Origin: Halovenus carboxidivorans
GTDB lineage: Archaea; Halobacteriota; Halobacteria; Halobacteriales; Haloarculaceae
Assembly (NCBI RefSeq): GCF_009831575.1
Contig: NZ_WUUT01000004.1
Span: 288,138-352,137, forward strand
DNA: 64,000 nt
Reading direction: 5' to 3'
Position numbers and translations under genes: made by a program
Shown here: in pieces, positions 1-64,000 of the stretch
Layout of the letters: each line of letters begins with the position of its first letter
How positions within the stretch are numbered: the stretch's first letter is position 1
Notes under the pieces: generated by a model
The model's input: only the letters and a program-made list of their open reading frames with translations
The model's database searches: none
What the model was told of the DNA's origin: nothing

Positions 1-252
1 GGGGAGTACTGTCTGTTTCCCTCCTTCGGGATCGACCTCGAAACGGTCCCGTCCCCGGTCGAGGTGCCGACGGCCTGGGGAGAACTCGATTACGATCGGC
101 TCGCCTCGGCGTTCGGGATCGATATCGCTGCCCGGCCCTATCCCGAACGAATCCTCTGGCAAGCTTTCGCGGTCACTGCCTTCGATCCGAACGCGGCCGG
201 ATCCACAGAGATCGCACAGTTTCCCTCAGGTGCGCTCGCGGTCAGGTCGTGA
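1..252 (+). CDS. C-terminal fragment of an unidentified protein
   Basis: Frame 1 is open from the first base of the window to the TGA at 250-252, giving 83 residues with no start in view; an internal GTG at 64 is unlikely to be the real start because the frame continues upstream with the same composition. The fragment contains a Trp-Gly-Glu-Leu-Asp-Tyr-Asp stretch and no membrane segment. I do not recognise the family. It converges on the HTH gene at 260-925, with only seven bases between the two stop codons. Confidence 0.5.
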   Translation, partial: GEYCLFPSFGIDLETVPSPVEVPTAWGELDYDRLASAFGIDIAARPYPERILWQAFAVTAFDPNAAGSTEIAQFPSGALAVRS

Positions 253-259
253 GGGCCGG

Positions 260-925
260 TCAGTCCGCCGTAATGGACACTTCGGACCGGCCCTGGCGCT
301 CGTCTTCGAGAAACTCCTTGAGGACCTGGCCCTCCGCCCGGTGGAGAATTTCGCTACAGGTCGATTTGGCGATCCCGGCCTGCTCGGCCAGTTCGACGAG
401 CGTGATCCGTCGGGGGGTGTCGTAGTATCCCCGCTCGATCGCCTCCCGCAACAGCCACTCCTGCCGGTCGGTCAACAGCGGCTCCTCCGATTCGGTCTCC
501 TGTTGAATCCGCTCGACGGTATAGCTGATCCCCAGCGAATCGAGCGTCTCGCCCAGCCGTGAGAGTTTCTCCTGGGGAACGGTCGTTTCGAGTTCGAAGA
601 CTCCATCTTCGATCTCGACCGGCAGATCGAGTGGAACGCCGGCGGTCTGGACCGCGTTCATCAACACCGGCACCGTCGTCTCGACCTGGAGTCGGCGTCG
701 CTCCGACTCCCGGGCCGAGACGATCATGTTCGTCACCGCATCGTACGACTCCATCTGCTCGCAGACGGCGCCGACGTTCGGCCCGCTCAGTTCGAGGCGG
801 GCGACACCTGTCTCGTCGTTGGCCGTCGCCGCGAGCACTCGAAACCGCACCGCCGGGAACTCCTGAGATAGTTCGCTGAGCCAGACATCCTCCGGGACCG
901 TGATCGAGAGTTTCGCGTATGGCAT
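260..925 (-). CDS. Bat-like helix-turn-helix transcriptional regulator (HTH-10 family)
   Basis: This is a 221-residue cytosolic regulator. The first ~145 residues form a mixed alpha/beta sensory region typical of small bacterio-opsin-activator relatives. The last part, about residues 150-206, carries the haloarchaeal HTH-10 signature, LTDRQEWLLREAIERGYYD followed by RRITLVELAEQAGIAKSTC. There is no PAS or GAF domain, so the input signal is unknown. A DtxR-type palindrome lies 50 bases upstream, overlapping the likely promoter, and a DtxR-family gene is the next gene upstream on the same strand. I infer metal-responsive control of this regulator. Its target genes cannot be told from sequence. 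Confidence 0.85.
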   Translation of the reverse strand: MPYAKLSITVPEDVWLSELSQEFPAVRFRVLAATANDETGVARLELSGPNVGAVCEQMESYDAVTNMIVSARESERRRLQVETTVPVLMNAVQTAGVPLDLPVEIEDGVFELETTVPQEKLSRLGETLDSLGISYTVERIQQETESEEPLLTDRQEWLLREAIERGYYDTPRRITLVELAEQAGIAKSTCSEILHRAEGQVLKEFLEDERQGRSEVSITAD

Positions 926-974
926 GGTCTGAGTCTCCGTGAGCGGCCGTCGGCCGCGGTCTCACACCATTGTC

Positions 975-988
975 TTAGGCATACCTAA
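975..988 (-). promoter_or_regulatory. DtxR/IdeR-like operator overlapping the promoter of the HTH gene
   Basis: TTAGGCATACCTAA is a palindrome with perfect 5-base arms (TTAGG/CCTAA). On the minus strand it reads TTAGGTATGCCTAA and matches the classical bacterial DtxR box (core TTAGGTTAGCCTAA) at 12 of 14 positions. The adjacent bases ACTTTT on the minus strand can serve as the TATA element, so a bound repressor would block the promoter. A related box sits at 21687-21697. Confidence 0.6.
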
Positions 989-1053
989 AAGTATCTTGCC
1001 GGGCAGGTATTCGGGGGTGGTTTATATGATTTTTATACCTCGTCGGGAGCAAG

Positions 1054-1512
1054 TTAGACCGGGGAGCCGTCCGGGTGGCCGCGTTCGGGGCAGTACTCCG
1101 GACACGCCGCAGAGTTGATCGCTCGGAGTCGGGTAACGCTGTCTTCGGGGAGGAGATAGCCGATCTCGAAGGCGACCTCCCTGTCGAGGTCGGCGTCTAG
1201 CACCGACTCGAAGAAGGTCGTGACTGCGCAGAAGCGCCGTGTCGTCCGCGCGGCGACCTCTTCGCCGGCGTCGGTGAGCACGACGCCGTCGTACTTCTCG
1301 TAGTCGGCAAGCCCTGCTTCGTCTAACTTCCCGAGCATCTCCGTCACGCTCGCCGGTGTGACACCGACTGCGCTCTGTATATCACCCGTCGTGACCCGGT
1401 CCGCTCCGTCGCCGTTACGGGAGATGGCAAACAGATACCGCGCCATCGCCTGTCCCACCGCCGGCGGCCTCGGCGGCGAGTCGGCCGCCGGGGTCGGAGA
1501 CTCCGTTGACAT
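1054..1512 (-). CDS. DtxR/MntR-family metal-dependent transcriptional regulator
   Basis: This 152-residue protein has an N-terminal winged helix (about residues 20-80, with VTTGDIQSAVGVTPASVTEML as the recognition region and a VVLTDAGEEVA wing) and a C-terminal dimerisation/metal part with several acidic, His and Cys residues (ending ACPEYCPERGH). It lacks an SH3-like third domain, as in short archaeal SirR/MntR-type proteins. The ATG at 1512 fits the conserved domain; the frame extends further upstream but with no domain content. Family members bind Fe2+ or Mn2+ and repress uptake genes. DtxR-like boxes at 975 and 21687 are natural target candidates, which is inference. Confidence 0.85.
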   Translation of the reverse strand: MSTESPTPAADSPPRPPAVGQAMARYLFAISRNGDGADRVTTGDIQSAVGVTPASVTEMLGKLDEAGLADYEKYDGVVLTDAGEEVAARTTRRFCAVTTFFESVLDADLDREVAFEIGYLLPEDSVTRLRAINSAACPEYCPERGHPDGSPV

Positions 1513-1580
1513 GCTCGTCTCTCGGTCACGGATCGTCCAAAGTATGGTCCCGAACCCGTTCGGACGACCCGCCCACCCTC

Positions 1581-1856
1581 TCACTGGATGTACAGGGAGT
1601 AGAGGATCACGGCGAGTCCGCACGCGACGAAGATACTGTTGACGAACACGCCGATCTCCAGAGAGACCGAGAAGAGCTGGTTGGCGATGCCGGAGATCGC
1701 GGCCCCGAGCGTGATGATACCGAACCCGATGCTCAGCGCTCGCAGCGACTTCTCGCCGGTCCGTCGGTACGCCTTCACCGCGATGTAGGTGATCCCGCCC
1801 CCGAGGACGAGCGTGATCGATTTGACGACGGCGATTGCCATCGCGATCTCGTTCAT
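1581..1856 (-). CDS. Small membrane protein paired with an HTH regulator (DUF7521-like)
   Basis: The ATG at 1856 overlaps the stop of the upstream HTH gene in an ATGA arrangement, so I start here rather than at the longer frame. The 91-residue product is almost entirely hydrophobic, with three predicted membrane segments (IAMAIAVVKSITLVLGG, a central segment, and the C-terminal segment ending LAVILYSLYIQ). It resembles the small membrane proteins that accompany wHTH regulators in many haloarchaea (DUF7521 from memory). Translational coupling suggests the two proteins act together, perhaps as a membrane sensor with its DNA-binding partner. The function is unknown. Confidence 0.75.
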   Translation of the reverse strand: MNEIAMAIAVVKSITLVLGGGITYIAVKAYRRTGEKSLRALSIGFGIITLGAAISGIANQLFSVSLEIGVFVNSIFVACGLAVILYSLYIQ

Positions 1857-2257
1857 AACTCTTCCCCCATCATCGACCAGATATCCGCGAGTCGTTCGTC
1901 GCTCGTCTGTTCCGGCCGCTCGACCTGTATCGAGAACTCGCCAGTCTCGTCGATGCTGACGGTCACGTTCTCGAAGGAACACTCGTAGTGTGTCACTCGC
2001 CCGCCGTCGGCGTTGACCGTCTCGCGCTCGCGCAGGAGCGAGGCGGTCCTGAGCAGGTCCAGTTTCCGGTACAGCGTCGACTTCGGAATCTCGCAGGCGT
2101 CGATGAGTTCGGTTGCGGTCATGGGTTCGATTGCCTCCCGGAGAATGGAGCGACAGTCCGGATCGTCGAGTGCGTCCAGCACGTCCTGCAGCGCCGGTGG
2201 TTCGTCCTCGGATCTGCGGCCGTCCTCCATTGTTCGTGTGTGATCGCTTGGCGACAT
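1853..2257 (-). CDS. Winged-helix DNA-binding protein (ArsR-like fold)
   Basis: This is a 134-residue protein with an HTH at about residues 30-85 (LDALDDPDCRSILREAI, then MTATELIDACEIPKSTLYRKL) and a C-terminal beta-rich tail. The architecture is typical of haloarchaeal wHTH proteins that regulate a neighbouring membrane protein. It is translationally coupled (4-base overlap) to the small membrane protein downstream. An internal Met at position 10 (base 2230) is an alternative start. No metal-binding Cys set is visible, so the ArsR-like label describes fold only. Confidence 0.8.
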   Translation of the reverse strand: MSPSDHTRTMEDGRRSEDEPPALQDVLDALDDPDCRSILREAIEPMTATELIDACEIPKSTLYRKLDLLRTASLLRERETVNADGGRVTHYECSFENVTVSIDETGEFSIQVERPEQTSDERLADIWSMMGEEL

Positions 2258-2300
2258 ATGTCGTCCGGTTTGGCTGTCCGGGACGCCCCCCGGATTCGAC

Positions 2301-4109
2301 TCAGTCGTCGCTTCCCTCCTCGGAGGTCGATCGCACGTCGAGCGGCCGCATCATGTCGTGATCCTCGTGTTCGATCATGTGACAGTGCCACATGTACTCG
2401 CCGGTCTGGTCGGTGAACAGTCCCTCGTACTCCCCGAAGTGGACGAGAATGTGGACAACCTCTCCGGGATCGACGGAGACTACGTCGCTCCACCCTCGCT
2501 CGAACTGTTTCGGCGGCCTGAGCGAGTCGGGATCGATCTCGTCGCCGGGATCGTAGCCGACCGACTGCCGGCCCAGCACCTGAAAGTGAACGAGGTGGAG
2601 ATGGATCGGGTGGGACATCCCGGTCAGGTTCGGAATACTCCAGAGTTCGGTGTCACCGACGGTCGGCGTTTCCGTCGCGGGATCGGTGAGTCTGTGCCCG
2701 GACTGGTTCCCCTCCGAGCCGAGTAGAAACAGCGGCCGCCCGTACTCGTCGCTGCTCCGTAGTAGCGGGAGATACCGCTCGGTGTCGACCGCTTCGAGCG
2801 ACAACTCCGGCACCCGGGTCAGCGTTTCGGGGACGTTCGTCTCGGTCTGTTCGCCCTCTTCGACGTCGATCAGCATGATCTCCGGCAACGGTTCGACATC
2901 GTCCGCCTCTGCCCTGCTCTGGCCGCGGTACATCGCCGGCGCATCGTTGTGTACTAACAGCGTCTCTCCCGCGTACTCGCTGAAATCGACGAGTACGTCC
3001 GCTCGCTGGGCGGAACCGAGTTCGAGGCGACCGTCCAGTTCGACCGGCGACGGGAGGAGTCCGCCGTCCGTTCCGATCTGGACAAACTCCGGCCCGGCCG
3101 CTCCCGTCTCGCCCGACTGCTCGTCGTATTCGAGCAGCGCGAGGCGGTAGTAGCGACTGTTCGCCCCGTTGAGCAACCGAAACCGATACAGTCGCGGCTC
3201 GACCGAGAGGCGCGGCCACGCTTTCCCGTTGACCGTCGAGACATCGCCGTAGAACTGCGGGACGATGCTCGGATCGGGGCTTTCGCTCTCGACGGGGCCG
3301 TCCGGGTAGTACATCGCACCGTCATCGGTGAACTTTCGGTCCTGCAACACCAGCGGAATCTCGTATTCGCCGTCCGGTAACCCGAGACTTCGTTCGTGGT
3401 CGTTGCGCAGTAGATAAAATCCCGAAAGCCCGGCATAGACGTTTAGCCGGGTGATCCCGAGCGCGTGATCGTGATACCACAGCGTCGCCGGGGGCTGGTC
3501 GTTGGCGTAGTAGTAGTCTTTCTTCTCGAAGTCCGGCCCGGTCTCGGCGAAATCTCTGGTGAACCACCCGCGCGCCTTCCCGTCGCTGGCGGCTTCGACG
3601 TTGCCGCCGTGGAGGTGTGTGACCGTCCGGACTCCCTCGATATCGTAGGGAATGATATCGCCGTGTACCGTCGTATCGACCGGAAAGAGGTGTTCGTCGG
3701 GGAGGTTGTTCGTCCACCTGACGTAGATCGGTTCGCCCTGCTCGGCCTCGATTGTCGGCCCGGGGAACGACCCCTCGTATCCCCAGACAGTCGTCTCGGG
3801 CAAGTCGCGGTGTAGCTTCTGCTGGCTCTCCCGCATCTCGATTTCGTAGTACGGCTGCCCGTCCTTCGTCCCGGTCGGCTCCTGCGTCGCGGGGCGCGGC
3901 ACCTCGTCCACCCACCGTTCGAGGGCCGGCGAACGGTGTCCCCGCGGTTGCTCGTCGCCGGGGTTCGAGTCGTCTTCATCCGGGCTCCCGGTCTGGTCGT
4001 CGGTACGACCCGCACAGCCCGCGAGCGCCATCGTACCCGTCGCTCCGGCAGCGAGGAGGAGTTTTCGCCGTGAGAGCGGGCGTACCGGGGTGGTGTTCTT
4101 GTCGTTCAT
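2301..4109 (-). CDS. Tat-exported multicopper oxidase (CotA/bilirubin oxidase type)
   Basis: This 602-residue lipoprotein-type enzyme starts with a twin-arginine signal (LSRRKLLLAAGATGTMALAGC, with the Cys as lipid anchor), so it acts outside the cell membrane. All four copper-ligand blocks are present: THLHGGN, WYHDHALGITRLN, HPIHLHLVHFQ and WHCHMIEHEDHDMM, in three cupredoxin domains. Family enzymes couple one-electron oxidation of phenols, bilirubin or metal ions to four-electron reduction of O2; the substrate cannot be read from sequence. A TATA-like element (TCATATCA on the minus strand near 4139) lies about 28 bases upstream of the ATG, which suggests a nearly leaderless mRNA. Hemerythrin and rhodanese genes follow upstream. 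Confidence 0.93.
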   Translation of the reverse strand: MNDKNTTPVRPLSRRKLLLAAGATGTMALAGCAGRTDDQTGSPDEDDSNPGDEQPRGHRSPALERWVDEVPRPATQEPTGTKDGQPYYEIEMRESQQKLHRDLPETTVWGYEGSFPGPTIEAEQGEPIYVRWTNNLPDEHLFPVDTTVHGDIIPYDIEGVRTVTHLHGGNVEAASDGKARGWFTRDFAETGPDFEKKDYYYANDQPPATLWYHDHALGITRLNVYAGLSGFYLLRNDHERSLGLPDGEYEIPLVLQDRKFTDDGAMYYPDGPVESESPDPSIVPQFYGDVSTVNGKAWPRLSVEPRLYRFRLLNGANSRYYRLALLEYDEQSGETGAAGPEFVQIGTDGGLLPSPVELDGRLELGSAQRADVLVDFSEYAGETLLVHNDAPAMYRGQSRAEADDVEPLPEIMLIDVEEGEQTETNVPETLTRVPELSLEAVDTERYLPLLRSSDEYGRPLFLLGSEGNQSGHRLTDPATETPTVGDTELWSIPNLTGMSHPIHLHLVHFQVLGRQSVGYDPGDEIDPDSLRPPKQFERGWSDVVSVDPGEVVHILVHFGEYEGLFTDQTGEYMWHCHMIEHEDHDMMRPLDVRSTSEEGSDD

Positions 4110-4309
4110 TCCGACGTGGTCGTAAGAATCCCCGTGATATGAGGGAGTCGCGCCGTCCCATTTCCTGGGAGGTTCGCTGAACGTGTTCGGGAGAGGATAT
4201 AAGACGATTTGATACTTAGCTTACTGGGCCAGTATCGAAAAACCAGGCACGCCGTCGATACCGCTCGTTCTCAGCATCCCCCGGAGAGGCTGGGTCGACT
4301 CGGCAGACG

Positions 4310-4819
4310 TCAGGCGACAATCTCCTCTGGGGACGGACGTGCCGTCTCGTCGTACTCGGTCAGTGTCAGCCCCCGGCTGTTGGCCTCCTCCATGCTCTGT
4401 TCGATCTCCTCGAAGACCTCCTCGTCGGCCTTCTCGAGATAGACGGTGAGGCCGTCACAGTCGCTCACGTGGACCATGATGTTCGGGAGCGCACGCAGTG
4501 CCTCTTGGCGCTCCTCCTCCGTCAGCGACTCCTGACTCGTCAACTCCGCGAGCGTCTCCGCAGCCTCGATTGCCTCGTCGTGTTCGGCGACGAGTTCCTT
4601 CACCTTCTCCTCGCCGAAGAACGGAATCAGCGCGGGGTACAGCGCATCCTCTTCGTACTGGAAGTGCGGTCCGGCGGCCTCGTTGATCTCCTCGACGAGC
4701 GTCTCTGCGCGGTCGAGGTCCCCCTCTTCGATCGCGTCCGAGAGTTCGAGACACTTGTCCCTGGTCTGGCGGTGCTCCTCCTGGAACTGCTCGATAACTC
4801 GCTGTTCGACCGAACTCAT
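4310..4819 (-). CDS. Hemerythrin HHE cation-binding domain protein
   Basis: The protein is an all-helical cytosolic domain of about 169 residues with hemerythrin-type ligands: EEHRQTRDKC in the first helix, HFQYEEDALYPAL in the second, and AEHDEAIEAAE plus VHVSDCD later. Such proteins bind a di-iron centre and O2 or NO, or serve in iron/redox homeostasis. I chose the ATG at 4819; 4825 is possible and the frame also opens further upstream. It sits between a multicopper oxidase and a rhodanese, which fits an oxygen or metal stress setting, but they are separate transcription units as far as spacing shows. Confidence 0.88.
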   Translation of the reverse strand: MSSVEQRVIEQFQEEHRQTRDKCLELSDAIEEGDLDRAETLVEEINEAAGPHFQYEEDALYPALIPFFGEEKVKELVAEHDEAIEAAETLAELTSQESLTEEERQEALRALPNIMVHVSDCDGLTVYLEKADEEVFEEIEQSMEEANSRGLTLTEYDETARPSPEEIVA

Positions 4820-4882
4820 ACGCATCGTAACAGTAGTCCCGAACCACAATAGGTCGCGTGTCGAACATTTTCGGCACGGCGG

Positions 4883-5656
4883 TCAGGTCGTCTCGACCGG
4901 GCCGCCGTAGTCCGCCCAGTTGTCGATTCCACCCTCGTAAAACGCGACATCGTCGTGACCGAGATGGCGCAACACGACGTAGAGGAAACTGAGCCGACGT
5001 GCGGTGTTACAGTACAGCCGAACCGGTCGATCCAGCGGGATCCCCTCGGCTGTGAGGACGCTCCGGAGTTCGTCAGCAGGGAGCAGCGCCCGGTCCGCTT
5101 CGTCGACGAGCGAGCGCCACTGGAAATTGATCGCGCCCGGAATGTGGACAGTGTCGTACTCGATGTCGTCACGAGTGTCGACGATCACGGCACTATCGAG
5201 TGCGTCTTCGAGTTCCTCCGCCGCGAGCAACGGGCTGTCTGCCGCCCGCTCACAGTCGTAGCTCCTCGGCGTGATGTCGGGTGGCTCCGCCGCTGTGGCG
5301 TGTTCTCGCTCCCAGCCGTCGATATCGGTGTGCAGGAGGTGCAAGCGGTCGGGGTCGTGTCCGAACACCTCGGCGGTGAGCAGAAACCGCGAGGCGTAGG
5401 TTCCGAATGTCCCGTCGTAGGCGACGATTACATCGTCGGACTCGATTCCGGCGCTGCCGAGCAGGTCCCCGAACGCCTTCGCTGTCGGGAGCTTCCCAGG
5501 TGTCTGCTCGCCCGGGTCCCGAAACGACTCGTAGGGGACGTTTACCGCTCCCGGAACGTGTTTCTCGTCGTACTCCCACTCGCGGCGAACGTCGACGACC
5601 GAGACGGCAGTTCTGTTCGCTTCGAGCCACTCCGTCGAGACGACTCGTCCGGCCAT
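4883..5656 (-). CDS. Two-domain rhodanese sulfurtransferase
   Basis: The protein has 257 residues and tandem rhodanese modules. The N-terminal module keeps the fold motifs (VVDVRREWEYDEKHVPGAVNVP) but has Asp in place of the catalytic Cys (VAYDGTFGTYASRF). The C-terminal module carries the active-site Cys at about residue 216 in RLYCNTARRLSF and the final FYEGGIDNW signature. It therefore transfers sulfane sulfur from thiosulfate or a similar donor to a thiol acceptor in the cytosol. The CNTARR loop differs from the common thiosulfate loop CRxGxR, so the donor is uncertain. Confidence 0.9.
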   Translation of the reverse strand: MAGRVVSTEWLEANRTAVSVVDVRREWEYDEKHVPGAVNVPYESFRDPGEQTPGKLPTAKAFGDLLGSAGIESDDVIVAYDGTFGTYASRFLLTAEVFGHDPDRLHLLHTDIDGWEREHATAAEPPDITPRSYDCERAADSPLLAAEELEDALDSAVIVDTRDDIEYDTVHIPGAINFQWRSLVDEADRALLPADELRSVLTAEGIPLDRPVRLYCNTARRLSFLYVVLRHLGHDDVAFYEGGIDNWADYGGPVETT

Positions 5657-5724
5657 ATCGGCCCTTCCCGATCCGGCGCCAAAGGTTCTCTCACGAACAT
5701 TTCCGGCTCCGCTCGACGGCCGCC

Positions 5725-8013
5725 TCAGTCCTCGACGAACTCGACGCCGGTAATCTCGAACCGGGCGCCGCCGGTCGAACTCTCCGTCACGGCGACCTCC
5801 CAGCCGTGTGCGGTGGCGACCTGCTCGACGATACTCAGACCGAAGCCGGTGCCGTCGTCGCTCGTCGAGAACCCCGGTTCGAAGATGTTCTCGCGATCCT
5901 CGGGGTCGATTCCGGGCCCGTCGTCCTCGACGTAGAAGCCGTCCGCAAGCGGTCCGACGGTGATCGACACGCCCTCAGTCTCGCCCCCTGCGGTGGCTCC
6001 GGCACCCGACCGACCGTTCGGAGTGCCGTGTTCGACGCTGTTTCGGACCAGGTTCTCGAATAGCTGCTGGAGTCGGCTTTCGTCGGCTTCGAGTGTCCGG
6101 TCTTCGAGTACCGTCAGCCTCCCCCCGCGCGTGTCGACGTGTTGCCGACAGTGATCGACGAGGGATTCGAGCGTGACCGGGATCGTCTCGTCGACCGTTT
6201 CGCCTTCGAGCGCGAGATCCAGCAGGTCCTCGATCAACTGCTTCATTCGTCCGTGGGCCTGTTCGACCTCGCGGAGGTGGTCGCTGTCGCACTCGTCCAT
6301 CGCCAACTCCAGGCGGAGCGACGCGACGTTCAGCGGATTGCGGAGGTCGTGGGAGACAATCGACGCGAACTGCTCTAGCTGCTCGTTTTTCGCCTCCAAC
6401 TGCTCGGTCGTCTTCGAGCGTTCGAGTTCGTGGCTCGCCCACCGGCTCATCAGATCGACGAGCGTCTGCTCCCACTCCGAGAACTCCTGCGTCCGTGTCT
6501 CGGTGTCGTAGAAACAGAAGGTGCCGTAGACCTCGTCGTTGACGTGGACGGGCGCACCGATGTACGAGCAGATCCCCATTTCCTGATAGCCGGCGCGTTC
6601 GGTCTCCTCCGGCGCATCCTCGGCCACGTCACCGAGGACGACCGTCTCCTCCGTCTCGGCGACGCGCTCGCAGTTGGTGGCCTCCAGCGGGACCTGATCG
6701 CCCTGGTGGATCCGGTCGTCCTCGCCGGCGACAATCTCGAACAGATACTCGTCGCCGTGGATCTGTGAGAGCGTGCCGTACTGCGTTCCGAGCTCCCGAC
6801 GACCTAAATCGAGCAGCGATCTGACCTGCTCCTCGAAGGTCTGTTCGCGGTCGGAGATGATCTCGTACATCTCCCGGAGGACTTCCTCCCGGGCCTTCCG
6901 CTCGGTCACGTCCTTGACGGCCCCGCGGAGCGTCGTCACCTCGCCGTCCTCGACTGTCGGGGTCCCCTGTACGTGCAACCAGCGAAGCTCTCCGTCCGAG
7001 CGCTCGAACCGGACCTCGACATCGAAGGGCTCGCCGGTCTCGAGCGCTCGGTTGACGGCCTCTTCGACGACTTGCTTGTCGGAACCGTAGTACACCTCAA
7101 GCGCGTCCTCCAGCGGCGGCTCTTCGGATCCTTCCCTGCCGATGATCTCGAACAGGTGATCCGTCCAGAACACCTCCATCGTCTCGGTATCGATCTCCCA
7201 CCCGCCGACGTCCGCGATCCGCTCCGTCTGGTCCAGCAGGTCCCGTGTCCGTTCGAGTTCCCGCTCCCGCTCGGTCCGGTCGGTGATATCTCGGACCGTA
7301 CAGACGAGTTCCCCGTTGTCGGTCAACGCGAGGACGTGATCCTCGACGAAGGTAGTTCCGTCGGCCCGGAGTCCGGTCGTCGTTCCCTCCCAGTAGCCCT
7401 GCCGTTCGACGGTTTCGAGCACACTGTCTCGGATCTCCGCGACGTCTTCGTCCTGATACACCAACTCCCAGTGTTCGCCGTGCATCTCCTCCCGGGTGTA
7501 GCCGTAGAGATCCGCGTACGCCTCGTTGACGTAAATGTACTGACCGTCGCTGTCGAGGATGCTGATGCCCTCCTGGGCGCTCTCGATTGCGTCTAGCTGT
7601 CGGCGCCGTTCGCGCTCTGCCCGCTGGGCCTCGACGGCGTTTCTGATCTTGTTCGCCACCATCACAGACTGATCGGTCCCCGGCTCCTTCCGGAGGTAAT
7701 CGGTCACGCCGGCAGAAATCGCCTCGCTGGCCACCTGTTCCGATCCGTTCTCGGTGTAGAGCACGAACGGGAGGTCGCCGTGGTCGTCCCGGACGGACGT
7801 GAGAAACTCGATTCCTGTCCGGTCGGGGAGATCGTACTCCGCGATGATACAGTCGATCGGCTCTGCGGCAAGTGCCGCCAACCCGTCAGCGACGGTGCGC
7901 TCGCTGCGGACCGTGATACGTTCCTCCGCCGCTTCGAGGGAGTCCGACAGCCGTCGAGTCGCGTCTGGTTCGTCGACGTAGAGTACGTCAATCTGACCAC
8001 CTGTTCCGTTCAT
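5725..8013 (-). CDS. Multi-sensor histidine kinase (receiver-PAS-PAS-GAF-HisKA-HATPase)
   Basis: This is a 762-residue soluble signalling protein. Order: receiver-like domain (1-125), PAS (about 140-250, with ISILDSDGQYIYVNEAYADLYGY), PAS (about 260-375), GAF (about 390-525), HisKA with phospho-acceptor His in ASIVSHDLRNPLNVA (about 550), and HATPase_c (about 640-755, with DDGPGID and GFGLSIVEQVA). There is no membrane segment, so it senses a cytosolic signal such as redox, light or a ligand. The receiver has Glu (residue 59, AEYDLP) where Asp is normally phosphorylated, so it may be a pseudo-receiver. No response-regulator partner is adjacent. Confidence 0.92.
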   Translation of the reverse strand: MNGTGGQIDVLYVDEPDATRRLSDSLEAAEERITVRSERTVADGLAALAAEPIDCIIAEYDLPDRTGIEFLTSVRDDHGDLPFVLYTENGSEQVASEAISAGVTDYLRKEPGTDQSVMVANKIRNAVEAQRAERERRRQLDAIESAQEGISILDSDGQYIYVNEAYADLYGYTREEMHGEHWELVYQDEDVAEIRDSVLETVERQGYWEGTTTGLRADGTTFVEDHVLALTDNGELVCTVRDITDRTERERELERTRDLLDQTERIADVGGWEIDTETMEVFWTDHLFEIIGREGSEEPPLEDALEVYYGSDKQVVEEAVNRALETGEPFDVEVRFERSDGELRWLHVQGTPTVEDGEVTTLRGAVKDVTERKAREEVLREMYEIISDREQTFEEQVRSLLDLGRRELGTQYGTLSQIHGDEYLFEIVAGEDDRIHQGDQVPLEATNCERVAETEETVVLGDVAEDAPEETERAGYQEMGICSYIGAPVHVNDEVYGTFCFYDTETRTQEFSEWEQTLVDLMSRWASHELERSKTTEQLEAKNEQLEQFASIVSHDLRNPLNVASLRLELAMDECDSDHLREVEQAHGRMKQLIEDLLDLALEGETVDETIPVTLESLVDHCRQHVDTRGGRLTVLEDRTLEADESRLQQLFENLVRNSVEHGTPNGRSGAGATAGGETEGVSITVGPLADGFYVEDDGPGIDPEDRENIFEPGFSTSDDGTGFGLSIVEQVATAHGWEVAVTESSTGGARFEITGVEFVED

Positions 8014-8218
8014 CTCTCAAAACTCCATACCCCACAAATGGCTGGTGTAAACTTAAGATGTGCCCCAAGTCGTGGGATTCGGCCGGCTTCGAACCGTCGG
8101 ACGGTCTGCCGGTCCGGATTCGCTGCTCGGGCCGGTAGTTCAGCCTTCCGGCGGATCCGTGCGGGGCAGTGACAGTAAGCACTCACTTTTTTACCGTCCA
8201 TCACGAACTAGCAGAACG

Positions 8219-9085
8219 ATGGTAGGACACAACGGACTGAAACTGCGGATGATGGTCGCGGGGTCCATCCTCTTCGGATTCTACGCGGCTGTCGCCGCAG
8301 TAGTAATGGCGATGTTCGGAACGGGAACATCCGTCCTCGCCCTCCTGTTGGTCGGTAGCCTCGCCTTCGTCGGTTTCCAGTATAAGTTCGGGAAGTGGAT
8401 GGCGATCCGAAGCGTCGGCGCGGAGGATATGCCCGAGCAGAGCCAGGGCAGATACGATTACAGCCGCATCCACCAGTCGACAGAACAGCTCTGCCGGGAG
8501 ATGGATATCGAGAAGCCGCGCCTGATGGTCGCCGAGATGGGCGTTCCGAACGCCTTCGCCGTCGGCCGGAAAGGGTCCGGAACCGTCGTGATCTCGAAAG
8601 AGATCATTCAACTGCTCGATCACGACGAACTCGAAGGCGTCATCGCCCACGAACTCTCGCACATCAAAAACCGCGACGTCGTCATCATGGTCCTCGGCCA
8701 GTCGATCGCCTCGATGGTCGGGATCATCGCCCAGTGGGCGGTGATCCTCGGCGGCGAGCGCAACATCGGCACCTACATCTTCGCGATGTTCGTCGGCACC
8801 ATCGCTCAGATGATCGTGATGATCTTCGTGATGGCTATCTCCCGATACCGGGAGTACGTCGCCGACGAAGACGCCGCGACCTACACCCGCAATCCCGACG
8901 CCATGGCCCGGGCGCTGGAGAAGATTAGCTCCGGCGCACAGGGCAGAGAGATGAAAGGCGAGGAGACGGTCAACGCGCTCTGTATCTTCGGTTCCAGCGG
9001 GAGCACGCTCCAGAAGATCTTCTCGACGCACCCGCCGACGGAGAAGCGAATCGAGCGCCTCCGTTCACAGACGGTCGGCTACTGA
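8219..9085 (+). CDS. htpX: HtpX-type M48 membrane zinc metalloprotease
   Basis: The protein has 288 residues. The ATG at 8219 begins a product with two N-terminal membrane segments (residues about 10-50), followed by the zinc motif IAHELSHIKNRDV and two more membrane segments after it. The third ligand Glu is in YREYVADEDAA. HtpX proteins cleave damaged or misassembled membrane proteins on the cytosolic side. The frame continues upstream, but the extension has no family content. It is divergent from the histidine kinase gene, with a 205-base spacer holding both promoters. Confidence 0.93.
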   Translation: MVGHNGLKLRMMVAGSILFGFYAAVAAVVMAMFGTGTSVLALLLVGSLAFVGFQYKFGKWMAIRSVGAEDMPEQSQGRYDYSRIHQSTEQLCREMDIEKPRLMVAEMGVPNAFAVGRKGSGTVVISKEIIQLLDHDELEGVIAHELSHIKNRDVVIMVLGQSIASMVGIIAQWAVILGGERNIGTYIFAMFVGTIAQMIVMIFVMAISRYREYVADEDAATYTRNPDAMARALEKISSGAQGREMKGEETVNALCIFGSSGSTLQKIFSTHPPTEKRIERLRSQTVGY

Positions 9086-9153
9086 GGTCGCCGGGTCCCC
9101 GCGCTCTGTCGCAGCCGCTGCCGTTTTTGCGCTGGCCGCCGGACAGACAGCCG

Positions 9154-10047
9154 ATGGAGATCTGTGTGTTCGGCGCCGGCAGCCTCGGCACGCTCGTCGG
9201 CGGCCGTCTCGCCGAGGAGCACAGCGTCACCCTGGTCGGCCGCGACCCCCACGTCTCCGCGATCGAGGCGGGGGGCGTCCGAATCAGCGGCGCAATCGAA
9301 GCCACGACGTATCCCGCCGCAGCCACGACGCCCCCGGAGGCGGCGGATCTCGCCGTCGTGACGGTCAAAAGCTTCGATACGCCCGCGGCCGCCGAGGCAC
9401 TCGCGGACTGTTCACTCGACGCCGTGCTCTCTCTGCAGAACGGGCTGGGCAACGAGGAGACGCTCGCCGCGGGTCTCGAGGCTCCGGTCCTCGCGGCGAC
9501 GTGCACCTACGGTGCACGCCGCGGCGACCCCGGAACGGTCGAATGTACCGGGATCGGCGAGATCACGATCGGCACCCCCGACGGCGGTCCGTCTTCGCTC
9601 GCAGAGGAGGTTGTCGCGGCCTTCTCTGCCGCGGGACTGGTCACGGAGTACTCGACGGCGATGCCCGAGCAACTCTGGCTGAAACTGGCGGTCAACGCCG
9701 GCATCAACGCCACGACCGCCCTCGCTCGCGTCCCCAACGGGGCGTTGCTCGACGGGCCCGCCGACACGGTCGCCGCCGAAGCCGCCCGGGAAACCGCACG
9801 GGTAGCCCGTAAACGCGGCGTCGACATCTCCGAGGAGGCCGCCGTCCGGCGAACCCGAGAGGTCGCTGAGGCGACCGCTGCGAACACCTCCTCCATGCAG
9901 CAAGACGTTCGCGCCGCCGCCCGGACGGAGATCGACGCGATCAACGGCTACGTCGCGGAGACCGCGGAGAAGACGCCCGTCCCGGTCAACGAGACGCTGG
10001 CGGCGCTGATCAGGGCGTGGGAACACGAGCGGGGCCTTCGGTCGTGA
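9154..10047 (+). CDS. panE: 2-dehydropantoate 2-reductase (ketopantoate reductase)
   Basis: This 297-residue cytosolic enzyme starts with a Rossmann NADP-binding motif (ICVFGAGSLGTLVGGRL) right after the ATG at 9154. A second conserved block, LQNGLGNEE, and the substrate-domain signature LWLKLAVNAGINATTAL with the catalytic Lys are present, and the helical C-terminal domain ends in TPVPVNETL. It reduces ketopantoate to pantoate for coenzyme A synthesis. Archaeal pantothenate synthesis uses the same reductase step. The gene stands alone, 68 bases after htpX. Confidence 0.93.
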   Translation: MEICVFGAGSLGTLVGGRLAEEHSVTLVGRDPHVSAIEAGGVRISGAIEATTYPAAATTPPEAADLAVVTVKSFDTPAAAEALADCSLDAVLSLQNGLGNEETLAAGLEAPVLAATCTYGARRGDPGTVECTGIGEITIGTPDGGPSSLAEEVVAAFSAAGLVTEYSTAMPEQLWLKLAVNAGINATTALARVPNGALLDGPADTVAAEAARETARVARKRGVDISEEAAVRRTREVAEATAANTSSMQQDVRAAARTEIDAINGYVAETAEKTPVPVNETLAALIRAWEHERGLRS

Positions 10048-10090
10048 GCGGTCGCTGTCGACGGCCGAAAACAGCGTCCAACGGACAGAG

Positions 10091-10465
10091 TTAGAACGGG
10101 GCCTCGGGGCCTTCGTCGCTGTCGGAGTCGCCGGTACCGCCGCCGGGGAAGGAGGGCTCCATACCGCCTGCACCTCCGGCCATCCCTTCGTTTCCGCCCA
10201 TGCCGGTGTCGGCGTGGACCTCTTCGATCTCGGGGATCTCCTTCGTCATCCGGGTCTTGATGGCCTGGATCGTCATCGGCGAGATGCCGCAGCCGGAACA
10301 GGCGCCGCCGAGCTGGATCGACACCGTACCCTCCTCGCGGTCGAGATCCTGAATCGCCGCGCTGCCGCCGTGCATCTGGATCTGCGGGAAGTTCCGCCGC
10401 AGGAAGTTCGTGATCCGCTCGCGGAGTTCGTCCTCGGGATCCTGATCCTCAGTCTCAGTGCTCAT
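10091..10465 (-). CDS. NifU C-terminal-domain Fe-S cluster scaffold protein
   Basis: This is a 124-residue protein. The Nfu domain (about residues 15-90) contains the cluster-binding CxxC in GGACSGCGISPMTIQ and an IQMHGGSAAIQDLD stretch typical of Nfu proteins. A Gly/Met-rich disordered tail (MGGNEGMAGGAGGMEP) follows. It probably carries a bridging [4Fe-4S] cluster to apo-proteins. A GCCTAAG element about 30 bases upstream of the ATG (10494-10499 on the plus strand) sits where a TATA box would be for a leaderless transcript, and weakly resembles half of the DtxR-like boxes elsewhere. Confidence 0.9.
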   Translation of the reverse strand: MSTETEDQDPEDELRERITNFLRRNFPQIQMHGGSAAIQDLDREEGTVSIQLGGACSGCGISPMTIQAIKTRMTKEIPEIEEVHADTGMGGNEGMAGGAGGMEPSFPGGGTGDSDSDEGPEAPF

Positions 10466-10522
10466 TGTGCATCCGGCTACGTCTCGGGTGGGCTTAGGCT
10501 TTGGGTCTCACACGTTCGCGGC

Positions 10523-10843
10523 TCAGTCCCCGAAGCCGAACACCGACCGCAGTTCCGCCTCGATCTCGTCCTCGTACCGGTCCATGATCGCCGCCAGTTT
10601 CTCGTCGTCGACGATCACGCCGGAGAGTCGGTCGTCGATATCTTCGGGGAGATCGATCCGAAACTCCCCGTCCCCCTCGTAGAACGGCTCGCTCTCGGCG
10701 AGCACCTGCTGATCGATGGCGTGGATCAGTTCGGAGTCGTACTGGTCGTTCATCGTCTCGAAGGCCTGCTTGTACGCCCGCTGTAGCTCCGGAAAGTAGT
10801 GCTGGTATTTGTCCTCGAATTTCTCTGGATCGAACTCGGCCAT
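10523..10843 (-). CDS. Conserved haloarchaeal protein of unknown function (DUF5783-like)
   Basis: This 106-residue acidic, mostly helical protein starts at the ATG at 10843 with MAEFDPEKFEDKYQHYF. It has a conserved-looking core (RAYKQAFETMNDQYDSELIHAID) and ends in FGFGD. I recall this pattern as the haloarchaeal family DUF5783, without known function. It has no membrane segment, metal site or enzyme motif I can see. It lies upstream of the NifU-domain gene on the same strand, 57 bases away, so the two could be co-transcribed. Confidence 0.75.
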   Translation of the reverse strand: MAEFDPEKFEDKYQHYFPELQRAYKQAFETMNDQYDSELIHAIDQQVLAESEPFYEGDGEFRIDLPEDIDDRLSGVIVDDEKLAAIMDRYEDEIEAELRSVFGFGD

Positions 10844-11017
10844 GACCGTGGCTTTGCCCCCGACGGGCAAATCCTTGCTGTTTCGCCCGCCGTGGCGGCC
10901 GCACGCCGAACGGGTCCTATCCGGCCTGTGTCGGGCGGTTTGCCGGGGCTGTTATAAATACGTAACTATAGCCATAACAACATATAGGCCGTTTATGCTC
11001 CCTTGTCCTACTGTCTC

Positions 11018-11836
11018 ATGAGAGACGCTGACTCGACACAGAGGGAAGGGGAACCGACGACAATCAACCGACGTACACTGCTGAAGGGGGTCGGCGCGGC
11101 GGCGCTCGCCGGCACCGGCGCGGCCGCGTTCTCCGGGACGGCCGCCGCTGCACAGACGGATCTCCAGATCATCGAAGTCGACGATAGCCTTTTCGGCTGG
11201 TACGCCGACGGCTCGCTGCCGGTCGTCGACGAGTTGTTCGTCTTCATCCACGGCTGGTTCGGCAATTCGACCGTCGAGAGCCAGGCCAACGACGTGCTCA
11301 CGTCCGTCGAGAACGCGGGTTACAATCCCGACGCCGCCGTCGCAATCGAGTGGCCGGCGTCGAATCTCAACTACTTCGAGTCCGAGGGCGACACCGAAGA
11401 GGTCGCGGAGGTCACCGCGGACCTGATCGAGGAGTTCTACGATTCCGGCGGCGGCAGCGTTCGGCTGACGGGCCACTCGCTGGGGGGACGGACGGTCTGC
11501 TGGATCCCGACCAAGATCCGCGACAGCTCCGACATCGAGACCATCGCCGCGCTCGGCGCGGCCGCGGACGGCTCGAACGTCTGCGACGGGATCTGGACCG
11601 AGGGGATCGCCGAGAACGCCAACGTGTTCCGCAACATCCACTCGCTCAACGACGATGTCGTCGGGAGCGCGTACGGCGGTTCCGGCGACACGGCGCTGGG
11701 CACCGAGGGCGCTGGCTGTGACGGGCCCGCCGGCTACGCGGATGTCGACGTGACGAGCTCCGTCGGCGGCCACCTCGAATACCTCGGTGACTCGCTGACC
11801 GGCCAGAAGATTGCGCAGGCGATCGACAACAGCTAG
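11018..11836 (+). CDS. Tat-exported alpha/beta hydrolase (lipase/esterase-like)
   Basis: This is a 272-residue product. The N-terminus has a twin-arginine signal (INRRTLLKGVGAAALAGTG, then a cleavage region around AAAAQ), so it is exported folded. The mature part shows an oxyanion-hole block FVFIHGWFG and the nucleophile elbow GHSLGGRT with Ser; a plausible acid is in the SLNDDVVG region and the His in VGGHLEYL. This is the catalytic set of lipase-like hydrolases. The substrate is unknown. The promoter region upstream has TTATAAATA near 10952. The start at ATG 11018 places the Arg pair near residue 20. Confidence 0.88.
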   Translation: MRDADSTQREGEPTTINRRTLLKGVGAAALAGTGAAAFSGTAAAAQTDLQIIEVDDSLFGWYADGSLPVVDELFVFIHGWFGNSTVESQANDVLTSVENAGYNPDAAVAIEWPASNLNYFESEGDTEEVAEVTADLIEEFYDSGGGSVRLTGHSLGGRTVCWIPTKIRDSSDIETIAALGAAADGSNVCDGIWTEGIAENANVFRNIHSLNDDVVGSAYGGSGDTALGTEGAGCDGPAGYADVDVTSSVGGHLEYLGDSLTGQKIAQAIDNS

Positions 11837-11881
11837 TAATCCGTCGATCCGGTCGTCTGCGGCGGCCTCGGTCCCGAAGCC

Positions 11882-13306
11882 TCACCCGATCTGCGACGCG
11901 ACGAGTTCGTCTGCTCGCTCGACGAACGCCTCTCGTCTGTCGTCTGGAATCGTCGCCCCGGCAGCGATATCGTGACCGCCGCCGTCACCGCCGACCGCTC
12001 GGGAGGCTTCGCTCATCACGACCGAGAGATCTAGTCCCCGTCCGACCAGCGGTCCCGTGCCGCGGGCGGACACCTTCAGTTCCTCCTCGTTTTTCCGGGC
12101 GAAGGCGACGATCGGACGGTCGCTATCGACGCCGTCCACTCCGAGCGCCATCCCGGCGACGATACCGACGATTGTCTCGCGGATCTCCTCGCCGGCGTCG
12201 AAATACTGCAGGTGCTCGGCCGTCTCGACGCCCTGTCGTTTGACCTGCTCCAGCCCCTCCGAGAGATTCCTGCGGTGGGTTTCGAGCAACCGCCGCGCCT
12301 GCTCGAAGGGTTCGCCCCGCTCGCCGAGACAGACCGCCAGCCCGACATCGGCGCGTTCGTACCGGGCGGTCGCGTTCAGAAGCGTCGAAAACTCGCTCGC
12401 GTCCCGCAGACTCGTCCCCGGTCGTTCGTCGGTCAGCGTGTAGGTCGTTCCGACCAGCCGCTCGGCCTTGTTCGGCGGGACACCGCGTTCGAGCGCCCGC
12501 TGTAACAGGGCGCTGACGACGGTCTGTTTCTCGTCGTCGGTCAGATCGACCCACCGCCGCCACTCGCCGTCGCCATCCGGTGTCTTGAGATCGACCGGTA
12601 GCTCTTCGAGGAAGCCGACTGCGCCCTGTTCGTTGTTGGTGATCCCCGGAATCCGCACGTCGGTCGCGTATTCGAGCAACTTCGGAAGCGGCCGCGTCTG
12701 CTTGCCGTAGATGGCGATATCCTGTCCCTCTTCGAGGACGCCCGCCTCGGAGCCCTCCTCGACGAGCGCCCGGTTCGCGCCGACGAGTTCGCCGTCGACC
12801 GCCTGCATGTCTCCGACCGCGCCGACGACCGCGAGCGCGGCCAGGTCGCGGTTGTCCTCTCTCTGGCCGGACCGCTCGGCCATCGCCCGCGCGAGGAGGT
12901 AGCTCGCTCCGGCGCCGGAAAGCTCCGAGGCCCCGTCGATCCCCTCCAGCAAGGGGTTGAGGTGATACTCGGTCTCGGCGTCGGCGGGCTGGTGGTGATC
13001 CGCGATCACCGCCTCGAAGTCGCCGGCCCGCTCGTGTTTCGCGATGTCGTCCAACTGTCCGCTCCCGAAGTCCGTAAAGAGCACCGTCTCGAACTCCCGG
13101 GCGGCGATACTCGCAATCTCCGTCTCGTCCAACTGTTTTTTGAACACGACTTCGTGGTCGAGTCCGGCTCGTTCGAGCGCCCGCGAGGCAATCGCGGCGC
13201 TGGTCAGGCCGTCGGCGTCGATATGTGAGGCCAACAGCACGCGGTCGCTGTCGAGCAGGCGACTCGCACAGGCCCGTGCGCGCTCGTCGAGTTCCGGAAC
13301 CGGCAT
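11882..13306 (-). CDS. DHH-family phosphoesterase (archaeal RecJ-like exonuclease)
   Basis: The protein has 474 residues. The DHH domain is complete: SHIDADGLTSAA, an FTDFGSGQ motif and the family-defining IADHHQPAD. The C-terminal DHHA1 domain ends with VGGDGGGHDIAAGATIP. Archaeal members are RecJ-like nucleases, some acting with the replisome (GAN) and others as 3'-5' ssDNA/RNA exonucleases; I cannot assign which from this sequence. The start is ambiguous between ATG 13306 (MPVPELDERAR, chosen) and ATG 13327, 6 bases from the stop of the upstream phosphatase gene, with which it is probably co-transcribed. Confidence 0.88.
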   Translation of the reverse strand: MPVPELDERARACASRLLDSDRVLLASHIDADGLTSAAIASRALERAGLDHEVVFKKQLDETEIASIAAREFETVLFTDFGSGQLDDIAKHERAGDFEAVIADHHQPADAETEYHLNPLLEGIDGASELSGAGASYLLARAMAERSGQREDNRDLAALAVVGAVGDMQAVDGELVGANRALVEEGSEAGVLEEGQDIAIYGKQTRPLPKLLEYATDVRIPGITNNEQGAVGFLEELPVDLKTPDGDGEWRRWVDLTDDEKQTVVSALLQRALERGVPPNKAERLVGTTYTLTDERPGTSLRDASEFSTLLNATARYERADVGLAVCLGERGEPFEQARRLLETHRRNLSEGLEQVKRQGVETAEHLQYFDAGEEIRETIVGIVAGMALGVDGVDSDRPIVAFARKNEEELKVSARGTGPLVGRGLDLSVVMSEASRAVGGDGGGHDIAAGATIPDDRREAFVERADELVASQIG

Positions 13307-13332
13307 TACCCGAGGTTGGGTCGGCATCGCTC

Positions 13333-14067
13333 TTAAGCTTCCGGCTCCCGGCCGAGGAACCACTCGACGGCCCGCAGAAATCCGTCACCGAACGTGGCGG
13401 ACGTGACGCGGTCAGCCGCCGCTTTCGCGTCCTCGTCGGCGTTGCCGACCGCGACGCTTCGCCCGGCAACCTCGAACGTCGACACGTCGTTCGTCGAGTC
13501 TCCGACCGCCAGACACTCCTCCGGGGACACTCCGAGATCGTCGCTGATTGCTTCGAGTGCCCGCCCCTTGCTCTGGTCGGGGGACTTGACGTGGTAGGCG
13601 TAGCCGGTGTCGACGACGACCAGCCCGTGCTCGGCCGCGATACTCTCCAGCGGGTCCAGCGGCGAGTCCCGGCTGACCGCAATCTCGGTCTCGCGCCAGC
13701 GATTGACGAGGTCAGTCTCGCCCCAGCCGAGGCTGTACCCCCGATCGCGGTACTCCTCGACGACGGCCGTCGCCGCCTCCGGATCGCCGGTGAACCGGAC
13801 CGGGTGGTCGTAACCCGCCAGCGCGACGCCGCCGTTTTCGGCGATGACGTTCGGCTCCAGACCGGCAAACTCCGCGAGCGCCACGGGGTAGGGCATCGCC
13901 TTCCCGGTTGCGATGACGACCGCCTCCGGCCAGGCCCGCAGGACCGGCAGGACGCGCGGGTCCAGCGCCCGCTGGTCGTCGGTGAGCGTCCCGTCGATGT
14001 CCGCGACCAGCGGACCGAGCGTCTCGGGCAGCCCTGCGGCGAGTTCTAGCGTCTCCTGAAAATCCAT
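13333..14067 (-). CDS. Archaeal-type phosphoglycolate phosphatase (HAD superfamily)
   Basis: This 244-residue enzyme has the HAD nucleophile motif VADIDGTLTDD, a motif II Thr in VVIATGKAMPYPVAL, a cap domain in the middle, motif III Lys in SPDQSKGRAL and motif IV GDSTNDVSTFEVAG. This is the short archaeal phosphoglycolate phosphatase (TA0175-like) form of the Cof family. It dephosphorylates 2-phosphoglycolate produced by DNA repair or oxygenation. The gene is followed closely by the DHH phosphoesterase on the same strand. Confidence 0.9.
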   Translation of the reverse strand: MDFQETLELAAGLPETLGPLVADIDGTLTDDQRALDPRVLPVLRAWPEAVVIATGKAMPYPVALAEFAGLEPNVIAENGGVALAGYDHPVRFTGDPEAATAVVEEYRDRGYSLGWGETDLVNRWRETEIAVSRDSPLDPLESIAAEHGLVVVDTGYAYHVKSPDQSKGRALEAISDDLGVSPEECLAVGDSTNDVSTFEVAGRSVAVGNADEDAKAAADRVTSATFGDGFLRAVEWFLGREPEA

Positions 14068-14107
14068 ACCTCCCGTTGTTCGGCGGCGGTCTTTTCGGTA
14101 TCGACTC

Positions 14108-14947
14108 TCAGCCGAGATCGAGTCGCCGGAAGCGGAGATAGCCGACGGTGACGGGCACGATCACCCAGACCACGAGCACGACGATCCCGAGCCAGTTCTG
14201 GAGAAAGACGGCGTCCGGCTCCGGGTATCTCGTTATCTCGGCGAACTCGGGGATGAGTCCCCTGGCGGCGTAGCCGAAGGCGTTTGCGGGGTTCAACAGG
14301 CCGACGAACTCGATCCAGTTCGGCAGGCCGCCCTCCGGGAGTTCCGAACCGACGGTCGCCAGTTGTAACACGAGAAGGAACACGTTCCAGAACAGCAGAA
14401 ACAGGCCGTACAGCCCGACCATCACCGCCAGCGCGGCCGTCCGTGATCGGAGAAACACCGACAGCCCGATCCCCACACTGACGTAGACCGCTCCGTACAG
14501 GAGCGTCAACAGCGTATACAGCCCGAATATTCGGAGCGAGAAGGCGTCGTAGCCGACGACCGCGATCACGGCGGCCGTCCCGTATCCGACCGCGACAGCG
14601 CCACACAGAACAGCCACCCGACCCAACAGTTTCCCGAAGACGAAATCCCGCCTGCTGTGTGGCAGCGCGAGCATGAGCTTGAAACTCCCGCTCGCCCGGT
14701 CGTCGACGACGGCCGCGTACCCGAGCATCAGCCCGATCAACGGGACGAAGTACACCGCCGACTGCTGCATGCTGTTCATCATCGCCAGCGTGCTGGTCGA
14801 GAGTTCGCTGTCGCGGTATATATTCGGCACCCACTGAATCCCGGCGAGAAACCCGGCCCAGAGGACGAACAGTGCAGTCGTCGCTGCCAGCGTGTACGAC
14901 CGCCGGGTGTCCAGAAACTCCTTTTTCGTGACTGCCCAGAGACTCAC
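14108..14947 (-). CDS. ABC-2 type transporter permease (orphan)
   Basis: This is an integral membrane protein of about 279 residues with six predicted segments and the ABC-2 permease opening WAVTKKEFLDTRRSY; a conserved DDRASGSFKLMLALPHSRRDFVFGK loop follows segment two. NosY/NatB-type relatives export or assemble copper, sodium or drug substrates with a separate ATPase, but no ATPase gene is adjacent. I place the start at GTG 14947, because a TATA element (14974-14980) lies 27-33 bases upstream as for a leaderless mRNA and because longer frames run into the divergent gene at 15037. Confidence 0.75.
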   Translation of the reverse strand: MSLWAVTKKEFLDTRRSYTLAATTALFVLWAGFLAGIQWVPNIYRDSELSTSTLAMMNSMQQSAVYFVPLIGLMLGYAAVVDDRASGSFKLMLALPHSRRDFVFGKLLGRVAVLCGAVAVGYGTAAVIAVVGYDAFSLRIFGLYTLLTLLYGAVYVSVGIGLSVFLRSRTAALAVMVGLYGLFLLFWNVFLLVLQLATVGSELPEGGLPNWIEFVGLLNPANAFGYAARGLIPEFAEITRYPEPDAVFLQNWLGIVVLVVWVIVPVTVGYLRFRRLDLG

Positions 14948-14973
14948 TCCTGTCCGATACTTCTCAACGAACG

Positions 14974-14980
14974 AATATAT
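14974..14980 (-). promoter_or_regulatory. TATA element of the ABC-2 permease gene
   Basis: ATATATT on the minus strand is centred about 29 bases upstream of the GTG at 14947, the usual archaeal TATA-to-start distance for a leaderless transcript. It supports the shorter permease start. Confidence 0.5.
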
Positions 14981-15036
14981 CTGCGTCGGCGCGTTTCTCA
15001 CGCTGAAACGGCGTAGAGGAGTTGCCGCACCGCCGG

Positions 15037-15273
15037 ATGCGAGCGGCCACAAAGGTCTTCGGTGTGTCCGCGGTAGCTACTCACGTGCTCGCACTGTTCG
15101 TCGGTCCGCTCGGCCTCCTGCTCTCGGCGCTGGTGACGATACTGCTGATTCTCGTCGTGTTGCGGATCGTGTTCGCGCTGGCGTGGCGACTGGTCGTCGT
15201 CGTCGCGGTCGTTCTCGCGATTCTCTGGCTGCTCGGTGCGGTCGGAATCGGGACGCCGGGACCGCCGTTCTGA
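15037..15273 (+). CDS. Small two-segment membrane protein, function unknown
   Basis: This is a 78-residue product starting at the ATG at 15037. It consists of two long hydrophobic segments (about residues 8-40 and 43-68) and a short Gly/Pro tail ending TPGPPF. Codon-position G+C is that of its neighbours. It is divergent from the ABC-2 permease and convergent with the polyprenyl synthase gene, 13 bases between stop codons. I recognise no family. Confidence 0.6.
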   Translation: MRAATKVFGVSAVATHVLALFVGPLGLLLSALVTILLILVVLRIVFALAWRLVVVVAVVLAILWLLGAVGIGTPGPPF

Positions 15274-15286
15274 CAACCGCCCGCGC

Positions 15287-16321
15287 TCAGTACTCCCGCT
15301 CGATGAGATAGTCCGCGATGTCGTCGAGCAGGTCGTGCGCTTCGTTGTCGGGCAGGGTTTCGAGGTGTGATTTCCCGCTATCGACCAGCCGTTGAGCCGT
15401 CGAGCGGGCGTACTCGATACTGCCGACCTCCTCCAGTGTTGCGACCGCCTCGTCGATTTCGGCCTCGGTCACGTCCTCGACCGTCTCCGCAGTGACGAGG
15501 TCGTCGACATCGACGCCGTGGTCGCGGGCGTGGACGGTGATGATCGTCCGCTTACCCTCGACGAGGTCGCTGCCTCGCTGTTTGCCCAGTTTCTCGGTCG
15601 GCGTCGTCAGGTCCAGCAGGTCGTCCTGGATCTGGAACGCCCGGCCAACGTCGAGTCCGTAGCTGTGTAGCGGTTCGACGGCGTCGTCGTAGCCCATGAG
15701 AACCGCCGGGATACTCGCCGCCGCGGCGTACAGCACCGCCGTCTTCAGTTCCACCATCCCGAGGTACTCGTCCGGCGTCACGGCCGCCCGCTTCTCGAAC
15801 TCGATGTCCAGCGACTGCCCTTCACAGATCTCCGTGCAGGTCGTCGCCAACTCCGAGAGCGCTCGCACGGAGCGGTCGGCCGACGCGCCCGTTTCGAGCA
15901 TGTTCTCGAAGGCCTTGGAGTACAGCGTGTCACCGGCGAGAATCGCCGTCGAGAGATCGTACTCCTGGTGGACCGCTGGGACGCCACGGCGCATGTCGTC
16001 GTCGTCCATGATGTCGTCGTGGATCAGCGTGAACGACTGGATGATCTCGATGCTCACCGCGGCGGCCATCACGTCGACCGCGCCGCCGTCGGCGGCGGGA
16101 AACGCCCGGTAGTCCTCGGACTCCGGCTCGACGTCTGCGAGCGCCTCCGCGGCGAGCAGGAGGATCGTCGGGCGAAGCCGTTTCCCGCCGGCTTCGAGGA
16201 GATACCGGGACGCCTCGTAGAGCCGCTGTGGCTCGTCGATGGGCAGATCCTCCTCGATTGCGTCGTTGACGAGTCGTCGTCGCCGTTCGAGCGCGGCCTC
16301 GACTGCCTGCTGACGGGACAT
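15287..16321 (-). CDS. idsA: Polyprenyl diphosphate synthase (geranylgeranyl/farnesyl type)
   Basis: This is a 344-residue trans-prenyltransferase. The first Asp-rich motif is LIHDDIMDDDDMRRG and the second FQIQDDLLDLT, both binding Mg-diphosphate. The Lys-Arg-rich GGKRLRPTILLLAAEAL block binds isopentenyl diphosphate. It condenses isopentenyl diphosphate onto allylic diphosphates to make the C20 (or C15/C25) precursor of archaeal ether lipids. Chain length depends on residues before the first motif and is not certain. The start at ATG 16321 is two bases after the RNase J stop, and the whole block upstream (mevalonate kinase, isopentenyl phosphate kinase) feeds the same pathway. Confidence 0.92.
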   Translation of the reverse strand: MSRQQAVEAALERRRRLVNDAIEEDLPIDEPQRLYEASRYLLEAGGKRLRPTILLLAAEALADVEPESEDYRAFPAADGGAVDVMAAAVSIEIIQSFTLIHDDIMDDDDMRRGVPAVHQEYDLSTAILAGDTLYSKAFENMLETGASADRSVRALSELATTCTEICEGQSLDIEFEKRAAVTPDEYLGMVELKTAVLYAAAASIPAVLMGYDDAVEPLHSYGLDVGRAFQIQDDLLDLTTPTEKLGKQRGSDLVEGKRTIITVHARDHGVDVDDLVTAETVEDVTEAEIDEAVATLEEVGSIEYARSTAQRLVDSGKSHLETLPDNEAHDLLDDIADYLIEREY

Positions 16322-16323
16322 GA

Positions 16324-17670
16324 TCACTCGACCAGCGTGATCAGGTTCCCGTTCCGTGTGACGTGCAGGTCACGACCCATCTTGTAGCCCTGGTTCTCGG
16401 CGAGGTTGACGTAGTCCGAGAAGCCGCTCATGTCCTGGTGGGCCGGGATGACGTTCTGTGGCTGCAGCGCCTGCAGCATCTCGTAGTGCCCTTCGCGGTT
16501 CAGGTGTCCGGAGACGTGGATGTCATCGTAGATGCGTGCGCCCTGCATGCCGAGCAGTCGCTCTGACTGGTAGCGCTGGCCCTCGTTCATCGGCTCCGGA
16601 ATCACGCGCGCGGAGAACAGCACTTTGTCACCGTCGTCCAGTTCGTACGGCGTCTCGCCGCGACCCATCCGCGTGAGCATCGCTCGCGGCTCACCCTGGT
16701 GGCCGGTGACGATGGGCAGGAAGTTCTCCTTGCCCTCGTTCATGACTCGCTTGAACGTCCGGTCGACGGACTTGCGGTGGCCGTACATGCCCAGATCCTC
16801 CGGGAAGTCGACGAAGTCCAGTCGCTCGGCGGTGCCGGAGTACTTCTCCATCGACCGCCCCAGAAGCACCGGCTGGCGACCGATGTCGTCGGCGAACTCG
16901 ACCAGCGACTTCACGCGCGCGATGTGACTGGAGAACGTCGTGGCGACGATTCCGCCGTCGTAGTCCTCGATGCTGTACATCACGTCCTTGAGGTGGCGTC
17001 GCGCGACCGACTCCGAGGGCGTGCGACCCTTCTTGCCGGCGTTCGTACAGTCCTCGATGTAACAGAGGACACCGTTGTCCTCGCGACCGATCTCGCGGAA
17101 CCGCTCCATGTCGATGGGGTCGCCGATGACCGGCGTGTGGTCCATCCGTTTGTCCAGCCCGTAGACGATTGCCCCCTCCGGCGTGTGCAGGACGGGGTTG
17201 ATCGCGTCGATGATCGAGTGGGTGACGTTGACGAACTCGAGTTCGTTTCGCTCGCCGATACTCATCGTCTCGCCGGCTTCCATCTTCACGAGGTCGTTCT
17301 GGACGCCGAACTTCTCCTCGCCCTGAATCTGCTGTTTGACCAGCTCGATCGTGTACGGCGTCGCCACAATCGGCGCGTCGTATCGGTGCGCGAGTTTCGA
17401 GATGGCACCGATGTGATCGAGGTGGCCGTGTGTCGGCACGATGGCCTTCACGTCGCCTTCCAACTCGGACATGATCCGATCGTCCGGGATCGCACCCATG
17501 TCGATCAGATCCAGCGAGTGCATCCGCTCTGTTTCCACGTTGTCGTGGATCAGTACCTTCGAGAGGTTCAGGCCCATGTCGAAGACGACGACGTCGTCGC
17601 CCGCCCGCACTGCCGTCATCTGTCGCCCGACCTCTTCGTATCCGCCAATCGTTGCGATTTCGATTTCCAT
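16324..17670 (-). CDS. rnj: Archaeal ribonuclease J (beta-CASP metallo-beta-lactamase)
   Basis: The product has 448 residues from the ATG at 17670 ([15 protein letters not shown]). The metallo-beta-lactamase core shows [11 protein letters not shown] with Asp and His zinc ligands, later [11 protein letters not shown] and [12 protein letters not shown]. The beta-CASP region has [27 protein letters not shown] and [14 protein letters not shown]. This is aRNase J, a 5'-3' exoribonuclease that trims and degrades mRNA. The longer upstream frame has no family content. Linkage to polyprenyl synthase two bases downstream is a recurrent archaeal gene order. Confidence 0.95.
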
Positions 17671-17907
17671 AGTGATCACGCCGAGGCGCTCGCCACGCCC
17701 GGACGAACCGGCAACCACAGCACGGCCAACTAATCGGCCGGCGAGTGGTCCCGACGCTGTCGGTCGGCCGCCGTCGGACGGACGGCCCGTTGCCGAGTCC
17801 GTCGTCAGTGGCGGCACGCCGGTCGCCCGTCGTTCCCGTGGCGACCGTTCGCTCGGATACGCGGAAGTCGTACCGCAAGCCTAAAAAGAACGTCGGTTGG
17901 TCCTTCG

Positions 17908-18621
17908 TTACTCCTCGTCGAAATTATCGGCCAGCGGATCAGTGTCCGCGCTTCCGGCGGTTTCGGCGTCTTCACGGGACTGTTCCGGCCCTTCGTCGAT
18001 ACCGTCACCGCCCGCTCCGTCTTCGGGTTCGCTGCTCCCGAAGACGATCTCCTCCGCAGTCTGTTCGCGGCCGGCGTCGTCGTTCTCCTCGGCTTCTACC
18101 GGCCGAGCGGGCTCCGTCGGTTCGGCCGCCGAACTCTCCATCGGGGGCTGTTCGCCGGCGGCCGGACTCGGCTGTTGGTCGGGTTCGGTCGGCGGCTGGC
18201 GACTCTCGGCGTCGGCCTCCGTCCGTGTCGGCTCGCGTTCGACCGGCTCGGCCGTCAGGCTCTGCTGGTCCGGCGTCTGCTCGTCGTCACCTGGTTCCGG
18301 GGCTTGCTCGGTCCCGCTCCCGGCAGCCTCGATGTCGACGCTCATCTCCGTCGACCCTCTCGCGACGCCGTCGGCGATTAGCTTGTGAACGATTGCGAAG
18401 TGGCCGATGACGAGTACGCTGGTCCCGAGCACGCCGAGCACGGCCCCGCCGGCGAAGATGGCGACATCCGGATCGCTCGGGAGGTCCCACCCGACCATCT
18501 CGGATTCGATGAGCGCGGCGCCGAGGCCCAGGCCGCCCCCACCGACGATGACGACGGCGAGAAAGAGCACGAACAGTCGAGCGCCGTATTTGAAACTCTC
18601 CGCGAACGATGTCGTAGCCAT
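17908..18621 (-). CDS. Two-segment membrane protein with long acidic disordered tail
   Basis: This 237-residue protein starts at ATG 18621. Two membrane segments (about residues 14-40 and 55-80) are followed by roughly 150 residues very rich in Glu, Asp, Pro, Ser and Thr, with no predicted fold. The tail is probably cytosolic. No catalytic motif is visible. The gene lies between isopentenyl phosphate kinase and RNase J on the same strand, with 66 bases to the kinase stop and 237 bases to the RNase J start, so it is part of a conserved neighbourhood even though its role is unknown. Confidence 0.75.
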   Translation of the reverse strand: MATTSFAESFKYGARLFVLFLAVVIVGGGGLGLGAALIESEMVGWDLPSDPDVAIFAGGAVLGVLGTSVLVIGHFAIVHKLIADGVARGSTEMSVDIEAAGSGTEQAPEPGDDEQTPDQQSLTAEPVEREPTRTEADAESRQPPTEPDQQPSPAAGEQPPMESSAAEPTEPARPVEAEENDDAGREQTAEEIVFGSSEPEDGAGGDGIDEGPEQSREDAETAGSADTDPLADNFDEE

Positions 18622-18687
18622 ACCGTGGCAATTGTCTGAAACCCGTAAATGCATTTCGGCGTCACACCGCTCCCGGTGCGGGCGGGT

Positions 18688-19428
18688 TCACCTGACGACT
18701 GTCCCCGCGCGTCCGGTGTCGAGAAACTCGCTCAGTCCGTCGGGATCGAATACCGAGGCGGGGGTGTCGAGTTCGAGCAACCGCTGTACCTTCGCCGCCA
18801 TCCCGCCGGTCACGTCCGTCGACTCGCTCTCCCCGAGCACGTCCGCCACCGCCTCGAAGGATCTGATCTCGTCGATGACGGCACCGTCGTCGTCGAGCAC
18901 TCCCGGCACCGTCGAGCAGAGTCCGACGCGGTCGGCGTCCAGCGACTCGGCGAGGGAGACGACGAGGGTATCGCCGCTGACGATGGTCCCCCCGTGACCG
19001 GCGTGTGCGATCACGTCGCCGTTGAGCACCGGTACGAACCCCTCCGCGAGCATGGTTCGGACGCTCCCGTCCGCGAGCGTAACGGTCCCGTCTTCGCCCC
19101 GAAAGCCCGCTGACAGCGGTCGCACCGGGAGCGGGTCGACGCCCCGGTCCGCGAGTGCGTCGAGGACGGCGTCGGTGAGCCGTCCCATCGCCCGGTGAAT
19201 CGCGAGCAGTCCCTCACCATCGTGGCTCCCGTCAGCTCGGGTCACCCCGTGTGCGGCGGCGTGGTGATGGCCGAAACTCCCGCCGCCGTGGACGACGACA
19301 ATCTCCCCGCCGCTGTCGACGTAGCCGGCGATTGCCTCGGCCGCGCGCCCGAGTTGCTCGTCGTCGACCGTCTCTGGTTCGTCCTTGTCGGTGATGACGC
19401 TGCCGCCGAGTTTGAGAATCGTCGTCAT
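18688..19428 (-). CDS. Isopentenyl phosphate kinase
   Basis: This is a 246-residue amino-acid-kinase-fold enzyme. The N-terminus ILKLGGSVITDK holds the phosphate-binding Lys and Gly residues, and VVVHGGGSFGHHHAAAHG contains the His that in isopentenyl phosphate kinases contacts the substrate phosphate. LNGDVIAHAGHGGTIVSGD and DVTGGMAAKVQRLLEL complete the ATP site. It makes isopentenyl diphosphate from isopentenyl phosphate in the archaeal mevalonate pathway. Its ATG overlaps the stop of mevalonate kinase by four bases, so the two are translated as a coupled pair. Confidence 0.94.
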   Translation of the reverse strand: MTTILKLGGSVITDKDEPETVDDEQLGRAAEAIAGYVDSGGEIVVVHGGGSFGHHHAAAHGVTRADGSHDGEGLLAIHRAMGRLTDAVLDALADRGVDPLPVRPLSAGFRGEDGTVTLADGSVRTMLAEGFVPVLNGDVIAHAGHGGTIVSGDTLVVSLAESLDADRVGLCSTVPGVLDDDGAVIDEIRSFEAVADVLGESESTDVTGGMAAKVQRLLELDTPASVFDPDGLSEFLDTGRAGTVVR

Positions 19429-20414
19429 CGGTGTCCCTCGGTGTGGACGCCCTCGGCGTCGAGTTCCGCCCGCAGTGCCTGTTCACAGCCCGGGGTGTAT
19501 TCGAGGGCGGTGATCGTCTCCGGGGAGTCGTCCAGCGCGACGATACACCCACCGCCCCCTGCGCCGGTTAGCTTCGCGCCGTCGGCACCCGCGTTTCGGG
19601 CCGCCCAGACCATCGCGTCCAGCGAGCGCGAGGAGACACCGAGCGCCGAGAGCAGGCCGTGGTTGAAGTTCATCAACTGACCGAGTTCCGCGACGTCGCC
19701 GTCGGCCAACGCCTGCTCGCCGCACCTGACGATGTCTCCGATGGCCTCGACCGTGTCGGCGGCGAACCCGTACTCCTCGCGCAGTTCGCGGACGCCCGCG
19801 ACGAGCGCACCGGTATCGCCCGCCCCGCCGTCGTAGCCGATCACGAAGGGGAGGTCGGGTGTGCCGATCTGCCGGCAGTCCTCGCCCTCGACCCGGACGG
19901 CCCCGCCCATCGCCGAACAGAACGTGTCCGCACGGGACGCCTGCCCGTCCTGTACCTCGTTTTCCACCCGGTAGGCGCGCTCGGCGATCTCCTCGGGTGC
20001 GAGTTCGACGCCGAGTTCCCGCGTGCCGGCGTCGATAGCCGCGACGGCGACCGCCGCAGAGGAGCCGAGTCCCGCCCCCAGCGGAATCTCACTGTCGATC
20101 TGTACCTCGAAGCCGGCGTCCTCGACGCCCGCGGCGTCCTCGACCTGTGCGATGGCCTCGTTGACGTAGCCCATCGCCGCGTCGACCAGCGAATCGGACA
20201 CGTCGATGTCCGGCCGACCCGAGGCGTCCCCGTCGTACTCGACGGTGAACCCGTCCAAGGAGAGGTCGTTCGCCTGCACGCGCAACCCGTCCTCTCGCTG
20301 CGTGACAGTAACCTCGGCCCGCAGTTCGATTGCACACGGCACCGCTGGCTCGCCGTAGACGACCGCGTGCTCCCCGAACAGATAGACCTTGCCGGGGGCG
20401 CTCGCTGTGACCAT
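19425..20414 (-). CDS. mvk: Mevalonate kinase
   Basis: This is a 329-residue GHMP kinase. Motif 1 APGKVYLFGEHAVVYGEPA, motif 2 PLGAGLGSSAAVAVA (ATP phosphate loop) and motif 3 KLTGAGGGGCIVAL are intact. It phosphorylates mevalonate at the entry to archaeal isoprenoid synthesis. Directly downstream, with an ATGA overlap, is isopentenyl phosphate kinase, which acts two steps later. It is the first gene of the leftward block that ends with RNase J and polyprenyl synthase. Confidence 0.95.
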   Translation of the reverse strand: MVTASAPGKVYLFGEHAVVYGEPAVPCAIELRAEVTVTQREDGLRVQANDLSLDGFTVEYDGDASGRPDIDVSDSLVDAAMGYVNEAIAQVEDAAGVEDAGFEVQIDSEIPLGAGLGSSAAVAVAAIDAGTRELGVELAPEEIAERAYRVENEVQDGQASRADTFCSAMGGAVRVEGEDCRQIGTPDLPFVIGYDGGAGDTGALVAGVRELREEYGFAADTVEAIGDIVRCGEQALADGDVAELGQLMNFNHGLLSALGVSSRSLDAMVWAARNAGADGAKLTGAGGGGCIVALDDSPETITALEYTPGCEQALRAELDAEGVHTEGHR

Positions 20415-20441
20415 ACCTGTCCCTGCGGCGGGGAGGCTGTT

Positions 20442-21599
20442 TTAGATGTCGGTTTCCTCGGTCGGGTACCACGCCAGGTCGTGGTCGGCGGTGATCGAGA
20501 CCTCGACCGGTTGGCCGTGCTCGAAGACCTCGACGTGGTTGTGGAGACACCGCAGCGTCGTTCCATCCGTTAGCTCGACCCCGTAGACGAAGTTCGGCCC
20601 GTTGTACTGCCGGTGGACGACCTCGCCGTCGGCCGATCCGTCGGTGGCGGGGACGGCTTCCAGGTCGTCCGGCCGGACGAGAATGTCGATCTGCGCGCCG
20701 TCGTACGCGTCGACGGGGCCGTTTAGCTGTGCGGTCTCCAGTTGTTCGAGTTCGGTCTCGACGGTCTCCCCGCGGACCCGGCCGGTGAGGAAACTCGCGC
20801 GGCCGAGGAAACTCGCCACGAACCGCGACTCCGGATTCTCGAAGACGAGTTCCGGCTTGCCGACCTGTTCGAGGTGGCCGTCGCTCATGATCGCCACCCG
20901 GTCGGAGATAGACAGCGCCTCCTCCTGGTCGTGGGTGACCGAGATGGCCGTCACGCCGGCCTCCTTCAGAATCCGACGGACTTCCTGTCGCATGTCGATC
21001 CGCAGTCGAACGTCGAGGTTCGAGAACGGCTCGTCGAGCAGCAGGATGTCCGGCTCGGGAGCCAGCGACCGCGCGAGCGCGACGCGCTGTTGCTGGCCGC
21101 CCGAGAGCGCGTCCGGATACTTGTCCTCGTGTTCTTCCAGATCAACCAGTGCCAACAACTCCGCCAGCCGCTCCTGCTGGCGCTCCTGCTCCCAGTCGTC
21201 GATTCCGAAGGTGATGTTCTCCCCGACGGTCAGGTGGGGGAACAGCGCGAACTCCTGAAACACCAGCCCGACATCGCGCTCTTCCGGCGGCGTCGCGGTA
21301 CTTCCGTCGGCAACCGTCTCTCCGCCGATCCGGATCGAGCCGGAACTGGGCTGTTCCAGGCCGGCGATCATCCGCAGCGTCGTCGTCTTGCCACAGCCCG
21401 ACGGCCCCAGAAGCGTCAACAACTCGCCCTGGCCGACGGACAGCGAGAAGTCCTCGACGGCCGTCTCGATCCCGTACCTCCGGGTGAGTCCGTCGAGTTC
21501 CAGCACTGTCTCGGCGTCTGTCGTCTCCTCGCGCTCGTCGTGCCAGCCGATTGCGGGCTGACCCGTCTGCACGCGTTCGTCGAGTTTTTGTCCAGACAT
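20442..21599 (-). CDS. ABC transporter ATP-binding protein (Fe3+/spermidine/putrescine-type)
   Basis: The product has about 385 residues from the ATG at 21599; a GTG at 21683 in the same frame would add 28 residues. Walker A GPSGCGKTTTLRMIAGL, Q-loop FQEFALFPHLTVGEN, signature LSGGQQQRVALARSLA, Walker B ILLLDEPFSNLD and switch His in SVTHDQEEAL are all intact, followed by a TOBE-like C-terminal domain. It energises an importer of the FbpC/PotA/SfuC group. A strong DtxR-like box lies upstream, which points to iron, but no permease or binding protein is in the window. Confidence 0.9.
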   Translation of the reverse strand: MSGQKLDERVQTGQPAIGWHDEREETTDAETVLELDGLTRRYGIETAVEDFSLSVGQGELLTLLGPSGCGKTTTLRMIAGLEQPSSGSIRIGGETVADGSTATPPEERDVGLVFQEFALFPHLTVGENITFGIDDWEQERQQERLAELLALVDLEEHEDKYPDALSGGQQQRVALARSLAPEPDILLLDEPFSNLDVRLRIDMRQEVRRILKEAGVTAISVTHDQEEALSISDRVAIMSDGHLEQVGKPELVFENPESRFVASFLGRASFLTGRVRGETVETELEQLETAQLNGPVDAYDGAQIDILVRPDDLEAVPATDGSADGEVVHRQYNGPNFVYGVELTDGTTLRCLHNHVEVFEHGQPVEVSITADHDLAWYPTEETDI

Positions 21600-21925
21600 A
21601 GTCACTGAATCCTGCCCCGAGTCCGAACTCCCCGAACAGAGCAGTTCGGCAACGGGGGTCGGCGGCGCATTTTCTACCAACACTTTTTAGGCTAACCAAA
21701 AGTATCTATCGGTCTTTCCCACGCGCTGAATCACCGAAGAGCCTCGACGCCGGAGCCGACCACTCCCCTGGCCTGGAGGCACAACTGTGTCGTCTGGTAA
21801 ACACGACTGGTTAACATCTTATGGGAGATTGCTCCCATCGTCTTCTCACGGTAAAATATGTGTCGGTATCAAATACAAAATTGGGGTAGCCATATTCATT
21901 ACCCCCAGCAGTCATTCCTCCTGAT
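21600..21925. other. Intergenic region between ABC ATPase and chemotaxis transducer
   Basis: These 326 bases hold the divergent promoters. On the left are the DtxR-like box and AT-rich ATPase promoter (21687-21710). On the right, CATATTCA near 21889 is a plausible TATA element for the transducer, with other AT-rich patches at 21851-21880. I see no RNA gene and no convincing small ORF. Confidence 0.5.
21687..21697 (-). promoter_or_regulatory. DtxR-like operator upstream of the ABC ATPase
   Basis: On the minus strand the site reads GGTTAGCCTAA, which is an exact 11-base match to the inside of the classical DtxR box (TTAGGTTAGCCTAACCTAA). The flanking AAAAGTATCT on the plus strand is identical to that beside the box at 975, so site and promoter context are shared by both genes. 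Confidence 0.6.
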
Positions 21926-24301
21926 ATGAGCGCTGAACGTGCAGGTGACGGCTCCGTCCGGAGTCGTATCCGGAGTGTCTACGACGTTTTGCGTGGACGC
22001 TATCTCTTCAAGATCGGCGGGCTAGTTGTCGCGGTGACGGTGCTGTTGCTCGCTGCCAGCTACGTCGGCTACTCCCAGACTGCATCGACGGTCGAACAAC
22101 AGGCGGAAGACGAGATGCTCTCTTCTGCCGAGCGCGAGGCTCAGGGCCTCGACAGCTACATCGCCAACATGAACAGCGATGTCGTCTCGATGTCGAGCAA
22201 GAGTGTCTACGCCGAAGGGTCGACAGAACAGATCAGGAACAACTTGATCCAGGACCTCTCGCTGTTCCCGGACTCGGCGCAGGCGGCCCATCTCTACGAT
22301 ATGAGTTCCGATACGATCGTCGTCAGTACGGACCCCTCACAGGAGGGGATCGTGATCAGCCGCCAGGACCGCGCCTGGGCCGTCGCCTCGGATCAGTTCG
22401 AGGGGCCGGCGGACGTTCGTTCGTTCGAGCCCTACCAGTACCAGGGGCGCCAGGAGATCGGGTTCGTCAGTCCGCTGCCCGACAACCCCGACAAGGCGAT
22501 TGTCGTCACCGTCAGCCTCGAAGCCCGGAGCGAGCGACTGTCCTCTCCGATCGAGGGCGGGGTTATCGAAGTCGTCGCGAAGCGGTCCGGTCAGGTCGCG
22601 CTCGCGCCGGAACTCGATCAGATTCTCACGCGGTTTTTCCTCGCCGACCGGATCCAACCCCTCACCCAGTTAGCGGCCGGTGAATCCCGCGTCGAGACAG
22701 TCGCCGTCGGGGATACCGAGGTGATGCAGGCCGATTCCGCGCTGGTCACCACCGTCGCTCTCGAAAACAAAGACTGGGCCGTCGTCGTCGCCGCCCCGGA
22801 GAGCACCGTGTACGCCACCTCCAGGGATGTCGGTCAGAACCTGCTGTTTCTGATCGGACTCTCGGTCCTCGGACTGCTCGCCATCGGTGCCGTCGTCTCC
22901 CGGGACATCTCGAACTCTATCGAGACGATCTCGGGCTACGCCGAGGAGATCGAAAACGAGAACCTCGACGTCGAGATCGACCAGTCCCGGACAGACGAGT
23001 TCGGTGAACTGTCGGCTATCCTGGCCCGGATTCGGGACGCCCTGACCGAGCAGATCGCGGAGGCGGACAAGCGGGCCGCAGAGGCCGAACAGGCCCAACA
23101 GGAAGCCACGGAGGCGAAACAGCAGGCCCAGGAGGCCCGCGAGCGCGCCGAGCGGTTCAGCGAACAACTCCAGGAGGAGGCCGGCCGCTTCAGCACGCAG
23201 ATGCAACGCGCCGCCGAGGGCGACCTCACACAGCGACTCGAAAGCCGGACCGACAGCGACGCGATGTCCGAGATTGCCAGTGCCTTCAACGACATGATGA
23301 CCGATCTGGAGGAGACGATCAGGGATCTCCAGGCGTTCGCACAGGAAGTCGCGGCCGCAAGCGAACAGGCTAACGCCGGTGCCAGCGAGGTCAAACAGGC
23401 GAGTCAGGAGGTGAGCGAAGTGATCCAGAACATCGCCCACAGCGCCGACCAACAGCGGGACCGGCTGGAGGCTGTCTCCGAGGAGATGACGACGCTGTCG
23501 GCTACTATCGAGGAGGCGGCCTCGACGGCACAGACCGTCGCGCAGACCTCGGAGGAGACCGCAGCGGTCGCCGCGGAGGGCGAGACGACCGCCCAGGAGG
23601 CCATCGAGGAGATGGAGACGGTCCAGCAACGGATGGGTACGACCGTCGACAACGTCGAACGACTCGACGAACAGATGGACGAGATCGACGAGATCGTCGA
23701 GTTGATCGGCGATATCGCCGAGCAGACGAACATGCTCGCGCTGAACGCAAACATTGAAGCCGCCCGCGCCGGCGGTGCCGGGGACGGCGACGGCTTCGCG
23801 GTCGTCGCGGACGAGGTCAAGCAACTCGCGGAGGAGACTCAGGACTCCGCGAGCGACGTGGCGGCGCTGATCGAGGAGGTCCAACAGCAGACGACCACGA
23901 CCGTCACGGAGATCCAGACCGCCGAACAGCAGGTCGAGCAGGCGACGGAGTCGGTCGAGGACGCGGCCGGCGCGTTCGTACGCGTCGCCGAAAACGTCGA
24001 GCAGACCGACGACGGGGTGCAGGAGATTTCACAGGCGACCGACGACCAGGCACAGAGCGCCGAGGAGGTCGTGACGATGGTCGACGAGGTCGCGGAACTC
24101 AGCGAATCGACCGCCGACGACACCGAGGACGTCTCCGCGGCCGCAGAGGAACAGGCGGCGTCGATGAGCCAGGTCACCGCAAACGTCGAGTCGCTCGCCG
24201 AGCAGGCGGAGCAACTCCAGGCGAACATCGACCGGTTCGAGGTCGGCGCTGCCGAGACGGCACCGCGGCCCCGCAGTGACGGCGGCTCCGAGGACGTCTG
24301 A
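21926..24301 (+). CDS. Methyl-accepting chemotaxis transducer (haloarchaeal Htr type)
   Basis: This 791-residue membrane receptor has a first membrane segment at about residues 31-50, an extracellular Cache-like sensor of ~240 residues, a second segment near 300-325, HAMP domain(s), and a long methyl-accepting coiled coil rich in Gln, Glu and Ala. The CheA/CheW-binding hairpin tip [20 protein letters not shown] is canonical, with a small insertion GAGDGDG after it. It senses an external ligand and controls CheA. No other chemotaxis gene is adjacent, so the ligand cannot be inferred. Confidence 0.94.
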
Positions 24302-24313
24302 GCCGGGGCACGT

Positions 24314-24742
24314 TCACTCTCGTTCCGTCGCGACCAGCGTCGAAACCCGGGCGTTTTCCTTGAGTTCGAGCCCGGCCCCACTGACCGACAGCGGCACTCG
24401 TGGCAACTGACGCACCGACAGCGTCGGGTGAGCGGCCCCGCGTTCCAGCAGTTCGGTCCGGGTCTGCAGCGTGAACACCAGATCTGACGCTCGCAGTGAC
24501 TCGTTGTACTCGATGAGATACCGTCCGGCGTCGAGATGCCACCACTCGTAGTCGTCGTCCGGATTTCGCTTTTCGCTGTCGTGTGGCTCCGCCGCCGCGG
24601 GGTCGAGTTCACCGCCGCCGAAATCCACTCGCCCCGGCCCCGTAACCTCGTACACCTCCGCGACGGTCAGATCGAACCCCCGGCCCTCCGTCTGTGTCGG
24701 TTCGTGGACGATTCCGTCGAGAAACTGGCCGTACTCGACCAT
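24314..24742 (-). CDS. dCTP deaminase/dUTPase-superfamily protein
   Basis: This 142-residue cytosolic protein shows family features: GRGFDLTVAEVYEV near the N-terminus (substrate loop), YLIEYNESL in the middle and LKENARVSTL near the C-terminus, where the superfamily binds nucleotide. It is shorter than typical dCTP deaminases and lacks an obvious catalytic HLG/Glu set as a clean motif, so it may be a dUTPase or a binding variant. It converges on the transducer gene, 12 bases away. Confidence 0.7.
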   Translation of the reverse strand: MVEYGQFLDGIVHEPTQTEGRGFDLTVAEVYEVTGPGRVDFGGGELDPAAAEPHDSEKRNPDDDYEWWHLDAGRYLIEYNESLRASDLVFTLQTRTELLERGAAHPTLSVRQLPRVPLSVSGAGLELKENARVSTLVATERE

Positions 24743-24785
24743 ATCGAAGATGTGTCACGAGATCCCATAACGGTGCGGGATGTAC

Positions 24786-25787
24786 TCACGTCTCTCCGGA
24801 CTCACGCTCTCGCTCTCCGGTCGCCGCCTCCGCGTCGTCCTCACGGAGGCGTTCGAGCTCCCGCGTGACGCTGTCTTCGGCGTTTTCGTCGGTGTCGTAG
24901 CCGGTATCGACGCCGCCGGACAGTTCGCGGCTCACGTCGAGACTCCGGCAGTCCCGACAGTAGTAGTTCTCTCCCCGCTCCATCGTGTACAGCGGGAGGC
25001 CGGCGAGGACGTACTCCTGCTCGTACTCCCGGACGAGGCCGTCGAGCACTCGCGACCCGCAGATCGCGCAGGGGCGGTCGGTCTGCTCGACGTACCGTTC
25101 GTCGACGGTTTCCGTCGGACCGAACGTCATCAGCGTGTGTCGGTTCCGAAGCCGCCGCCTGACCGGCGGGAGCACGTAGAGGCCGACGATCCCGGAGGCG
25201 AGTCCGAGCAGCGTCGAGACGAGCGTGAGTCCCGTCGTCAGGACCATGATGATGCCGATGACGAGCATGGCGACCCCGCCGCCGAGCTGCAGCGGGGACG
25301 TCTGTGGTGAACTCTGTCCCTGCGGAGTTTCCGCCGTGGGGTCTGCCGGGGAGAGTATCTCGTAGCCCTCTCCGTCGGCGCGGAGCGTGACTCGGGTCGG
25401 TGCGACGGAGTAGTGATACCAGGCGTACAGCAGGTTCCCGACTCCGGTGGTGAAGATGAACAGGAGACTGTGAATCGCTATCGAGCCGAGGCCTCTGTCG
25501 ACGAGAACCACCTCGTCGTGGCCGTCGTACTCGATCTCCCACCCGCGGGAGACGAGATACCCGATCCGCCTGCGAAAAGCCGTCAGGTCGTCTCCGGTCG
25601 ACCGTCTCCCGCGGTCCTGCTCGGCGTCCGCCCGCTCTGTCGTGGTCTCGTAATCGGCGTCTGCGACCTCCTGTAGCGGGGCGAGATCGTGTCCGCAGTG
25701 GATGCAGTAGTCGTGCTCGGGTGTCGCACTGTTGCCGCAGTTCGGGCAGAACAGCCCCGATCCGTCACACCGAACGGGATCAGCCAT
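24786..25787 (-). CDS. Zinc-ribbon membrane protein, function unknown
   Basis: This is a 333-residue protein. An N-terminal zinc ribbon (FCPNCGNSATPEHDYCIHCGHDL, four Cys) leads to a soluble part, two pairs of membrane segments (about residues 115-140 and 180-225), and then a second Cys-rich site (CAICGSRVL and YYCRDCRSL). The C-terminus is charged. Such proteins are common in haloarchaea without assigned function; the ribbons may bind nucleic acid or support complex assembly. Confidence 0.75.
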   Translation of the reverse strand: MADPVRCDGSGLFCPNCGNSATPEHDYCIHCGHDLAPLQEVADADYETTTERADAEQDRGRRSTGDDLTAFRRRIGYLVSRGWEIEYDGHDEVVLVDRGLGSIAIHSLLFIFTTGVGNLLYAWYHYSVAPTRVTLRADGEGYEILSPADPTAETPQGQSSPQTSPLQLGGGVAMLVIGIIMVLTTGLTLVSTLLGLASGIVGLYVLPPVRRRLRNRHTLMTFGPTETVDERYVEQTDRPCAICGSRVLDGLVREYEQEYVLAGLPLYTMERGENYYCRDCRSLDVSRELSGGVDTGYDTDENAEDSVTRELERLREDDAEAATGERERESGET

Positions 25788-25857
25788 TCGTTCGATGTCG
25801 TTTTTCTACATATAAATACTGCCGCGCTCTGTCGCCGGTACTGAAACACCCCGACTG

Positions 25858-26736
25858 CTATCGACTCGTCCCCAGCGGGTCGACTCCCAGATACTCGTGG
25901 ACGAGAAACTCCAGTCCGTTGATGACGTAGTGAGCGACGACGACCAGCAGCAGGCTCCCGCTGACGATGTAGCCGGCCGCGAGGACGAACCCGAGCACGC
26001 CCGTGACGATGACGCCGACCTGTCCCTGGGCACCGTGACCCAGCGCGAACGCCAGCGAGGCGACGACGGCGAGCAGCCACGGCGAGACCGAAAAGCTCGC
26101 GGCCGGAACGCCGATCAGCGCCGCCCGAAAGAGCAGTTCTTCGCCGACCGCGATGATCGGCAGGACGGCACCGAACAGGACGACCCACCCGCCCGGCGAA
26201 TCCGGCGCGAGCAGTTCTCTCAGTCGTTCGTCGTAGGCCGCACCCACGGCGTCCGCGACCGTCGTCGAGAGTTCGTTTCCGACCCAGAGGACGGCCCCGA
26301 ATCCGACGCCGAGGGCGACTGCCGGGGCCCCGGTCGAGAGCGGTTCGCTCGCCACGCCGAACGCCGCGGCGGGGATCGAGAAGTACCAGCCCGCGACGAG
26401 CAGTACCGCCGCGAGAAGTCCCTGTGTCGCGGCGACGTTTCCGAGCACCATCGCCGGCGTCAGTTCGACCTCCGGGGACGGCTCGCCGGTCGGCACCGGA
26501 TCGGTCTCGGAGTGCTCGCCCTGTGCCGGTGACTCGGCCATCGACTCCGATGCCGGCTGCTCGGCCCGTCCCCCCGGAGTGGTCGCTGCGGTGTGCTCCG
26601 CTGTGGGCGCGTTCGTCTCGCCCGCAGTCGACTCTCCGTCCCCAGCCTGGGGGAGGTCCTGGGACTGGCGGGACAAGACGAGCAAAACGACGGTCAACAG
26701 CCCTGCGACGAGCGAAAACGCGAGCGGCTGAGCCAC
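25858..26736 (-). CDS. CPBP-family intramembrane glutamic protease
   Basis: This is a 292-residue integral membrane protein. After a first segment there is a low-complexity linker (residues about 30-75, rich in Ala, Thr, Pro, Glu), then about seven segments. The CPBP/Abi motifs are present: AVGEELLFRAAL (EExxxR), ALGHGAQGQVG (FxxxH-like) and VVAHYVINGLEF. Relatives include type II CAAX prenyl endopeptidases. The start at 26736 directly abuts the LonB stop, so it is very probably co-transcribed with LonB, another membrane-associated protease. Confidence 0.87.
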   Translation of the reverse strand: MAQPLAFSLVAGLLTVVLLVLSRQSQDLPQAGDGESTAGETNAPTAEHTAATTPGGRAEQPASESMAESPAQGEHSETDPVPTGEPSPEVELTPAMVLGNVAATQGLLAAVLLVAGWYFSIPAAAFGVASEPLSTGAPAVALGVGFGAVLWVGNELSTTVADAVGAAYDERLRELLAPDSPGGWVVLFGAVLPIIAVGEELLFRAALIGVPAASFSVSPWLLAVVASLAFALGHGAQGQVGVIVTGVLGFVLAAGYIVSGSLLLVVVAHYVINGLEFLVHEYLGVDPLGTSR

Positions 26737-26738
26737 GC

Positions 26739-29003
26739 TTACTGCGGGCTCGGGTTCGTGCCGCCGGCACCGACCTCACGCTGTTCGAGCGCGCGGCCGG
26801 TGATCGACTTGAGTCGGTCGACCAGTGAGTCCTTCTCGGGTTCGCCGGCCAGCGCGACTTCGAGCACCTCGGAGATGTGCGAGACCGGGATGATCTCGAC
26901 CTGCTCCTCGTATTCGGGCTCGATCATCACGTCCTGCTCGTTGGCTTTCGGGATGATGATCTTGTCGATGCCCGACTTCGCGGCGGCTTCGATCTTGTGC
27001 GTGACACCGCCGACGGGCAGCACGTCGCCGCGAACCGACAGCGAGCCGGTCATGGCGACGTTCTGCTCGACGGGGATCTCTTCGAGCGCACTGATCACTG
27101 CCGTCGCGACGGTGATCGAGGCGGAGTCGCCGTCGACACCGCCCTCACCGACCTGGACGAACTGGATGTGGATGTCCTTCTCGGAGATGTCCTGGTCGGA
27201 GAACTTCTTGATGATGGCGCTGACGTTCTCGACGGCCTCTTCGGCCATCTCCTTCAGCTGGCCGGTGGCGATCACCTGGCCCGGCCCCTGGGAGGGGGCG
27301 ATCTCGGCCATCACGGGGAGGACGATACCGGAGTCCTCGCCCATCACTGCCAGCCCGTTGACCCGGCCGACAGCGCCGCCCTCGTTGACGGTGAGTTCGT
27401 AATCCTTCCGGCGCTCGATGAACTCGTCGGCCAGTTGCTGTTCGATCGAGCGCGAGCGGCCTTTCGCCTGGAGCACGTCCTCACGTTCGGTGTACTCCTT
27501 GCCCTCTGCACGGGCGATGTCGCCCGCGACGCGGACGAGTCCACCGAGGTTCCGGAGTTCGAGCGTGAGGTGATCCTTCCGCCCGGCACGGCGCTGGGCT
27601 TCGAGGATGATCTCCTCCATCGCCTCCCGCGTGAAGTGCGGCAGGCGGCCGTCTTTCTCGACTTCCTGGGCGACGAAGCGGGCGTACTTCCGGCGCATCT
27701 CCGGCGTGTCGTCGATGGTGTCGTCCATGTACACCTCGTAGCCGTACCCCTTGATCCGGGAGCGCAGCGCCGGGTGCATGTTCTCCATGGCGTCCATGTT
27801 CCCCGAGGCCACCATGATGAAATCACAGGGGACGGGTTCGGTCTGGACCATCGCGCCCGAGGAGCGCTCGGACTGGCCGGTGATCGAGAACTCACCCTCC
27901 TGGATCGCGGTCATCAGTTTCTGCTGGGACCGGATATCGAGGGTGTTGATCTCGTCGATGTAGAGCACGCCCTTGTTGGCCTTGTGGATCGCGCCGGGTT
28001 CGACGCGGTCGTGGCTGGGCGTCTCCATGCCGCCGGACTGGAACGGGTCGTGTCGAACGTCGCCCAGCAGCGCACCGGCGTGGGCACCCGTCGCGTCCTC
28101 GAACGGCGCGGTCTGCTGATCTGCGGTGTTGACCAGCAGGTTCGGCACCATCGCGTCGTTGCCCCGGGAGATGTACCGGAAGGCCAGGTAGATGATCCCC
28201 GCCGCGAGGATGCCGAGCAGAATCTGCCCGACGATTATCAGCGCGTATCCCAGGATGAGGGCGATGATGATCCACATGATCACCGTCCGCATCTGGTTGC
28301 GCTTGCGGGCCTCCTCCTTGTGGGCCTCGACGATCTGTTCGCCCTTGCCAGCCGGGACCGTCCGGACCTTCGGCTCGTTACCGTCGTCGGGGTTGTGGTA
28401 GACGAGCACGTCCTGAAGCTCCTCTTTGGGGAGCAGTTGGCTCATCGCCTTCGCCAGCATCGACTTCCCGGTTCCCGGGGAGCCGATCATCATCACGTGT
28501 CGGCGCTGTTTGGCCGCCTTCAGGACGATGTCTCGGGCGTGATCCTGCCCGATCACCTGATCGACGAGTCGGTCGGGGACGCTGATCTCCTTGGAGGTCT
28601 CGACCTTGAGACCGCCGAGCAGATCGTCTTCCTCGATCTCTTCGTCGATCTCCATGTCCTCGTCGACATCGCTCCCGAGCGCCTCGTCGAGGGGGTTCTC
28701 CTCGTCGTCCCCGGCCGTTCTCACGGGTCTGTCAGCGCCCGGCCGCTCGTCGTCCGATCCCGGACGGCTGCCTGGGGGCCGGATGCCCTGGTCGTCGCGC
28801 TTGTCCGTCTCACCGACATCTGCGGCTGTCGTCTCGTCGCCGGCCGACCCCTCCGGGCTCGTCTCCTCGGCTGGCGTGTCCGCTCCGTCTCCAGCCGTAT
28901 CAGCGTCGGCCGCCGGCCTGGCAGACTCCGATGAGTCCGACTCAGCCGCCTCGTCGGCGTCCATTTCCCGGTCGGTATCCGGGACATCTGATTCGTTGCT
29001 CAT
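26739..29003 (-). CDS. lonB: Archaeal membrane-anchored Lon protease (LonB)
   Basis: The product has 754 residues from ATG 29003. An acidic disordered N-terminal region (~125 residues) precedes the AAA+ domain: Walker A IGSPGTGKSMLAKA, then, between Walker A and B, two membrane segments typical of LonB (VIMWIIIALILGYALIIVG and ILLGILAAGIIYLAFRY), and Walker B GVLYIDEINTLD. The C-terminal peptidase domain has the catalytic Ser in GGVDGDSASITVA and Lys in GGVTHKIEAAAKSG. LonB is the essential membrane Lon of archaea, controlling carotenoid and lipid enzymes in Haloferax. No intein is present. Confidence 0.96.
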   Translation of the reverse strand: MSNESDVPDTDREMDADEAAESDSSESARPAADADTAGDGADTPAEETSPEGSAGDETTAADVGETDKRDDQGIRPPGSRPGSDDERPGADRPVRTAGDDEENPLDEALGSDVDEDMEIDEEIEEDDLLGGLKVETSKEISVPDRLVDQVIGQDHARDIVLKAAKQRRHVMMIGSPGTGKSMLAKAMSQLLPKEELQDVLVYHNPDDGNEPKVRTVPAGKGEQIVEAHKEEARKRNQMRTVIMWIIIALILGYALIIVGQILLGILAAGIIYLAFRYISRGNDAMVPNLLVNTADQQTAPFEDATGAHAGALLGDVRHDPFQSGGMETPSHDRVEPGAIHKANKGVLYIDEINTLDIRSQQKLMTAIQEGEFSITGQSERSSGAMVQTEPVPCDFIMVASGNMDAMENMHPALRSRIKGYGYEVYMDDTIDDTPEMRRKYARFVAQEVEKDGRLPHFTREAMEEIILEAQRRAGRKDHLTLELRNLGGLVRVAGDIARAEGKEYTEREDVLQAKGRSRSIEQQLADEFIERRKDYELTVNEGGAVGRVNGLAVMGEDSGIVLPVMAEIAPSQGPGQVIATGQLKEMAEEAVENVSAIIKKFSDQDISEKDIHIQFVQVGEGGVDGDSASITVATAVISALEEIPVEQNVAMTGSLSVRGDVLPVGGVTHKIEAAAKSGIDKIIIPKANEQDVMIEPEYEEQVEIIPVSHISEVLEVALAGEPEKDSLVDRLKSITGRALEQREVGAGGTNPSPQ

Positions 29004-29141
29004 GCAAACGTTGCTATGTTGTTTTGGAAGGGCTGTCGACTGATATACTTTCTCCCCAACTATCGCTCCTGCAAATGGCAAATTGGGCGACAGAGCTGTT
29101 CTACGAGGCAATTACGCCGCCAGTCCGAACACCGTCCATTC

Positions 29142-29147
29142 TTATAA
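29142..29147 (+). promoter_or_regulatory. TATA element of the NMN adenylyltransferase gene
   Basis: TTATAA is centred 26 bases before the ATG at 29170, which is the spacing expected if transcription begins at that ATG. It favours a leaderless start at 29170 over the longer frame opening at 29083. Confidence 0.5.
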
Positions 29148-29169
29148 TCCGCGTCCAAATGGCATGCAA

Positions 29170-29673
29170 ATGGCTCCCTATCGAGGCTGTCTGATCGGCC
29201 GGTTCCAACCGTTTCACCGCGGTCACCGAAAGCTTGCCGAGTACGTCGCCGACGACGTCGACGAACTGGTCGTCGGGATCGGCAGTGCGGACGCGTCGCA
29301 CACCAGACGTAATCCGTTCACCGCCGGCGAACGCGTCATGATGGTCCGCAAAACCCTGGAACCGTTCGACATCACCGACTACGTCGTTCCGATCGAGGAT
29401 CTCGACCGCAACTCGGTGTGGGTCAGCCACGTCCAGAGCATGGCTCCGGAGTTCGACGTGGCGTACTCGAACAATCCGCTCGTGATTCGGCTCTTCTCCG
29501 AGGCGGGTATCGAGGTCAGACAGACCGAGATGTTCGACCGCGACGAACTGAAGGGCAGCGAGATCCGCCGGCAGATGATCGACGGAGAAGACTGGCGACA
29601 GCACGTCCCACAACCGGTCCAGGACGTGATCGACGAGGTCGACGGCGTCGGTCGCCTCCGGGACATCGAGTGA
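29170..29673 (+). CDS. nadM: Nicotinamide-nucleotide adenylyltransferase (archaeal NadM type)
   Basis: This is a 167-residue nucleotidyltransferase. The ATG at 29170 gives MAPYRGCLIGRFQPFHRGH, with the (H/T)xGH ATP-binding motif near the N-terminus. GIGSADASHTRRNPFTAGER and the C-terminal ISxTxxR-like KGSEIRRQMI are conserved. The enzyme forms NAD from NMN and ATP. ATG 29164 would add two residues. The gene diverges from lonB. Confidence 0.92.
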   Translation: MAPYRGCLIGRFQPFHRGHRKLAEYVADDVDELVVGIGSADASHTRRNPFTAGERVMMVRKTLEPFDITDYVVPIEDLDRNSVWVSHVQSMAPEFDVAYSNNPLVIRLFSEAGIEVRQTEMFDRDELKGSEIRRQMIDGEDWRQHVPQPVQDVIDEVDGVGRLRDIE

Positions 29674-29833
29674 TCGACCCGACGCCCCGGATCGTCGATT
29701 CGCTTCGTCGTCGGAGACACGCCCAGTCACCACCGGCCTTCTGTCGCCGATCCTGTCCCGCCACTTATATGACTTCACCAGCCGTAGTATCCGGTGTCAG
29801 AACCGTGCGATCGGATCGCCCGACGAGACAGAT

Positions 29834-31186
29834 ATGCCACACTCAGCAAAGTACGTCATTCACGCGGATATTCGCACCAGCGGTGTCGTCGAGCGCAGCG
29901 ACGTGGTCGGCGCAATCTTCGGCCAGACCGAGGGGCTGCTCGGTGAGGACATGGACCTGCGGGACCTGCAGGACGCCTCGAAGGTCGGCCGGATCGACGT
30001 CGACATCGAATCTGAAGGTGGCCGCTCGTTCGGTACGATCCAGATCGCGAGCGGGATGGACCGCGCCGAGACCGCCGTCCTCGCCGCCGCGTTAGAGACC
30101 ATCGAGCGGGTCGGCCCCTGCCGGGCGTCGTGTTCGATCATCAAAATCGAGGACGCCCGCGCCGCCAAACGCCGAGAGATTGTCGACCGCGCGACGGAAC
30201 TGCTCGCGGCCTTCGAGGACGAACAACTCACCAGCGAACGCCTCGTCGAGGAGGTCCGCGAGCGCGTCCGCGAGTCGGAGTTGACCGAGTACCGCGGCTT
30301 CCCCGCCGGCCCCCGCGTCGCCGACAGCGACGCGATCATCGTCGTCGAGGGCCGTGCAGATGTCCGAAAACTACTCTCGGTCGGTATCAAGAACGCGATT
30401 GCCGTCGAGGGGACCGACGTGCCCGAGGAGATCGCACGGCTCACACAGGACCGGACGACGACGGCGTTTCTCGACGGCGACCGCGGCGGCGATCTGATCC
30501 TCCGCGAACTCGCTCAGGTCGGCAACGTCGACTACGTCGCCTTCGCCCCGCACGACCGCTCCGTCGAAGACCTCGACAGGGCGGCGGTCATGGCCGCACT
30601 CCGCAAGAAACTCCCCTACGAACAGGTCGAGGAGGGGAACACCCCGCGGGAGGCGTTCGCACCGACAGACGGGGGAACTGTCCCCGAGGACCCGCCTGCC
30701 GGCGCGGACGCTTCCGCGGGAGCGGACCCGGCCCCTGCGACCGGGCCGGACGACGCCGACGGGAGCGAACCGGACCGGGAGGCGGTAACGCCGTCCCCGT
30801 CGACCGACGGGCACTCCTCCGGGCCGGCGGAATCGACAGCCGAGGAACCCACTCCGGACTCCTCGTCCGAGGAATCCGAACGGGAACCGACGACCCTCGC
30901 CGGGCACGTCGAGGCGGTGATCGAAGACGGTGCCGGGACCGTTCGCTTGCTCGACTCGGAGTTTGCGATCCGCGCCGAATCCGACGCGGAGTCCGCCTTC
31001 GAGACCATCGAGGACGCCGAGGACGCTCCCCACACCGTCGTCCTCGACGGGACCGCCACGCAGCGGCTGTTAGATATCAGCGCACAGCGCGGGGTCGGCC
31101 AGATCATCGCCGCCGAGACCGGCGAGTTCGTCAAACAGCCCGCGAGCGTCAGGGTGCACGCGGCCGAGGAGATCGATCTCAGTTGA
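29834..31186 (+). CDS. dnaG: Archaeal DnaG-like primase/exosome-associated protein
   Basis: The product has 450 residues. The archaeal DnaG N-terminal domain (1-165) includes TEGLLGEDMDLRDLQ and VGPCRASCSIIKI. A TOPRIM domain follows (about 170-260, with IIVVEGRADVRKLL and AFLDGDRGGDL). A disordered Asp/Glu/Pro/Ser-rich linker of ~90 residues separates it from the C-terminal domain. In archaea this protein is a core exosome subunit and can synthesise primers in vitro. The linker is unusually long and low in complexity, as common in haloarchaea. Confidence 0.95.
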   Translation: MPHSAKYVIHADIRTSGVVERSDVVGAIFGQTEGLLGEDMDLRDLQDASKVGRIDVDIESEGGRSFGTIQIASGMDRAETAVLAAALETIERVGPCRASCSIIKIEDARAAKRREIVDRATELLAAFEDEQLTSERLVEEVRERVRESELTEYRGFPAGPRVADSDAIIVVEGRADVRKLLSVGIKNAIAVEGTDVPEEIARLTQDRTTTAFLDGDRGGDLILRELAQVGNVDYVAFAPHDRSVEDLDRAAVMAALRKKLPYEQVEEGNTPREAFAPTDGGTVPEDPPAGADASAGADPAPATGPDDADGSEPDREAVTPSPSTDGHSSGPAESTAEEPTPDSSSEESEREPTTLAGHVEAVIEDGAGTVRLLDSEFAIRAESDAESAFETIEDAEDAPHTVVLDGTATQRLLDISAQRGVGQIIAAETGEFVKQPASVRVHAAEEIDLS

Positions 31187-31619
31187 TCGGCTCGGTCAGA
31201 TCGCGCACGAGCAGAAACCCCGCACCGCTGTCGTACTCGTCCGGGAGCCGTTCGACTGTCTCGAACCCGTGCTCCCGGTAGAACTCCTTTGCGCCCTCGT
31301 CGACGGCCCGGACCGTCAGTGCGAGTCGCTCGTAGCCGTCCGAGCGCTGGGTCTCCGCGATGTGCCGCAGCAGCGCCGAGCCGTATCCCTTCCGCTGTTC
31401 GTCGGGAGCGACCGCGAGTTCGGTGAGATAAGCGGTCTCTTCCGGCCCGGGCATGACGATACCGTAGCCGACCGGCCGCGTCTCGGTTGCGACGAACAGC
31501 GGGGGAAAGCCTCCGAGCGCGGCGTCGAGCAGTTCCGGCCACGGCTCCGGGAGTGCCGCCGCCTGGATCTCCCGGAGGCGGTCCCCGTCGACGGCCGTCG
31601 TCTGTCGGACTCGAACCAT
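31179..31619 (-). CDS. GNAT-family N-acetyltransferase
   Basis: This is a 146-residue enzyme with the acetyl-CoA binding segment LAVAPDEQRKGYGSALLRHI (motif A, RxxGxG-type) and the C-terminal motif B KEFYREHGFETVERL. The protein substrate or small molecule is unknown; RimI-like N-terminal acetylation is one possibility. Its stop overlaps the end of dnaG by eight bases on the opposite strand. It follows the DUF92 gene by two bases on its own strand. Confidence 0.9.
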   Translation of the reverse strand: MVRVRQTTAVDGDRLREIQAAALPEPWPELLDAALGGFPPLFVATETRPVGYGIVMPGPEETAYLTELAVAPDEQRKGYGSALLRHIAETQRSDGYERLALTVRAVDEGAKEFYREHGFETVERLPDEYDSGAGFLLVRDLTEPIN

Positions 31620-31621
31620 CG

Positions 31622-32962
31622 TTACAGAGTCAATCCAGCGGTGGCGGCGATCGTCGCGCCGGCGATGGCGGCCGACAGCGTGGCGAGAAAGTTCACTCCC
31701 TGATTCCCGCAGAGCCAGCCCTCGATGGTCGCGCCGAGAAGGCTGTCGACGGTCATCCCGACGATTCCCGCGGCGACGACCGCGCTGGCTCCGAGCGGGT
31801 CCACTGCCTCGAAGGTCACGAGCGCGATCCCGGCGACGATTGCGGCCCCGCAGACGCCGACGGCCTCGCCCTGCCAGGTCACCGCGCCGTCGGTGCCCGG
31901 TTCGACGACCTGTAACGTGGTAATCAATCGGGGGTTGTCGAAGAGCCCGCCGATCTCGCTAGAGAGGGTGTCGGCAAGTGCGGCCCCGACAGCGCCGGCG
32001 AAGGCGAAGAAAAACACCGCCTCCGAGACGCCGAGTTGCTGGCTAGCGGCCGCGCCGACGACGGCGAACAGCGCGACGAGAGAGTTCGCGAGCACGTTGC
32101 CGGTTCCGCGCGCCCCCTCGTTTTCCTCGGCGATCCCGCGGTCGAGTTTGCGGTCGTAGCGGTACTTCGAGGCCAGGCCGCCGATCCCGAAGAAGGCGAT
32201 CAACATCGCGAACCAGCCGTAACTGCCGAGGACGATCGTCAACAGCCCCAGCAGGACGCCGGTCAACATCCCCGGCAGCGACGCCGTGTCCAGTGCGAAG
32301 GAGGCGTAGCCGAGGACGACAGTCACGACGAGCGCGACGGCGATCCGTACCGTCGAGATTTCGACGGGGAGCGCGCCGAGAAACCACAACAGCAGGGCGA
32401 CGCTGACAAGCACCAGCACGTCGTCACGCTTGAACAGCGCCTCTCGGAGCAGGGCAGCGAGCAGGCTGCCGCTGGCCGCGAGGAAGGCGACGGTCTGGTA
32501 CTGCACGCTCGGCCCGGTCACCCCGGCGGCGAGAAACTGGGCACAGCTCCCGGCCAGAAAGCCGCCGCCGACGAACCCGGCCGTCGCCAGGAAGGGATCG
32601 CTCGTGGAGTGGCGGCTGGCCTGGCCGACGAGATTCCCGACCGAGAGCAGGAGGACGGTGCCGACGTAGATCGGCACCGGCATCCCGAACTCGATCGCCA
32701 GCACCGCCGTTCCGGCGGCCGCGAGGGCGAAGCCTGCGAGCCCGTACAACGTCCCGTCCCGACGGTCGCCCGGTCGTGCGAACAGCTCGAACAGGACCGT
32801 ATCGGCGTCGAGGGCGAGGGCACCGGCGGCGATCAACAGGAACGGACCGATCGCGAGTACCGTCGCCACGGCGGGTTCGTCGACCCCGTCGACGAACGGA
32901 ACGACGAAGGCGAACAGGCTCACGACGAAAAACGCCGCTGCTCGTCGGACGGGTCCAGTCAC
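31622..32962 (-). CDS. DUF92 membrane protein (phytol-phosphate kinase/CTP-transferase-like) with N-terminal extension
   Basis: This is a 446-residue integral membrane protein with about a dozen segments. The C-terminal ~240 residues match the DUF92/TMEM19 family (GGLASKYRYDRKLDRGIAEENEGARGTGNVLANS, then ALADTLSSEIGGLF), related to plant VTE6 phytyl-phosphate kinase. The N-terminal ~200 residues are an additional membrane region, perhaps a dolichol-kinase-like half. It may phosphorylate a prenyl alcohol or phosphate in lipid recycling; this is family inference. It overlaps nothing and is two bases from the acetyltransferase. Confidence 0.85.
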   Translation of the reverse strand: MTGPVRRAAAFFVVSLFAFVVPFVDGVDEPAVATVLAIGPFLLIAAGALALDADTVLFELFARPGDRRDGTLYGLAGFALAAAGTAVLAIEFGMPVPIYVGTVLLLSVGNLVGQASRHSTSDPFLATAGFVGGGFLAGSCAQFLAAGVTGPSVQYQTVAFLAASGSLLAALLREALFKRDDVLVLVSVALLLWFLGALPVEISTVRIAVALVVTVVLGYASFALDTASLPGMLTGVLLGLLTIVLGSYGWFAMLIAFFGIGGLASKYRYDRKLDRGIAEENEGARGTGNVLANSLVALFAVVGAAASQQLGVSEAVFFFAFAGAVGAALADTLSSEIGGLFDNPRLITTLQVVEPGTDGAVTWQGEAVGVCGAAIVAGIALVTFEAVDPLGASAVVAAGIVGMTVDSLLGATIEGWLCGNQGVNFLATLSAAIAGATIAATAGLTL

Positions 32963-33016
32963 TACCCCGGGGTATTGCCGAACAGCACTTACGTTTTCCG
33001 AACCGCTCCGACCGGC

Positions 33017-33769
33017 TCAGACCGATTCGACCGCGTCTCGGATCGCCGGAAGCACGTTCGCCACGTCACCGCGGATATCGAACTCGGCCCTCTCGGAAAC
33101 GGGGGTCTCTTCGAGATTGACGATTGCGAGTGTCGCGCCTTTTCGGGTAGCGATCCGCGGCAGCGACGCGGCGGGTTCGACCGTCAGCGAGGAGCCGACC
33201 GCGAGCAGTACGTCGGCGTCCCGGGCGAGTCGCTTGGCCTGCTGCAACGCGACGCGGGGTAGCTGCTCGCCGAAGAGCACGACATCCGGCTTCAAAACGC
33301 CGCCACAGTCCGGACACTCCGGCGGGAGCGTTCCGTTTTCGATCTGTTCGCGAGCGGTGTCGAGCGGCGCGGTCCGGTCACAGCTCTCGCAGGCGACTCG
33401 CTGACCGTTTCCGTGAATCTCGATCACGGAGGAGCCAGCGGCCGCGTGTAGTCCGTCGACATTCTGCGTGATGACGGTATCGAGGTGGCCTGCCTCCTCC
33501 AGGGCGGCCAACGCCTCGTGTGCGCTGTTCGGCCGGATCTCCTCGCCGTAGATCTCGTCGTACAGTTCGAGTCGCTTCTCCCAGAAGGCGGCGGGGTCGG
33601 CTTTGAACTTGCTGTAGTGAAACTCCGAGGGGTCGTACCGATCCCAGATCCCCCCCTCGCTCCGGAAGTCGGGAATTCCGGAGGCCGTGCTGATTCCGGC
33701 CCCGGTGAACGCGACCGTCGACTCCGCCTCGGAAATCGCTCGGGCGACAGCCGTGATGTCCTCGGTCAT
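33017..33769 (-). CDS. Sir2-family NAD-dependent protein deacylase
   Basis: This is a 250-residue enzyme. The NAD site AFTGAGISTASGIPDFR, catalytic His in VIEIHGNGQRVACESC, TQNVDGLHAAAGS and the four zinc Cys (CESC ... CPDCGG) are intact, with a C-terminal VNLEETPVSERAEF. It removes acyl groups from protein lysines such as Alba-like chromatin proteins. The ATG at 33769 is clear; the longer frame is noise. It is not tightly linked to its neighbours. Confidence 0.94.
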   Translation of the reverse strand: MTEDITAVARAISEAESTVAFTGAGISTASGIPDFRSEGGIWDRYDPSEFHYSKFKADPAAFWEKRLELYDEIYGEEIRPNSAHEALAALEEAGHLDTVITQNVDGLHAAAGSSVIEIHGNGQRVACESCDRTAPLDTAREQIENGTLPPECPDCGGVLKPDVVLFGEQLPRVALQQAKRLARDADVLLAVGSSLTVEPAASLPRIATRKGATLAIVNLEETPVSERAEFDIRGDVANVLPAIRDAVESV

Positions 33770-33809
33770 ACTCCCGCTCCGTGTGGAGCGGTCAAAGGCG
33801 TTTTGTCGC

Positions 33810-34781
33810 TCAATACGAGAGGTCCGCGGTCGATCTGTCGAGACCGACCACGAGTACGGCACCGAACACGGCGGCACCGACGACGGTACCGATCCCGGTC
33901 GCCGTCGACTCCGTGACTGCGAGCACTTCGAGCACCGGCAGCCGAAGCGAGCCGAGCATCAGGCTCACGAGGAAGACCAGCGTCGCCTGCCGGTAGTGAT
34001 CCAGCGCCCACCGCACCACGTACGCGACGGTGAACACGCCGACCGCCGCCCCCGAGAGGAAGGCCGCGATCCGAATTCCGTCCTGAACGAGCGTGGCCGT
34101 GATCCCGTTTCGCCCCAGCGCCAACAGCCCGTCGACGAAGCCGTTCAGCGTCTCGGTCATGGTCTCGTACTGGCCGAGCAACAGCAGGATGAAGGCCCCG
34201 GAGATGCCCGGCAACAGCATACCGCTGATCGCGACCGACCCGGCGACGAAGATCACCGGCAGCGAACTCGGGATGGAGCCGCCGCCGGAGACGCCGGCGA
34301 GAGCGAACGCGAACAGGAAGCCGACGACCCCGGCTCCGGCCTGGCGTGGCCCGCGGAGCCAGTCCCGTCGGGCGAGCACGAGCGCGGACGCCCCGATCAG
34401 CCCGAAAAAGAAGGCGAAGGTCGGGCCCGGGACGACCTCCAGGGCGAACTCGACGACCCGGGCGAGCACCACCACTGCGGTCGCCATCCCGCCGCCGAGG
34501 GCGACCAGAAACGGCACGTCCATCGCCCGCAACTCCCGGGCCAGCGCCCGGCGGCCGGATCGGCGGTGGGCTGTCCGAAGATGTCTCACGACGGCGGGGT
34601 CGAGTTCGGTGAGCGCGCTGATCAACCGTTCGTAGACGCCGACGATCAGCGCAATCGTGCCCCCCGAGACACCGGGGACGGCGTCGGCGCTCCCCATCGC
34701 GAGCCCTTTCAGATAGATCGTCAGCAACGCCAGTACGCCGCCGTCGTGCGCTGCCGTCTCGGTTCGGTCTCGGTGATCCAC
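33810..34781 (-). CDS. DUF368 (PopT-like) polyprenyl-phosphate transporter
   Basis: This is a 323-residue integral membrane protein, GTG start at 34781. The DUF368 signature KGLAMGSADAVPGVSGGTIALI is at the N-terminus and LPGISGAFILLLLGQY marks the second half-repeat. Bacterial PopT proteins recycle undecaprenyl phosphate across the membrane. Here the gene stands 26 bases after aglB, the archaeal N-glycosylation enzyme that uses dolichol-phosphate carriers, so dolichol-phosphate recycling is the natural role. That role is inference from the family plus context. Confidence 0.9.
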   Translation of the reverse strand: MDHRDRTETAAHDGGVLALLTIYLKGLAMGSADAVPGVSGGTIALIVGVYERLISALTELDPAVVRHLRTAHRRSGRRALARELRAMDVPFLVALGGGMATAVVVLARVVEFALEVVPGPTFAFFFGLIGASALVLARRDWLRGPRQAGAGVVGFLFAFALAGVSGGGSIPSSLPVIFVAGSVAISGMLLPGISGAFILLLLGQYETMTETLNGFVDGLLALGRNGITATLVQDGIRIAAFLSGAAVGVFTVAYVVRWALDHYRQATLVFLVSLMLGSLRLPVLEVLAVTESTATGIGTVVGAAVFGAVLVVGLDRSTADLSY

Positions 34782-34807
34782 TGTTTGTATCTCTCGACGC
34801 TCGGCGC

Positions 34808-37800
34808 TCAGCTGCCGACGTTGTTCTCTACGCCCGTCGTGAACGACTCGATCGGTCGGGTACCGATGATGATCGCCGGATCGTTCTGCCTGGTGGAGTA
34901 GCTGAGTTCGACGGAGTCACCGGCCGCGACCGGCTCGGCCAGTGAGACGGTGACGGCCGTGTTCACCTCGCCGCTGGAGACTCCCGTCACCTCGACGGGC
35001 TCGCCGTTGACAGTCGCGTTCATCCTCGCGGCCGCGGCCGTCGGGTCGGCGACGGTCGTCTCCCCGTTGAACTCGACGGTGATCTGGTCGGCGGGCTCGC
35101 TGACGGTCGCCGACTGGACCTGCCCGGACTCAGACTCGTTCTCGTCGGTCCCGAAGTCCCGCTTGTCGAGTTCGACGGAGATCGGCTCCGAGTCCTCGGT
35201 GACGACGGCTTCCTCGGAGACGTTGAACTGGCCGCTGTAGAGGGCCTGCTCCTCCGAACTGAAGCCGGTGATCCGGTAGCTCCCGTTCGCACGGGCGCTG
35301 ACGTTGGTGTGTCCGTCCTCGACACCGATCTCGTCGTAGCCGGTCGTCGAGTACGGCACCGTCGTGTTGAACGTCCCGTCTTCGTCAGTTTCGATCCGCT
35401 GCGTGTACTGGAACTCGTTGCCGTTCGGTGGCTTGATCGGCACGCTGAGCCGCAGGGTTCCGTTCTCCGGCCCGTTCTCGCCCTGGATCGTCGCGCCGGG
35501 GACGCGCTCGAAGGTCTTCACCCACGCCGGGTTCGAGCCCTGCAGCGCCCGCTGTGACCGCAGGATCGCCTGCTGTGTCCTGTTCGGACCCAGCATACTC
35601 CGGTACGCCTGTGTGATTCCGGAGTTCGAGAGGTCCCGCTGAATCACGCTCAACCGCCCGAAACTGACGCCGCTGTTGGCTAGCTCCTGGACGTTCTCGT
35701 CTCCCTGTGACGGCACCGCGGACGTTTCGCTCATGTGTACCAGCCGGAAGTGCTTCAGCGCCTCGACGCGCTCCTCGGGCAGCACTCCGACGCCGCCGAC
35801 CTGTCTCGTGTCGGACTGAGACGCCCACTGACGGGCCTCCTGGAGGCTACCGAACGACCGGACCGCCGGCTGGCCGGCACCCGGCAGCCGTTCGACACCG
35901 ATCGCCTCGGGGGCCCGTGAACTCCCGTGGTAGTGATAGAGGCGGGTCAGCATCGAGTTGTAGTATCGCTGATCGTGAGCGATCAGCATCGTCTGCTGGA
36001 AGATCTCCTGGGCGGAGGTCAGCTGGCGCGGGTTCGCCGACGGATTGATGACCCGCTGGTAGAAGTCATCCGTCGAGTAGTCCGGGTGGAACTCTGCCGG
36101 CGCGAAGTACTTCCCGCCGACCTGGCCCTCCGTCTCGGCCATCTGCCAGTCGATCATCACGTATCGGGTCTCCGCGCCCTGGCTCTCGTCGAACTCCTTT
36201 TCGAGCGTGGTGAGTGCCTCGGACTCGTTTTGCGCCAGGAGGAACCTCGCCGCTGATTGAACGCCCTGCTGGAACGGGTTCGCGTTCGGAATCCGCTCTG
36301 CGCGGTTCGTTATCCAGTGGCCGTAGTCCCACCAGGACAACACTCCGTACGCTCCCTGGGGGTACTCGTAGTTTTCAGTCCGCTTGTACGTTCCCAGGTA
36401 ATCCATGGCCTCGCCGTCCGGGTTGTTGTACCGTCCCGGTTCGGGCGTGTTCTCCTCCATCCACTGGAGGCTCTGGTCCCAGACGAGCACGTTGCCGGGC
36501 TGAGAGAGGTTGTCAGCCCGTTCCGTCGCCGTCCGGTCGACGCCCGTGTACGGCAGCCCGAGCAACGGAACGAACATCACCATCACGATCAACACGAGCG
36601 TCAGCACCTGGTGGGTTTCGATGGTGAACTCGTCGGTGTCCGGCGTCCCGATCGTCTGGATCAGGAACCCGGCGACCGTCGCGTTGAGCGCTCCGATCGG
36701 CACGGTGAGATAGTAGCCGAACCGGGTCTGTGTCATCGTGGCCGCGATCATAAACGCCGCCCAGAAGACCATCAGCAACTGCTGGCCTTCCGGCTCTCGT
36801 TTCAGCGCCTGCCGGCCGAGAATCACGGCCGCGCCGACGCCCGCGGTGACGATACCCAGTCCGTACCGGTCGTAGAGATACTGCTGTGGGTTCTCCGGCG
36901 GTTGAGCTTCACCGATCGTCCCGGCGGTCGTCCCCGGGGAGGTGATGAAGCCGAAGACGCGGTCGACCTGCGAGATGAAAAAGTCGAACAGGCTCGGGAG
37001 GGCGAGGGCGACGAACACGACTCCGACGACGAGCAGTCCTCCGACGATTCCCGGATACGCCGACCGGGACAGGTCCCGGCTGTCGACCTCGCGAGAGAGC
37101 CAGGCCATGAAGACGAGTCCGAGCGCGACGACGAAGGCCAGCCCCGGCTGTACGAACGACCGACTCGCCACGCCCATGTCAAAAGTTCGAATCGTGCTCA
37201 ACTGGAGCACTCCCGCCGTCGTGAGGCTGATGACGCCGACAAACGCCGTGTGCTCCGGACTCCGGCCCCGGAGGTGCTCGAAGGAGAGATGGAAGATGAA
37301 GAAGACAGCGAGGATACCGAACAGCCAGGCGCCCGGGGGCCACGCCCAGAGATACATCCCCATCGCGATCCCGGTGAGTATCGACCAGCCGATGGTCCGC
37401 CGAAGCGCCGAAATCTCGCCGGCCGCGATCAGTTCGTACACCGGCCGTTCCTCCTCTGCGACCGAAAGCGACACCATGACGCCGAGAATCGACAGCGTCA
37501 TGAACAGCGCCTCGGCCGCGTGGTGTTGGGTGTGCCCGGCGAGGGTCATCTGGAGGAACCGGTCCGGCGCGAAGGCGATGAAGCCGACGACCACCAGCCC
37601 CCCGAACCGACCGCCGAGGCGTCGCCCGATCAGATACGCCGGGATGCAGATCGCGACCGCGAACAGCGGCGGCGCGAGCAGTACGACGTGATCGAAGAGG
37701 CTACTGCTCGGCGAGCCGAGTCCCAGGATGAGCGCGAGCAGCGCGATGATCTGATCGAACAGCGCCCCGAACTGCCCCGTGGAGGTCCCGTACGGGAAAT

Positions 37801-38056
37801 ACGTCCAGGGATCGAACGGCATCGTGCCGAGGAAGTTCTCCGTGGCGTACTCCGCCGAGCGGTGGTTGTACCACGGGTCGTTTCCGCTGTAATACACCTG
37901 TCCCTCGTAGATGAAGTTCCGCCAGTTGCGGATCCGGTTCCAGAAGACGAACCCGACGAGAAAGACGAGCAACGGATAGTGATAGAACTCCGTCAGCCAG
38001 TCTATCACTGCCTTTGTCTCGGATTCGTCTGCCAGCTGTTCCCGCCAGTTGCTCAT
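34808..38056 (-). CDS. aglB: Oligosaccharyltransferase AglB (STT3 homologue)
   Basis: This is a 1082-residue membrane enzyme. It has about 13 N-terminal membrane segments with the first external-loop catalytic motif DPWYNHR (divalent metal site) and a later large globular domain with WWDYGHW near residue 575, which recognises the N-glycosylation sequon; DK-type motifs follow. It transfers glycan from dolichol phosphate to Asn of secreted proteins such as the S-layer. The C-terminal ~350 residues are Ig-like. DUF368 follows downstream. Confidence 0.96.
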   Translation of the reverse strand: MSNWREQLADESETKAVIDWLTEFYHYPLLVFLVGFVFWNRIRNWRNFIYEGQVYYSGNDPWYNHRSAEYATENFLGTMPFDPWTYFPYGTSTGQFGALFDQIIALLALILGLGSPSSSLFDHVVLLAPPLFAVAICIPAYLIGRRLGGRFGGLVVVGFIAFAPDRFLQMTLAGHTQHHAAEALFMTLSILGVMVSLSVAEEERPVYELIAAGEISALRRTIGWSILTGIAMGMYLWAWPPGAWLFGILAVFFIFHLSFEHLRGRSPEHTAFVGVISLTTAGVLQLSTIRTFDMGVASRSFVQPGLAFVVALGLVFMAWLSREVDSRDLSRSAYPGIVGGLLVVGVVFVALALPSLFDFFISQVDRVFGFITSPGTTAGTIGEAQPPENPQQYLYDRYGLGIVTAGVGAAVILGRQALKREPEGQQLLMVFWAAFMIAATMTQTRFGYYLTVPIGALNATVAGFLIQTIGTPDTDEFTIETHQVLTLVLIVMVMFVPLLGLPYTGVDRTATERADNLSQPGNVLVWDQSLQWMEENTPEPGRYNNPDGEAMDYLGTYKRTENYEYPQGAYGVLSWWDYGHWITNRAERIPNANPFQQGVQSAARFLLAQNESEALTTLEKEFDESQGAETRYVMIDWQMAETEGQVGGKYFAPAEFHPDYSTDDFYQRVINPSANPRQLTSAQEIFQQTMLIAHDQRYYNSMLTRLYHYHGSSRAPEAIGVERLPGAGQPAVRSFGSLQEARQWASQSDTRQVGGVGVLPEERVEALKHFRLVHMSETSAVPSQGDENVQELANSGVSFGRLSVIQRDLSNSGITQAYRSMLGPNRTQQAILRSQRALQGSNPAWVKTFERVPGATIQGENGPENGTLRLSVPIKPPNGNEFQYTQRIETDEDGTFNTTVPYSTTGYDEIGVEDGHTNVSARANGSYRITGFSSEEQALYSGQFNVSEEAVVTEDSEPISVELDKRDFGTDENESESGQVQSATVSEPADQITVEFNGETTVADPTAAAARMNATVNGEPVEVTGVSSGEVNTAVTVSLAEPVAAGDSVELSYSTRQNDPAIIIGTRPIESFTTGVENNVGS

Positions 38057-38116
38057 TAGCAGATGACAGAAGCAGTGCGCGCATAAGCCTTATGTAATAT
38101 ACCGACACCCGCTCGG

Positions 38117-38593
38117 TCACGCTCCGAACTCGGACTCGGTCAGCCGCACGATCACAGTCCGGTCGACCTCCCGGAGATCGTACTCGGGAATCTCCGCGCC
38201 GGTTCGTGTCACGAGCATCGGTTCGACCAGCCGCGGCTTCGTCTCCCCCTCTCCGTCGTCGGTCTCGACGCCGTAGACGCGGAGGAACCGCCCGCTGTCG
38301 GCCGGGTCGACGTCGTCGTTTCGGATCGCCGTTGCGAGAGCACGCGAGAGCCACTCCTCGCTGCTGATCGACGGATCGCGGACGAAGGCGTCCGAGACGA
38401 ACCGAGTCAGATACCAGTCGAGGTCGTTCAACAGCGAGACCGCCGCTCCGAGACTGACCGTTTCGACGGCGAGGGCGTTCTCGAAGGGCTCGGTGATCTC
38501 GTACGCGGCCAGCGCATCGCGAGCCGTCTCCCGGGAGAGTAGCTCGTACTGGAGGTTGGTCTCCTCCTCGCCCAGCAGACAGACCCGGGTCAT
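38117..38593 (-). CDS. Conserved haloarchaeal protein of unknown function (DUF5804-like)
   Basis: This is a 158-residue acidic soluble protein from the ATG at 38593 (MTRVCLLGEEETNLQYELLS). Mixed alpha/beta with conserved-looking blocks VETVSLGAAVSLLNDLDWYL and PEYDLREVDRTVIVRLTE. I recall the pattern as DUF5804, with no assigned role. The longer frame start at 38680 is not supported. It sits downstream of the enoyl-CoA hydratase gene on the same strand. Confidence 0.75.
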   Translation of the reverse strand: MTRVCLLGEEETNLQYELLSRETARDALAAYEITEPFENALAVETVSLGAAVSLLNDLDWYLTRFVSDAFVRDPSISSEEWLSRALATAIRNDDVDPADSGRFLRVYGVETDDGEGETKPRLVEPMLVTRTGAEIPEYDLREVDRTVIVRLTESEFGA

Positions 38594-38693
38594 CGCCACC
38601 CCCTCCGGGCCGGTGGATCGACTCGTCTCATCTGGCGTTCGTACGGTGTTGCGATTCCGGCGGTGATAGTGGTTTCGCACGCTCCGCCTGGGA

Positions 38694-39377
38694 TCACGAC
38701 CCGTCGTCGAGGGCTCCGATTAGCTCCGTGAACGCCGCACGCTCCCGGCGTTGCTGGTCCTCGACGGCCCCGGTGTCGCGGATCCGCTCTTTGATCCGTC
38801 TCATCGCGGTCGGGTCGTTCTCTGCGAGGGAGTCGGCCACGCGCCGCGGCCGTTCGGTGACTCGACTGCAGAGGCCGTGGTCGTACGCCTCCTCAGCGTC
38901 GAGGACTCGGCCCGAGAGTGCGATGTCGAGCGCGACGCCCTCTCCGACGACCCGCGGCAGTCGAGCCGTGCCGCCCCACGCCCCGAACAGGCCGAGACTG
39001 ACCCCGTTTTCAGCGAACGTCGCCGCCGGCGTCGCGACCCGTAGATCACAGGCCAGCGCCAACTCGACGCCGCCGCCGCGGGCCGGCCCGTCGACACCGG
39101 CAACGACCGCGCCGTCGTAGTTCGCGAGCGCGTGTGCGACGGTTTGCCCTCTCTCGGCGAACGCCGCAGCGGACTCCTCGTCGAGCGAGCGGACGGTGTC
39201 CAGATCCGCACCGGCACAGAACGCCTCGCCCTCCCCGCAGAGATACAGGACCGGTTCCGTGGCGTCGTCGATGGCCGCCTGTAGTTCGTCGAGTCCCTCG
39301 CTGGTGAGCGCGTTGCGCCGGTCTGGCCGGTCGAGGGTCACCGTTCGCACGGCCCCCCTCACGTCTGTGGTAATCAT
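38694..39377 (-). CDS. Enoyl-CoA hydratase/isomerase family protein
   Basis: This is a 227-residue crotonase-fold enzyme. The oxyanion-hole segments GEAFCAGADL and GPARGGGVELALACD are conserved. The general base positions include an atypical set: FAENGVSLGLFGAWGGTARLPRVVG, where the classical second Glu of hydratases is replaced by Trp/Gly. Isomerase or another crotonase reaction is therefore as likely as hydration. At 227 residues it is slightly short for the family. Divergent from the gene at 39438. Confidence 0.87.
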   Translation of the reverse strand: MITTDVRGAVRTVTLDRPDRRNALTSEGLDELQAAIDDATEPVLYLCGEGEAFCAGADLDTVRSLDEESAAAFAERGQTVAHALANYDGAVVAGVDGPARGGGVELALACDLRVATPAATFAENGVSLGLFGAWGGTARLPRVVGEGVALDIALSGRVLDAEEAYDHGLCSRVTERPRRVADSLAENDPTAMRRIKERIRDTGAVEDQQRRERAAFTELIGALDDGS

Positions 39378-39437
39378 GGGCTGTCCAGGGCGGTGGTTTC
39401 CAAAGTTCTTTGCCTTTCCTCCCGCTAGAGCGGGGTA

Positions 39438-40118
39438 ATGGACGAAGCCGGGGCGACGCGTCGGGCGGCGCTCGGTGCCGTGCGGGATGTCGAACCCGCG
39501 GGGTTACACGAGCGCATTGCCGAGTGGCTCGATCAGGGATCGATGGCACCGGGTGTACTGACCATCAGATTCGCACGCGCAACGTCGAGTACAGTCTCAC
39601 AGGCGACCGATGACGAACTCGCCGACCCGGTCGGCGAACGTGCCGCGGGCGTGCAACTCATCTACGACGGACTCCGCCTCACTCGTCGACTCGCGTCGGA
39701 GGAGCCGTGGGAGACCGGAACGAGTGAGAGCGGAGATCTGGATATTCTCGTCGCGGACGTACTCGTCGCACGCGGGTTCTATCTGCTCGCCAAGACGGAG
39801 GCGTCGGATCGAGCGGTCGAAACGGTTCGGGCGTTCGGCCGCGACCAGACGGTTCAACGCGAGACTGGCGACGACTCGCTCGCGCGCAACCTCGAAGCCG
39901 ACGCGCTGGAGTTGGCTGCCGTCGCGGGCACCACGGTCGGTGACCGGACAGTCTCGCCGAACGTCCAGTCGTTCGCCGCCGAACTCGCCGAGAGCGTCGC
40001 CGACGATGGCTTTCCACCCGCCGAGCGGTTTCTGGCCGATGTCGATTGCGATCGACTCCGCGGGCTGATTGCCGACCAGAGCGGCAGCGATGGCCTGACG
40101 ACATCGGTTGATGACTGA
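39438..40118 (+). CDS. Conserved haloarchaeal helical protein (DUF7114-like, polyprenyl-synthase-like helices)
   Basis: This 226-residue protein is nearly all alpha-helical, with acidic composition. The block LIYDGLRLTRRL and the segment DILVADVLVARGFYLLAKTEA are reminiscent of isoprenoid-synthase-fold helices, but no DDxxD metal motif is present. I recall it as DUF7114. It ends 60 bases before the tRNA-Thr gene and is the last chromosomal protein gene before the integrated element. Confidence 0.7.
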   Translation: MDEAGATRRAALGAVRDVEPAGLHERIAEWLDQGSMAPGVLTIRFARATSSTVSQATDDELADPVGERAAGVQLIYDGLRLTRRLASEEPWETGTSESGDLDILVADVLVARGFYLLAKTEASDRAVETVRAFGRDQTVQRETGDDSLARNLEADALELAAVAGTTVGDRTVSPNVQSFAAELAESVADDGFPPAERFLADVDCDRLRGLIADQSGSDGLTTSVDD

Positions 40119-40178
40119 TCGCACGGTCGGATCGAACCGAAACGTTCAAAGATCACTCGCGGCAATCACCGTATGCGC

Positions 40179-40250
40179 GCCTGGGTAGCTTAGCGGTAAA
40201 GCGCGTCCTTGGTAAGGACGAGACCCCGGATTCAAATTCCGGCCTAGGCT
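40179..40250 (+). tRNA. tRNA-Thr (anticodon GGT)
   Basis: The 72 bases fold as a full cloverleaf. Acceptor arm GCCTGGG pairs with CCTAGGC (one G-T pair), discriminator T at 40250. The anticodon arm CGTCC/GGACG encloses the loop TTGGTAA, so the anticodon is GGT (Thr). The T arm has the TTCAAAT loop. There is no intron and no encoded CCA. An integrase gene starts 197 bases downstream, and the 3' half of this tRNA is the likely attachment site. Confidence 0.95.
40228..40250. other. Probable left attachment site (attL) in the tRNA-Thr 3' end
   Basis: G+C falls sharply just after the tRNA and an integrase follows, so the T arm/acceptor 3' half (roughly 40228-40250) is the expected crossover region. 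I found no second copy of this stretch in the remaining 23.7 kb, so the opposite end must lie beyond the window. Confidence 0.55.
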
Positions 40251-40267
40251 CTCTTTCCTTGTTACGT

Positions 40268-40281
40268 CCGGTAGTTACCGG
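40268..40281. repeat. Inverted repeat next to attL
   Basis: CCGGTAGTTACCGG has 6-base perfect arms (CCGGTA/TACCGG) and a 2-base centre, 18 bases after the tRNA. It could be a recombinase or excision-factor arm site. A second palindrome, ACCCGGGT, is at 40324-40331. Confidence 0.4.
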
Positions 40282-40390
40282 GTTCTTCGTCGGTGAAACA
40301 ATGTACACCATGCAAGAACGAGTACCCGGGTGTGTTTCTCCTGGGCCGACGCAGTCATGCGGTTACGAAGAACAGTCAGGCATATTACAG

Positions 40391-40400
40391 TATATATTTA
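40391..40400 (+). promoter_or_regulatory. TATA element of the integrase gene
   Basis: TATATATTTA, centred about 50 bases before the ATG at 40447, predicts a transcript start near 40422 and a leader of about 25 bases. That leader contains GAGGTG just before the ATG, a usable ribosome-binding site. Confidence 0.5.
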
Positions 40401-40446
40401 AAACTTGGTGGCCTCTAGTTCTAGCTTCTAGACAGAGGTGTCGAAG

Positions 40447-41571
40447 ATGACGCACAGCGATGAGAACAAGGTTGATGGAATTGTCCTCGTGACAGAGGAT
40501 GCTCAAGAATATCTAAATCCGAGGCAGGAGGTTACATATCGTGAACACCGGCGAGAGCTCGCGGAGTGGATGCTTGCGCTTGGAAAGAATCCGGACAAGG
40601 CGGAAGGTTACAGCCATTCCACTGCGAAGAACAGGATGAATCGGTTGGATCTGTTTTACCGTTTTGTTTGGGATCGTGAGGGCCGGTACGTTCAGGATTT
40701 AACTACTGATGATGCGGATGACTGGATGCGGCATTTGGCGCGGCAGGAGATGAAGGAGTCTACGAAGTGCCACTATCAGAAGGCGGCGAAGACGTTGTTC
40801 AAGTGGAAGAGGCACGCGCGTAACAAGGATGTGGAGTGGGATCCGGAAATTGAGTATAGTGATCCGTCTACGACTTATACACCTCGGGATTATCTTACCA
40901 GGGATGATCGCCGTAAGCTCCGGGAGGCGGCTATGGAGTACGGGAGTGTGCCGCATTACAACTCGGTGACTCCTGAGGAGCGTGAGAGGTGGAAGACGTA
41001 TCTTGCGCAGCGTTTGCAGAAGCCGAAGGAAGAAATCACGATGAAGGACTGGCAGAAGGCTAACTCGTTCAAGTATACTTCGATGATTCATGTTGCGTTG
41101 GATGCGGGCCTACGTCCTATCGAAATCAAACGTGCCAACGTTTCCTGGGTTGATACACAAAATGGTATACTTCGTATCCCGAGAGAGGAGTCCAGTAAGA
41201 ACCGGGAGAACTGGATAGTGGCGTTGAAAGAGGAGACTAGTCAGATCCTGAAGCGTTGGGTTGATGAGCGGGAGACACGGGAGAAGTACGATGGCCGGGA
41301 TGCGTTGTGGCTGACGATGTACGGTAACAGGTACGACAAGGATTCGTTCAGGGACGTGTTCCGGAAGATTGCCGAAGAAGCTAATCTGGACTTGGAGAAC
41401 CGTGATCTCACGCCGTACTCGATACGGCACAGTACTGCGACCTACGTAGCCGAGGAGGAAGGGTTAGCTGTTGCAGCGCAGCAGTGCCGGCATAAATCGA
41501 AGAGAACGACAGAGAAGTACGAGCACAGTTCGACGGCCCGGCAACAAGACGCCGTCAACAACATAGACTGA
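40447..41571 (+). CDS. Tyrosine recombinase/integrase
   Basis: This is a 374-residue protein. An N-terminal SAM-like DNA-binding domain (about residues 30-120, with STAKNRMNRLDLFYRFVWD) precedes the catalytic domain. Catalytic Arg is in DAGLRPIEIKRAN, the beta-hairpin Lys in EESSKNRENW, box II is PYSIRHSTATY with Arg but Tyr in place of the first His, then His in QQCRHKSKR and the nucleophile Tyr in TTEKYEHS. It catalyses integration and excision at the tRNA-Thr site. The ATG at 40447 has a GAGGTG ribosome site; GTG 40438 is the alternative. Base composition is that of the element. Confidence 0.93.
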   Translation: MTHSDENKVDGIVLVTEDAQEYLNPRQEVTYREHRRELAEWMLALGKNPDKAEGYSHSTAKNRMNRLDLFYRFVWDREGRYVQDLTTDDADDWMRHLARQEMKESTKCHYQKAAKTLFKWKRHARNKDVEWDPEIEYSDPSTTYTPRDYLTRDDRRKLREAAMEYGSVPHYNSVTPEERERWKTYLAQRLQKPKEEITMKDWQKANSFKYTSMIHVALDAGLRPIEIKRANVSWVDTQNGILRIPREESSKNRENWIVALKEETSQILKRWVDERETREKYDGRDALWLTMYGNRYDKDSFRDVFRKIAEEANLDLENRDLTPYSIRHSTATYVAEEEGLAVAAQQCRHKSKRTTEKYEHSSTARQQDAVNNID

Positions 41572-41815
41572 AAAATTCTCTTCCTTTCTCTCTTCTGTAA
41601 ATCCCGTATACAACGGTTAGTCGTTGGAGTTTAGGACCTGTTTCAAACCCTTTTTTCAAACCAGGGAGTGATTGGTAGTGGCTGATTCAGGGCTGATCTT
41701 CTGACCTGGTGTTGGTTGGCACACCTGTTTTCGGTGCTGATTTTCTAAGGTGTTCCGGGGTGGTAGGTTAGATATTTAATATTTTCTTACCGTGGTCTTA
41801 CTATGGTGAGATTTT
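41572..41815. other. Intergenic region downstream of integrase
   Basis: These 244 bases are non-coding as far as I can see. ATATTTAATA at 41773-41782 is a likely TATA element for the RHH gene at 41816. A T-rich stretch (TTTTTTCAAACC near 41652) follows the integrase and may terminate it. Confidence 0.4.
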
Positions 41816-42061
41816 GTGGCGTCGTTGACGATTAAGCTGCCGGATGACCAGAAAAACGAGATAGAAGCGGTAGCTCAAAGAAAAAACTACAATAGTACTT
41901 CTGAGTGCGTGCGTGAAGCACTGCGGGACAAAGTCGAGGAAGACCTTGTTCTACGCCCAGAAGTAGCAGAGAAGCTGCGGAAACGAATAAAAAAGTACGA
42001 AGAAGAAGAGTCGGAAGGCTACACATTGGAAGAGTTAGACGAGGAACTAGGGTTGTATTGA
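41816..42061 (+). CDS. Ribbon-helix-helix antitoxin-like protein (ParD/CopG type)
   Basis: This is an 81-residue protein with GTG start, preceded by GGTGAG as ribosome site. The N-terminal ribbon-helix-helix (LTIKLPDDQKNEIEAVAQR, then STSECVREALRDKV) binds DNA; the Glu/Lys-rich C-terminal helix (KLRKRIKKYEEEE, then LEELDEELGLY) would embrace a RelE/ParE-type toxin. The next codon after its stop is an ATG of a 25-residue fragment, not an intact toxin, so the gene is an orphan antitoxin or a regulator. Confidence 0.75.
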   Translation: MASLTIKLPDDQKNEIEAVAQRKNYNSTSECVREALRDKVEEDLVLRPEVAEKLRKRIKKYEEEESEGYTLEELDEELGLY

Positions 42062-42139
42062 ATGGAACTCGATGTCCAGGAAGGCGCGGTTGAAGCCCTT
42101 AGTATGGGGCTCTGGAGATTTGAAAGATGTATGGGGTAA
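42062..42139 (+). pseudogene. 25-residue ORF where a toxin would be expected
   Basis: The ATG directly abuts the antitoxin-like stop (TGAATG). The frame encodes only 25 residues (MELDVQEGAVEALSMGLWR...) and ends at TAA 42137-42139. The junction geometry is that of a coupled antitoxin-toxin operon, but the frame is far too short for a ParE/RelE toxin. I read it as a remnant, with chance as the alternative. Confidence 0.3.
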
Positions 42140-42147
42140 AGCAGGTC

Positions 42148-42633
42148 CTACTCGAACAGGTTCTTGGCTCTTCTGTAGATGGGTGCGCCGAGCCAGTCTC
42201 GTTGTTCTGCGAGGTCGTCCAGTTTGTTTAGTGCTTCCTCGTGCTCCAGTACGTCTCTCTGGATGAGTGCTTTCAGTACGATGGGCGAGATCGCCACCTG
42301 GGCGTCCGCTACTGTCTGAAGTTCTGGGAGTGCTCGGAGATCGTCAGTGATCAAGAACTCCGCATCTATTTCCTGAGTGAGGAGTGCACAGCTTCCTTCT
42401 CCTTGGTCCACGCGAGAAGACGTGAATTCTTCTTTAACTTGATGAGTAGTTATCTGACTTAAATTTTTGAGTACATTTTCTGCGGCGTTTCCAGGGTTGT
42501 CGTTGTATTCTGCGGTGTCTTCCAGTTCTTCAATTACTGTTTCGGTGGTGTGGACGTTGAATTCTGTTAGAAAAATGTTGAGGAGGTCGATAGAGGCGAG
42601 TGAAACGAGTGCGCTTGTATCCGCTATGATCAT
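42148..42633 (-). CDS. PIN-domain ribonuclease, VapC-like toxin
   Basis: This is a 161-residue protein with PIN acidic residues in place: Asp5 in MIIADTSALVSLA, Glu in ETVIEELEDTAEY, the GEGSCALLTQEI block and Asp in FLITDDLRALPEL. PIN toxins cut RNA, often tRNA or rRNA. The upstream RHH gene is 13 bases away on the same strand and is the expected antitoxin. The tail ends LGAPIYRRAKNLFE. Confidence 0.85.
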   Translation of the reverse strand: MIIADTSALVSLASIDLLNIFLTEFNVHTTETVIEELEDTAEYNDNPGNAAENVLKNLSQITTHQVKEEFTSSRVDQGEGSCALLTQEIDAEFLITDDLRALPELQTVADAQVAISPIVLKALIQRDVLEHEEALNKLDDLAEQRDWLGAPIYRRAKNLFE

Positions 42634-42646
42634 TTCTTTTCAGCCT

Positions 42647-42949
42647 CTACAGTTCTGCGAGGTCGTCGGCCAAGTCTTCGCCCTGGTCGAGAATGTTTTT
42701 TGAGGCACGGACGGATTCGGCGTCCTGTCTACCGATAAATTCTTTGAGGACTTCAAATCCGATCTGGTCGTCGAGGTAGAGTTCCACGACTGCTTCTTTG
42801 AATTTTTCGTCGTCCTCTATGTCGTCCAAGTAGTCTTGTAGTGCTTCTACTATTATCTCAGTCCGGTTCTTGTGCGTGACTTCTGCTGCCACATCCGCCT
42901 TCTCAACCAGGTTTTCTGGGAGACGGAAATTAACTCTGGTACTTCCCAT
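42647..42949 (-). CDS. Ribbon-helix-helix antitoxin of the PIN toxin
   Basis: This is a 100-residue protein. RVNFRLPENLVEKADVAAE and NRTEIIVEALQDYLDD form the RHH; the C-terminal half (VVELYLDDQIGFEVLKEFI, then ASKNILDQ) is a second helical part. ATG 42949 is preceded by AGGTGAG. It should neutralise the PIN protein and repress its own promoter; a perfect 14-base palindrome lies between its TATA element and start. Confidence 0.82.
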   Translation of the reverse strand: MGSTRVNFRLPENLVEKADVAAEVTHKNRTEIIVEALQDYLDDIEDDEKFKEAVVELYLDDQIGFEVLKEFIGRQDAESVRASKNILDQGEDLADDLAEL

Positions 42950-42971
42950 TCAACTCACCTAATGTATGTAC

Positions 42972-42985
42972 ATTGTGACCACAAT
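42972..42985 (-). promoter_or_regulatory. Palindromic operator abutting the TATA element of the RHH-PIN pair
   Basis: ATTGTGACCACAAT has perfect 6-base arms around a 2-base centre. It abuts the minus-strand TATA element (TTTAAAAT, about 42984-42992), so binding of the RHH protein here would block transcription. An adjacent 8-base palindrome ATGTACAT is at 42966-42973. Confidence 0.55.
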
Positions 42986-43105
42986 TTTAAATAAGTTTCT
43001 TCAATCGAGTATACACTCCTGGATCACAGAATAGTGTAACTGCCTCAGAGAGTAGCCTGACAGAGTCATCGAATCGGTAGAGAGAACCAGATTCTGGAAA
43101 TGGGT

Positions 43106-46100
43106 TCAGTGGTTATTGTCGAGAAAAGTTTGAGCTCGGTCGTCTCTCTCAGAGGCGTAAATTTGAGCGGTTTCGAAGGCTTTAGTATAGACTTCGTCAC
43201 CGGATTCGAACTCCTCGAATGCTGGGCGTAGGATGTCTGCCACATCATCGTTGAAATCCTGTCCAAACGGTCTCTGATACCCCGTGACAAGCTTGTGGAA
43301 AATCCCTACTGCGGTCTCTGTGTAGTCTGCTGCTTGATGTGATAGATATTCTTCCAGAGTTGACCAGACACCCATGCTGTGTTGATGATTACCGATATGG
43401 AATATCGATCTTCTCAGAAGATCGTCGACCTCAGATAAATCAACTCTATTTCCAACATGGCTTAGGTAGCGGACAAACCATGTGATTTCTTCCGAATACG
43501 TGTCATCATCACCCACTTGTTCAACTCGCCTTTCCCATAGTGACCGGGTTTTATCCCATTTATCGTAAGCTTTGTCCTCTTCCTGATCTTCTCCCCATCT
43601 CCAGAGATTCCACGCGACTTGTCTTGCTAGATCTGGATCGCCACGATCATACAGATAGGCTAGTAAAGACTCAGACCATTCTTCAAGATCGTACTCAAAT
43701 AGGTAGTTCCCAAGGAGATGTCCGGCCATTTGCTGGTCGGCGTTTATTGTCTCGGTAGTCTTGCCTTCGGCCATTAAGTCGATAGCATGGAAGTAATACT
43801 TCCTCAAGTACGGGAAAACATCGGGATGAGATTGGCTGAACGCGACATAGGAGTCCCAAGCTGCAGTAAATCTTTCCGTGTCTTTTTGACTCTGGCTACG
43901 CGGAAAAATGTCTGTCAGATGATTTATCATCCAGTCCTCGTCAACAGGCCACAGAGTTAGGAGTCGCCGACCGAAGACGGAGTGAACCCCGAGCGAGATA
44001 TCGTTCATTCTCTCCTCCAATTTTTCAATTACTTTTGAGTCAGGTTCTGAGTCCTTGTCAACGGCTACCCGTCGCGCATAGATTATGAGGGCATCTACAG
44101 CTACTGGGCGCACCGTGTTTAATGCCGTATGTGATGGATCATTGTGGCCTGCGTATCCTTCCGGAGGCCGGTCTGTACTAATGTCTGGATCAGGATCATC
44201 TGCTAGGGTTAAGATGATTTCTCGAACTCTGTCTTCTTCTTGTAGGAAGTATTCGTACAGATCAGTATTGCTGAATCCATCTCTGAGGAGCCATCCTACT
44301 CGTTTTCTCGTGTGTTTCGGCCATTCCTCTGTATCCGCGATTATACTTTCAGAGAGTTCCCAAAGTGCTTCTCGGAAACCTTGGCTGTCTAATATTTCTC
44401 GTTCGTCTCCCATCCGGTCTCTCAGGTGTCCAAGAAGCCGGTTTGAGTAGGATGCAGGGGCTTCTCGAAGCCTTGATATTTCAGTGGCATATTCTTCTGG
44501 GTTGTCCAAGATTATATCTGCAATTTCTTCCGCTGCTCCCTGTCTCCCAATTTCCTCCACCGACCCCGTCCTTCCAGATCCTTCTATAGCTGATTCATAC
44601 CATTCTTGCTCCTCAAAGGGTTCTTCGATACAGAAATCGATCAGCTCACTTGGAGAGTATTCTTCGAGTTCGGATCTGGGTTCTGGGCTTTCATGTGAGA
44701 CAAACCCGCCTCTTATCGCGGGTGCTTCAGGATCTTCTGGTTCGTCTTCGAATTGATCAAGTAGTTCAGAGAGCTGCTCTTCCGCTTCTTCGGATAGATC
44801 TGCCCTGATAGGCCAGAGCCGATCCCTGATCCATCGATCGGAGCGCCTTTCGACAAATTCTTCTACACTTGTGTCTTCGAACTCGTCCTGTCTATCCTCG
44901 GCAATCCGCTCAAAGGAATCACGAACCGGAACCGAGGTTATCACTTCAACTACCTCTTGTTGTTGATCTTCTGGGAGAGAACTGAACCCGTGCTTCAGTA
45001 ACAGGTTAAATTCTTTCGTTAATCGATTGTCCCGGTAATTCTCTTCATCAATCAGCTCTTCTCCAACCAAGTCGGTGTGGTCTTCACTGTGTTCACGGAG
45101 CAGATAGAATCCAAATCCACGGAGTATAACGTTCGAATCAAGATATTCCGCAATTTTTTCTCGTTGAGACTTTACATCAGATAATTCAAACCAGATATCA
45201 ATTGTTTCTCGAAGGAACCCAACAAATAATTCAAATGGCTTATTCCTGTCGTCTTTTTCTATACTAAAGTTGGAAACCGCAAACTGGTGGAAGAAATGGA
45301 TGTCGACAACTTCCTTTTCTCTTGCCTCCGCTCTCACGGTGGCAGCATCATTCAGTTTTTCCTCGAATAGTTCGAGCGTTTGATTCGGGCGATTTCGTAC
45401 TAATCTCTCAAGGGTTCCTTCTTCGAATAATGAAGTCAGATAATATGAACCCATGATATCCTCATTGCGTCCCTCCGGCTCGGCTTCTAGACGAATAGTG
45501 AGCAGTGAATCAATCAGGTCTAGTCCCTCATCAAAATGCTCTCCATTCACGAGATCTTCAGCGAGTTCCGCGGACCGAGAATAGTACATATCGAGCCGCG
45601 GTTCCAACTCGTCTAGGCCGTCTTTCACAACATCATAAAGATCAACCCGATATTCCAGAGGTAATTCCTGGATGATGGAGACCACCAACGCTTTCTCGCT
45701 TCGATCTAAACCGCTAATATTCTCCCTGATTACGGAACTGACTTCTTCAGGATGTAGACTTGCGATATCGTGGAGGTAGGCCAGAAGGTGTCGCGGAGGG
45801 CTTTGGAATCTGTCCGTATCCACCAAGGCCTGAATCCAAGAAGTGTCGGTCTCTTCATCGAAGAAGTAATTGTAGAGTTTTTCTCTTGATTCGAGTTTTT
45901 CAAGGACTGTTTCAGTGACTGGCGTATTCACAGAGGCGTCCCATCGTTTCACGACATCCAGTATCTTCGATGCCCAGTAGAATTGGAACCCTTCTTCGTC
46001 AAGGACTTCTTCCAAAAAATCATCTGCGCCCTCCGGTAACTCCTCTTCCCTATCAGTATAGACCGCAAACATCCACTTGACCACGTCATTACTGATATTC

Positions 46101-47626
46101 TCGGATAGATCGTTGATGACATCTTGGAACAAGTGTTCGTCATCGACGGTTCGATTGACTAGTTGCCAGGCATAGAGGTATAACTGGAATTGGCGGTGCC
46201 TGAATCGGAATACACGGTCTCTCCCCGATTCTGTAACTCTCCGTATAGCCCCGATCGAGAGCAATTCCCTATCGGTCCATAGGATTTCATCCACGGAAAA
46301 TACGGAGTTCCCGCTTTCAGTGGTTTCAATTGCGTGTTCAACTGCTCTATCGATTACTTGATCACCTCTCCGCTGACCGTCGCTAGGGTGATCTTCTGCC
46401 AAGAGTTCTCGATATTCCTCCCAGACCGCGACCTGTTCTGTTACGTCCTCCAGGTCTGATCCTTCTGCGACTAGTGTCCCTATTACATCAAGGTATTCTA
46501 TTTCTTCACAGAGTTCGATCAAGTCTTGGGTGGGCGAGGTGATTCCCAATTCTTCTAGATGCTCCTCGGCTTGGGTTTCACTTAGAGTGTTGACCTCGAT
46601 CTCGTTGTCGAAATATCCAGAAACGGTGAGATCTTGGAATTCATCATAGTTGTCTAATTCGTATGTTCGGCACGCGAATATTACGCCGACTCCGTTTAAT
46701 TGTGCGACTGAATCAATTATCTCACTGTATACTTCTCCTGTTTCTCTTGTAGTGTCGTCTAATTGATCAAAAATAACTACCAAGGTTCTGTTTGCTGATA
46801 CCTGATGGATACATCTCTTCAAAGATGTTTCAAGACCATCGAATATGTCGGAGTCGGATGAGATCGTTGCATGAGCACTTGCGTCGATGAAGAGTAGTTG
46901 GTGGTTGCTTTCTTCGCATACTCGTTTCAGTATCCCGCTTTTTCCAACACCACCACGCCCCTTGATTATCGAATTATCGGGGTTGTCTTGGTCTTCGATG
47001 CTTTCTATAATTCGGCTAGTTTCTGATCGGGGGATATGGCCGATGCCTTCGATTTCGTTATCGATCCGATCCAGTTTTTCGTTTGATTCTCCTTCGAATG
47101 TAGTTAGGACCTCTTGGAGAGACGGGTATTTCTCAGTGATTGTGGAATAGTTGGCTAAAGCTGCTGCAAGCGTGAATAGGAACACTAGACCAGTCCCAAA
47201 CAGTATATCTACTATACCTAGATCAAGGAAAACTAAGTCTGATATTGTAAGAACCCCTATACTGTAAAGCAGTAGAACTGCGACAATCCCGATAAGGAGG
47301 TAAGTTGTTATAACCTTGAATCGACCTTTTGTCGTATGAAATTCTTTTTCTGTAGTTCTCTCGGCTGATTTGGCAGTGTATCGATTGATAAGTAATGGAA
47401 GTAGGATGATTGAGACTATGGAGAGTACAGCTAGGCCGGGCTTGGAGAGATCAGAGCTTCTGAGGAAAGACTGGAACCCTGCAACCGTCAGACCTAGAGA
47501 TCCAACAGCCCATGCAATCGATTTTGTGAAATTAGTTTCATCTTCAAACGTAGAATATCGCAAAACAGTGTCTCTTCCGAGGGCGAAATACTCCCGGAGT
47601 GCCTCGCCTATGGAAGAGAACTCCAT
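43106..47626 (-). CDS. Membrane-anchored STAND-like P-loop NTPase with long alpha-solenoid
   Basis: This is a 1506-residue protein. I chose ATG 47626 (GGCAGGT before it); TTG 47647 is the only upstream option. Four membrane segments lie in residues ~35-160 with a short loop between pairs. The P-loop domain starts near 215: Walker A GRGGVGKSGILKRV (about 223), Walker B TLVVIFDQLDD (about 281), and GVGVIFACRTYEL (sensor). After a winged-helix-like region, about 1000 residues of helical repeats follow, likely a ligand-sensing solenoid. This order (effector, NTPase, solenoid) is that of STAND immune ATPases. No nuclease or TIR effector is present; the membrane part would be the effector. It has its own promoter. 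Confidence 0.75.
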   Translation of the reverse strand: MEFSSIGEALREYFALGRDTVLRYSTFEDETNFTKSIAWAVGSLGLTVAGFQSFLRSSDLSKPGLAVLSIVSIILLPLLINRYTAKSAERTTEKEFHTTKGRFKVITTYLLIGIVAVLLLYSIGVLTISDLVFLDLGIVDILFGTGLVFLFTLAAALANYSTITEKYPSLQEVLTTFEGESNEKLDRIDNEIEGIGHIPRSETSRIIESIEDQDNPDNSIIKGRGGVGKSGILKRVCEESNHQLLFIDASAHATISSDSDIFDGLETSLKRCIHQVSANRTLVVIFDQLDDTTRETGEVYSEIIDSVAQLNGVGVIFACRTYELDNYDEFQDLTVSGYFDNEIEVNTLSETQAEEHLEELGITSPTQDLIELCEEIEYLDVIGTLVAEGSDLEDVTEQVAVWEEYRELLAEDHPSDGQRRGDQVIDRAVEHAIETTESGNSVFSVDEILWTDRELLSIGAIRRVTESGRDRVFRFRHRQFQLYLYAWQLVNRTVDDEHLFQDVINDLSENISNDVVKWMFAVYTDREEELPEGADDFLEEVLDEEGFQFYWASKILDVVKRWDASVNTPVTETVLEKLESREKLYNYFFDEETDTSWIQALVDTDRFQSPPRHLLAYLHDIASLHPEEVSSVIRENISGLDRSEKALVVSIIQELPLEYRVDLYDVVKDGLDELEPRLDMYYSRSAELAEDLVNGEHFDEGLDLIDSLLTIRLEAEPEGRNEDIMGSYYLTSLFEEGTLERLVRNRPNQTLELFEEKLNDAATVRAEAREKEVVDIHFFHQFAVSNFSIEKDDRNKPFELFVGFLRETIDIWFELSDVKSQREKIAEYLDSNVILRGFGFYLLREHSEDHTDLVGEELIDEENYRDNRLTKEFNLLLKHGFSSLPEDQQQEVVEVITSVPVRDSFERIAEDRQDEFEDTSVEEFVERRSDRWIRDRLWPIRADLSEEAEEQLSELLDQFEDEPEDPEAPAIRGGFVSHESPEPRSELEEYSPSELIDFCIEEPFEEQEWYESAIEGSGRTGSVEEIGRQGAAEEIADIILDNPEEYATEISRLREAPASYSNRLLGHLRDRMGDEREILDSQGFREALWELSESIIADTEEWPKHTRKRVGWLLRDGFSNTDLYEYFLQEEDRVREIILTLADDPDPDISTDRPPEGYAGHNDPSHTALNTVRPVAVDALIIYARRVAVDKDSEPDSKVIEKLEERMNDISLGVHSVFGRRLLTLWPVDEDWMINHLTDIFPRSQSQKDTERFTAAWDSYVAFSQSHPDVFPYLRKYYFHAIDLMAEGKTTETINADQQMAGHLLGNYLFEYDLEEWSESLLAYLYDRGDPDLARQVAWNLWRWGEDQEEDKAYDKWDKTRSLWERRVEQVGDDDTYSEEITWFVRYLSHVGNRVDLSEVDDLLRRSIFHIGNHQHSMGVWSTLEEYLSHQAADYTETAVGIFHKLVTGYQRPFGQDFNDDVADILRPAFEEFESGDEVYTKAFETAQIYASERDDRAQTFLDNNH

Positions 47627-47650
47627 TACCTGCCATAGCGGTGTCAATCG

Positions 47651-47658
47651 TTAAAATG
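47651..47658 (-). promoter_or_regulatory. TATA element of the STAND-like NTPase gene
   Basis: ATTTTAA on the minus strand is centred about 28 bases upstream of ATG 47626. It implies separate, almost leaderless transcription of the NTPase, independent of the secretion operon that ends at 47677. Confidence 0.45.
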
Positions 47659-47676
47659 GTAACGGGAAGACGTGAA

Positions 47677-48093
47677 TCAGCGTTCCAAGTGGTTTTGAAC
47701 CTGTTTTCGGAATGTTTGGAACGACTGCTGTAGTTCTGCCATATCCTGTTCAAGTTGGTGTATTCGTTGGACAAGCTCTCTGTGACTCAGATTCTCGTAA
47801 TCGTCTAGATCCTCTGGTTCCGAGTGTTGAAGGTACTGTTCTCCTTTTTCAGTGAGTTCTGCTTGTTTGGGGTGTTGGAATACGCGTTTTTGTCCGTCGA
47901 TGACTCTTTCTACCATGCCGTCAGGTTTTGAGACTTCTATAAGTCCGTGTTCTTCGAGTTTTTGGAATGCGTATGTGACGTGGTGGTTTTCGAGAGTGGT
48001 TGCTGCTGTGATTTTTTGTACGTCGTCGTTGCCGCTGTTGATTTGCTGGAGGATGAGGTGTTCTTTGTCTCTGAGTTGTGTGTTGTCAGTCAT
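47677..48093 (-). CDS. Winged-helix regulator with C-terminal coiled coil, last gene of the secretion operon
   Basis: This is a 138-residue protein. A winged HTH (about residues 10-75: KITAATTLENHHVTYAFQKLEEHG and QAELTEKGEQYL) is joined to a C-terminal coiled coil (LVQRIHQLEQDMAELQQSFQTF) for dimerisation. It overlaps the VirD4-like gene by eight bases and so is made with the secretion machinery. It is a good candidate for binding the palindrome at 54709-54727 upstream of the same operon, as feedback control; that is inference. Confidence 0.8.
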   Translation of the reverse strand: MTDNTQLRDKEHLILQQINSGNDDVQKITAATTLENHHVTYAFQKLEEHGLIEVSKPDGMVERVIDGQKRVFQHPKQAELTEKGEQYLQHSEPEDLDDYENLSHRELVQRIHQLEQDMAELQQSFQTFRKQVQNHLER

Positions 48094-49996
48094 CGGCTTG
48101 TAGGACGCATTCGGTTTCTAATGCGGAGCAGAACCCCGAGTCGTCGCGGTATAGGCAGAAGTTTTCCAGGTCTTCACGGCTGTTCCCCTCTAATTCAGGA
48201 CAATTGTTTTCGACTTCGTCCTGTTCCTCTAACTCGTCGCCGGTAAGTTCAAGTATACGGTACTCTGCTTGTTTCAGTTCTTCAACGTCGGTAACGGGCT
48301 CTCCGTCTTTCTTGTAGTGGCTGTAGCTGCCGTTCTCGTCTTCGTGTTCACTGCCTCTCCTATTGACCGGATCTGACAGGATGTTTTCCAGTTTTGCTGC
48401 TTCGCCGTCTTGGACAATGAAGAAGACTTCTCGATTCTCTTCTTCGGCGCGTTGCAGGTTTTTGAGTACTTTTCCTGGTTTGGAGAGGGTGGAGTTTTCG
48501 GCTTCGAGGTGTGCGATTTCTCCGTTCGGCAGGTGGATGTGGCCGTCCGGTTTTTCATCGCCCTGGTCCTGGTAAAGCAGGTTGACCTGGAATCCGCGTT
48601 CTTCGAGGTGTTTCTTGGCTTCCGCAAGCAGTTCTTGGTGTTGTTCTTTACCGGCGTTTTGTGATTCCCCGAGGGACTGGGTTAATGCGATATTGTCCTC
48701 GGCGGTGGAGGCCGCCGCTTTCTCCTTCTTTATTTTGTCGACGTTGCTGTAGTCGGTTTCCCAGGGCGGGTAGGTGTCGAAGATGACCGCGTTTCTCTGA
48801 TTTTTCTCCGATGGTTTCTGAAGTGCAGCCCGGTATTTTCCAAGGGATGTTAACGTGGTTTTGTCGATTCCTTGGAGCATTGCTGCTATACGGGCTGTGT
48901 CTTCGCTTCCACTGGGGTTGAAGACGGTCTTGGTCCGGCAGTTGTTTGCAACTGCTCTACGCATTTCGGGTGCTAACTGGTGGAGGTACTGGGTTGCGAG
49001 CCAGCAGCCGAGCCGGTATTCGCGTGCTTCTGAGAGGATTTTGGCGAAGTTGCTTCCTTCACCGGCGAAGTTCTGGAGTTCGTCGACGAAGAGGTGGAAG
49101 AATTGTCTCTCGTCGGCGGATTGTGTGATCCGGCTCTGTGCTGCTGCCCAGATCTTGGTGGTGACGATGGATCCGACGAGTTCGGAGACTGTGCCGCCGA
49201 CTTCACCTTTCTGGATATCTACCAGTACGATTTTGCCTTCGTTGACTGCTTTTCTGAAGTCAATTCCTGATTCTTCAGCCCCGATAACTCTCCGGATGGT
49301 CGGGTTCATGACGAAGTCATTCAGCCGGCGCTGCAACGGCTCCATTTCGTATGAGGACATGTCCTCTTTGACTCGGACGAGCTGTTCTCGTATCACTGAG
49401 TCCTGTGTCTGGTCGATGAGTTCGGTTAGTGGTTCGTCTTGGATTACGCAGCGGAAGACATCGACGAGTGTCTTCGATTCGTTTTTCTTAATGTTGAGGT
49501 CGAGGTGTGCGCGTAGCAGGGTTTCCAGGACTCTTCCGAATTGGTCGCCCCAGTTCTCACTTTGGCGTTTGAATAGGTCGATGAGGTCGGAGACGATGAT
49601 CTCCTTTTGGTTCTCCAGCTGAGTCGTATTCATGTCCTCCGTAGTGTGTGGTTCAAGGACGTTAACCGGTGTAACCGGCTCCTGACCAGGGTTGATATAG
49701 ACCACGTCGTCGATCCGGTCCTCAGGGAGTTTGGCGATGAATTCGTCGATAAGACCGCCTTTCGGGTTGATGATGCAGAGGCCGTGGCCTTTGTAAGCGT
49801 CTTGTAGTGCGACGTGAAGCAGCAACTGGCTTTTCCCGAATCCTGTAGGCCCGATGTTTAGGACGTGAGTCAGTAGTTTGTCGTCCTGTATTCCGACGTG
49901 TTCTTCGACCTCGAACATCGATTCCCGGGATCCGAGGTAGGTTCTTTCCTGGTTTTCGGTGCTCTCAATCAGCTTTTTGACTTCGTCTGGTTTCAT
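48086..49996 (-). CDS. VirD4/TraD-like coupling ATPase with C-terminal nuclease-like domain
   Basis: This is a 636-residue protein. Near the N-terminus is Walker A NIGPTGFGKSQLLLHV (49-56). Walker B is FVDELQNFAGEGSNFAKIL with the TraM-recognition-like AREYRLGCWLATQYLHQL. It lacks the N-terminal membrane anchor of classical VirD4 proteins. From about residue 470 a different domain begins: KPDGHIHLPNGEIAHLEAEN plus SKPGKVLKNLQRA resembles a PD-(D/E)xK nuclease core. The final ~30 residues hold four Cys that could bind zinc. It would recruit DNA to the secretion channel. ATGA overlap with the upstream gene. Confidence 0.85.
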   Translation of the reverse strand: MKPDEVKKLIESTENQERTYLGSRESMFEVEEHVGIQDDKLLTHVLNIGPTGFGKSQLLLHVALQDAYKGHGLCIINPKGGLIDEFIAKLPEDRIDDVVYINPGQEPVTPVNVLEPHTTEDMNTTQLENQKEIIVSDLIDLFKRQSENWGDQFGRVLETLLRAHLDLNIKKNESKTLVDVFRCVIQDEPLTELIDQTQDSVIREQLVRVKEDMSSYEMEPLQRRLNDFVMNPTIRRVIGAEESGIDFRKAVNEGKIVLVDIQKGEVGGTVSELVGSIVTTKIWAAAQSRITQSADERQFFHLFVDELQNFAGEGSNFAKILSEAREYRLGCWLATQYLHQLAPEMRRAVANNCRTKTVFNPSGSEDTARIAAMLQGIDKTTLTSLGKYRAALQKPSEKNQRNAVIFDTYPPWETDYSNVDKIKKEKAAASTAEDNIALTQSLGESQNAGKEQHQELLAEAKKHLEERGFQVNLLYQDQGDEKPDGHIHLPNGEIAHLEAENSTLSKPGKVLKNLQRAEEENREVFFIVQDGEAAKLENILSDPVNRRGSEHEDENGSYSHYKKDGEPVTDVEELKQAEYRILELTGDELEEQDEVENNCPELEGNSREDLENFCLYRDDSGFCSALETECVLQADD

Positions 49997-50970
49997 GGTT
50001 TGCTGTAGTTGATGTTTTCCTGGGTGAGGTCTGGAAGTGCGATCAGGCCGGCAAGCTCGTTACGGCTGGCCTGGAAGCTGCGATTCCAATAACCGAATCG
50101 TCTCTTTGCTACTGTATCTGAGAAGTTGAGGAGGCGTTTCTCGCGGAGCGTAGTGATAGTGACTGCGTCGAAATATTGGCCTGTCTCTCCGCTCTCGTAC
50201 ACGTTGAAGCCGCCTGCAAGCTCCTTTACTCGGCTTGGGGTATACTTTCCGGCTCCAGCGATGAAGAACCGTATTGAGGTGTGGAATCGTCGTGTACCGG
50301 CTTTTTCTTCGACTGCGTCTGCCTGTTTTCGTTCTCGTGGTGTTGGTGGCCTGTTCCCCCACAGTTTCTCTTTCTCCTTTCGAAGGTAGCCGATCCGTTG
50401 GTAGGCTCTCCGCTTCCAGTACCACCGACGCAATGGTTTCCCTGCGACCGGACGGAACAGTACCTGAATGACTACCCGGGTGTCCTGCATCGCGTGCCGG
50501 TGGAGTGCTGAGGCAACCGAGTTCGTGGGTGGGGTGTCGAATTCTGTGCGTAACGGGTAGCGGTCCAATCGGCCCAAGGTTAGGATGCCGCCACCGACTG
50601 TGTCTCCCTCTTTTACTGGGAGGCCGTCAGCCCCGGATCCGAATCCTATGTCGGGTATTTCGGTGGCGAGATGGGTTCTTAATTTTCGTTCTAAGCGCTT
50701 TGTGGGTAGTGTGAATTGGAAGCGAAGGCTGTCCGGGATGTCACGTCGGATCTCGAATGCGGCCGTCGGTGAAGCGTTTTTCACCCCGAAGAACGACGAC
50801 TGTATTTCTGTGAGTCCTCGGACCAGTTGTCCGAGTGTAGCTGGCAGACTCTTGTTTTTCGGCGGTTTGACTGCTACAGTGTATTTTTCTGGTGTTCCTT
50901 CTCGGAGTTCCGTAGCTTCGTCCTCGTTGACCTCCGTATAGGTATTGAGTATCTGGTGGCTCAGAGACAT
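49993..50970 (-). CDS. Conserved secretion-operon protein of unknown function
   Basis: This is a 325-residue soluble protein. No P-loop and no membrane segment. It is beta/alpha mixed, with blocks VKPPKNKSLPATLGQLVRG and RRYHTS-like basic middle (KPLRRWYWKRRAYQRIGYLRKE). It lies between VirB4 (TAATG junction) and the VirD4-like ATPase (ATGA overlap), so it is made in fixed ratio with both. It may substitute for the membrane or N-terminal half missing from the coupling ATPase. I recognise no named family with confidence. Confidence 0.75.
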   Translation of the reverse strand: MSLSHQILNTYTEVNEDEATELREGTPEKYTVAVKPPKNKSLPATLGQLVRGLTEIQSSFFGVKNASPTAAFEIRRDIPDSLRFQFTLPTKRLERKLRTHLATEIPDIGFGSGADGLPVKEGDTVGGGILTLGRLDRYPLRTEFDTPPTNSVASALHRHAMQDTRVVIQVLFRPVAGKPLRRWYWKRRAYQRIGYLRKEKEKLWGNRPPTPRERKQADAVEEKAGTRRFHTSIRFFIAGAGKYTPSRVKELAGGFNVYESGETGQYFDAVTITTLREKRLLNFSDTVAKRRFGYWNRSFQASRNELAGLIALPDLTQENINYSKP

Positions 50971-53144
50971 TATTCTCCCTCCGTTCTTGGCTCTATCAGT
51001 GCGTGCTCCTGCGGCGTTGCCTCGATTCTGAGCCGTGTGTCGATCAGCCCGGATACCTTGAACAGTGCCTCACTGTGGTCTGAGTCGGTACCTGTCTTGA
51101 GCTCGAACAGTTCCTGTTTTTCCCGCTGTGAGAGCTGGAAGTACTCTACGACGGAGTCCGGGACGCGGTCGTGCCGCATGAATACCTTGCCGGGTATGTT
51201 GTCCAAGATTTCCCGGCCTTCCCGGCAGTAGGTGAAGTGGGAGGCGTTCTGTGAGATCAGCGTAACTGCGGTGTTCGTGTCCCGTCCTTCGAGGACAAAC
51301 CGGTTCAGGATTCGACGACCGGTTTCATCGTTCATCAGGATTCTTACCTCGTCAACTACAACCAAGGTCTTCCGTTGATCCTGACTGACTTCTGCGTAGA
51401 TCTGCTGCACTAAGTCAACGAGGAGTTCGGTGTTTTCTTCCTGACCTCGTTCTTCGACCTGGAAGCAGACTGTATCGTGGCTGAAGCTGTAATCTTCGTC
51501 CCTGCCGAGCGTGTAAGTAGAGCCGTCGAGGGTTCGAGCGATGCTTCTGTACTCGTTTTTCGGATCGACGATGATGATCCGAAGGTTGGGATAGGCGAGG
51601 GAGGCTCGAAGGATTTCGATCTTCGTGGCGTAGCTCTTTCCGGAGCCGACCATACCCATCCGTGCCATCGAATGGGAGCTCCAGTCAAACCGGTCGAATA
51701 GGGCAGGTGCTTCGTCTGAAGTGTCGACGCCGTAAATTACGCCGTTTTCTTGGACGTTATCTCGGACTGCGAATGTGAATCCTGCTGCTGCGCACTTGGC
51801 GGGTAGAAGCATCGTTTCCCGCAGGTGATCGGTGTACAGCATCGAGTCTGTGTAGTGTGCGTCAACCGTTCGGAAGACCGCCCGGTCGTATTCTATCTGT
51901 ACGGTTTCAAGCCGGTTACAGACTTTTTGATAGGTTCTGTCGCAGGTCTCCTGGTCCTCACTGTGGACGGTGATGTAGACGCCGTAGTCGACAGGCTGGT
52001 CTTCCCGGTTGGCAAGTAGGTCGAGGAACCACTCGGTATCCTCTAACAGTCCTTCGAGCTTGTTGGTGCCGCGGTAGCCTTGGTGGAGTAGCGAATCGAT
52101 TTCTGCGTTCAGCTTTTCGGAGATTCGTTGCAGTTTCTTCGAGGTTTCTGCGGTGCTTTTCGGTTCGATGACTTGGACAACATCGACCATTCCATCTGTT
52201 CTCTGTAGCTGTGCGAGCCATCCTGCCTCGACAGATGAGGGGAATTCGGTGACGTACACCGTCTTCCTGTACTCTCCTCTGCCATCCTTCGGCTGTCCGG
52301 TGTAGAACGGGCTTGGACGCGGGTTTCGCCTCCGTTCTTGCTGAATCAGATTTTCCAACTCCCGTTTCTCTAATCGCTGTGCGGCGAGGTCTCCGGTGTT
52401 CAACGTCGACAGAACATCTCTGCACCGGGAGTCAAGTTCGTTGAGAAGGACTTGCCTTTCTATGTCCTCTTCTTTCTCTTCGAGGATAGATAGCCGTTCT
52501 CTGAGCTGTTTTTCTATCCAGCGCTGACTGTCTCGTCCGACACGAACCACGATAAAGTGCCTTGTCCGAGAAAGATTGGCGTCGCTGAATTCGTCGATAT
52601 GCTCCACGTAGTCGTTCTTCAGTACATCGTCTGGCGATCTGTTCTCCCTGATATTGTCTCTGTAGTCGTTCAGCGAGAGTGGCTTCTGTCTGGAATATAT
52701 CTGGACTGGGTAGGACACCCTCTCGAAGAGGCTGCGGTAGATGGAGATCAACGCCTGCTGCTCCGTCTCAGTCCGCATCTCCAAGTTAGCCGGTTCGACC
52801 TCGATAGCGGCTGCGACCTCACCGGTTTCAGTAACGACGTAGTCTTCAGAAACCTCTTCAAATCCGTCTTCTTCGAGGTTTCGCCAGCGGATATACCAGG
52901 AGACAGCATCTGCGGCGAGTTCGTCAAGAAACCGGTCGAAGGGCCGATATCCGTACCAGGCCAGCCCGACCAGTAGCGAAACAGTGAGCCAGAACATCAA
53001 GGCGAGGCCCGCTGTAGAACCTAAAAGCAGGATACACAGGGCAGGGAACAAACCGATCCTCAGCAGTTCCTTCCAGGTGAACTGCCCGAAGAACTGGGTA
53101 GGAACATTTAGGCCGCCCGGCATCCGGTAGTCGACTCGACTCAT
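50970..53144 (-). CDS. VirB4/TraC-type secretion ATPase with N-terminal VirB3-like membrane part
   Basis: The product has 724 residues from ATG 53144, whose ATGA overlaps the upstream stop and which has GGAGGAG as ribosome site. Residues ~25-60 form two membrane segments, a PrgI/VirB3-like region fused to the ATPase. The motor has Walker A GMVGSGKSYATK (about 500), Walker B TLVVVDEVRILM and VTLISQNASHF. It powers pilus or channel assembly in conjugation. It is the best marker for a type IV system here. Confidence 0.92.
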   Translation of the reverse strand: MSRVDYRMPGGLNVPTQFFGQFTWKELLRIGLFPALCILLLGSTAGLALMFWLTVSLLVGLAWYGYRPFDRFLDELAADAVSWYIRWRNLEEDGFEEVSEDYVVTETGEVAAAIEVEPANLEMRTETEQQALISIYRSLFERVSYPVQIYSRQKPLSLNDYRDNIRENRSPDDVLKNDYVEHIDEFSDANLSRTRHFIVVRVGRDSQRWIEKQLRERLSILEEKEEDIERQVLLNELDSRCRDVLSTLNTGDLAAQRLEKRELENLIQQERRRNPRPSPFYTGQPKDGRGEYRKTVYVTEFPSSVEAGWLAQLQRTDGMVDVVQVIEPKSTAETSKKLQRISEKLNAEIDSLLHQGYRGTNKLEGLLEDTEWFLDLLANREDQPVDYGVYITVHSEDQETCDRTYQKVCNRLETVQIEYDRAVFRTVDAHYTDSMLYTDHLRETMLLPAKCAAAGFTFAVRDNVQENGVIYGVDTSDEAPALFDRFDWSSHSMARMGMVGSGKSYATKIEILRASLAYPNLRIIIVDPKNEYRSIARTLDGSTYTLGRDEDYSFSHDTVCFQVEERGQEENTELLVDLVQQIYAEVSQDQRKTLVVVDEVRILMNDETGRRILNRFVLEGRDTNTAVTLISQNASHFTYCREGREILDNIPGKVFMRHDRVPDSVVEYFQLSQREKQELFELKTGTDSDHSEALFKVSGLIDTRLRIEATPQEHALIEPRTEGE

Positions 53145-54241
53145 TTCCACTCACTCCTCCTTTCACGAGGATGTCTTCTTCTACCGCGGTTTCTTCGCCT
53201 TTCAGAAGCCTCTCGCCGGTCCTTGCCTCCAACACGTTCCCGGATACCGCCGACACGTTTCTTCACGGTTCTACTCACTCGGTATCCTTGACCAACTGCA
53301 GCTTGCGATGCTGACCAGACTTGAAACGGCACCAGCAGTAGGAGAACAAGGCTGGCGATACCGAGAAGCCAGTTTGCCGCAGTCTGTAGTACTGTTGCAC
53401 CGTCACCTCTCATCAACGCTAGTGAAAACCGGAGCACCAGAAGATCAAGTGGTGCGAAGATCAGTGCTGCGAACCATCCGGCGATGAACGTGTTGGCGTA
53501 ACGTTTCACTCTTGGAATACTCCACATGAGAGCGAGCAAGGGGCTGATAGCGGCGACAAACAGAATGTATACTGCCCTAAGAATGAACAACACTACCAGA
53601 GCGAGTAGAGCGGTAGCTTTCACGACAACCGCAAGGATAAGCCCTGAGCCCAGGCCAAACAGTTCCCTAATGGAGACTTCCATACCAGTTGGAGCAAAAG
53701 CCGTATTTAGAGCGTTTATTAACTCAACGACAAGTTCCAGTAACGGTAAGGAGAATGCACCGAAGACTAGAGCAATGATAACTCGTGGAAGCATCATCCG
53801 GACCTCAGCGAACGAGAACCCCAGAATTGGCCCGGTCATGTAGAGCAGTCCCGCAGCCATGAAGACCACCGTAGCAAGCAGGTAACTGATGTAGAGTACC
53901 TGCTGGTGGACTTCCTGTACTGCCGAACTATGCTGGACGGATGGTGTCGTGGTCACAGCATCGTAGACGTATCTGACCAGAGCCTGGACTAAGTCCCGAA
54001 ATGGCTGGTAGAAAATCGATTTCAGTATTTCCACCAGTTTTCCCTGCCAGTCACTCAATAGCCCTACCAGATCTTCAAGCGGACCGACAATCGGATCAAG
54101 ACTGATGCCGGAACCGTCTTCCTCTTCTTCTTCCGGCGGTTCCGGCTGCTCTTGATGCGTGTCGGCTGCTGCCAATCCAGTGAAACTAGCAGCGATCAAG
54201 ATAGCGGCAGCCAGTGCAGCTCCGTACGCGTACGTGTTCAT
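53141..54241 (-). CDS. VirB6/TrbL-like polytopic membrane protein with signal peptide
   Basis: The product has 366 residues from ATG 54241. A cleavable signal (YAYGAALAAAILIAASFTG, ending at AAADT) is followed by a Pro/Glu-rich stretch, an amphipathic region, about six membrane segments, and a basic Arg-rich cytosolic tail. This is the VirB6/TrbL plan, the channel-forming inner-membrane core of type IV systems. It begins one base after the VirB2-like stop. Confidence 0.8.
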   Translation of the reverse strand: MNTYAYGAALAAAILIAASFTGLAAADTHQEQPEPPEEEEEDGSGISLDPIVGPLEDLVGLLSDWQGKLVEILKSIFYQPFRDLVQALVRYVYDAVTTTPSVQHSSAVQEVHQQVLYISYLLATVVFMAAGLLYMTGPILGFSFAEVRMMLPRVIIALVFGAFSLPLLELVVELINALNTAFAPTGMEVSIRELFGLGSGLILAVVVKATALLALVVLFILRAVYILFVAAISPLLALMWSIPRVKRYANTFIAGWFAALIFAPLDLLVLRFSLALMRGDGATVLQTAANWLLGIASLVLLLLVPFQVWSASQAAVGQGYRVSRTVKKRVGGIRERVGGKDRREASERRRNRGRRRHPRERRSEWK

Positions 54242-54242
54242 C

Positions 54243-54626
54243 TTATTCCCCCTCCGAACCGGTGCAGAATGCATCCCCGCCGAGTGAGGCAACCAGGTAG
54301 TCAACAATCATCGGTGCTGCCAGTAGGAGAACAACACCGACGAAGACGTGTCGAACTAGCTTCTTCCCGGTTCTAGTCCAGTCCTCACCAGGAATCATGT
54401 ACATCACACCGCTGACTGAAAACCCGAGGACACCGAGACTGACACCTGCGAGAAATGCCAGCGTGGTAAACGAGTCAATCAGCGACAGCAACGGCTGCAG
54501 GCTCTCCGGTGGCTGGCAGCCCATTGAACTTTGCAGTAGTGGGAGTGCTATCCAGAACGGGATAGCGGTAGGTTTGATTAGCCGAACGATGCGCCGTGCC
54601 GTTCCAGGTTGGATCCTGTCCAGCAT
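54243..54626 (-). CDS. VirB2/TrbC-like small membrane (pilin-like) protein
   Basis: The product has 127 residues from ATG 54626, which lies at the right distance from the TATA element at 54664-54670. An N-terminal hydrophobic region (IPFWIALPLLQSSMG) is probably a signal sequence; two further segments (FTTLAFLAGVSLGVLGFSVSG and FVGVVLLLAAPMIVDYLV) flank a short polar loop, as in VirB2/TrbC pilins. First gene of the leftward secretion operon. Confidence 0.75.
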   Translation of the reverse strand: MLDRIQPGTARRIVRLIKPTAIPFWIALPLLQSSMGCQPPESLQPLLSLIDSFTTLAFLAGVSLGVLGFSVSGVMYMIPGEDWTRTGKKLVRHVFVGVVLLLAAPMIVDYLVASLGGDAFCTGSEGE

Positions 54627-54663
54627 GCAGCCTGGACTTGGAAGGGCAGGATAATTACTGGGG

Positions 54664-54670
54664 TATAATA
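54664..54670 (-). promoter_or_regulatory. TATA element of the type IV secretion operon
   Basis: TATTATA on the minus strand sits about 40 bases before ATG 54626, giving a predicted start near 54640 and a leader of ~14 bases. It is the only promoter I see for the operon running down to 47677. Confidence 0.45.
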
Positions 54671-54708
54671 CTGTAAGAAATTGACCGGGAGGGGGTGTTT
54701 CTTCCCTT

Positions 54709-54727
54709 GGGTGAAGATTCTTCACCC
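54709..54727. promoter_or_regulatory. Perfect 19-base palindrome upstream of the secretion operon
   Basis: GGGTGAAGATTCTTCACCC has 9-base perfect arms around one central base. It lies about 40-60 bases upstream of the operon's TATA element and within the divergent region before the gene at 54835. No transcript ends here, so a regulator operator is more likely than a terminator. Confidence 0.5.
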
Positions 54728-54793
54728 GTTAGCCAGGTCCACTACGCCTAGAACACTGTTAGCGTGTATGTGGGTGGGTGGCATAGCAATCAA

Positions 54794-54801
54794 TTATAAA
54801 A
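54794..54801 (+). promoter_or_regulatory. TATA element of the unknown gene at 54835
   Basis: TTATAAAA is 34-41 bases upstream of ATG 54835 and predicts a leader of about 11 bases. It favours the ATG over the upstream TTG at 54805. Confidence 0.45.
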
Positions 54802-54834
54802 AAGTTGTCATTCAGCAGTAAGTATAGAATCACT

Positions 54835-55353
54835 ATGCATCCTGAAGACGTGAACCCCGACGATTACGGCAGAACACATTTCCGAAACCTATTGGACCAG
54901 TTCGAGGACCACCCAGACTGGCATTTCTCCGATATTACTGATGCAAAAGATGAAATAGTAGAGAGTGCAGCAGATTTCAATCATAATGAAGTATACATTG
55001 ATCATAACGAGACTGATGCAACCTTGCGTCTGACTGTTCCACACTCTTACGAACCGGTCTTATCAGCTAGTGGCAGTATGCAACAACCATTAGACGGTAC
55101 ACAAAGACAGGATCCATACGAAGATTCATTTGGGGAGGAGATTCAGGAAACGTACCAGTCAATCGTAGCAGATCATGACGCCGAATACTTGAGTAAAAAT
55201 CAGACGGATCCACTACACATTATACAGTTGGAAGTTCCATTGGATTACGACGAAGACACCCTTGAGGAAAGCCTGTACGTCGCTACCGATATTTCACAAG
55301 AGATCCAGCAGGTCAATGACGATGTTCTCAGCGTTTTAGAAGAACACAGATAG
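54835..55353 (+). CDS. Unknown element protein, acidic, soluble
   Basis: This is a 172-residue product. Very acidic, no membrane segment or signal. It begins HPEDVNPDDYGRTHFRNLL and ends with a helix (ISQEIQQVNDDVLSVLEEH). I see no family motif. It diverges from the secretion operon across a 208-base control region and precedes another unknown gene and the membrane peptidase. Confidence 0.6.
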   Translation: MHPEDVNPDDYGRTHFRNLLDQFEDHPDWHFSDITDAKDEIVESAADFNHNEVYIDHNETDATLRLTVPHSYEPVLSASGSMQQPLDGTQRQDPYEDSFGEEIQETYQSIVADHDAEYLSKNQTDPLHIIQLEVPLDYDEDTLEESLYVATDISQEIQQVNDDVLSVLEEHR

Positions 55354-55397
55354 TTACGGGAAACGATTAAGACCTACCCGTCTATTCCTTTCTCCCA

Positions 55398-55892
55398 ATG
55401 ACGGAGGAAGAACTAGAATGGTACCACGCTGGAATCTCTATGATGAAGAAAGACGGTGACGGCAGATATGTCAGAGTCCCGGATCGGATCTTCCGCGACG
55501 AAGAAATACTCAGATTGGGACACAGCGTCGATTGGTATTTCAACGATGCTTCGAGGACACTGATTATAACCCATAACCACCTCGAAAAAGAGGATTATGA
55601 GTACAGCGGAGCATCTACAAGATTTACTGAGGGAGACAGCAAGTATGGTCTTACAGTGCCAAAACCGTTCTACGATGATGATGCAGGAATTGAAGGGACC
55701 AGCATCACAAATGATGTGATGGAAAAGTTAGACTTGCCGAAAGATGGCTTCCTTCACTTCGTATATCACAGCGGTATGATCTCAGGAACGAAGGAGTCGT
55801 GTTACATTCTAACAGAAGAGCAGTTCGATAAGCGATTTTCTGACTCAGACGTGTGGGACGGTGCGTTAGACCAGGTTCCGAAGTTCTTCTAA
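55398..55892 (+). CDS. Unknown element protein, acidic, paired with the membrane peptidase
   Basis: This is a 164-residue soluble protein with short beta-strand-like blocks (SVDWYFNDASRTLIITHNHL, KYGLTVPKPFYDD, LDLPKDGFLHFVYH). The pattern loosely resembles AbrB/SpoVT-like swapped hairpins, but I cannot support that. Its stop is five bases before the ATG of the peptidase gene, so they are probably co-translated and may work together. Confidence 0.6.
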   Translation: MTEEELEWYHAGISMMKKDGDGRYVRVPDRIFRDEEILRLGHSVDWYFNDASRTLIITHNHLEKEDYEYSGASTRFTEGDSKYGLTVPKPFYDDDAGIEGTSITNDVMEKLDLPKDGFLHFVYHSGMISGTKESCYILTEEQFDKRFSDSDVWDGALDQVPKFF

Positions 55893-55897
55893 ACACG

Positions 55898-57610
55898 ATG
55901 TCCTCGTTTATTCTGTTAAATAGGTCTCAGACAGAAATTACCGGACTAGACAGGGACGGGATTCGCTCAGAGCTCAGAAAAATCAGTGAAGACACGGACA
56001 TTGAGTTTGAGGGATCCTCACTTACAGGCACATCCAGCACTGAAGGTTTTGACCTCAAGTACAAATGGAGAATTGACAAAGAAGATGTCTATGTACTAAC
56101 TGAGGAGTGTTACGTCGATAGAAAGTGGTACTACCTGGTTCTTGCCTCCGTTCTCGGTTTTGCTGCGGCCTTCACCCTTTTTTCAGTAGGTGCGGTGATA
56201 ACGCCAGGTGGTCTGCTGAACTTCGCTAAGATGGATTCAATAGGATTTGCCGCAACGATGAGTGGTCTAGGTATTTTTCTAATATCGGTGATGATTTATC
56301 TCATTGCCAACTCGGTGCCAGCTTCTATTGAGAGCTTACTTCCAGAACTGAGAAAGAAGTCCGATCCGCTTACACGAGATTCACAGTATTTCACACAGCG
56401 GATAATAGTATTTCTCGCCTCAGTTTTAGGCAGCCTCGGTTACATACTAAAATCATTTGTCTTGCTGATTTCGGGAGCACTTCTCTGTTATTTCTTGCTG
56501 TACTGGCTGTTGTTCGCTGAAGACAAATTCGACGGCTCAATGGGAAGATTCAACGAAGTTGGAAGGTCGGTGGTGGATTGCTTTCTCGGTGCGGTAGGAT
56601 TACGAAATAACGAATCTAGGAAGCTCGATTTCGTAATTCCGGTATTAACCGGCGAGTACCTGATTGCAGTCATTACCGCAGTTGTTATTCCAGGATTCTT
56701 CCTTGCTTTTTCCGTGTATTTTGGCTTCTTCGGCGTGATGCTGGCGGGTGTTGGAATTCTTCTTCTAACTCAGTCTTATTTGGAACGGTTCTCGAAGAAC
56801 ATCTCTGGCAACCGTGTCGTTGAAGCAATAAGGAACATACAGCAAGATCACCGAGTTGAAACAGATAAAAAACCCAGAGCATTCTGGTTCATTTTGGTGA
56901 TCCTCGGTTCTTACCTGATGCTGGCTCTAGTCCTCTCTATCTTCTACTTTTATCAGAAGCTACTATTCAATCCGTTTGAAATGCCCCTCCTCGCGATTAT
57001 TGCATTCTATGCGACGACTCCTATTCTGTATTTTGCGGTCGGGCTCATGTATCAGACGGTGACTTGGGCTAAGGAGAAGATTAGTTTATTCAGGGCTGCC
57101 TCACCCGTTGAGTATGACTTTGACACTTCAGCTAAGGTCTATCAGATTGGAGATGTGAAAGATAGTCCAGCTGCTCTCTCAACAGGCTTCAATGACTACA
57201 TTTTCATTCCATCAAAGTTCATAGAGAGTGACCATTTCGGAAAAAGAGAGTTAGAGGCTATCGTTGCCCATGAGGAAAAGCACATCCAGGCCAGAGAGGG
57301 CGTTTTGTTCTTTTATCTGCCTTTCTTATCGATCCTATTGTTTACCGGGCAGAATGTTCTCTATGCTCTCCTGAACTTTCGGGAGAGAGAATTTCAGGCC
57401 GATCAATACGCTAAGGAGAAAGTGGGCGAAGACGAGATTGTCTCCGCCCTCAACAAAGCTAAAATGATCGGTAAAAGTGGAGGTTCAGGGAATGACGGCC
57501 CGACACGCTGGCAAGAACATTTCGGCCTATTTTTCGGTTCATTCGCACACTCACAGGCACATCCAGGAATTGATGAGCGGAAGAGCCGTTTGAGAGGCGG
57601 TGGAGAGTAG
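55898..57610 (+). CDS. Polytopic M48-type membrane metallopeptidase
   Basis: The product has 570 residues from ATG 55898. A soluble N-terminal part (~70 residues) is followed by about eight membrane segments; a cytosolic-facing peptidase domain carries the zinc motif VAHEEKHIQ (HExxH) and the third ligand Glu in REREFQADQYAKE, followed by the SALNKAKMIGKSG helix of M48 proteases. It is twice the size of chromosomal HtpX (8219-9085) in this window, with extra N-terminal segments. It could process a membrane or exported protein of the element. Confidence 0.85.
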   Translation: MSSFILLNRSQTEITGLDRDGIRSELRKISEDTDIEFEGSSLTGTSSTEGFDLKYKWRIDKEDVYVLTEECYVDRKWYYLVLASVLGFAAAFTLFSVGAVITPGGLLNFAKMDSIGFAATMSGLGIFLISVMIYLIANSVPASIESLLPELRKKSDPLTRDSQYFTQRIIVFLASVLGSLGYILKSFVLLISGALLCYFLLYWLLFAEDKFDGSMGRFNEVGRSVVDCFLGAVGLRNNESRKLDFVIPVLTGEYLIAVITAVVIPGFFLAFSVYFGFFGVMLAGVGILLLTQSYLERFSKNISGNRVVEAIRNIQQDHRVETDKKPRAFWFILVILGSYLMLALVLSIFYFYQKLLFNPFEMPLLAIIAFYATTPILYFAVGLMYQTVTWAKEKISLFRAASPVEYDFDTSAKVYQIGDVKDSPAALSTGFNDYIFIPSKFIESDHFGKRELEAIVAHEEKHIQAREGVLFFYLPFLSILLFTGQNVLYALLNFREREFQADQYAKEKVGEDEIVSALNKAKMIGKSGGSGNDGPTRWQEHFGLFFGSFAHSQAHPGIDERKSRLRGGGE

Positions 57611-57710
57611 CATCTGAAACTTGGTGTCTGATCATCCACTACTCAGTTCCTTTCCCGTATTTCGGTAGAGGTGATTCATAATTCAAGGTGAGACCTATGT
57701 TTTCGATGGT

Positions 57711-58661
57711 TTGGACGAGCTTTACGAAACCGCCGAAATACTGCCGGATGTGGAGCGTCAAGATGTCTACGCACACCACATCGGGGAAGATGAGTGGGAG
57801 GAGGTGCCGTACCGAGATAGTTTGTGGACTGATGATGGACGTACAACTGGTGTAGTATCTTCATCAACTGACTTCTACAACATCATCCAGTATGGAGATA
57901 TTCTGGAGACGGTTGGTGATGCTGCTGGAAGCCATGGCTTGGATCCGTCCGGCAGAGTAACCGTTTCTCCTACAGCGCATAAGATGAGTGCCTCATTGAA
58001 TTTCGATGAGGAGATCTATCCGAGTGAGGACGATCCTATCGACTTGGGTTTGAAGGTGCAGAGCGGGCACTCAGGGTTTCATGCGTTGAAGTATGATATC
58101 GGGGCGGAGAGACAGGTATGCAGCAACGGAATGATGGCATTTGTTTCCGATCTGCATTTCCAGCAGACTCACGGCGAACCGTTCCAACCCGGATTAGCTT
58201 ACAATGCCGTCGACGCTGTCGTAGAAAGTCCTGAAGTCGTTGAGGATCGCCTGGAAAAGGCCCAAGAACAAGAGTTGGTGAACAGGGATGAGGCACTATT
58301 GGTTTTGATGGATACGGGAATTGATCAATACTTAGAACAGCCTGTTCCTGACCTGATTAACGCGTTGCAGAGTGAGGTAGATGATCCTGATTCTCCGACG
58401 CTGTACGAGACGTATAATGCAGGTACACGTGCATTGACGCACTACACGGACGGTATACCGGATTACGACCTCGATCAGGGCTTCGAAGCATTATCCAACC
58501 TGCTTGAAAACGGGAACTCCGAAGTTCCGGAAGGAAATAAAGTCGGAAGTCAGGCTGTCAGCAGGCGAAGCCTGCAACTAATCGAAGGAGACGATGTGGA
58601 ACCGTATTGGGATGGTGAAATTGAATCACTCCGAGAGCTGAGGAATGCCCGTGAACTGTAG
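57711..58661 (+). CDS. DUF932-like phage/plasmid protein
   Basis: This 316-residue protein begins at TTG 57711, since no ATG or GTG lies between it and the in-frame stop at 57672; upstream codons still look coding (a YVFDG segment), so the real start may be a rare codon or the 5' end is damaged. Blocks QYGDILETVGDAAGSHGLD, FDEEIYPSEDD and VCSNGMMAFVSDLHFQQTH resemble the DUF932 family of phages, plasmids and ICEs, whose role is unclear (often linked to recombination or anti-restriction). It precedes the toxin-like gene. Confidence 0.65.
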   Translation: MDELYETAEILPDVERQDVYAHHIGEDEWEEVPYRDSLWTDDGRTTGVVSSSTDFYNIIQYGDILETVGDAAGSHGLDPSGRVTVSPTAHKMSASLNFDEEIYPSEDDPIDLGLKVQSGHSGFHALKYDIGAERQVCSNGMMAFVSDLHFQQTHGEPFQPGLAYNAVDAVVESPEVVEDRLEKAQEQELVNRDEALLVLMDTGIDQYLEQPVPDLINALQSEVDDPDSPTLYETYNAGTRALTHYTDGIPDYDLDQGFEALSNLLENGNSEVPEGNKVGSQAVSRRSLQLIEGDDVEPYWDGEIESLRELRNAREL

Positions 58662-58677
58662 ACCTGTCTTTATTGAT

Positions 58678-58731
58678 CGAGTATTAGGCACTTTACTCGG
58701 TGAGTACAGTTAAAAACTGTAAACAGTACTC
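58678..58731. repeat. Cluster of GAGTA half-sites upstream of the toxin-like gene
   Basis: GAGTA occurs at 58679-58683 and 58703-58707 and its complement TACTC at 58694-58698 and 58727-58731, in alternating orientation, with CAGTT/AACTG arms at 58707-58719 between. A further GAGTA lies near 58784. This looks like a multi-site operator; a transcript terminator for the gene ending at 58661 is the alternative. Confidence 0.4.
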
Positions 58732-58873
58732 GTCAATTTTATTTTTCAGTCTTAGTAAATAGACAGTAAACTCAATAGATAGAGTATTATAGTCGCTTAT
58801 ATGATGCTTTTCCTTAACACTATTGCCTTCCACCTATAATAGGGACAGTATCGTCGAAAGACGTAATCTGATC

Positions 58874-61800
58874 ATGCTCAGAAGGTTGGGAATCCGGGAT
58901 AGAAAAGTGGTAAAACAGGCTTTTGCAGTTTTTCTGTCGGTGATTATTACGACATCAATAATTGTCCCGGCACTGTTCGTTGGTGCTACGTCTGCTGCAA
59001 CCGCTACAAATACAGATGTAGATTTTCTTATTGACTCAGACGATACGTCACCTGTACTCTCCGAAAGGTTAGAAGCAGGTAAGGTATACAACTTCGAGGT
59101 GGTAGTCGGTTATCAACTCCCAGAAGGAGAAGAAGGGACACTAAAGCTCTACTTTACAAACGCTGATGGCAAGTTCGCAGAAAAAAGTGTTACTGGATCG
59201 GGGGATTACGACACTGTTACAGTAACAGTCAACCAAAGAGTCCCAGAAGCAACAAAAGGGGACAGATTTGGTATTTCAGGGACTTTAGAAGCTCAAAGTG
59301 GTTTTGGAGGAGACAGTGAATACTATCAGGTTGATTCAGAGGGCAATCCACCTACAATAGCAGACGCCAGTCCCGAAAAAGCATATGAAACAACAGTTGA
59401 TGATTCAGTTAGTTTTAGTGTAGATGCATCTGATCCGGACGGAGGCAGTCTTTCCTATACGTGGTATGTGAATAATTTAGCGAAGGAAAGTGGATACTCT
59501 GAAATTGGCTCCGGTCTGGGTAGTAGCATCACTCGTTCTTTCGAGAGTCCTGGAGATTACAACATCAGAGTGGATATAACAGATGGATCTAACCATATAG
59601 ACTATGTCTGGACGTTAGAAGTAAGTAGACAGAATCAAGACCGTGATCCATCTATTGAACGCGTTTCACCGCACGACTCTGGTTTCACGGTTGAAAAGGA
59701 CAATACCAGAAGATTTGAGATTAGGGCATCTGATCCCGATTCTGATCTTGACAAGATCAGGTGGTATATCAATGGAGAGTTCAGGAATGATCTGCCCAAT
59801 AATCCAAATAGTATACCTCAGTCATCACATACAACTTGGACAGAGTACACCTTCGCTGAATCTGGGCAGCACAATGTCAGAGCCACGGTTTATGATTCAA
59901 ATGGGAATATGGACTCTGTTTCATGGACTGTCGCCGTTGAGCAACCAGAGGTAGGTCCGGAAGTTTCTACGGTCGGCGTGAGAGACTTATCAGCATCGTC
60001 AACCATCTTGGAGGGAAGATTAGATAGTCTCGGCAGTGAAAGTCACTCAACAGTTCTATTCAGATATCGAAAACAAGGTGCGGTAGAATGGAAAACATCC
60101 GAAGCAAGAGAACTGGACGAAGAGTCTGATTTCTCAATCCGTATAGAAGGACTTGAACCGGATACAGAATACGAGTTGCGGGCAGTTGCAAGCTCGAATG
60201 CAGGAAGCAACACTGGTGAAGTAAGAGAATTCCGTACTGATAGGATCAAAGGATCGGTAGACATCCATGGTGGCATTTCGACTCCAGAAGCCGAGAGTAC
60301 TCTCAATGCCGGAGAAACCTATTCTTATGATATTGAGTTGGATTACCAGCTCTCCGGAGTTGACGGTGTGATTATACTTGAATCGAACGGCGAAGGCCGA
60401 TTAGCGTATAAAGAAGTATCGCGTGGCAGGGATGAACTCTCTATTTCAGGAAAAGAGACAGTTCCAAGTAACCAAGCTAGCCCCTGGCAGGTCTCAGTAT
60501 TGCTAAAAACCGAAAATAGAGATATTCTAGATGTTGATGAAATTAGCTACGATATCCAGCCTCAAACACATCCACCTAGAATAACGAATAGAAGTCCAAG
60601 TGATTCAGCGCTTGAAATAACTGAAGGGGACGAAATTGGCTTTGCTGTATCTGCCACAGATCAGGATAATAACTTCCTCGACTACTCATGGTCCATTACA
60701 GATATCAATGCAAACAACCGTATGAAGGCTGGAACCGGAAATAGTTACTTCCACACCTTCTCTGAGCCTGGAGATTATAACGTTCGAGTGGAAGTTAGCG
60801 ACGGTACTACTTCTGTTGCTACGACATGGACTGTCGAAGTTGAGAGCCTAGATAGAGCCCCATCTGTACAGCGTATTTCACCAACAGATTCTGATTTGGA
60901 GGTTTCTCAAGATAGTGAACAACGGTTTAGGGCTGCTTTCTCAGATCCGGACTCCGATTTAAAACAGGTCCGATGGTATATTGACGGTAAGTACAGAGAT
61001 AGTTTGGGCGGAAATCCTGAAATGCTAGATGGATCCTCAGAAACTGCAAGCTTGGACTACACGTTTTCTGAGGCAGGAAGTCATAGTATCAGGGCAGTAG
61101 TTACTGACGGAAACGGGAATCAAGATTCTGTTCAATGGTTTGTTCAAGTAGAATCAGAAAAACCAGACCTGGTCATAGAAGATATCTCTTGGTCCCCTTC
61201 AAATCCAGAGTCCGGAGATCAGGTTGACTTTACTGTATCTATCACAAATCATGGGGAAGTTGATGTACCAGCTACCGGCATGGAGTTAACTGCGGGCTCA
61301 GAGGAGTTCGGCCTTAGTGGCATTTCCTTAGATGCAGGCGAGACGCGGAACGTTAAGATCAACAGCAGATCATGGACTGCCGCAGAGTCAGTCGAAAATG
61401 TGGTCGCCCGAGTTGATCCCTCTAATAGGGTTCAGGAAGGAGACGAATCCAATAACAGGCACGCAGAGGCTATCAGTGTCGACTCATCCACCGGCAGTAT
61501 CCAGGGGAGAGTAGTGTCTAACTCTGGAGACGGAATTGAGGATGCTACTATCAACCTGAAGTCTAAGATTTCAGTTAAAACTGATTCTAAAGGTTACTTT
61601 GAAATCAATAATATCCAGTCCGGGGCTCATGTGATTCAGATCACTCACTCAGACTTTCAAGATGCAGAAAAGACTGTAGAGGTCAGGGCAGATCAGGTTC
61701 AAGACACTGGAGAAATTGTCTTGGTGGAAAGTAATCAGGCCCAAGATCCGTCTGAAAAAGACAAAGGAGTCGATAATGCCAGTTCCGACGAGTTCGTTGA

Positions 61801-63268
61801 TGTTCAGGAAATAATAGAACAGTATGATTATCCGGCAGCGTTTACTAGAGATGTCTTTTTTTCGGAGCATAGTCCCAGCACCGTTATAGCCTATAAGATC
61901 ATAACGTCTGATCTCTTTGTAGAGCAGCTGTCTGTAACTGCTAGAGGAGCTATCTATGGCGAGGTCGGATTACAGGAGGATATTGCAGGCGCAGGAGATC
62001 CCGCATATTTCGCTGGTTGGCTGGGAGGAAGTGTCGTCCCAGTCGCCGATGCAGCAGCAGACCTTAGGGACTGCGTTTTAGCAGTTAATGATGATTTAGG
62101 TACTAATGCGCTTGATTGCGGAGGAGCAGCGATCAGTACAGGAGGAAGCGCAGGTACAATTGCAGGGGCTGCTGGAGTCGCAGTTCCTGAACCCCTTACC
62201 ACAGGGAGCGGAGCAGCGGTACTTGGTGGAAGTCTCACTCTTGATACAGCGGAAGATATCTCAGATGCGGCCCACATCACCACTCAGTACCTGAAGAAGT
62301 ACCCTGGAAAAGCGCGTGAAGTAACTAAGAAACTCTCAAGCAAACTACCACGTAATAAAGTAGAAGATGTTATTGCGAAAATAAACAGGCCAAATCTGAA
62401 GTCCAAACTTAAAACCAAATTAGATGAAGTGGTGAACAGCCGGAAAGCCGAATTCAAGAAGATAGATGGGATCAGCGACGATCAGGCCGAAACCTTGGCA
62501 AAATCTGGTGCCTCACCAGAACAGATCCGTCGGCTTGCTGAGGATCTAGACGGCGACACAATCATCAGACTCTCGGAAAATGACCTGCTTGATAAAGGAC
62601 TAGATGATGACGCTCTGGTACAAATATCAAGGCAAAGTGATAATTATAAGAACACGGCTGAAGCAATATCTGCCCTCAAAAGCAGCGGATTCTCTGAAAG
62701 TCAGGTTAACAGACTCATAACGCAAGGAAATAAGCCGCAAGAGGCTCTTCGACTCTCAGAAAAAGGATTGGACGCCGCATCAATTACGAAAATATCGAAC
62801 AATCTCGAAGAAGCAAGTAGACAGCTCTCAAACAAATTAGATGAACGCTTAAAGTTGGTAGACGTGTCGTTTGGTTTCAAACGTGAGGGTAACGTTATTT
62901 GGATGCCAAGAACAAATAAGTTTAAAGGCAATAAACTAGACGAAATCCTCAAAACTGGTCCAGGGTGGAAACATATAGTTGCTAAACACGCAAATCCAAC
63001 AAACACCGATTTCAGGGTTCCTGATTATGCGAACCCTGGATCAGTCACGTCACAATACGATTCTTTCCCTTCATCAATGGGGCCACATGAAATGCAAGAA
63101 CTTGCCAAGGAATTTGGGAGGCATGGTAAGCAAATTAATTCAAATGATGCCCAAAGATTAGTAATCGAAGACAGTACTGTGTTGTCAAGATATAACATAC
63201 GCCGTCCAGTAAGATTAATCCGCAATCCCAACACTGGGATGATACAGACGATGTATATTAAAGAGTGA
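58874..63268 (+). CDS. Large exported repeat protein, candidate polymorphic toxin with C-terminal RNase-like tip
   Basis: The product has 1464 residues from ATG 58874; the frame opens at TTG 58823. Signal peptide 1-~42. Block A (a beta-domain, then two PKD-like domains; 59010-59940) is repeated as block B (60250-61160) with a fibronectin-III-like domain between. Then CARDB-like (PDLVIEDISWSPSNP), carboxypeptidase-regulatory-like (GSIQGRVVSNSGDGIEDATI), a Gly/Ala-rich hydrophobic region (61950-62270), a helical region, and a ~130-residue tip: GWKHIVAKHANP with His1367 and His1372 and a final RRPVRLIRNPNTGMIQTMY. The tip resembles BECR-fold RNase toxins; the next gene is a likely immunity protein. 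Toxin role is inference. Confidence 0.7.
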   Translation: MLRRLGIRDRKVVKQAFAVFLSVIITTSIIVPALFVGATSAATATNTDVDFLIDSDDTSPVLSERLEAGKVYNFEVVVGYQLPEGEEGTLKLYFTNADGKFAEKSVTGSGDYDTVTVTVNQRVPEATKGDRFGISGTLEAQSGFGGDSEYYQVDSEGNPPTIADASPEKAYETTVDDSVSFSVDASDPDGGSLSYTWYVNNLAKESGYSEIGSGLGSSITRSFESPGDYNIRVDITDGSNHIDYVWTLEVSRQNQDRDPSIERVSPHDSGFTVEKDNTRRFEIRASDPDSDLDKIRWYINGEFRNDLPNNPNSIPQSSHTTWTEYTFAESGQHNVRATVYDSNGNMDSVSWTVAVEQPEVGPEVSTVGVRDLSASSTILEGRLDSLGSESHSTVLFRYRKQGAVEWKTSEARELDEESDFSIRIEGLEPDTEYELRAVASSNAGSNTGEVREFRTDRIKGSVDIHGGISTPEAESTLNAGETYSYDIELDYQLSGVDGVIILESNGEGRLAYKEVSRGRDELSISGKETVPSNQASPWQVSVLLKTENRDILDVDEISYDIQPQTHPPRITNRSPSDSALEITEGDEIGFAVSATDQDNNFLDYSWSITDINANNRMKAGTGNSYFHTFSEPGDYNVRVEVSDGTTSVATTWTVEVESLDRAPSVQRISPTDSDLEVSQDSEQRFRAAFSDPDSDLKQVRWYIDGKYRDSLGGNPEMLDGSSETASLDYTFSEAGSHSIRAVVTDGNGNQDSVQWFVQVESEKPDLVIEDISWSPSNPESGDQVDFTVSITNHGEVDVPATGMELTAGSEEFGLSGISLDAGETRNVKINSRSWTAAESVENVVARVDPSNRVQEGDESNNRHAEAISVDSSTGSIQGRVVSNSGDGIEDATINLKSKISVKTDSKGYFEINNIQSGAHVIQITHSDFQDAEKTVEVRADQVQDTGEIVLVESNQAQDPSEKDKGVDNASSDEFVDVQEIIEQYDYPAAFTRDVFFSEHSPSTVIAYKIITSDLFVEQLSVTARGAIYGEVGLQEDIAGAGDPAYFAGWLGGSVVPVADAAADLRDCVLAVNDDLGTNALDCGGAAISTGGSAGTIAGAAGVAVPEPLTTGSGAAVLGGSLTLDTAEDISDAAHITTQYLKKYPGKAREVTKKLSSKLPRNKVEDVIAKINRPNLKSKLKTKLDEVVNSRKAEFKKIDGISDDQAETLAKSGASPEQIRRLAEDLDGDTIIRLSENDLLDKGLDDDALVQISRQSDNYKNTAEAISALKSSGFSESQVNRLITQGNKPQEALRLSEKGLDAASITKISNNLEEASRQLSNKLDERLKLVDVSFGFKREGNVIWMPRTNKFKGNKLDEILKTGPGWKHIVAKHANPTNTDFRVPDYANPGSVTSQYDSFPSSMGPHEMQELAKEFGRHGKQINSNDAQRLVIEDSTVLSRYNIRRPVRLIRNPNTGMIQTMYIKE

Positions 63269-63284
63269 ATCGCTAACTCTTGAT

Positions 63285-63818
63285 ATGAGTGGTGTAGAGG
63301 TCAAGTATATAGTTAATGATCCGGTGCATCAGTCTCAGCTCGCCGGTTCGATCAGAATAGATATCGGGCAAATCACAATCACAGACATAGATTTTGAATC
63401 GAGTGAAAAACAAGGCTTCATTGGTTTCTATATTCACAGAGATCTGTATTTCCTTCTCAACGTCTGTTTAGATATTAAGAAAGGTAAGTTAGATGTGTAC
63501 GAGGAGACATCTTCGGAGATCGAATCGACGATACTCAAGATAATTCACGAGCCGTTAAACCGGAGTCATATAAGGGTTGCACTGAGACAGTGGGGGAAAA
63601 CTGATTATGACGATGATCTTCCCAGCCCAGAGACAGCTACAGGGTGTCCAGTCCTGATTGACGAGTACTGCGAAGAGGTTTACACTACGGTAGAAAGGTT
63701 TCTCGAAGAATGTGAAGAAAAAGGTCTGGATACCGATGAAAGCCTCCTCAAATCTATAAGAGATGACTGCAATGAACTAAAACAACTAGTACATGAGGGG
63801 AATGGAGTATTAGGCTAA
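63285..63818 (+). CDS. Candidate immunity protein for the toxin tip
   Basis: This is a 177-residue acidic protein without signal peptide, 16 bases after the toxin stop. It has a beta-rich N-terminal half (VEVKYIVNDPVHQSQLAGSI; IDIGQITITDIDFESS) and a helical C-terminal half (EEVYTTVERFLEECEEKGLD). Size, location and cytosolic nature are those expected of an immunity protein for a cytosol-acting RNase. I recognise no named immunity family. Confidence 0.55.
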   Translation: MSGVEVKYIVNDPVHQSQLAGSIRIDIGQITITDIDFESSEKQGFIGFYIHRDLYFLLNVCLDIKKGKLDVYEETSSEIESTILKIIHEPLNRSHIRVALRQWGKTDYDDDLPSPETATGCPVLIDEYCEEVYTTVERFLEECEEKGLDTDESLLKSIRDDCNELKQLVHEGNGVLG

Positions 63819-64000
63819 CCCGACTACATAATTCAGTTTCTCTTCCAAATATCTTATTCTCATTAGAAACACGGCGTGTAGCATCCTACTACAGATTCGT
63901 TCTGATAATAGGGGGATACGAGGTGAACCCGCAATTACAGACTTCGACGAAGAGGAGCCCTTGGCTTCCTGGGAGGCAGCATTCCTGCCTGACTGGGAGT
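63819..64000 (+). other. Right edge of window, possible start of another gene or cassette
   Basis: One plus-strand frame reads coding-like from about 63910 to the end (GEPAITDFDEEEPLASWEAA..., acidic). It has no clear start in the window. The 80 bases before it look non-coding. It could be a second orphan toxin tip or an unrelated gene. Confidence 0.25.

Follow-up and report, generated by a model that had tools for sequence, protein, structure and literature searches.

In haloarchaea, the gene for the archaeal oligosaccharyltransferase AglB is commonly followed by a gene for a DUF368 protein, and the form of DUF368 that is typical of this position (subfamily A) most likely brings dolichol phosphate, once AglB has released it, back to the inner leaflet, a reading in which we have reasonable confidence. 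The gene pair was analysed in a 64,000-nucleotide stretch of the Halovenus carboxidivorans genome (the window; Table 1). In the proposed mechanism, AglB, working at the outer face, takes the glycan off dolichol phosphate, attaches it to asparagine and leaves bare dolichol phosphate behind there; DUF368 would bind the phosphate at a putative site between two broken-helix PG(V/I)SG motifs and move the dolichol phosphate inward to the inner leaflet for reloading. What we infer for DUF368 in this scheme is the dolichol phosphate substrate, the inward direction, the phosphate site and N-glycosylation as the main client. In eukaryotes, too, the equivalent carrier-return step is not known to be settled.

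Table 1. Features of the aglB–DUF368 gene pair, in window coordinates.
Feature	Position	Strand	Details
DUF368 / PopT / VCA0040-like polyprenyl-phosphate transporter (predicted), subfamily A	33810–34781	−	323 aa, GTG start
AglB, archaeal oligosaccharyltransferase (STT3)	34808–38056	−	1082 aa
aglB stop to DUF368 start spacer	34782–34807	−	26 nt, from sequence
First DUF368 motif VPGVSG, residues 35–40	34662–34679	−	break between two helices
Second, repeat-related DUF368 motif LPGISG, residues 190–195	34197–34214	−	helix break

Profile searches confirmed the preliminary description of a DUF368 gene 26 bases after the AglB gene. The DUF368 protein of the window matched PF04018 with an E-value of 2.6e-59 and 201.2 bits (Pfam gathering score 26) over profile positions 1–236 of 246, and scored below the NCBIfam transporter equivalog cut-offs (NF052564, 181.5 bits, and NF052563, 87 bits, vs 400); judged by its sequence, it is a member of the PF04018 family but no named NCBIfam equivalog. 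At an E-value of 0.001 it had no match to PF02673 (BacA/UppP) or PF09335 (DedA). The AglB protein scored above the cut-offs for the AglB core (PF22627), STT3 (PF02516) and AglB_L1 (PF18079) and reached 818.5 bits against NCBIfam TIGR04154 (cut-off 450); its solved-structure relatives are 3waj and 5gmy, and its translation contains WWDYG, which we take to be the known AglB/STT3 motif. The two genes do not overlap in the window, and the alternative in-frame DUF368 start ahead of the first motif is a TTG, 80 nt from the aglB stop. Further genes on the same strand flank the pair on either side, so that adjacency in this one genome is, by itself, weak evidence.

Across the class, DUF368 was detected in 192 of 194 Halobacteria genomes, and in 133 of the 191 that carry both genes it lies downstream of aglB on the same strand, an order found in 46 of 64 genera and in nine families. 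In the other 58, a distance of 66 kb or more separates the two genes where they share a contig, and otherwise they are on different contigs. Since the order recurs so widely and the unlinked pairs lie far apart, the adjacency goes beyond chance, which we reject as an explanation; random same-strand placement within about 3.5 kb downstream has p ~0.0005 per genome, and although genomes are not independent of one another, the order is shared by nine families. The preliminary description had called for a survey of adjacency and had named uniqueness to this genome as a refutation, which fails given how common the arrangement is in haloarchaea. Among named haloarchaeal loci, 15 of 21 are linked, including two Haloferax, two Halorubrum, Natrinema, Halorhabdus and Haladaptatus (one locus, L138, is absent from the first tree and is retained in the count of 21), and all nine sampled genomes of one genus (g30, which we take to be Haloferax) are linked, four of them with an aglM-type gene between. 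Because the neighbourhood is conserved in haloarchaea that can be manipulated genetically, the carrier-return question can be tested directly.

The gene pair is old and conserved, and in many relatives its junction overlaps or comes close to doing so. Of the 34 linked loci surveyed, with start codons chosen mechanically, 20 (the window not among them) have a possible DUF368 start between −8 and +10 nt from the aglB stop. A gene for an aglM-type dehydrogenase separates aglB and DUF368 in seven of eight genomes with a wider gap, and in six of those seven it is on the opposite strand, so that the two genes are not one simple transcript in these six genomes. Related genomes share neighbours through descent, and the order might in principle be inherited without any functional link; we consider this very unlikely, as flanking genes vary between families while the pair is kept, the order persists in nine families with close junctions, and inserted genes are mostly of the aglM type. 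A stronger form of the return reading, in which subfamily-A DUF368 would be a flippase dedicated to dolichol-phosphate return and produced together with AglB, possibly in a complex that takes the released carrier directly, is possible, and we put it forward tentatively; if true, it would give the dolichol-phosphate return step a molecular identity.

Haloarchaeal DUF368 splits into a subfamily A, of which 57 of 66 typed copies are linked to aglB, and a subfamily B, of which none of 62 typed copies is. DUF368 was typed in 57 of the 133 linked genomes, the remaining 76 being assumed to carry A, and the window protein groups with the aglB-linked copies, outside clade B, in both trees. Of the nine unlinked A copies, one is at a contig end (G161). 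Only B is present in 49 of the 58 unlinked genomes, and the notion that all of these are counter-examples was rejected, subfamily B accounting for the 49. In total, 50 typed genomes without A carry B (these 49 and a further genome, G117), and two class genomes are without any DUF368. The B copies are mostly beside unrelated genes, away from glycosylation genes; together with the unlinked genomes, this indicates that proximity to aglB is not required. Linked A and free B thus offer natural experiments.

The same observations bear on a wider role, in which DUF368 would recycle polyprenyl phosphate in general, for every dolichol-phosphate-dependent glycoconjugate (meaning exopolysaccharide, DolP-mannose and glycolipids) and for fitness at alkaline pH and high salt, with AglB merely a large client. 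We regard this as a serious contender with slightly less than an even chance: the placement of the B copies, the near-ubiquity of DUF368 in the class and a genome that has a B copy yet is without AglB/STT3 (PF22627, PF02516; G117) all agree with it, as does the connection that the authors of PMC9876793, in the available text, draw between the family and growth under salt and alkaline conditions, but it fails to predict that A adjoins aglB in most typed copies, often at near-overlapping junctions.

According to the portions of PMC9876793 at hand, bacterial DUF368 members act in undecaprenyl-phosphate return, and a DUF368 mutant of Vibrio cholerae is partly rescued by HVO_RS12060 of Haloferax volcanii, which is a haloarchaeal DUF368 like the window protein. 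As these portions already name dolichol phosphate in one sentence, what is new here is the gene linkage between DUF368 and AglB; our literature search found no paper treating the two together. Archaeal N-glycans so far derive from dolichol monophosphate (PMC4476749, in excerpt), so that AglB would release dolichol phosphate directly. In the available passages of two papers on haloarchaeal N-glycosylation, one of them PMC3871713, no protein is named for bringing the used carrier back, and the string 'recycl' is absent from the PMC3871713 main text. VCA0040 of Vibrio cholerae and SAOUHSC_00846/PopT of Staphylococcus aureus share PF04018 and the PG(V/I)SG motifs with haloarchaeal DUF368; whereas their carrier is undecaprenyl phosphate, haloarchaeal DUF368 would serve a dolichol phosphate carrier in cells that have no peptidoglycan, adjoins an oligosaccharyltransferase gene and falls below the NCBIfam equivalog cut-offs.

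The gene immediately upstream of aglB encodes a Wzx/MOP-type flippase in six of 42 loci, two of which we take to belong to one H. mucosum genome. If subfamily-A DUF368 is a dedicated return flippase, this three-gene row would represent the whole membrane cycle in some species, with the Wzx/MOP-type protein moving charged carrier out, AglB transferring the glycan and DUF368 bringing empty carrier back. The reverse direction, in which DUF368 would be the lipid-linked oligosaccharide flippase that feeds AglB by moving glycan-charged dolichol phosphate outward, seems improbable to us. It would suit the locus shared with AglB, and the main H. volcanii tetrasaccharide is 'flipped' outward without a named protein in the available part of PMC3871713; however, bacterial DUF368 members act on bare carrier (excerpts of PMC9876793 and PMC12826051), Wzx/MOP-type flippases already adjoin aglB in some loci, and the H. 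volcanii proteins AglR and Agl15, which belong to the membrane proteins of the same pathways and have a part in the movement of dolichol-linked sugars, have been proposed for outward movement of charged carriers (PMC3871713, in part).

DUF368 probably shares carrier return with at least one other route, since DedA is also present. Each of the 43 haloarchaeal genomes in the phylum sample has one to six matches to DedA/UptA proteins (PF09335), likewise proposed for carrier return; these proteins differ from DUF368 in belonging to another sequence family and in not being at the aglB locus. Among the matches listed for class genomes, no DedA comes closer than 10 kb to the AglB core, the nearest being about 11 kb away (G010, G039), and the single match in the window genome is on another contig. 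That haloarchaea return dolichol phosphate mainly through DedA, with DUF368 an accessory for special conditions, would fit this universal presence, a genome with AglB and two DedA matches and without DUF368 (G021), and the conditional sharing of carrier return reported in the bacterial literature, as far as available; the separation of DedA from aglB speaks against it, and we consider it rather unlikely.

Outside Halobacteria, DUF368 was found in 34 of 203 genomes of the same phylum and not found in 169. Among the matches listed for these genomes, none places DUF368 within 6 kb of AglB: in 13 of the 34 it shares a contig with a listed AglB match at a distance of at least 14 kb, and in 21 the two are on different contigs, where adjacency across contig ends could exist. 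In the controls Methanosarcina acetivorans, Methanocaldococcus jannaschii and Sulfolobus acidocaldarius, STT3 is present and DUF368 was not found. A universal archaeal carrier-return protein was therefore rejected, DUF368 being sparse in the sampled genomes outside Halobacteria and, among the matches listed, not close to AglB there. The earlier suggestion that DUF368 is the missing carrier-return step of archaeal N-glycosylation is thus supported for haloarchaea, by the conserved pair and the complementation by the H. volcanii protein, and not for archaea in general, given the genomes without DUF368 and the three STT3-only controls.

Searches for solved relatives of DUF368 returned none by sequence at an E-value of 0.1, and Foldseek with the DUF368 model returned none at 0.001 or better. 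A second look at structure matches yielded a ZIP transporter (Z 10) followed by many MFS chains, matches that do not stand out from the background stated for helical models, so we make no fold claim. Full-length and C-half DUF368 profiles align with BacA/UppP (PF02673) at the BacA motif regions, with 0 of 120 block shuffles scoring as high, and Foldseek gave 5oon as a weak match (E 0.43), but HHalign probabilities were no higher than 3.7% and 6.9%, the N half taken alone had a score that shuffles also reach and aligned to another region, and BacA/UppP differs in being a phosphatase; homology is suggestive only. The two halves of DUF368 are homologous to each other (HHalign probability 98%, E 1.7e-13), each with a PGxSG motif. 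In an alignment of 59 sequences including the window protein (A2, from 79 picked loci, several flavobacterial and some other rows being left out), P36, G37, S39 and G40 of the first motif and L190, P191, G192, S194 and G195 of the second are invariant, and an AlphaFold2 model of the window protein (pLDDT 90.8, pTM 0.86) has helix breaks at residues 34–39 and 190–194.

In the window, the DUF368 gene begins 26 nt past aglB on the minus strand, as the preliminary description had reported, and the encoded AglB scores 818.5 bits against the NCBIfam model TIGR04154 (cut-off 450); a single DUF368 was found across the whole genome (G000), which is haloarchaeal, to judge by its relatives, and 98% complete. 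The genes on both sides share the strand of the pair, with DUF5804 and enoyl-CoA hydratase genes upstream of aglB and Sir2-type and DUF92 genes downstream of DUF368, so adjacency in this genome alone is weak proof. Prenyl-phosphate kinases are among the relatives of DUF92, making a link between the window DUF92 gene and carrier lipid salvage possible; that gene did not cluster with any gene of the other DUF368 loci compared.

Features of the window discussed in the text
Feature	Position	Strand	Remarks
aglB	34808-38056	minus	1082 aa; PF22627, PF02516, PF18079; TIGR04154; solved relatives 3waj, 5gmy
DUF368 gene	33810-34781	minus	323 aa; PF04018 at 2.6e-59
DUF92 integral membrane protein	31622-32962	minus	PF01940; TIGR00297 below cut-off; two genes downstream of DUF368
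Dsr1/Avs4-like protein	43106-47647	minus	1513 aa
Element-like region	40438-54307		

Among 194 evenly drawn genomes of the class Halobacteria, DUF368 and the AglB core were each present in 192, and 133 of the 191 genomes having both carry DUF368 in the same orientation as the AglB core and downstream of it. The distance between AglB core and DUF368 domain in these 133 genomes is 909–3445 nt (median 1181), while unlinked pairs are at least 66 kb apart if on one contig and otherwise occupy different contigs. Linkage was seen in 46 of 64 genera, including all nine sampled genomes of g30, which we infer to be Haloferax, and its share per family was 18/40 (f1), 13/13 (f2), 19/48 (f3), 64/69 (f4), 5/6 (f6), 6/6 (f7), 5/5 (f8), 2/2 (f9) and 1/2 (f10). 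A pattern scan of a separate named collection gave 80 loci, 21 of them haloarchaeal; AglB is directly upstream of DUF368 in 15 of the 21, including Haloferax mucosum, Haloferax sp. Q22, Halorubrum coriense, Natrinema ejinorense, Halorhabdus amylolytica and Haladaptatus salinisoli, and is missing from that position in Halonotius roseus, Halobellus rufus, Natronorubrum halalkaliphilum, Natrarchaeobius chitinivorans and two MAGs.

At the junction, a candidate DUF368 start codon falls at −8 to +10 nt from the aglB stop in 20 of 34 linked loci measured, several of which overlap the stop (TGATG, TAATG or ATGA); the 26-nt window junction is outside these 20. The flanks of the pair vary from family to family. 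Eight genomes show a wider distance (2.7–3.4 kb), and in all of them except G043 an aglM-type UDP-glucose/GDP-mannose dehydrogenase gene lies inside the pair, once with an extra aglF-type nucleotidyl transferase gene. This dehydrogenase is on the opposite strand in six of the seven genomes, so aglB and DUF368 are there glycosylation-locus neighbours and not one simple transcript. The H. volcanii agl cluster extends from aglJ to aglM, according to excerpts of PMC5867893. Six of 42 loci have a Wzx/MOP-type flippase gene on the strand of aglB, 78–230 nt upstream of it; taking L128 and L289, both flippase loci, as one H. mucosum genome makes this 5 of 41 distinct loci. Short DUF368 C-terminal fragments, perhaps remnants of a tandem duplicate, occur ~1–1.5 kb downstream of the aglB-linked copy in G074 and G090 (L223, L224).

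We also considered 246 genomes sampled across the phylum, 43 from the class and 203 others; 44 of the 246 are below 90% completeness or above 5% contamination. DUF368 is present in 34 of the 203 non-class genomes, 32 with an AglB core and two with STT3. Among the matches listed, none of the 34 has DUF368 within 6 kb of AglB/STT3, 13 pairs sharing a contig and 21 being on separate contigs; DUF368–AglB closeness is therefore a haloarchaeal feature, as far as sampled. In f29, four of five genomes carry DUF368 14–16 kb upstream of AglB, on one strand. The sparse distribution, together with the lack of DUF368 in the controls Methanosarcina acetivorans, Methanocaldococcus jannaschii and Sulfolobus acidocaldarius, all with STT3 and DedA, speaks against the earlier proposal that DUF368 supplies a general archaeal carrier-return step. 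DedA, another carrier-flippase family, was detected in 43/43 class genomes and 87/203 others (E 0.001), leaving, by subtraction, 91/203 non-class genomes with neither family. In two f2 genomes (G010, G039), a DedA-family match is ~11 kb from the AglB core, the nearest among the matches listed. Five non-haloarchaeal loci (L067, L069, L073, L076, L078) have DUF368 near an apgM-type phosphoglycerate mutase gene, most with NAD-epimerase and pyruvate oxidoreductase subunit genes too, which is a different conserved neighbourhood.

The 61 haloarchaeal sequences group as a single clade (SH-aLRT 100) in a DUF368 tree of 100 proteins. Another tree, built from 128 copies in 116 haloarchaeal genomes, contains a clade of 62 copies (support 95), subfamily B, with no aglB-linked member; every copy outside it was assigned to subfamily A, in which 57 of 66 typed copies are linked and nine unlinked (G029, G030, G131, G048, G095, G054, G125, G128 and G161). 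The G161 copy is likely linked across a contig gap, since its AglB core is 1.4 kb off one contig end and its DUF368 match begins at base 254 of another contig; the G030 copy adjoins an aglM-type gene. B copies come from f3 (38), f1 (23) and f8 (1), and in the 100-protein tree B nests inside a group of 33 rows (support 99) whose remaining 11 belong to Haloferacaceae or f4. Typing covered every one of the 58 unlinked genomes and gave B alone in 49; nine genomes combine linked A with B. It thus seems that B took the place of A, as would be expected if both serve one needed function; G021, which with the fragmented G186 makes up the only two of the 194 class genomes where no DUF368 was found, shows that a genome can do without it. 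Seven annotated B neighbours include peptidase, FMN-oxidoreductase, MutS-like and amidohydrolase-like genes, the others being uncharacterised, and at f3 loci L096 and L099 a gene clustering with GT2 glycosyltransferases lies just past the B copy, on the opposite strand. One genome, G117 (L060), rated 100% complete, has no AglB/STT3 by two models and a B copy as its sole DUF368, fitting a role of B in more than AglB function.

The action of bacterial DUF368 in undecaprenyl phosphate recycling, assumed in the preliminary description, is upheld by excerpts of PMC9876793, in which bacterial mutants without DUF368 build up surface undecaprenyl phosphate under alkaline conditions. There, the H. volcanii DUF368 HVO_RS12060 rescues a V. 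cholerae mutant at least partly, DUF368 is enriched in Halobacteria, and the authors name dolichol phosphate once. Since archaeal N-glycans to date derive from dolichol monophosphate (PMC4476749), the lipid that AglB frees outside the cell should be dolichol phosphate itself, and on the simplest reading DUF368 would return it; we infer substrate, direction and dedication to AglB alike. The family function is thus already known and an archaeal role already suggested; what is new here is the neighbourhood with aglB and the division into A and B, with no report of the linkage among the listed titles and abstract openings of a literature mostly excluding subscription papers.

The AlphaFold2 model of the window DUF368 is confident and all-helical (pLDDT 90.8, pTM 0.86). 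HHalign relates the two halves of the protein to each other (98%, E 1.7e-13), each with a predicted helix broken at PG(V/I)SG, which suggests an inverted-repeat transporter; sequence search returned no solved homologue, and no fold match to the model was convincing. Flavobacterial loci (L153, L165, L169, L171, L174 and others) carry a second PGxSG-motif ORF, perhaps a tandem paralogue, ~1 kb past the DUF368 match start. Of 59 relatives, 27 have a BacA/UppP phosphatase, and the window genome is one of them. Against haloarchaeal BacA (loci L255–L281), the full-length DUF368 profile placed its first motif region on the first BacA motif region (score 25.9, probability 3.7%), while its C half aligned with the second BacA motif (26.1, 6.9%), neither score being attained by any of 120 block shuffles, whereas the N half alone scored 19.3, inside the shuffle range, and aligned beside the second motif. 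This motif-level resemblance, seen with the full-length and C-half profiles and unsupported by the N half, is at most a lead. In G021 (L229, L262), a 9-kb contig carries a BacA/UppP gene and, back to back with it, a second STT3-type match.

Near the glycosylation genes, the window holds what looks like an integrated element, with a phage-type integrase, TraG/TrwB- and HerA-like ATPases, and two small partner genes, one of which matches the PADLOC candidate PDC-S70. The 1513-aa protein resembles the defence protein Dsr1 in its C-terminal part and Avs4 near residues 176–387.
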